DNA from: a virus | Virus record (IMG/VR): IMGVR_UViG_3300006802_013355 | Coordinates: 1 to 20,990 of that record | Reading direction: 5' to 3' (one strand) | Length of the DNA stretch: 20,990 nucleotides | Shown: one piece after another, positions 1 through 20,990 of the stretch | Numbering within the stretch: position 1 is the stretch's first letter | Layout: each line of letters opens with the position of its first letter | Notes under the pieces: generated by a model | What the model was told of the DNA's origin: nothing | Database searches by the model: none | Seen by the model: the letters and a program-made list of their open reading frames with translations, nothing else | Position numbers and translations under genes: made by a program

Positions 1-2768
1 GCAGAGCACATCTTATATTGTAGGTTATCCTTGAGAAACTCATTGAAGTCTAACCATCCACCATCGGGTGTATGTCTCTTTATCTTTCCAAGCACAGACT
101 TACCCAAACCCTTGATACCCAAGAGGCCTACAAAGTATTGGTCGTTGGTGACCCTAAACTCCAAAGAGAAGTCGTTGATACTACCAAGTGTAACTTCGGG
201 GTCATCCAATAGAGACCGAGCGGTGCTAAGACAAAGGGCGATTTCATCATGGTCATCAGCATGATGGTTTGACATAACCTCAACAAACTCTGCTGGGTGC
301 TTGGCTTTGAAATAACTAGTCCAGTAAGCAAGGATACTATAACTAATCGCGTGAGACTTGTTGAATAGATAACCAGCATTATCAACCAACTTACCAGCAA
401 CTTGTTTGGTTTCTTCCATAGACAAGACTAGTTTTTCGGGGTGGTCGTATAGATGCTCTTGTAGATAGGCATTACACTTCTCATGGTCTAATGACTCACC
501 AATCTTACGAAGAATATCACCTTCACCAAAACTCAAACCAAGACGATTAAACATCTGAATGAATTGCTCTTGGTAAATCATAATACCTTGAGTAGGCAGA
601 AGTATGTCATCAAACATTGGGTGATGGTCATTGGTAATTTCTTCTTCACCATTCTTACGAGCAATGTAAGAATCCAAAGCACCCATCTGTATAACGCCTG
701 GCCGATAGATAGCATTGACCGCAGCAATGTCTTCAATGTTTTTGGGATTACATTGGGCCAACACTCTTGAAATGTTAGACCCCGCAAACTGAAAGACACC
801 GTATGTATTCCCCTCACACAAGAGCTGATAGGCTTTATCATAATACACCTGCTCATCCTCACTCAACAACTCACGGTCAACAGGCATGGTATACAGGTCT
901 TCTACGGTCATTCCTACCTTATCCATTACATCCTTGATGATAGAAAGAGTAGAGATACCCAACATATCAATCTTGAGAAACTTCATCTTAGCCAACTCGT
1001 CTATCTGCCACTCAGTGACCAGTATGTCATCCTTGGTCTTACGCAAAGGCATCATGTCGTATAATGGACTAGATGAAATGATTACACCACCAGCAGCAAT
1101 AGTTTGATTACGAGCATTACCATTGAGTGTGTCAATAATCTCAACAAACTCTTCACTTTCTTCTTTAGGCATAGTCCCAATGAAGTTACGGACTTCTGGC
1201 TTGTCTTTAGCAATGTCAGCAAAAGTAGCCATAGATTTGTTTAGAGAAATGTGACCAGAGATGGTTTTGGCAATCTTGTTAGATTCGGCAAATGGTAGTT
1301 GTTTGTCCTTAGCCAAATCACGAAACAAAGTGTTGACAGAGTAACGTGCATAAGCAGCAACCGAAGCAATGTTGGCAGCACCCCACTTGGTAGCAATGTA
1401 TTCCTTGACTCTTTCTCTATCCTTATCAGCAAAGTCATTGTCAATGTCTGGCTCTTTGATACGAGTAGGATTCATAAACCTCTCAAAGAATAGATTATAC
1501 TTGATTGGATTGAGATGCGTAATACCCAACAACCAACACAACAAAGCGCCACTAGCACTTCCACGGCCAGGCGACATAAGAATAGAGTTGTCGTATGCCC
1601 ACTTACAGAAGTCTTGTGTAATAAGAAAGTAATCAATGTATCCTTTGTCGGCAACCAACTCCAACTCTTTCTTGAGAGCATCAGCATACATTGGTATATC
1701 ATCAACGGGTATCTGACCAGCATCAACCTTCTCTTGCATACCCTTCTTCAGCTGACTAACAATGTATTCTCTGTTATCTTTGAAACCTTCGGGTGTGACA
1801 AACTGTGGCTCTTTCAATGTCTCGGTATCAAGTTTGGCATGACAACGTGAAGCAATGAGTTTGGTTGACTCAATAGCTTCTTCAAGGTATTCATCAGCAA
1901 TAAGGTCACCATAACCATTACTATACCACAACTCTCTCATCTCATCTTCACTAGCCAAGTAAAGAGAGTGGACACCAGCTTCATCAAACTTGCCGTCTGT
2001 ATTCATCCTCCAGAGGAAGTCGTGTGTCTTGTCGTGTTGTTTCAACACAACGTGTGTATCATTAGCTAAAACACAACGGACACCTTCATACTTCTTACGA
2101 AACAACTCAATCAGAGCGACATTGTAATCCTTCTGTATGTCAAGGTCATGTGGGTGTAGCTCAATAAAATAGTTGTCTTTACCAAAGATACTCAACATCC
2201 TATCAAAGAAGGCAGTCATCTTGTCGGTCTGTTTAGCTTGGAGATAACGCGCCATGTTACTAATCACACAGGTAGTAGTAGCAATGATACCCTCAGAGTA
2301 TTTCTCCAATAAATTCAAGTCAATACGTGGCTTACCATAATAACCTTCTGTGTTAGCAAGATAGTTTAGGCGAAACAGATTTCTAAGACCTGTATCATTC
2401 TCAGCTAGTAGCAACAAGTGTGGAGCACGTAGTCGGAGTTTATTCTTCTCCCTTACCTCTGTAGCGGTAAGACCTTTTTTCTCATCATCAGTGAGACCTC
2501 TTTGGTGCATATCCTCAACACAATACATCTCATTACCAAGTATAGGTTTGACCCCTACCTTGGTCATCTCATCATAAAACTCATACACTCCACCCATCGT
2601 GCCGTGGTCGGTTATGCAGCAAGCCTTCATACCTAACTCTACACACCGAGCAGCGTAATCTCGGGCTTTTCCAACTCCATCAAGCATTGAGTAGCAAGTA
2701 TGCAGATGAATATGTGTGAAAGTATCTATCTGACGTTTATGTAATGGTATTTCTTCTTTGTTTTCCAA
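1..2768 (-). CDS. dnaE: DNA polymerase III alpha subunit (partial, C-terminus beyond window)
   Basis: Replicative DNA polymerase of the bacterial C family. The visible 922 codons begin with a PHP domain (HIHLH at residues 19-23, ITDHG at 52-56). The polymerase core follows: GRGSASG, then PDIDNDF with D441 and D443 matching the catalytic aspartates of E. coli D401/D403, and KIDMLGIST with D601 matching the third (D555). Further on are the DnaE signatures YQEQ and NKSHAISYSILAYWTSYFKA, and IKGLGK near the window edge. About 240 or more residues should lie beyond position 1. The frame matched at every section I translated (N-terminus, middle, C-terminus). The start is TTG at 2768: an in-frame stop lies just upstream in the promoter, and the first in-frame ATG (residue 28) would remove the PHP HxH motif. 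AAAGG lies 9 bases before the TTG. It has its own promoter at 2801-2829. Confidence 0.95.
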   Translation of the reverse strand, partial: MENKEEIPLHKRQIDTFTHIHLHTCYSMLDGVGKARDYAARCVELGMKACCITDHGTMGGVYEFYDEMTKVGVKPILGNEMYCVEDMHQRGLTDDEKKGLTATEVREKNKLRLRAPHLLLLAENDTGLRNLFRLNYLANTEGYYGKPRIDLNLLEKYSEGIIATTTCVISNMARYLQAKQTDKMTAFFDRMLSIFGKDNYFIELHPHDLDIQKDYNVALIELFRKKYEGVRCVLANDTHVVLKQHDKTHDFLWRMNTDGKFDEAGVHSLYLASEDEMRELWYSNGYGDLIADEYLEEAIESTKLIASRCHAKLDTETLKEPQFVTPEGFKDNREYIVSQLKKGMQEKVDAGQIPVDDIPMYADALKKELELVADKGYIDYFLITQDFCKWAYDNSILMSPGRGSASGALLCWLLGITHLNPIKYNLFFERFMNPTRIKEPDIDNDFADKDRERVKEYIATKWGAANIASVAAYARYSVNTLFRDLAKDKQLPFAESNKIAKTISGHISLNKSMATFADIAKDKPEVRNFIGTMPKEESEEFVEIIDTLNGNARNQTIAAGGVIISSSPLYDMMPLRKTKDDILVTEWQIDELAKMKFLKIDMLGISTLSIIKDVMDKVGMTVEDLYTMPVDRELLSEDEQVYYDKAYQLLCEGNTYGVFQFAGSNISRVLAQCNPKNIEDIAAVNAIYRPGVIQMGALDSYIARKNGEEEITNDHHPMFDDILLPTQGIMIYQEQFIQMFNRLGLSFGEGDILRKIGESLDHEKCNAYLQEHLYDHPEKLVLSMEETKQVAGKLVDNAGYLFNKSHAISYSILAYWTSYFKAKHPAEFVEVMSNHHADDHDEIALCLSTARSLLDDPEVTLGSINDFSLEFRVTNDQYFVGLLGIKGLGKSVLGKIKRHTPDGGWLDFNEFLKDNLQYKMCS

Positions 2769-2800
2769 GTAAGTTTGCCTTTCTAAAAAGTTATGATACT

Positions 2801-2829
2801 AATATAAGGAAAAATACAAGGCTTGTCAA
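2801..2829 (-). promoter_or_regulatory. sigma70-type promoter for the dnaE gene
   Basis: Reading the minus strand, TTGACA (2829-2824), a 17-base spacer, then TATATT (2806-2801). The upstream context is AAAGTGC and the downstream context AGTATCATAAC. The expected transcript start is near 2794, about 26 bases before the TTG start of dnaE. It is one of seven copies with the same layout. Here the -35 region is a near-palindrome, GCTTGACAAGC. Confidence 0.85.
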
Positions 2830-2834
2830 GCACT

Positions 2835-3032
2835 TTATTCATCATCCCAACTACTCCAGTTTGATTTATCATCACCTTCATCTTCATCATCCTCATCTTC
2901 ATCATATACATCTTCTGCAAAAAACTCTTCTTCACTATTTGTTTCTTTTTCCTCAACCATCATAGCTATTCCTATAATGATAAAGCTGTTTCCAATAATA
3001 AAAAGAGAAATCCACAATAACAATGAGTCCAT
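2835..3032 (-). CDS. small membrane-anchored acidic protein, hypothetical
   Basis: 65 residues, not recognised as a known family. An N-terminal hydrophobic segment (about residues 4-25, LLLWISLFIIGNSFIIIGIA) should span the membrane. The rest is extremely acidic, with runs of Asp and Glu (about residues 28-57), ending WSSWDDE. The ATG overlaps the TAA of the upstream gene in a TAATG arrangement, so translation is probably coupled. The stop lies 5 bases before the -35 box of the dnaE promoter, closing this two-gene unit. An acidic tail of this type could bind a basic protein or mimic DNA, but that is speculation. Confidence 0.65.
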   Translation of the reverse strand: MDSLLLWISLFIIGNSFIIIGIAMMVEEKETNSEEEFFAEDVYDEDEDDEDEGDDKSNWSSWDDE

Positions 3033-3526
3033 TAGCTAACATTATACCACTTTGGTTTAGTGGCTTCATCCTTCCATACAGCAATGTTTTTCTTTTCTAT
3101 CTGATAATACTTTCTATAAGCAGCAATACTATCACCTTCTACCTTACAATGTGGAGGCATACATTGTGGTGGTTGAGTGAAGTTACCGTACGGTAAGTTT
3201 TTTGGTAGGTGACTAAGGGCGTGTGCAAACTTAGTATCACAGAGATGTCTTCTGTTGTATCGGGAATAGTATTCTTCACATAGGCCTATGAAGTGTCTAT
3301 ACAACCAAGAATAATTTTCTGTTGTTTGTCTGGTCCAAATAGTAGATGGGTGATTCTTATGAGCCACCTTATAAATAGGTTGGCCCGCTACTACTTCAGT
3401 ATTATCAAGAACCCTATGAGCAGTGCATAACATCTGAGCACTTTCAAGGGGCATCTTGACAACGTGTTTATCTAATAAGTTAGAGGCGGCTACGGTAGGG
3501 TCTGAGTCTACGTAAAAGATATTCAT
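3032..3526 (-). CDS. conserved phage protein of unknown function
   Basis: 164 residues. The N-terminus (MNIFYVDSDP, then DKHVVKMPLESAQML) and the later NHPSTIWTR, NYSWLYRHF and AYRKYY segments match, from memory, a protein common in marine T4-like phages. Some annotations of this family tentatively point to pyrimidine-dimer glycosylase (T4 endonuclease V-like), and the C-terminal PKWYN recalls the aromatic end of that enzyme. I see no motif proving activity, so the function is left open. The start is well supported: GGAG lies 7 bases before the ATG, directly downstream of the promoter at 3564-3592. It is first in a two-gene unit with the acidic membrane protein. Confidence 0.75.
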   Translation of the reverse strand: MNIFYVDSDPTVAASNLLDKHVVKMPLESAQMLCTAHRVLDNTEVVAGQPIYKVAHKNHPSTIWTRQTTENYSWLYRHFIGLCEEYYSRYNRRHLCDTKFAHALSHLPKNLPYGNFTQPPQCMPPHCKVEGDSIAAYRKYYQIEKKNIAVWKDEATKPKWYNVS

Positions 3527-3563
3527 GTTTTCTCCTTATAGTTTTCTAAAAAGTTGTAATACT

Positions 3564-3592
3564 AATATAAGGAACTATTCAAGGTTTGTCAA
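3564..3592 (-). promoter_or_regulatory. sigma70-type promoter for the 3526-2835 unit
   Basis: Minus-strand TTGACA (3592-3587), 17 bases, TATATT (3569-3564), followed by AGTATTACAACTTTTTAGAAA, nearly the same leader as at the dnaE promoter. It lies between the methyltransferase stop (3614) and the ATG at 3526. It belongs to the seven-member promoter family of this window. Confidence 0.85.
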
Positions 3593-3613
3593 GCATATTG
3601 TTGTGGTAATAAA

Positions 3614-4381
3614 CTATACCACTTCAGAAAGCTTGGATTTGGTTATTTCTATATATTTTTCATCTATTTCAAAACCTAACCACTGTCTATCTAAAGTATT
3701 AGCGACAACAGCGGTCATTCCACTCCCCATAAAAGGATCTAAAACTATATCATTTTCTTGAGTAGAAAGTAACACACAGTTTTTTACCAACTGTTCTGGA
3801 AATGGAGCGGGGTGGTCTGCCTGTTTCTTTGGTGTTATCTCCCACACCTCACCTTTATACTCTTTTTCTATTTGGTTACGATAGACTTTAGGTTTTTCTT
3901 TACATAACCAATAAATGTGTTCGGTACATGGCACTAATATGTCGGCTCTGATATTTGGTGAACTGCGTCTATTCCATATAATCAACTGATATAAACTTAC
4001 ATCAGATTGGGATATAAATTCTGTAGGTAAAAAACTTCTATTTTTATGTCTACGGGGTTTGTGGTTAAAGAATATGCTACCATCTGGCTTAATAACTCTA
4101 TTCATTTCATTTAAAACCGATATCATCCATTGTTGATAATCGACTTCAGGCATATCATCACCATAGGAATTATAATCAATTTCAAACTTATTCCAAATGT
4201 GATTACCTTTTTCGTGGTATGTATACCTATCATGTTTTTTATTAATATTATTCTTGTTTGGTTTTACCTTACCAAGCAAACCTTTCTTATTATATGGAGG
4301 TGAAGTAACAATACAATCAATAGAGTTATCTTCTAATTGACTTAGACCTTCTAAACAATCCTTATTAATAATTTGATTCAC
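3614..4381 (-). CDS. DNA methyltransferase, N4-cytosine/N6-adenine type
   Basis: 255 residues. S-adenosylmethionine-dependent amino-methyltransferase acting on DNA. The catalytic motif IV is TSPPYN (residues 26-31), and the SAM-binding motif I is DPFMGSGMT (215-223) near the C-terminus. This order, catalytic motif first, is the beta class. The SPPY form is most often seen in N4-cytosine enzymes, but N6-adenine enzymes also carry it, so the target base is not decided. The section between (about 40-200) would hold the target-recognition region. The start is a GTG that overlaps the TGA of the upstream gene (GTGA), implying translational coupling. Transcription comes from the promoter at 5040-5068. 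It could be an orphan methyltransferase protecting phage DNA, or the partner of the 208-aa protein. Confidence 0.9.
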   Translation of the reverse strand: MNQIINKDCLEGLSQLEDNSIDCIVTSPPYNKKGLLGKVKPNKNNINKKHDRYTYHEKGNHIWNKFEIDYNSYGDDMPEVDYQQWMISVLNEMNRVIKPDGSIFFNHKPRRHKNRSFLPTEFISQSDVSLYQLIIWNRRSSPNIRADILVPCTEHIYWLCKEKPKVYRNQIEKEYKGEVWEITPKKQADHPAPFPEQLVKNCVLLSTQENDIVLDPFMGSGMTAVVANTLDRQWLGFEIDEKYIEITKSKLSEVV

Positions 4382-5004
4382 TTAAAAAGCTCCTTATGTA
4401 TGTGCCATAAAACATTATATCTGTTTGTTTGACTACTCTTTCCCTCTCGCTGAAAATGAAAATAACTTTTACCTTCTTTGTTTTTTAGGTGTATCGCGCC
4501 CTTTTTTACTACCCAATTACAGTTTTCAATTTTACTAATCACTTCATCATATTTTAGTTCATACTCTTTATTGTTTTTTGTATCTTTATAAACAATATGG
4601 GTTATACCAAAACCATTGTTAATAATATAGTCAATAACTTTTTTCTTATTATTTACCAAGAAATTAAAAAAACTATCGACAAAAACAGAATCTATTTCTG
4701 TAGTATGATATCTATCCTTGCCATTATTTTTTATTGACGGGTTACCACAAAACCTATGAACAAATTCAGATTCATAAGATTGTAGTCCCATTTTTTCAAT
4801 AAACGATTTTTGAGTAGTAAGGTGAACCTGTGTGCTTGAACCACTAGCGTTTTTAATACTCTTATTGTTTATACCATCACTACCATCAATCTTTGTTTGA
4901 CTACCACCAATTTGCTTTAGATTGTGCTTTTCACATATTTCTTTTTCCTTTAGACCTGAATTTTCTTCTCTTATTCTGCGGCCATCTTCTTTAGTAAGCG
5001 GCAT
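4378..5004 (-). CDS. unrecognised protein coupled to a methyltransferase; candidate restriction endonuclease
   Basis: 208 residues, no family recognised. The N-terminal third is charged and Ser/Asn-rich, and may include a small DNA-binding part (KEKEICEKHNLKQIGG). The C-terminal half has a beta-rich look with a polar cluster YFHFQREGKSS (about 181-191), followed by NVLWHIHKELF. QxExK at 185-189 could serve as the nuclease end of a degenerate PD-(D/E)xK fold, but this is weak evidence. The main argument is context: it overlaps the methyltransferase start, shares one promoter with it, and the two form an isolated cassette. The DNA is very AT-rich (4621-4680 has 11 G/C in 60), unlike the SSB gene (12361-12420 has 29 in 60), suggesting separate acquisition. 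It could equally be a specificity or regulatory partner. Confidence 0.7.
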   Translation of the reverse strand: MPLTKEDGRRIREENSGLKEKEICEKHNLKQIGGSQTKIDGSDGINNKSIKNASGSSTQVHLTTQKSFIEKMGLQSYESEFVHRFCGNPSIKNNGKDRYHTTEIDSVFVDSFFNFLVNNKKKVIDYIINNGFGITHIVYKDTKNNKEYELKYDEVISKIENCNWVVKKGAIHLKNKEGKSYFHFQREGKSSQTNRYNVLWHIHKELFK

Positions 5005-5039
5005 ACTATATATTTTCCTTTGTTAAAAGTTGTAATACT

Positions 5040-5068
5040 AATATAAGGAAAAATACAAGGCTTGTCAA
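5040..5068 (-). promoter_or_regulatory. sigma70-type promoter for the methyltransferase cassette
   Basis: Minus-strand TTGACA (5068-5063), 17 bases, TATATT (5045-5040), then AGTATTACAAC. The bases from AAAGTGCTTGACAAGCCTTG through the -10 are the same as in the dnaE promoter. It lies 8 bases after the stop of the 5501-5076 gene and 36 bases before the ATG at 5004. Confidence 0.85.
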
Positions 5069-5075
5069 GCACTTT

Positions 5076-5501
5076 TTAAAAAGACTCACCCGTATTGCAA
5101 TCATAAAGCAACTTACCTGTTTTTGCACAGAAGATTTTGTTTTCTTGCTCATCTGTGCGATACTTGGCATTTTGACCTAATGTAAAGTATTTTGCCATTT
5201 CACTTATGTTGTTGTCAAAATCTTTACCCAACTTATCCAATGTGCCATAAAAGTATGTGCCTGGCTTTTGTTTTGTTTCTTTAGCTGGCCTTATAAGGTC
5301 TGATAAATCTGCTCCGCTCACTGCCATTTGTCTCCGTCTATATCTTTCGTGCGTCTTTGTTGCTTCGTCTTTTAGTTTCTCAGCTTCCATTTTTTCTAAG
5401 TATTCAGCAGACGGGCCGCTCTTGGGGAGCAGAGCGGCCGCCTGTTTTTCTTGTTTCGTCTTAGTATCTATTGTATTTAGTATTTGTCTTGACTTAGCCA
5501 T
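5076..5501 (-). CDS. hypothetical protein at the end of the replication unit
   Basis: 141 residues from the ATG at 5501 (MAKSRQILNT); family not recognised. The first 80 residues are rich in Lys, Glu, Ala and Gln and probably helical. The C-terminus has a compact segment with two Cys (KIFCAKTGKLLYDCNTGESF), which could be half a metal site or a disulphide. A longer open frame to 5555 exists but runs into the RNR gene; the ATG at 5501 follows the RNR stop by one base, with AGG 6 bases before it. The position directly after RNR suggests a nucleotide-metabolism or redox accessory, but nothing in the sequence proves that. Confidence 0.75.
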   Translation of the reverse strand: MAKSRQILNTIDTKTKQEKQAAALLPKSGPSAEYLEKMEAEKLKDEATKTHERYRRRQMAVSGADLSDLIRPAKETKQKPGTYFYGTLDKLGKDFDNNISEMAKYFTLGQNAKYRTDEQENKIFCAKTGKLLYDCNTGESF

Positions 5502-5502
5502 T

Positions 5503-7383
5503 TTAACCTGCAGCGATAGCGGTAGATTCGGTAATTTCACAAGCTCCACCAGCACACGCTAACTCACCTGTCAAGTCAGTATTGTCCATCAACTCAACTA
5601 CTTGTGATACATCAACCTCTTTTAGAGTTGACACTAGTTCGTTGAATTGTTTTTCATCAATGTCTTCAAAAGGTAATTGAGTATAGGTTGAATCAGCAGC
5701 AAAGTATGGTAGTACAGAAAGTCCATTGTAAAACTCTTTGTTATCCCACATCCACTTACCGACTGAATCCCATTCATCTTCTTTGACCGAAACAGTACAA
5801 GATACATTATGAGTATTGTTGCCAGCAACATGACCATTAGCAATCCATCGTTGATAAATGTCTTTCACTCTATCCAACAACTCTATTGATGTCTCATGTC
5901 GTAGAATACCACCTTCTTCTGCCTTCTGTGGAATAGAAATAACAGCTTGTGTTTCTGGTTTGAAGAAATCATCTTCTACTAATTCGGGGTGATTGAGCAG
6001 CAAGTATGTGTAAATAGCTTCATTCTTACCAACACGAATACGCCTAATATAATAATCGTTGTGCCAAGCATGGACACCACTTGAGGTTCCTAATACACAA
6101 GATGTTGTCCCACTAGGTTTAACCGTAGTTACTCTGGCAGCAGGGTTGACACCCAACTCATTAGCATAATACTTATTTGTATCAACAGCAAGTTTAGCAG
6201 CTTCTTCCAAGTCTAGTTTCTGTACCTTACCACTACCAATACCTGTCATACCCAAACCAAGTAGCGCATCTTTTTCTGTTGTCCTACGCCACACATCTCT
6301 TAGGTAATGAAAGTTTGTATAAGCGGCCTGTAGTGTGCCTATCAAGGCAGCAGCAGAAACTCTGTTATTCAACTCTTCTTGTGTTTCTACATCACTTACA
6401 TTTATCTCACAAAGGTTACAGAACTGAAAAGGTCGTAGGGCAATCTCAGCACAAGGGTTAGTTCCCCAATCTTGGTCATTAGTAAAATAAATGCCTGGCT
6501 CTCCAGCACCACTGGCTTTTACTTTTTCCCAAATATCAAAGAAGTCACTTTCCTTTACTCTATGTCTTACAACAACAGCAGAGTTGTTTGCTCTTGCTCT
6601 TTGTGGCTCTGTTTCCCACCAATTACCAAACTTACATTGTAGCATCTCTTTATCATCAAGAGAGAATAAACTGATAGTGGCACTTCTACGAATACCACCA
6701 GACAATACGGCATCAGCAATCCAACAAACAATGTCATGTACTTCTAGTGTAGTAAGTTGGTCACCGTTTTGCTTTCTGTTAAAAATTCTACGAATGTTAT
6801 GGACACAATCTCTGAGAGGCTCTGGTCCTGGCGCCTTGCCTCCACTTGTTACTAGTAGGGCACCTTTTGGTCTAATTCCACTAAAATCAAAATCGGGGTC
6901 AGGCTTTCCAAGAAAGTAAGCCTTCATCAACATCTTTATACAATCGGCCCAACCTTCAATACTATCACCGACTAAGTATCTCCGTTTCTTCGTAGGAATA
7001 GTAATAGATGGTAGTTTTTCTACATGGTGTTTTTGGACAGAATAACCGACACCTGTGCCACCCAACAAAAGAAACATTATTTCACTGAAGGCTCTATAGT
7101 CATCAACTGGCAAATAAGCACAATTATAGATTCTTGTAGGAGTCTGAGAGATAGCTGGACCAGCAAACTGCAAAGACCTCATAGACGGTAAGACCTGTTT
7201 ATTATATACAAACTCATAAGCTTTTTCAATGTTTGACTTGAGTTTAGGAAAATTACTTATGTGCATTTCCTTATTGCGAGTGATAAGTTCTTCCCACGTT
7301 TCCCTTCTTTGTTTTTCTGGAAGATAACGAGCATACTTCATGTGCACTGTTATCTCAGATAGTATTTGTTGAGTTGTGTCCAA
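5503..7383 (-). CDS. nrdJ: adenosylcobalamin-dependent ribonucleotide reductase (class II, monomeric RTPR type)
   Basis: 626 residues. Reduces ribonucleotides to deoxyribonucleotides using a radical made from coenzyme B12. The cysteines fit the Lactobacillus leichmannii enzyme: C88 (NCAY) for C119; C311 and E313 in NPCAEI for C408/E410; C322 eleven residues later for C419; and a C-terminal C610/C615 pair (CAGGAC) for C731/C736. LPSMRSLQFAGPA, GGTGVGYSVQ and SGGIRRSATISLFS are also typical. It is about 110 residues shorter than the 739-residue L. leichmannii protein, with no key cysteine missing. The start is TTG at 7383, with GGAG 7 bases upstream and 2 bases after the FmdB stop; the first ATG is at residue 15. 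With the dCMP-deaminase-like protein and ThyX it covers dNTP supply. It would need a host that makes or imports B12. Confidence 0.95.
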   Translation of the reverse strand: MDTTQQILSEITVHMKYARYLPEKQRRETWEELITRNKEMHISNFPKLKSNIEKAYEFVYNKQVLPSMRSLQFAGPAISQTPTRIYNCAYLPVDDYRAFSEIMFLLLGGTGVGYSVQKHHVEKLPSITIPTKKRRYLVGDSIEGWADCIKMLMKAYFLGKPDPDFDFSGIRPKGALLVTSGGKAPGPEPLRDCVHNIRRIFNRKQNGDQLTTLEVHDIVCWIADAVLSGGIRRSATISLFSLDDKEMLQCKFGNWWETEPQRARANNSAVVVRHRVKESDFFDIWEKVKASGAGEPGIYFTNDQDWGTNPCAEIALRPFQFCNLCEINVSDVETQEELNNRVSAAALIGTLQAAYTNFHYLRDVWRRTTEKDALLGLGMTGIGSGKVQKLDLEEAAKLAVDTNKYYANELGVNPAARVTTVKPSGTTSCVLGTSSGVHAWHNDYYIRRIRVGKNEAIYTYLLLNHPELVEDDFFKPETQAVISIPQKAEEGGILRHETSIELLDRVKDIYQRWIANGHVAGNNTHNVSCTVSVKEDEWDSVGKWMWDNKEFYNGLSVLPYFAADSTYTQLPFEDIDEKQFNELVSTLKEVDVSQVVELMDNTDLTGELACAGGACEITESTAIAAG

Positions 7384-7385
7384 TG

Positions 7386-7610
7386 TTAGTCTCCGTCTGT
7401 TGATTGTTGTATATTTTTAGCTGATTGATAACCATCCTTGAAAAAACCTGCACCAAACTTGATGCCAGGCGGTGTGTAGTTTCTTCTTACATTGTCCGAC
7501 TTATTACACTTAGGACAATTTTGTTTCTTGTATCTGTCGTAGTCCTTGATAGAGATACTTACTTCAAATGTTTCTTCACACTTATCACAAACAAAATCGT
7601 AAGTAGGCAT
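7386..7610 (-). CDS. FmdB-type zinc-ribbon protein
   Basis: 74 residues. The start MPTYDFVCDKCEETFE is the hallmark of the FmdB/CxxC zinc-ribbon family. Four cysteines (C8, C11, C32, C35) would bind one zinc ion. The C-terminal third is polar and probably flexible. FmdB proteins are named as putative regulators, but their role in phages is not known; metal-dependent protein or nucleic-acid contact is likely. The ATG overlaps the stop of the 81-aa gene upstream, and the TTG of RNR follows 2 bases after its own stop, so the two are probably translated together. Confidence 0.85.
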   Translation of the reverse strand: MPTYDFVCDKCEETFEVSISIKDYDRYKKQNCPKCNKSDNVRRNYTPPGIKFGAGFFKDGYQSAKNIQQSTDGD

Positions 7611-7855
7611 TATGTGCTTTTAGCTCCAATCTTTTCAACACGATGTATAAACTCTGTATTGCCATTGTCGTAGGCTAACAGCACCTCATACTCCACCTCT
7701 TCATTAGTGTGAAGTCTTTCTCTCTCTATCATTTGATTTGCCATCCTAATCACATCATCTCTCTTGGCTTTTGACCTTGATGTTGAATAAACATTTCTAA
7801 TATTTATGTCTGCATTACCCCATCTATGAGTTCTAGTAATTGTAAACCTATCCAT
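7610..7855 (-). CDS. hypothetical protein, 81 aa
   Basis: Not recognised. A short basic protein: a polar N-terminal half (TRTHRWGNADINIRN), a helix rich in Arg, Lys and Glu (about 28-48, KAKRDDVIRMANQMIERER), then a beta-like C-terminus (YEVLLAYDNGNTEFIHRVE). No cysteines, no membrane segment. The ATG lies inside the 3' end of the helicase gene (8-base overlap) and its stop touches the FmdB start, so it sits in a tightly coupled series. Its place among replication genes is the only hint of function. Confidence 0.75.
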   Translation of the reverse strand: MDRFTITRTHRWGNADINIRNVYSTSRSKAKRDDVIRMANQMIERERLHTNEEVEYEVLLAYDNGNTEFIHRVEKIGAKST

Positions 7856-9200
7856 TTACTCCATCCTTGTGTGTCCTATAAAGAGAGCCTATCTTGTTTT
7901 CATTACCACCATTTAGAAGATTGGCTAACTTATCAGTTGTGGTAAAACCTGTTGGCAAATTATCATTTAGGTCAATAAAACTTCTATCTGGCTTCATCTC
8001 TATGTTGAAGTTGATACCAGCTTGTCCCATACGATTCTTACCAATGTGAAACTTACGTTGTGAAAATGTCCCAAAGAAATCAACTACATGGGCCTTGTTG
8101 ATAGCCTCACCGACCTTATCAATGGTAATAACATCATCATTGAAACCTTCACGATTACTTTGTGTTGCTGTCCAAATAGGTTTCTTGATTTCCATAGACA
8201 GGGCTCTAAGGTCTTCAAAGATACTTTCTAACTCAAACCTCTTTTGCTCGTATCCTCTACGTGACTTCATCAAATCACCATAGTCAATGATGATAAGGTC
8301 TGGCTCAATGTCATTAGAAATCAAACGACCAATATGAAACTTGATTGTGTTGATTGTAGCAACTTTTGGTGGATACTCTTTGATAAACAACTTACCACCA
8401 GTGAATCGTTGCATAAGGTTTTGGGCCTCTGTTTGTCTTGTTATCAACTCCTTAGTTGGAATACCAGTAATACGACTATCATAACGATTACCTACGTGTG
8501 ACTCAGAAAGCTCAAAAGTGTAGTGGACAACATTCTTACCTGCAGCCAAAGCACCATAACCAAAGTTGACCAACATAAAACTCTTACCGCCGCCAGTTGG
8601 AGCCATAACAACACCCAGCTCACCAGCAGCTAATCCACCATCTAAGATACTTTCTTGGTCTAACAATGGAAAACCAGTAGGTATAGTTTGTCTTGTGTGA
8701 ATTTGTCTACGTGATTCAAAGCTATCAAAAAAGTCTTGACCCAAGTCTTGCTCGGTGTTTATCTTCAAGCTATTCTCAATGGTGCTTTGTATTTCTTCAT
8801 AACGACCTTCCTTGAGAAGGTCAACAGACTTTAGGATAGCCTGTTTCATACTCATGTTTTTACAAAACTCTATTGACTTGTCCTTAGCGTATTCTATCTC
8901 TTGACGATTGACTCTCGTCTGAATGTCAAGCAATACTTCAATAGTGTCTTCCTTCAATGCTCCATCAGGCATTGTTGATATTTCCACCTTTACTGTTTCG
9001 TATGATGGTGGAGTATTATACTTGTTGAATAACTTTCTTATCTCTGTCCAAAGTGTTTTGTGAGCGTCACTGGTGAAGTATTCATCTTTCAATGTTTCAA
9101 ATGACTTCTCAAAGAAAACACGGTCAGTGATAAGACCTTGCAATACACAGTTTTGAAAACCAATTCCAAAAGACTCAAATGTATCAGTATTATTAGACAC
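7848..9200 (-). CDS. replicative DNA helicase, DnaB/T4 gp41 family
   Basis: 450 residues. Hexameric 5'-3' helicase that unwinds the fork. The N-terminal helical domain (about 1-150) matches the DnaB N-terminus in position; the C-terminal RecA-fold motor has Walker A APTGGGKS (200-207) and Walker B DLIIIDYGDL (301-310), then TATQSNREG (motif 3-like). An IPTGFPLLD stretch precedes the motor, as in DnaB (PTGF.DLD). The start is GTG at 9200 with AAGGAG 8 bases before it. No separate primase is present in the window, and no fused primase domain is visible. It lies 12 bases downstream of the 5' nuclease gene in the replication unit. Confidence 0.92.
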   Translation of the reverse strand: MSNNTDTFESFGIGFQNCVLQGLITDRVFFEKSFETLKDEYFTSDAHKTLWTEIRKLFNKYNTPPSYETVKVEISTMPDGALKEDTIEVLLDIQTRVNRQEIEYAKDKSIEFCKNMSMKQAILKSVDLLKEGRYEEIQSTIENSLKINTEQDLGQDFFDSFESRRQIHTRQTIPTGFPLLDQESILDGGLAAGELGVVMAPTGGGKSFMLVNFGYGALAAGKNVVHYTFELSESHVGNRYDSRITGIPTKELITRQTEAQNLMQRFTGGKLFIKEYPPKVATINTIKFHIGRLISNDIEPDLIIIDYGDLMKSRRGYEQKRFELESIFEDLRALSMEIKKPIWTATQSNREGFNDDVITIDKVGEAINKAHVVDFFGTFSQRKFHIGKNRMGQAGINFNIEMKPDRSFIDLNDNLPTGFTTTDKLANLLNGGNENKIGSLYRTHKDGVNG

Positions 9201-9212
9201 CTAAATATCTCC

Positions 9213-10178
9213 TTAGTTTTTCAAGATGGAAAACGATGCGACCCAATTATCTAAGTTTGACGGACTCACATTTTCGTTTAGTAGGTTAATACGAAACTTG
9301 TAAGAATTAAACTTAGGCGCATCTTTATCGTAAGTTTTATTTATAGTATCAATAGCGGCAAGAGAAATGTCTAGCTCTTGTAATTGTACAATACTATAAT
9401 TCAGTTTAATCAACTCTTCATTCTCAACATACTTTTGATACTTCTTTTCACTACGACCTTTTGCCCAATCTATAAAGTCACCTGCATCATAACTTTTTTC
9501 ATTATCCCACAGGAGATGTATTTGATTACGAGCTGTTTTCTCACCGATACCTTTTACACCTTGTATGTTATCACTCTTGTCGCCAACAACAGCCTTGAGT
9601 AAGGCATAGTTTGGTGGGTGAATGTTTTCTTTTTGATGCATCCACTCCAAGTCAATAAACTCACCTTGTTTGTTGGTCTTTGTTTTTACTGGTCTGAATA
9701 CACTAGTATTCTCATCTACTAGTTGTAGATAGTCTCTATCAGTGCTGACAATGACCTTCTTACGGTCTTTGATAGTATTCTTACACATATAGGCAATAAC
9801 ATCATCAGCTTCCAAATACTTTACAGCTACTTGTTTCAAAGGTAAAAACTCCATAGCCTCTTTCAACGCTTCAAGTTGACGAGCGAAGGCTTCCTTCTCA
9901 CTCTCATCTGAGGTCTCAAACCCCCTTCTCATCCCCACCATCTTACGACCTCGTTTGTAATCCTCTAACTTCTTTCTTCGTTTCTGAGAGGAGCCAGCAC
10001 CCTCCCAAGCGATTATACACTCACTTGGTGAAAACTTGTTGATATAACTTTGAAGTGCATTTAGACTTCCATAAAAACCACCTACGTGCTCTCCATTATC
10101 ATTGGTCAATGGTATTGATGAAAAACAACGGCAATAAAGATTGAGTAAATCAATCAACAATACAGGCTTATCGGACAC
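9213..10178 (-). CDS. 5'-3' exonuclease / flap endonuclease (Pol I N-domain, T4 RNase H family)
   Basis: 321 residues from a GTG at 10178. Removes RNA primers and flaps during lagging-strand synthesis. The acidic metal-binding motifs are intact: LLIDLLNLY (D10), EADD at 124-127, STDRDYLQL from 146, and GDKSDN at 200-205. The helix-hairpin-helix GVKGIGEKTA follows at 208-217, and basic KRRKKLEDYKRGRK forms the helical-arch region. No polymerase domain is attached. A longer reading frame back to 10247 exists, but the GTG has AAGGAG 6 bases upstream that overlaps the stop of the preceding gene, and the family's conserved sequence begins only there. It works with DnaE and the helicase encoded in the same window. 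Confidence 0.93.
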   Translation of the reverse strand: MSDKPVLLIDLLNLYCRCFSSIPLTNDNGEHVGGFYGSLNALQSYINKFSPSECIIAWEGAGSSQKRRKKLEDYKRGRKMVGMRRGFETSDESEKEAFARQLEALKEAMEFLPLKQVAVKYLEADDVIAYMCKNTIKDRKKVIVSTDRDYLQLVDENTSVFRPVKTKTNKQGEFIDLEWMHQKENIHPPNYALLKAVVGDKSDNIQGVKGIGEKTARNQIHLLWDNEKSYDAGDFIDWAKGRSEKKYQKYVENEELIKLNYSIVQLQELDISLAAIDTINKTYDKDAPKFNSYKFRINLLNENVSPSNLDNWVASFSILKN

Positions 10179-10188
10179 TTGTTGCTCC

Positions 10189-10593
10189 TTATAATAGGGT
10201 AAAGTTAAAACCTTTAGATGTAGTGTAGTAACACTTTTTAACACCATAGTCTTTCATTATCTTATAACAAGACTTGCATGGGTGTGCAGGTTTGAGTAAA
10301 CCGTTTTTATCTTCTCGGTAAACATACATTGTTGACCCTTGCAGATTGTCTTCGTATCGGTAGGGGTTTACCTTTAGAAGAACATCTAACTCAGCATGGA
10401 TACTGTGTGCAAAAAAGTCATAATGTTTTCTAAGCATAGGGTGACTTTTATCTTTATTACACCCTACAAAAATCTTACCATTTTTTAGAATCAAAACTGT
10501 GCCAAACCTAGTGTGATGCATACTTTTCAAACATTCATTACGAGCAATACGGAACCATTTATTACTCGTAACTTCCTGCACTGCACTATTCAT
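10189..10593 (-). CDS. cytidine/dCMP deaminase-like protein
   Basis: 134 residues. The zinc-binding signatures of the cytidine deaminase fold are present: HAE at 66-68 (proton-shuttling Glu68) and PCKSC with C106 and C109. In phages such proteins usually convert dCMP to dUMP, the substrate of thymidylate synthase, and ThyX is encoded a few kilobases upstream. Substrate choice cannot be read from the sequence; a tRNA or free-base deaminase is possible. Start ATG at 10593 with AAAGG 5 bases upstream; the frame is open further, to 10650, but that extension is unlike the family. A 79-base gap separates it from the upstream membrane protein, the longest gap inside this unit. Confidence 0.8.
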   Translation of the reverse strand: MNSAVQEVTSNKWFRIARNECLKSMHHTRFGTVLILKNGKIFVGCNKDKSHPMLRKHYDFFAHSIHAELDVLLKVNPYRYEDNLQGSTMYVYREDKNGLLKPAHPCKSCYKIMKDYGVKKCYYTTSKGFNFTLL

Positions 10594-10639
10594 TTTAACC
10601 TTTTGGTAGAATAAATATAGACTAGAAAATTTTAGAAAA

Positions 10640-10756
10640 ATGACTATCAATCAAAAAAATTTAGATTCATCTTTAGGATTCTTTTTTGAAGATATTTTTG
10701 ATGGTTACTATGAAGAACCAGAAGATTGTCCATTGCCACCAAACAATGGTTGGTAA
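10640..10756 (+). CDS. possible 38-aa plus-strand ORF, antisense to a membrane-protein gene
   Basis: ATG to TAA, 38 residues (starts MTINQKNLDSSLG, then acidic FEDIFDGYYEEPEDCP). It would be the only plus-strand gene in the window. It begins in the 79-base gap upstream of the deaminase gene and runs across the 3' end of the membrane protein gene in exactly aligned codons. ATAAATA, the core of a T4-type late promoter, lies at 10611-10617. There is no clear ribosome-binding site. The composition could simply be the antisense image of the Phe/Trp-rich membrane segment, so this is a weak candidate. Confidence 0.2.
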   Translation: MTINQKNLDSSLGFFFEDIFDGYYEEPEDCPLPPNNGW

Positions 10757-10942
10757 TCCAAGAGGCGCGATGCCGACATTCCATAGATAAGCAAATATCC
10801 ATGAAATGCCAGCAATCAAACAACCAAAACCTACAAGAATTGATAGACATAGAGTAAGAATAATCAATTCCACACCATTAGAAGTTTTTTCTTCTTCTTC
10901 GTTTACATTCTGTCTATCTTCTGGTGTAAGTTTTGCGACCAT
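10673..10942 (-). CDS. small two-helix membrane protein, hypothetical
   Basis: 89 residues. A polar acidic N-terminus (about 1-22, EEEEKTSNG) is followed by two hydrophobic stretches (about 24-50 and 58-80, the second with five Trp in WWQWTIFWFF) and a basic tail (KNIFKKES). This predicts two membrane-spanning helices. The ATG overlaps the recombinase stop (TAATG), so it is coupled to it. Function unknown; placement among replication genes could mean membrane attachment of replication, but a holin-like or superinfection-exclusion role is equally possible. Confidence 0.72.
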   Translation of the reverse strand: MVAKLTPEDRQNVNEEEEKTSNGVELIILTLCLSILVGFGCLIAGISWIFAYLWNVGIAPLGLPTIVWWQWTIFWFFIVTIKNIFKKES

Positions 10943-12093
10943 TATAGTTCTTCTTCTCCCTGCAATTCTTCAGTGGTTATTTCTTCTTCTCTCTTATCGG
11001 GGTCTTGTTCTATGATAAGAGCAGACCTTACAAGAGCCTTACAATAGGTGTGGGCCTCTTTGTTTTCTGTTTTACGTATCCAATCAACAAACTTACGATT
11101 CTGAAACTCGTATACTTCTCCCGTATCCTTATTGGTAATAGATGATTTTTGAGCACTAATCTTTTCAGCATGACCAGACTTCAGAAGTATGTCTAACCAA
11201 CTCTCTTCATCTATCAAACCTTTTGTGAAATACATCTTCAACTCGGCTTCACGATGAGGTGGGCCCATTCTATTCTTGATAAGTTTTGGTTTGATACCGA
11301 CACCAATAACATCCTTACCAGCTTTTACCTTACCGCCGCTGTATAGTTTCATACGAACAGAAGAAAAGAAAGGAATGGCCTTACCGCCTGGCGTTACCGT
11401 ATCATCACCAAAGAATACACCAATCTTTTGTCTCACTTGATTTAGAAACACAAGAGCAACTCTTTGTTGACCAACAAAACGTATGAGTTTTCTAAGACCT
11501 TGACCAATCATACGAGCTTGCATACCAATGGTAGCTTCACCGTAATCATTTTGTATTTCTGCATCTGTGGAAGTGCCAGCCACACTATCCCACACAATAC
11601 AACACAGTTTGTCTTTATCGTTTTCCCTAATCTTACGGACTATTTCTTCAATAGCGGAAAATACTTTTTCTACCGACTCAACTTGAATGTATACAAGGGA
11701 GCCTTCTGGATAAAACTTCAAACCAAGCAAGTTTAGGAAGTCTTCATTACAAGCATTCTCTGTATCAATCAATACAGGAATACCACCTTTGTCTTGACAA
11801 TCTTTTAGAATCATGTATGACAATAGGGATTTACCAGTGGCCGCCTCACCACATATTTCGGTGAGGCGACCAACGGGAATGCCCCCATCGGCATTTTCAT
11901 CATTAGAGATGATTGTGTCTAATACTGTAGAGCCTGTTGATAACCACTCCTTTACTTCTGGTGGACTATCACCCTTACCAAGAATATAGGCTACATCACC
12001 GAGCTTCTTGTTAAGACTATCTACAAGTATATCGTTTAGTACCGAATCTTCTTCTACAGAAGACTTGGTTGCTTTTATTTTCTTTCTGGCCAT
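10942..12093 (-). CDS. RecA/UvsX-type recombinase
   Basis: 383 residues. Forms filaments on ssDNA and catalyses strand exchange, supporting recombination-dependent replication and repair. Walker A is GEAATGKS (82-89), a DTENA segment follows near 110-115 (catalytic Glu position), and Walker B is CCIVWDS (164-170). NQVRQKIGVFFGDDTVTPGGKA corresponds to the RecA DNA-binding loop 2 region. The C-terminus is acidic (EEEITTEELQGEEEL), as in RecA. The ATG shares an A with the SSB stop, and the next gene overlaps its stop, so it is translated as part of an SSB-recombinase block. RecA versus UvsX naming is open; the sequence has features of both. Confidence 0.93.
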   Translation of the reverse strand: MARKKIKATKSSVEEDSVLNDILVDSLNKKLGDVAYILGKGDSPPEVKEWLSTGSTVLDTIISNDENADGGIPVGRLTEICGEAATGKSLLSYMILKDCQDKGGIPVLIDTENACNEDFLNLLGLKFYPEGSLVYIQVESVEKVFSAIEEIVRKIRENDKDKLCCIVWDSVAGTSTDAEIQNDYGEATIGMQARMIGQGLRKLIRFVGQQRVALVFLNQVRQKIGVFFGDDTVTPGGKAIPFFSSVRMKLYSGGKVKAGKDVIGVGIKPKLIKNRMGPPHREAELKMYFTKGLIDEESWLDILLKSGHAEKISAQKSSITNKDTGEVYEFQNRKFVDWIRKTENKEAHTYCKALVRSALIIEQDPDKREEEITTEELQGEEEL

Positions 12094-12923
12094 TACTTAA
12101 AGTCTATGGCCTTGTCACCAAGAAGATTGTCAAGAGCATCATCAATCTTCTTACTAACCTTATCATCACCACCAGTATCCTTCTTCTCGTCATTGGAAGT
12201 GAAATCACGAGCAGCACCTGCTGATGAATCTGAATCATCAGCGTTGGGGTTGATGTGTTTGTCAAGAGCAATCTTCATCTCTTCAACTGGGCTATACTCA
12301 AAGAGTGTCTCAACCTCAGTAACACTATCAATGATGGTCTCAATCTCAGCCTTTGTGCCAGCCAAAGGAGTGGGCTTGAGAGCAGTAGTAATGGTAGTAG
12401 GCATCAACCAACCATTGAAGCCTGGCTCAACGGTAACCATCAAGTCCAAACCTTCAGTAGCATCAGTGATGTCAACATTCTGACGCAAACCACTACGGAC
12501 ATGGTTTAGCACTTCCTTGTAGGTAGTGCGGGGTGAAATACTCCACCAACGTATACCCTTGTCTTCTTGACCACGCACAACAATAGGCACATAGACCCGA
12601 AGTGTGGGAGCCATTGTCTTAAACATCTCCTTATAAGACTCATCGTTAGTCTTAGTATACTCATTCCAACAAGTAGTGGCGAAATCACAAATAGGGTCAG
12701 GCTCACCCTTCATCTTATTGGGACACAAGAAAGTGCGACCACCAATCTTAAAGTGAAACCACAACTCACGAAATGGCATATCCAAGTCGTGCTTGTATGG
12801 AGCGATACGAATCTGATGCTCTCCCTCATCCAACTTAACAAGAGCGTCATTCTGTTGATTGCCACCACCCTTGTTATCCAACCTATCAAGAGCGGAATTG
12901 ATTTTATCTAAACTAATCGGCAT
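12093..12923 (-). CDS. single-stranded DNA-binding protein, T4 gp32-like
   Basis: 276 residues. Coats ssDNA at the fork and interacts with recombinase and polymerase. The core has FRELWFHFKIGGRTFLCPNK with H57 and C67, then C79 and C85, which fit the zinc-binding His-Cys-Cys-Cys subdomain of gp32. Aromatic and basic residues around WWSISPRTTYKEV would line the DNA cleft. The tail (about 225-276) is Asp/Ser/Lys-rich and disordered, ending in an acidic amphipathic motif (KKIDDALDNLLGDKAIDFK), typical for protein recruitment. The start is ATG with AAGGAG 11 bases upstream. It heads the longest unit, with two promoters and a 5' hairpin. GC content is clearly higher here than in the methyltransferase cassette. 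Confidence 0.9.
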   Translation of the reverse strand: MPISLDKINSALDRLDNKGGGNQQNDALVKLDEGEHQIRIAPYKHDLDMPFRELWFHFKIGGRTFLCPNKMKGEPDPICDFATTCWNEYTKTNDESYKEMFKTMAPTLRVYVPIVVRGQEDKGIRWWSISPRTTYKEVLNHVRSGLRQNVDITDATEGLDLMVTVEPGFNGWLMPTTITTALKPTPLAGTKAEIETIIDSVTEVETLFEYSPVEEMKIALDKHINPNADDSDSSAGAARDFTSNDEKKDTGGDDKVSKKIDDALDNLLGDKAIDFK

Positions 12924-12971
12924 AAGTTTTCTATCTCCTTGCCATAATGAAACTGCATGATGGGGTTTGTT

Positions 12972-12992
12972 GTAAGTATTCTAATAACTTAC
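12972..12992 (-). promoter_or_regulatory. hairpin at the expected 5' end of the SSB mRNA
   Basis: Minus-strand GTAAGT, a 9-base loop, ACTTAC: a perfect 6-bp stem. The -10 box of the promoter ends at 12999, so the transcript should begin within a few bases of this stem. It could protect the mRNA end, or act as an operator for autogenous repression, as the gp32 leader structure does in T4. This is inference; no footprint or conservation is available. Confidence 0.45.
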
Positions 12993-12998
12993 TCACAT

Positions 12999-13027
12999 AA
13001 TATAAACAACTATCTTAGTTTTGTCAA
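12999..13027 (-). promoter_or_regulatory. sigma70-type promoter for the SSB-RecA-RNR unit (proximal)
   Basis: Minus-strand TTGACA (13027-13022), 17 bases, TATATT (13004-12999), then ATGTGAGTAAG. The upstream AAAGTGC matches other copies. The leader to the ATG at 12923 is about 70 bases, longer than the 26-38 typical of the other units. The TGA stop of a possible 56-aa ORF lies inside the -35 box. Confidence 0.85.
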
Positions 13028-13194
13028 GCACTTTTTTCGTCAAAGCACTCACAAGATTCACCACATGATTTAAATGGTTTATTTCTAAATGTTGATAATA
13101 ATATAAGTAATAGTATGGGGGTTGTCAAGCATAAAATACATGCTAAAACAATTTTTATTTCAGCACCAACCAATGTAACACTCTCCTTCCTCAT
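13024..13194 (-). CDS. possible small membrane protein, 56 aa
   Basis: ATG at 13194 (MRKESVTLVGAEIK). A hydrophobic stretch (about 14-36, IVLACILCLTTPILLLILLS) predicts one membrane helix, followed by a Cys-containing polar tail (SCGESCECFDEKSA). The TGA stop is embedded in TTGACA of the promoter at 12999-13027, in the same reading phase (GCT TGA CA) as at the end of the epimerase gene, which mildly favours a real gene. A complete promoter (13100-13128) lies inside it, which argues against, since the hydrophobic codons and the promoter share bases. The ribosome-binding site is weak; a TTG at 13176 behind GGAG is an alternative start. Confidence 0.4.
   Translation of the reverse strand: MRKESVTLVGAEIKIVLACILCLTTPILLLILLSTFRNKPFKSCGESCECFDEKSA
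13100..13128 (-). promoter_or_regulatory. sigma70-type promoter, distal tandem copy before SSB
   Basis: Minus-strand TTGACA (13128-13123), 17 bases, TATATT (13105-13100), then ATTATCAACATT. It lies 101 bases upstream of the proximal SSB promoter with the same spacing, so the two are tandem. No separate gene follows before the proximal promoter, so it probably adds transcription of the SSB unit. Confidence 0.8.
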
Positions 13195-13336
13195 TTGCTC
13201 TTTTTGATGAGCAAACAAGGAAAAAGGCAAAAAATGGAATGAGCAAAATAATAAGGGGAATAAATAGTAGCTTATTTTTGGAAGAAGGTTTCTTCCCAAA
13301 TTTCAGAAGTTTTAGGATAGATTTGATGTAATACAT
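13160..13336 (-). CDS. possible small membrane protein overlapping the thyX 3' end, 58 aa
   Basis: ATG at 13336 inside the thyX 3' end, in another frame (an earlier ATG at 13354 is also open). A basic amphipathic start (KSILKLLKFGKKPSSKNK) is followed by a strong hydrophobic stretch (LLFIPLIILLIPFFAFFLVC) and a short Cys-containing tail. This predicts one membrane helix with a positive inside. It fills the 140-base gap after thyX, which is otherwise unexplained. Its 3' end overlaps the next small membrane ORF by 35 bases. Both could be chance products of T-rich DNA. Function not inferred. Confidence 0.33.
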   Translation of the reverse strand: MYYIKSILKLLKFGKKPSSKNKLLFIPLIILLIPFFAFFLVCSSKRANEEGECYIGWC

Positions 13337-13985
13337 GTTTGACTGCCTTGGCATATTTTCTGATCTCCCACTGAGAGTCTGGCTTATCTCGTAGCTCTAC
13401 AAAATTCATAAGGGCTTGAAATGATGCTGTCCAGATAACTTCTGTATACTGAGACAACGGCAACATTATTCTTGCTTGTTCTTTTGCGACACCGAGCTTT
13501 AACAACTCTTCATAGTTGTGTTTGATTAGCTTTATCGCATTCTCGTATCTTTCGTGGGCTTCTTCTTGAAGTGGGATTTCACCCACGCTCGCCTGCTTTG
13601 AGTCTGGCGATTGTTGGCGCCAGATTTCGGGAAGATAAAATTCCTCAACTGGCACATAACGGCCACTAATTTCATTCCAAGCATGGTCTTTTGTCGAATG
13701 TGATGATGAAGTTTCTATTCCAACTACGTGTTTATACGCCTGTCTCATAACAAACTCAGGCGCCTTTATGTGTAGTTGGACTATGAGATGTCTAAACGGG
13801 GAAAAGTGTTTATGTTTAGCGAGGTATCTAACAAGTTTTTCATCTGATGTTTCATATGTTTCTTTTCTCTTTCCAAAGGATACACGAGCAGAATTTACTA
13901 CTGTTAAGTCTGTACCACAGAAATCTAACAACTCTACGAAACCCTTGTCTAGAACCTTTGGTTTGATAGCAAACTTACCTTCCAT
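13272..13985 (-). CDS. thyX: FAD-dependent thymidylate synthase ThyX
   Basis: 237 residues. Methylates dUMP to dTMP using methylene-tetrahydrofolate, with FAD and NADPH. The C-terminal part of the ThyX motif is clear: NEISGRY at 104-110. The N-terminal part, usually RHR, is RQAYKH at 81-86, and about 17 residues (VVGIETSSSHSTKDHAW) separate the two halves, longer than the classic RHRx7S spacing. I recall similar insertions in cyanophage ThyX, so it is probably a functional phage subtype. SPFRHLIVQLHIKAPEFVMRQ is the usual lead-in helix. The start ATG lies within the 3' end of the 57-aa gene (11-base overlap). The deaminase-like gene downstream would supply dUMP. Confidence 0.92.
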   Translation of the reverse strand: MEGKFAIKPKVLDKGFVELLDFCGTDLTVVNSARVSFGKRKETYETSDEKLVRYLAKHKHFSPFRHLIVQLHIKAPEFVMRQAYKHVVGIETSSSHSTKDHAWNEISGRYVPVEEFYLPEIWRQQSPDSKQASVGEIPLQEEAHERYENAIKLIKHNYEELLKLGVAKEQARIMLPLSQYTEVIWTASFQALMNFVELRDKPDSQWEIRKYAKAVKHVLHQIYPKTSEIWEETFFQK

Positions 13986-14148
13986 CGTATAAATCTTCCT
14001 CTAATTCATCAAAGTTAGGGTCATTATAGTCAATGTTTTTTATTGCTGTCTTAGTATTACTTCTTCGTGTTTTACGTTGATTCTTCTTTACTCCACGATT
14101 GGGCTTAACTACTTCACTCGCATCTTTTCTGCGATTTGTCCGAGCCAT
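13975..14148 (-). CDS. small charged protein, 57 aa
   Basis: ATG at 14148 with GGAAAG just upstream; ends TAA overlapping the thyX start. The N-terminal half is very basic (MARTNRRKDASEVVKP, KKNQRKTRRSNTKT), the C-terminal 20 residues acidic (DYNDPNFDELEEDLYDGR). The charge split suggests a nucleic-acid-binding head with an acidic tail, but no family is recognised. It fills the whole 174-base gap between thyX and the ligase-like gene, and its stop/start overlap and ribosome-binding site support a real gene. Confidence 0.7.
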   Translation of the reverse strand: MARTNRRKDASEVVKPNRGVKKNQRKTRRSNTKTAIKNIDYNDPNFDELEEDLYDGR

Positions 14149-14159
14149 TTCTTTCCTTT

Positions 14160-15398
14160 CTAAAATTTGGTCATACCTAATATTTGGTTTATGGGTGCAA
14201 ACAATCCTGTCAACTTATAAGTGTTTCCCTTATAGTCAAAAACGATTCCCTCACTAGGAACAATTTTATTAAAACCGCCAGCCTTCTTAAATCTCTGTAT
14301 TTGTCTTTTTAGCTGTTTGAGTTTGGTGATATCACCCCCTTTACGTAAATCAGAAATAGTATTTCCTAAATCTTTCTTCATGTCTCTTACACCCTTTGCG
14401 GGTGATACAGCGATAAAATTTTTGGCGTTTTCTAAAACCTCAGCTCCTAGTGAGAGAAATACATCTTCAAAAGGTGCAACATTTTTCTGAAACAATCCTT
14501 TTGAATCAACCTTGTCAAGTTTACTTGCAAAGTTATAAATCTTCTCATCTTTTAGGTTAGCCTTACTCAGAGCAAAACTCTTATCACCTTCAGCAAATCT
14601 TTTCACTAGTTTTACTTTCAACTCTCTACTTAGCTTCACTCTACTCTTACGTGCTTCTCTTTCAACCATTTGTAGCCAAAATTTTCTATGGTATTGTAAT
14701 AAGTTATCGTTATTTCCTAAACCATATTTTTTCTGTAGTGCAGAAATTCTTTTGATGTATTTGTCTGCATTCTTTGAGAAATCTTTTGACTTTGGTAATT
14801 CAACTGCTTGGGGCCCTCTAATCTCAAACGTGTCTTGTTTGTTTTGATTAATTTGTTTTATCATACCGGCAAGCTCTTTACCTTCCTTAGATGAAGAACC
14901 AATCTTACTACCATTAGCATCAAACTCGTTGACACCATGAAACTGTAGTAAGTCCATATTATAAGGTATTACATTTCTTGTTGGTTGATAAATTATTTCT
15001 ATGTTCATCCATTTATGACCGTTGTCAAATATACGACTTCTTTGTTTCTCTGTCAAGGAAGAAATCGCTTTTTCTAAATCAACCATAGATGAAACAAACG
15101 CTTTTTCTAATTCACCTCTACCAGCAAACATCTTCTTCATACCTGCAAGAGTCAAGCCATTCTCACCAAAGTTCTTACTCTGTGTCTTATTTCTTGCAGC
15201 AACTAGTTGACCATTATGCCATGTTATGTTGATGTTTTGGCCATCCGTTTTTTCAGACACTTTTTCTATTTCCATACTACCCGTAAGAAGCGCTCTTATC
15301 ATCTTTTTCATCTCACCGAAGGTCATATCAATATTTTCCCACGGATGAGCCATATGTCCCGAAGCGCCACCTTCTCGTAATACATGTCTAAGTTTCAT
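14160..15398 (-). CDS. nucleotidyltransferase of the ligase/capping superfamily (KxDG), polynucleotide ligase-like
   Basis: 412 residues. The set of ligase-superfamily motifs is present: KTDG at 50-53 (Lys50 would carry the nucleotide), EIIYQP with E134 (motif III), EGIVF at 383-387 (motif IV) and TYKLTG with K395 (motif V). The unusual N-terminus GGASGHMAHPWENIDMTF recurs, from memory, in marine-phage proteins annotated as putative nucleotidyltransferases or RNA ligases. The long middle section (about 190-350) is basic and helical. DNA versus RNA, and ATP versus NAD+, cannot be decided. It is preceded by a zinc-ribbon gene and a nucleotidylyltransferase gene starting with the similar MKLK; the three may act together. 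Confidence 0.75.
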   Translation of the reverse strand: MKLRHVLREGGASGHMAHPWENIDMTFGEMKKMIRALLTGSMEIEKVSEKTDGQNINITWHNGQLVAARNKTQSKNFGENGLTLAGMKKMFAGRGELEKAFVSSMVDLEKAISSLTEKQRSRIFDNGHKWMNIEIIYQPTRNVIPYNMDLLQFHGVNEFDANGSKIGSSSKEGKELAGMIKQINQNKQDTFEIRGPQAVELPKSKDFSKNADKYIKRISALQKKYGLGNNDNLLQYHRKFWLQMVEREARKSRVKLSRELKVKLVKRFAEGDKSFALSKANLKDEKIYNFASKLDKVDSKGLFQKNVAPFEDVFLSLGAEVLENAKNFIAVSPAKGVRDMKKDLGNTISDLRKGGDITKLKQLKRQIQRFKKAGGFNKIVPSEGIVFDYKGNTYKLTGLFAPINQILGMTKF

Positions 15399-15407
15399 TT
15401 ATTTTCT

Positions 15408-15608
15408 CTATGCCTGTATGTCTAAATTATCACCAATATTATTTTGGTGCTTTAGTTTTTTTGGTTTTCTCTTACCAAGACAAGAAGTGCATACACCATA
15501 CCTAGCTAGGTTTTTTACTGTGTTTCCACATTCAGTGCATCTTGTCTTTTGTTTGGGTGGTATATACTCAACGTAATAGTTTGTATTTTTTACTGGCTTT
15601 ATAAGCAT
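15408..15608 (-). CDS. small zinc-ribbon protein, 66 aa
   Basis: Two CxxC pairs (C24/C27 and C40/C43, in CTEC and CTSC) form a zinc ribbon. The C-terminus is basic (GKRKPKKLKHQNN), fitting nucleic-acid binding. The ATG follows the stop of the nucleotidylyltransferase by one base and its own stop lies 9 bases before the ligase-like gene, so all three are cotranscribed. No named family. Confidence 0.72.
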   Translation of the reverse strand: MLIKPVKNTNYYVEYIPPKQKTRCTECGNTVKNLARYGVCTSCLGKRKPKKLKHQNNIGDNLDIQA

Positions 15609-15609
15609 T

Positions 15610-16188
15610 CTATGTTAGTTTGTTATATAACATCTTCTCTATAGATGGATTGTTGAATCCTGTAATCTGTTTGAAGATGTCTTTTCTTTCCTTTGGTGAT
15701 AGGTCTTTATTACCAAGAGCTTGACGTATGGCAGTGCCTGACATTTCTTGACCATTTACCTTCAGAGATACATGGGGGACGATGTAGATGTATCCACGCT
15801 CCTTGTATGGTAAGAGGTCAACACCCTTCTTATACTTATCAAAATACTTTCCAGATACTAGTCTGTCACCGTCTTTAGCACCAACGGCCCATAACACAGC
15901 AGTATCGTCTGGCAACTTAGAAGTAATCTCATCTGACCTGTAAGGATTCTTTACTTTGACAATTTGTTTTGGGGGGACACCATAAGCACTAATGACCTTC
16001 TTTTTCTCGTTGAAGTTTAATGGACTCTTGGCCTCAGTTTTATCACTGGTAGCAACAAAGACGTTAGCTTTACCAAACTTGCTCACTAAATGTTTGTATG
16101 CTTGGAAGTGATGACTACCCATTGGCTGAAATCTGCCGGGATAAATAACAACAACTCGTTGTCCTTTTATTGCTTCTTTTAGTTTCAT
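15610..16188 (-). CDS. nucleotidylyltransferase (NMN adenylyltransferase/cytidylyltransferase-like)
   Basis: 192 residues. An HxGH-superfamily enzyme that transfers AMP or CMP to a phosphate-containing acceptor. GRFQPMGSHH (18-27) aligns with GRFQPxHxGH, but the first His is Gly and the Gly is His, so the motif reads GSHH with only the last His in place. The C-terminal SGTAIRQAL matches the ISSTxIR motif. AVGAKDGDR is another typical element. NMN adenylyltransferase (NAD salvage) is the usual guess for phage members; cytidylyltransferase is possible. The ATG follows the glycosyltransferase gene by 38 bases. It is the first of three tightly spaced genes with the zinc ribbon and the ligase-like protein. 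Confidence 0.8.
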   Translation of the reverse strand: MKLKEAIKGQRVVVIYPGRFQPMGSHHFQAYKHLVSKFGKANVFVATSDKTEAKSPLNFNEKKKVISAYGVPPKQIVKVKNPYRSDEITSKLPDDTAVLWAVGAKDGDRLVSGKYFDKYKKGVDLLPYKERGYIYIVPHVSLKVNGQEMSGTAIRQALGNKDLSPKERKDIFKQITGFNNPSIEKMLYNKLT

Positions 16189-16226
16189 TTCATTTTTCTC
16201 AAGCTAGTTTTTATGAATGTGCTATG

Positions 16227-17165
16227 TTATAAATATCTTTCACACAAGGATAAAAACTCATTTGACCTACAAGAAGTTGTATGATATTCCAATGCATGGT
16301 CGTACCCTTTTCTTGCAATCTCTTCGGCTTTATCTGGATTACCGACATAGTAACAAGCCTTTTCTATCAACTCGTCTGTATCAGAGTATGAGATGAAGTG
16401 TATACCATCCTCAAAAGTATTATTCCACCTGTAAGGTTCTATGTTTTGATACATAACAAGACACCCGTTAGCAATACTTTCCCAAAACCTACCTGTTTGT
16501 CTTGCCCCGAAAGCACCATAAGCATCAACACTTATTCTTGACCCAAGTAATTTTCCAAAGTATCCACTAAAATGTCTATCCCCTGTATCAACACTAGTAA
16601 GTGCAGTGCCCTCTCTATACTCACCAACAAACACAGTATCGTCTTTATCAAACGTATCTTTGAGTGATTGTATAATGTCAAAACGCCAAGGTCTTTTTTC
16701 ACAAGCTGACATTATGCAAACAAGGTCATCTATTTTATTTGACCAAATCTCTTGATGGGCTTTATTTGTGTGAGCAAAGTATCTATCCTCTATACCGAAA
16801 AGAAAAGGGTGCACGTTATTTTCTGTTGTGCCTAAATACTCTCTCTTCAAATACAGTTTATAATCAGAAGGTTGGGCTTCGTATTCTTTATTATCAGACC
16901 CATCTAAGAATACATCAACCCTTACAGAATTTACTAATGGTAATAGTATTTCTTTATATTTTTCTTCTAAGGCGGAATGTGCTAAAACAACTACATCACA
17001 CTTTTCAGCAACCTTGATGGCAGTATCTATGTTGAATAGTTGATTTTTCACATAGTTGTGGCTAGTGTTGGAAAAAACCTTTATACCACTTTTTTGAAGC
17101 CCTTCCACTAGTGTAGCTACACAATGACAATAGTGGAAAGGACTTATAATAAAAACACTTTTCAT
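16227..17165 (-). CDS. glycosyltransferase, CgeB-like / GT1-type C-terminal domain
   Basis: 312 residues. The C-terminal half has YGAFGARQTGRFWESIANGCLVMYQN (first 6 residues about 216), the nucleotide-sugar contact region seen in CgeB-like and other GT-B glycosyltransferases, followed by GIHFISYSDTDELIEKACYYVGNPDKAEEIARKG, typical of their end. The N-terminus (KSVFIISPFHYCHCVATLVEGL) resembles the first Rossmann strand of GT-B enzymes. Donor and acceptor are unknown; a heptose donor is plausible given the HddA- and GmhA-like genes nearby. The ATG overlaps the stop of the 65-aa gene. Acceptors could be phage DNA, a virion protein or host surface. Confidence 0.78.
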   Translation of the reverse strand: MKSVFIISPFHYCHCVATLVEGLQKSGIKVFSNTSHNYVKNQLFNIDTAIKVAEKCDVVVLAHSALEEKYKEILLPLVNSVRVDVFLDGSDNKEYEAQPSDYKLYLKREYLGTTENNVHPFLFGIEDRYFAHTNKAHQEIWSNKIDDLVCIMSACEKRPWRFDIIQSLKDTFDKDDTVFVGEYREGTALTSVDTGDRHFSGYFGKLLGSRISVDAYGAFGARQTGRFWESIANGCLVMYQNIEPYRWNNTFEDGIHFISYSDTDELIEKACYYVGNPDKAEEIARKGYDHALEYHTTSCRSNEFLSLCERYL

Positions 17166-17359
17166 CTATTAGCTTTTCTACTCTCTCTGGCCATCTTTAG
17201 ACGAGTCTTTCTTGTCTTTCTCCAACGTCTTGTGTATGGAAACTTGGTCTTTGGACGAGGTGAATCACCTAATACTTTTTCACCTTGTTCTCTTTCTTTG
17301 CCTTCTTGTTCATCAAAGGCATCCATCAATTGTCTTTCTAAACTACCGATACTATTCAT
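17162..17359 (-). CDS. small basic protein, 65 aa, hypothetical
   Basis: The N-terminal half is helical and acidic (LERQLMDAFDEQEGKEREQ), the C-terminal half strongly basic (TRRWRKTRKTRLKMARESRKANR), suggesting nucleic-acid or membrane-surface binding. No family recognised. AGGAAAA lies just before the ATG; the stop overlaps the glycosyltransferase start (ATGA). Confidence 0.6.
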   Translation of the reverse strand: MNSIGSLERQLMDAFDEQEGKEREQGEKVLGDSPRPKTKFPYTRRWRKTRKTRLKMARESRKANR

Positions 17360-17375
17360 TTATTTTCCTATCTAT

Positions 17376-17492
17376 TTAATCAGACCACTTACCGTGATTT
17401 ATAAGATGCCAACACCTGTGTTTAACAACTTCACAAAGAAGAGAAATTATAGTTGGCGCTTCGTAGTAACCTTCTTTTACTATTAGTTTCAT
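17376..17492 (-). CDS. small protein, 38 aa, hypothetical
   Basis: ATG at 17492, 2 bases after the stop of the deoxyhypusine-synthase-like gene; the GGAAGGAAG end of that gene acts as its ribosome-binding site. 38 residues (begins MKLIVKEGYYEAPT; has two Cys and His/Trp near the end). The frame and the tight spacing make it likely, but it is too short to identify. Confidence 0.55.
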   Translation of the reverse strand: MKLIVKEGYYEAPTIISLLCEVVKHRCWHLINHGKWSD

Positions 17493-17494
17493 TA

Positions 17495-18289
17495 TTATTT
17501 TCTTCCTTCCATTATCATTTGATAAAGACGTTCGTAAACTGCTCTATTATCAGCTCTCCAATAGTTTATCTCTTCAGAAATTCTACTGAATGTTTTTAGT
17601 TGTCTTTCATAGTATCCGACTTTATGTGTGTCTTTTTCTGTGTATTCACTACCATCAACATCCTCTAGTGTAAATAAGTCACAAACTAGACTATCAAAAA
17701 CACATTCACTACCACGGTTTTTAGCTGTCGAAAAAGCTTTCTCTATAACCATTGGCACAAATACTTTACTACCTACACAAACAAACAACCCTCTTTTAGC
17801 TTCAGAGATTGTCTTTGTTAGTCTAACAAAATCTTCATAAGATGCTGTGGCCCAAGCAGCAGGATCAAAGTTTCCATACATTTGATAGATGTCGTGTCCT
17901 ATGCCAATAGATACAATAGGTTGTACTTGGTTTTGATGAGCCTGCCAAAATACTGACTTATCTCTATGTTTACCTTGCCAACCAATGAAACCAGAAATCA
18001 TCCTACCTAACGAATCAGACCTTGTATTACTAACAAAATTGTTTAGGTCTCCACAACTTCTTCTATTCCAACCAAACTCACCCTCTTTGATTGTAGCACC
18101 AACATCTTCACTGGTATCGTCATACAAGGCAATTTCTGTATCATGTAAGATAGATGCTCCGTTAGTTACAAAAGCATCTATCTTGCCAGTCTCAAAAAGT
18201 GGCTTTAGTTGTTTGATACACCTATTCTTTATTGTGTGTGCCCCAAAACCGAGTATTATTGTATCGTAGTCATTTATGTTTTCTAACAT
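17495..18289 (-). CDS. deoxyhypusine-synthase-like protein
   Basis: 264 residues. GFGAHTIK (14-21), VTNGASILHDTEIAL (41-55) and TSEDVGATIKEGEFGW (59-74) match, from memory, bacterial proteins related to the deoxyhypusine synthase fold, an NAD-binding alpha/beta family. IVSIGIGHDIYQM and LFVCVGSKVFVPMVIEKAF also follow that pattern. Those bacterial relatives often sit beside sugar kinases in carbohydrate clusters, and the heptose genes are the next unit upstream here. Deoxyhypusine synthesis itself is unlikely in a phage. The true reaction is unknown. It has its own promoter (18321-18349) and heads the 18289-13272 unit. Confidence 0.6.
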   Translation of the reverse strand: MLENINDYDTIILGFGAHTIKNRCIKQLKPLFETGKIDAFVTNGASILHDTEIALYDDTSEDVGATIKEGEFGWNRRSCGDLNNFVSNTRSDSLGRMISGFIGWQGKHRDKSVFWQAHQNQVQPIVSIGIGHDIYQMYGNFDPAAWATASYEDFVRLTKTISEAKRGLFVCVGSKVFVPMVIEKAFSTAKNRGSECVFDSLVCDLFTLEDVDGSEYTEKDTHKVGYYERQLKTFSRISEEINYWRADNRAVYERLYQMIMEGRK

Positions 18290-18320
18290 TTATCACCTTT
18301 TATAAAAATGTTATGATACC

Positions 18321-18349
18321 AATATAAGGAACTAGTCAAGGCCTGTCAA
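18321..18349 (-). promoter_or_regulatory. sigma70-type promoter for the 18289-13272 unit
   Basis: Minus-strand TTGACA is reduced to CTTGACAGGCC here (18349-18344 reads TTGACA), then 17 bases, TATATT (18326-18321) and GGTATCATAAC. It lies between the stop at 18358 and the ATG at 18289. Confidence 0.85.
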
Positions 18350-18357
18350 GCACTATT

Positions 18358-18609
18358 TTACGAAATAATTCTACTTTCGGCTTTTTTCAGAATGGCATCA
18401 TAAACTTCTTCTGGCAGTTGGAATGTCCGACAATTAGGGCAGACATAGATAGCAATACCGCCAAGATTCATAGGTAAGACCTTGCTCTTTGGAGCGTTTT
18501 CTTTTTCCATCGCCTCTGTAATGGTATGTTTACAGGCATCACACTTCCACAAATTCTCATTAGAAACATTAGCCTTATCCATAGGGAAGTCTGTAACATT
18601 ATTGCTCAT
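18358..18609 (-). CDS. zinc-ribbon protein, 83 aa
   Basis: Two CxxC pairs, C23/C26 (WKCDACKHT) and C57/C60 (YVCPNCRTF), make a zinc ribbon with a 30-residue insert. The C-terminal helix (EEVYDAILKKAESR) is amphipathic. It resembles many small phage zinc-finger proteins without a named function. The ATG lies within the end of the preceding 57-aa gene, and the stop is 8 bases before the next promoter's -35 box, closing the 20679-18358 unit. Confidence 0.72.
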   Translation of the reverse strand: MSNNVTDFPMDKANVSNENLWKCDACKHTITEAMEKENAPKSKVLPMNLGGIAIYVCPNCRTFQLPEEVYDAILKKAESRIIS

Positions 18610-18772
18610 TTTTAGTATCCTTTGGTGTAGGATTTTTTATACTCTTTATTTCTTCATCAAGTATAAGGTTGTAAATTTTCTTTAGTGCATCAGATGAGAT
18701 TTTATCCGAAACTGTTATTAGGATAACCTCTGCCTCTTTATTGTGTAAAACTTGTTGTAACAACCTTGCCAT
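18599..18772 (-). CDS. small protein, 57 aa, hypothetical
   Basis: ATG at 18772 with AGGAG 10 bases upstream, stop overlapping the start of the zinc-ribbon gene. MARLLQQVLHNKEAEVILITVSDKI is followed by a lysine-rich helix and a polar tail. It fills the 174-base gap between the zinc-ribbon and isomerase genes. Coding support is ribosome-binding site, overlap and gap fit. No family recognised. Confidence 0.65.
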   Translation of the reverse strand: MARLLQQVLHNKEAEVILITVSDKISSDALKKIYNLILDEEIKSIKNPTPKDTKNEQ

Positions 18773-18783
18773 CTTTTATTCTC

Positions 18784-19353
18784 CTATTCTACAACTAGCT
18801 CTTCTACGATAGCGTGAAGTGCAATCTCTGATGTTAATTCAACTACACCGTAATTGTGACTATCTATTTTTATAAACTTATCTCTATCACTTGTCAACAC
18901 AGCTTCACCATCAAATCCAAATATAGACAATGTATTACATTCTAATTCACCAGCAAACTCTAAAGCCTTTATTATGTTTGGCGATTTACCAGATGATGAA
19001 ACCGCGATGACATAATCTGACCTTCTTATCTTTTGCATTTTTAGCCAATGAGCCAGCGCATCTTCTTGACTATAGTCATTAGTTAGAGCAGTAAGTAAAC
19101 TATTATTACTAAGTGTATGAGCCCTTATACGACATCTTTTATAGAGGTCTGTTGCAATATGCTCGGCAATAGCATGACTACCACCATTACCTATCAGATA
19201 GACATTAGCAACCTGTTTAGACCACAATGCTTGTTTATTATATTGATAATCTTGTTGCAATCTATTCTTGACAAAATCTAAAACTTCATTGTCAAGCTCT
19301 GATACACACCTTATAACTTCTTCTTTATAATCTGTTATTGTCATTGTTTTCAA
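18784..19353 (-). CDS. gmhA: phosphoheptose isomerase, SIS domain
   Basis: 189 residues from a TTG at 19353. Converts sedoheptulose 7-phosphate to D-glycero-D-manno-heptose 7-phosphate. The SIS-domain signature YLIGNGGSHAIAEHIATDL and the later VSSSGKSPNIIKAL fit GmhA. Start choice is open: the TTG has GGAG 7 bases upstream, as in the RNR gene; ATGs at 19368 (overlapping the kinase gene) and 19344 are alternatives. It directly follows a heptose kinase gene, so the two form a pathway pair. I could not match every GmhA zinc ligand with confidence, so another SIS sugar isomerase is possible. Confidence 0.85.
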   Translation of the reverse strand: MKTMTITDYKEEVIRCVSELDNEVLDFVKNRLQQDYQYNKQALWSKQVANVYLIGNGGSHAIAEHIATDLYKRCRIRAHTLSNNSLLTALTNDYSQEDALAHWLKMQKIRRSDYVIAVSSSGKSPNIIKALEFAGELECNTLSIFGFDGEAVLTSDRDKFIKIDSHNYGVVELTSEIALHAIVEELVVE

Positions 19354-19354
19354 T

Positions 19355-20362
19355 TTAGGTCTCCACATTTAGTAAAACTCTACTACCATAACAATCAATT
19401 TTAAAATCCATAGCTCTGTAATTACCTAATTCACTAACCATCTTTTCCATCAGTTGTTGTTTTGCTCTATCAACATAAAACATCATAAAACCACCACCAC
19501 CTGCACCTATTATCTTTCCGCCAGTAGCACCTGCATCTCTGGCGGTTTCATACATCTTTACCAACTCTTTGTTTACAATCTTATCACTAAACTTTAGTTT
19601 TAAGTCCCAATTCATTCTCAGTGCATGACCTATGTATTGATACTCTTTATTATGAAGATGCTCAACGAGCCACTTTGATAGTCTAACATTTTCCTTCATG
19701 GCCTTTATACTATCATCTTTACTCATCAAGTTTTTATTTTGGTCTTCTAAAACTGTTGAGCTTTCTCTTGTTATACCAGTATAAAACAACAATAGGTTTT
19801 GAGAGATAAGGTTTAGTTGGTCTTGTTTCTTTATTAGTGGCTTAACTTCTACCCTATGGCTTTCTTTTCCAGAAAAGGTTATTTCATTGAGGCCGCCAAA
19901 AGCAGCAGCATACTGGTCTTGATAACCTATAGGTTTACCACATAAAACCATTTCTATGTGTGATGCCTGTTGTGCTAAGTTTTCTTTACTGACATAATTA
20001 CCTTCAAGTGTATGAATGGCATTTAGCAAACCAACAAGAAAACTTCCACTACTACCAAGACCACTACCCTTTGTTGGTATGTCTGCCCAGTTGATAATCT
20101 CTAAACCATAGTCAACACCAAGATAGATAAGTGTCTCTCTGATAAAGTCGTGTTGTATTTCAAAGATTGTGTTTGTGTCTACAACTTCATTTTCAGAATA
20201 CTTTAGATAGATTTTATTATCTGGTCGTTTCTTCACCAAAACATAGACATACTTATCTATCGTTGCATTTATACAATGACCGCCGTTATCCTCAAAGAAT
20301 GATGGCATATCAGAGCCACCACCAGCGAATGTTATTCTCAGTGGTGTCTTTGTTATAATCAT
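19355..20362 (-). CDS. hddA: D-glycero-D-manno-heptose 7-phosphate kinase-like, GHMP kinase
   Basis: 335 residues. Adds phosphate to C1 of heptose 7-phosphate in the GDP-heptose route. The N-terminus MIITKTPLRITFAGGGSDMP is typical of HddA and related GHMP kinases; the ATP loop GSGLGSSGS lies at 99-107; the C-terminal GATGGKIIGAGGGGFMMFY is the GHMP motif 3. Length is that of the family. The ATG overlaps the stop of the 106-aa gene. The next gene is GmhA-like, which makes its substrate. A fucose or galactose kinase is less likely given this partner. The usual later steps (GmhB phosphatase, HddC guanylyltransferase) are not seen in the window. Confidence 0.88.
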   Translation of the reverse strand: MIITKTPLRITFAGGGSDMPSFFEDNGGHCINATIDKYVYVLVKKRPDNKIYLKYSENEVVDTNTIFEIQHDFIRETLIYLGVDYGLEIINWADIPTKGSGLGSSGSFLVGLLNAIHTLEGNYVSKENLAQQASHIEMVLCGKPIGYQDQYAAAFGGLNEITFSGKESHRVEVKPLIKKQDQLNLISQNLLLFYTGITRESSTVLEDQNKNLMSKDDSIKAMKENVRLSKWLVEHLHNKEYQYIGHALRMNWDLKLKFSDKIVNKELVKMYETARDAGATGGKIIGAGGGGFMMFYVDRAKQQLMEKMVSELGNYRAMDFKIDCYGSRVLLNVET

Positions 20363-20679
20363 AGTTGCCTTATTAAATTCTGTATGTTATCAATAGTATC
20401 GGTCATCTTTTTTATTTTATTCTCTAAATACTCAATATGTTTAATGGCATCTTGAAGATTGCAATACATTATCATAGGGTCGTTGCTATCAACATCGTAT
20501 GCACTCCAACCGTCATTTGATTCTACCTTGATACCAGAAACATCATCATAGTTTTTTATCTCTCGTCTATAGATGGTCTTGCCATTATCGGGGCTTTCAT
20601 AGATATACTTCTTACCATCATTTGCAACCTTAAGACTATCTATTCTTTCTCTACCTTGTCTATCAACACTAACCGTCAT
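20359..20679 (-). CDS. hypothetical protein with C-terminal coiled coil, 106 aa
   Basis: Not recognised. The first 75 residues are polar and beta-rich (KKYIYESPDNGKTIYRRE); the last 30 form a likely coiled coil (AIKHIEYLENKIKKMTDTID). AGGAG lies 9 bases before the ATG, directly after the promoter at 20713-20741. The stop overlaps the kinase start (ATGA). It is first in the heptose unit, but nothing in the sequence ties it to sugar chemistry. Confidence 0.7.
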   Translation of the reverse strand: MTVSVDRQGRERIDSLKVANDGKKYIYESPDNGKTIYRREIKNYDDVSGIKVESNDGWSAYDVDSNDPMIMYCNLQDAIKHIEYLENKIKKMTDTIDNIQNLIRQL

Positions 20680-20712
20680 TTGATTCTCTCCTATTTTTTA
20701 TAATGTATACAT

Positions 20713-20741
20713 AATATAGGTATTGGAATCTATTTTGTCAA
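20713..20741 (-). promoter_or_regulatory. sigma70-type promoter for the heptose unit
   Basis: Minus-strand TTGACA (20741-20736), 17 bases, TATATT (20718-20713), then ATGTATACATTATAAAAAAT. The TGA stop of the epimerase gene (20740-20738) lies inside the -35 box. The GTATAC downstream of the -10 is a short palindrome. Confidence 0.82.
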
Positions 20742-20990
20742 GCATTATTTTTTACCCTTAGTTGCCATAAACTTTCTACTGTCCTATCAATACCTTCTTC
20801 AATTGACAACTTAGGCTCCCAACCCCAATCTTCTTTTGCTTTTGAGATGTCTGCTTGAGTAATCTCAGCTTCATTTGGTTGTTCTGGTTTATACAAAATT
20901 CCAGAAGGTGTGCCATCATATCTTTTCATACAAGCATTATAAACCAATCTTCTTATTTCTAAGATTTCATAGTTTTTACCACAACCTGCA
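20738..20990 (-). CDS. NAD-dependent sugar epimerase/dehydratase (C-terminal part)
   Basis: Only the last 83 residues are present; the gene enters from beyond the window end. AGCGKNYEILEIRRL matches the substrate-site section of extended SDR epimerases (usually GxGxxxSIxEL), and the ending EAEITQADISKAKEDWGWEPKLSIEEGIDRTV is typical of GDP- and UDP-sugar epimerases and dehydratases. The exact sugar is unknown; the neighbouring heptose genes suggest a heptose. The stop is inside the -35 box of the next promoter. Confidence 0.85.
   Translation of the reverse strand, partial: AGCGKNYEILEIRRLVYNACMKRYDGTPSGILYKPEQPNEAEITQADISKAKEDWGWEPKLSIEEGIDRTVESLWQLRVKNNA

Follow-up and report, generated by a model that had tools for sequence, protein, structure and literature searches.

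A phage gene pair predicted to be a type II restriction-modification system with a HinP1I-like nuclease and ACGT as its predicted target

The viral DNA analyzed here (the window; 20,990 nucleotides of IMG/VR record IMGVR_UViG_3300006802_013355) contains two overlapping genes that probably constitute a phage-borne type II restriction-modification system. The pair would combine an ACGT-specific nuclease with an N4-cytosine methylase and would cut unmodified DNA. A restriction-modification pair had been proposed in a sequence-only reading of this locus, and the proposal is supported by the predicted fold of the first protein and by its linkage to the methyltransferase; cleavage itself is a prediction.

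Gene pair, promoters and methyltransferase

Both genes are on the minus strand. The 208-aa protein is encoded at 4378..5004 and the 255-aa methyltransferase, which has a GTG start, at 3614..4381. As the sequence-only reading described, the open reading frames share the four bases GTGA at 4378..4381, where the stop and start codons overlap. This -4 overlap is the commonest arrangement of the two genes among relatives, and it likely couples their translation. The pair was also said to be more AT-rich than the replication genes, and indeed the nuclease gene (30.1% GC) and the methyltransferase gene (32.6%) have the lowest GC content of the 16 genes compared, the 14 others ranging from 34 to 44%.

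Sigma70-like promoter patterns are located on the minus strand upstream of the nuclease gene (5038..5068) and directly after the pair (3562..3592), where the second site precedes a pyrimidine dimer glycosylase homologue and bounds the pair downstream. Both sites read TTGACA-17-TATATT (5068-5040 and 3592-3564; 11 of 12 matches), and the 39-base pattern occurs twice against 0 expected. A near-identical third copy is found at 2799-2829 and a looser one at 18319-18349, both on the minus strand, so that the phage promoter sequence TTGACAAGCCTTGTATTTTTCCTTATATTAG recurs at four minus-strand sites of the window. Thus, the two flanking sites are present as first noticed, but they are not specific to the pair: the third copy assigns the promoter to a recurrent phage set rather than to a private nuclease/methyltransferase cassette. 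The gene at 5503-7383 (minus strand) encodes a B12-type ribonucleotide reductase with its best isolate match in Microcystis phage Mel-JY01 (62.5%), a hint of a cyanobacterial host.

The methyltransferase matches the N4/N6 DNA methylase family PF01555 (E 2.7e-43), and its SPPY motif (residues 27-30) precedes DPFMGSG (215-221), the motif order of the beta class. The best solved relative is a cytosine-N4 methyltransferase (PDB 8s9m, E 6.5e-63). The family match and the position of SPPY before FxGxG together agree with a beta-class cytosine-N4 enzyme. It is predicted to protect A(m4C)GT, the target being taken over from the analysis of relatives described below.

Predicted fold and candidate active site of the 208-aa protein

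The 208-aa protein has no match in Pfam, NCBIfam, PADLOC or PDB sequences. The earlier statement that it belongs to no recognised family thus needs only one addition, the unnamed and functionally unannotated phrog_25220 (E 3.9e-83). PF11463 (R-HINP1I) does not match the sequence at E <= 10. A scan of bacterial genomes with the nuclease alignment found no relative, which is weak evidence of absence since only two peptide patterns were used, and a plasmid search for relatives also found none. The open reading frame is real, because a homologue is present at 80 viral loci. In comparison with the locus L001 homologue, dN is 0.14 and dS 0.66 (dN/dS about 0.2).

An AlphaFold model built with 39 viral homologues (pLDDT 87.9, pTM 0.82) has a restriction-endonuclease fold of the HinP1I/MspI type, and not the non-nuclease fold that would have spoken against the proposed pair. 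The best structural match is HinP1I (Z 15.8; 183 of 208 residues; rmsd 2.7), followed by MspI (Z 9.7), with all others at Z 3.9 or below; Foldseek matches the model to HinP1I at E 2.9e-9. HinP1I is again first (E 8.6e-8) for a second model, from a divergent clade of relatives about 45% identical. Profile-profile comparison with HinP1I homologues from Campylobacterota gave a probability of 79% (E 1.7e-5). The model therefore has the fold of the R-HINP1I family, while the sequence itself escapes PF11463.

All full-length aligned homologues have E20, D40-G41, S49-I-K51 and Q59 invariant. By inspection of the alignments, D40, K51, Q59 and Q185-R line up with the active-site and QRKGG segments of HinP1I; the C-terminal QREGK cluster, singled out earlier as merely polar, sits where HinP1I homologues have QRKGG. 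We take D62, Q81, K83 and Q93 to be the catalytic and minor-groove positions of HinP1I (a Q-x-K motif and a minor-groove Gln). Compared by eye with the catalytic residues of HinP1I, D40, K51 and Q59 appear to be in place, but a serine replaces its Q. We propose E20, D40 and K51 as candidate catalytic residues, and the protein is predicted to be a HinP1I-like nuclease of PD-(D/E)xK fold.

Linkage to the methyltransferase and loss of ACGT in carriers

Searching with both window proteins (tblastn), we found a methyltransferase relative near the nuclease in 59 of the 80 viral loci; among isolate records the methyltransferase accompanies the nuclease in 11 of 11. Homologues occurring mostly without a methyltransferase, the other outcome that would have weakened the original proposal, were thus not observed. 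No record was found with the methyltransferase at >=60% identity and without the nuclease. The genes are arranged as nuclease-methylase, methylase-nuclease or convergently, usually overlapping and at most 1.4 kb apart. Protein distances of the two correlate (Mantel r 0.83; 0 of 2000 permutations). Together with PF01555 and 8s9m, this linkage provides the adjacent methyltransferase expected of a type II system.

The backbones around the pair differ, and essentially no neighbour gene of the window adjoins it elsewhere. In the syntenic relatives L197 and L214 the pair is absent, and a dCMP deaminase gene lies between DnaE and the homologue of the open reading frame at 5076-5555; the window has at that interval the nuclease, the methylase, the glycosylase and the open reading frame at 2835-3032. 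Linkage, correlated distances, differing backbones and the synteny gap indicate that the two genes were inserted and move together, in agreement with the movable insertion suggested previously. The glycosylase gene (3032-3526, minus strand; PF03013, E 3.2e-7) accompanies the pair in the window and is likewise absent from the corresponding place in L197 and L214.

The predicted target rests on site depletion in relatives. In the L074 family, whose members have DnaE 84-97% identical, all five dereplicated carriers of the nuclease lack ACGT (0 observed, 150 expected), whereas all 48 dereplicated non-carriers retain it (1553 of 1922 expected; Fisher 3.5e-7); for the remaining 15 palindromes the two groups are broadly similar. 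On the DnaE tree, carrier L531 (0 sites) groups with its sister non-carriers L532-534 (27-33 sites) and away from the other carriers, so the loss happened at least twice. At ACGT positions of non-carriers the carriers retain 0 of 19 and 0 of 21 sites, the change being mostly ACGT to ATGT, versus roughly a quarter to a third for other palindromes.

Depletion extends beyond this family. ACGT is the lowest palindrome in carriers of the window type (0.35; 324 of 923 expected), compared with 0.80 in 80 Kyanoviridae loci, and is the most depleted of all 4-mers in the divergent clade (0 of 91; z -9.6, the next being -4.7). A 71.6-kb carrier record with a solitary nuclease and no detected methyltransferase has 0 sites against 97 expected. 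Among cyanophages, carriers Sf-CH1b (17 of 176, 0.10), G419 (0.11) and G422 (0.16) contrast with non-carriers at 0.65-0.90. Further palindromes are avoided besides ACGT in the helicase-relative and Kyanoviridae sets, and Kyanoviridae carriers differ from cyanophage controls in AATT and TGCA as well; the weight is therefore carried by the within-family L074 test. HinP1I (G^CGC) and MspI (C^CGG) both cut NCGN palindromes. This and the observed depletion lead us to predict ACGT as the target of the nuclease. The HinP1I site GCGC was rejected as a candidate, being avoided neither in the window (13 observed, 10 expected) nor in L074-family carriers (203 and 162).

Carriers with an N4 methyltransferase retain some ACGT (pooled 0.35), and most carriers without one retain none, which agrees with recognition of one site by both enzymes but does not prove it. 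Counting against the prediction, several methyltransferase-bearing carriers have near-normal ACGT (L020, L036, L037), and one carrier without a detected methyltransferase, L062, has 7 sites against about 11 expected. The match to the methyltransferase in L020 comes as two separate pieces, with ACGT there at 18 of 20 expected. Neither PF01555 nor PF05869 was detected in the records of L056-L060 and L062, and the methyltransferase of the window type is absent from L073-L075 and L078-L083. In the latter loci a Dam gene (PF05869) adjoins the nuclease, except in L079, where the contig ends. We considered Dam as an alternative partner and rejected it, since it is resident in the L074 family and occurs in 89 of 110 non-carriers overall; the 48 dereplicated controls were chosen by the presence of Dam, which shows that the nuclease site is covered.

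The window itself is not depleted (29 ACGT, 43 expected), and its pair-free relatives are alike at 0.68, so that the target assigned to it comes from relatives. These counts fit a recently acquired pair protected by methylation, with a specificity deduced from homologues. The window is strongly short of GATC (3 of 68 expected), CCGG (2 of 16), TCGA (4 of 32) and GTAC (11 of 75), which suggests pressure from host restriction systems.

Several records have unusual ACGT distributions. Record G004 (L455-L457) is devoid of ACGT over bases 1-15862, a stretch that contains the nuclease, and then has normal density to 56 kb, suggesting recent recombination or an assembly join. The ACGT-free relatives L577 and L594, with contigs that stop short of the nuclease site, and L513, which begins after it, are predicted to be carriers. 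The more distant IMP-dehydrogenase relatives L529 and L530 have 0 ACGT of 14 and 20 expected with no nuclease found in their records; another cause or a different enzyme may be responsible.

Proposed role and comparison with known systems

In our proposal the nuclease cleaves a palindrome of four bases, which we predict to be ACGT, and probably acts as a monomer, as HinP1I does. The overlapping methyltransferase would place an N4-methyl group on the cytosine of the same site, by which phage DNA would be spared. Unmodified DNA in the infected cell, either the host chromosome or a rival phage, could then be cut early in infection. Catalysis, cut position, m4C at ACGT, timing and biological target are all inferred steps. 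Self-protection would be achieved by N4-cytosine methylation, as in the window, or by site purging where the N4 methylase is absent. Whether the nuclease truly serves as a weapon in both ways, with its methyltransferase or, after an ACGT purge, with immunity encoded in the sequence, we regard as an even call. With the nuclease gene ahead of the methylase gene and no controller gene, such a system would endanger a bacterium in which it is resident, but not a phage that brings in DNA already methylated.

Phages also purge sites under host restriction, and a host ACGT-specific enzyme could have driven the loss while the phage nuclease has another specificity or role. The window's shortage of four other palindromes, for which it has no known enzyme, favours such an origin. 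We nevertheless consider it unlikely, because ACGT loss follows the nuclease gene within one family and in separate lineages, as in L531 and its sisters, and in the cyanophages as well. Perhaps only phages that had no ACGT to begin with acquired the nuclease, which would still indicate ACGT as its target. It is also improbable that the pair is purely defensive, with a methyltransferase that shields the phage against a host enzyme and a nuclease that is either vestigial or an addiction partner stabilising the genome. Restriction-modification pairs can behave selfishly. Phages sometimes carry lone methyltransferases for self-protection (PMC4081073), but the nuclease is conserved, keeps invariant candidate catalytic residues at a dN/dS of about 0.2 and in two groups is present where the window-type methyltransferase is missing. 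A homing-type nuclease spreading its own cassette would explain an insertion in many unrelated backbones; the HinP1I/MspI fold is no homing fold, record-wide loss of a 4-bp word suits a short target rather than one long homing site, and the nuclease is linked to a methyltransferase, all of which make homing highly implausible.

Under the restriction-modification reading, host DNA degradation and rival exclusion both fit the pair. Exclusion of unmethylated rival phages is a reasonable contender for the main use, although we lean slightly away from it. Purged or methylated genomes would be mutually immune, and the Marseillevirus system spares host DNA and can cut rival viruses (PMC7253447), whereas chlorovirus restriction enzymes are credited with host DNA degradation and not with exclusion (PMC7019647). 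The two uses cannot be told apart from sequence.

The papers searched contain no description of this nuclease family, which spans 80 viral contigs and three isolate lineages of Synechococcus phages. Its identification would name genes now called "hypothetical" and predicts m4C at ACGT in virion DNA. The family also offers a natural experiment on two ways for a virus to escape its own DNA cutter: methylating the site or deleting it everywhere.

The likeness to HinP1I and MspI consists of a predicted fold that matches along almost all of the protein, an apparent D..K active-site pattern on corresponding strands and the C-terminal QR-x-G region. In contrast, identity is about 18%, PF11463 is not matched, and the candidate motif is D-x8-S-x-K where HinP1I presumably has Q-x-K. 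Moreover, the window nuclease is phage-borne, with ACGT as its predicted target and an N4 methyltransferase as its partner, whereas the HinP1I homologue of H. cinaedi (L164) adjoins an apparent C5 methyltransferase, as judged by eye.

A phage with both halves had been called unusual. Bacteriophage type II restriction enzymes are indeed said to be rare (PMC4081073), but there are precedents: in the Kyanoviridae cyanophages S-CAM3 and ACG-2014j an annotated type II nuclease gene, RsaI-type in the latter, overlaps a beta-class methyltransferase. There, however, the nuclease gene is shorter and otherwise annotated, and the methyltransferase is only 27-28% identical to that of the window. GTAC is not depleted in the RsaI-type carriers beyond other cyanophages, so loss of the own site is not general. 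The Marseillevirus GATC system, thought to hit rival viruses (PMC7253447), is a comparable viral restriction-modification system but belongs to a eukaryotic virus, with other enzymes and another site. The chloroviruses likewise encode a nuclease beside its own methyltransferase, with a short target in a lytic virus; they differ in being algal viruses with methylation described as m5C and m6A, and their nucleases are packaged (PMC7019647).
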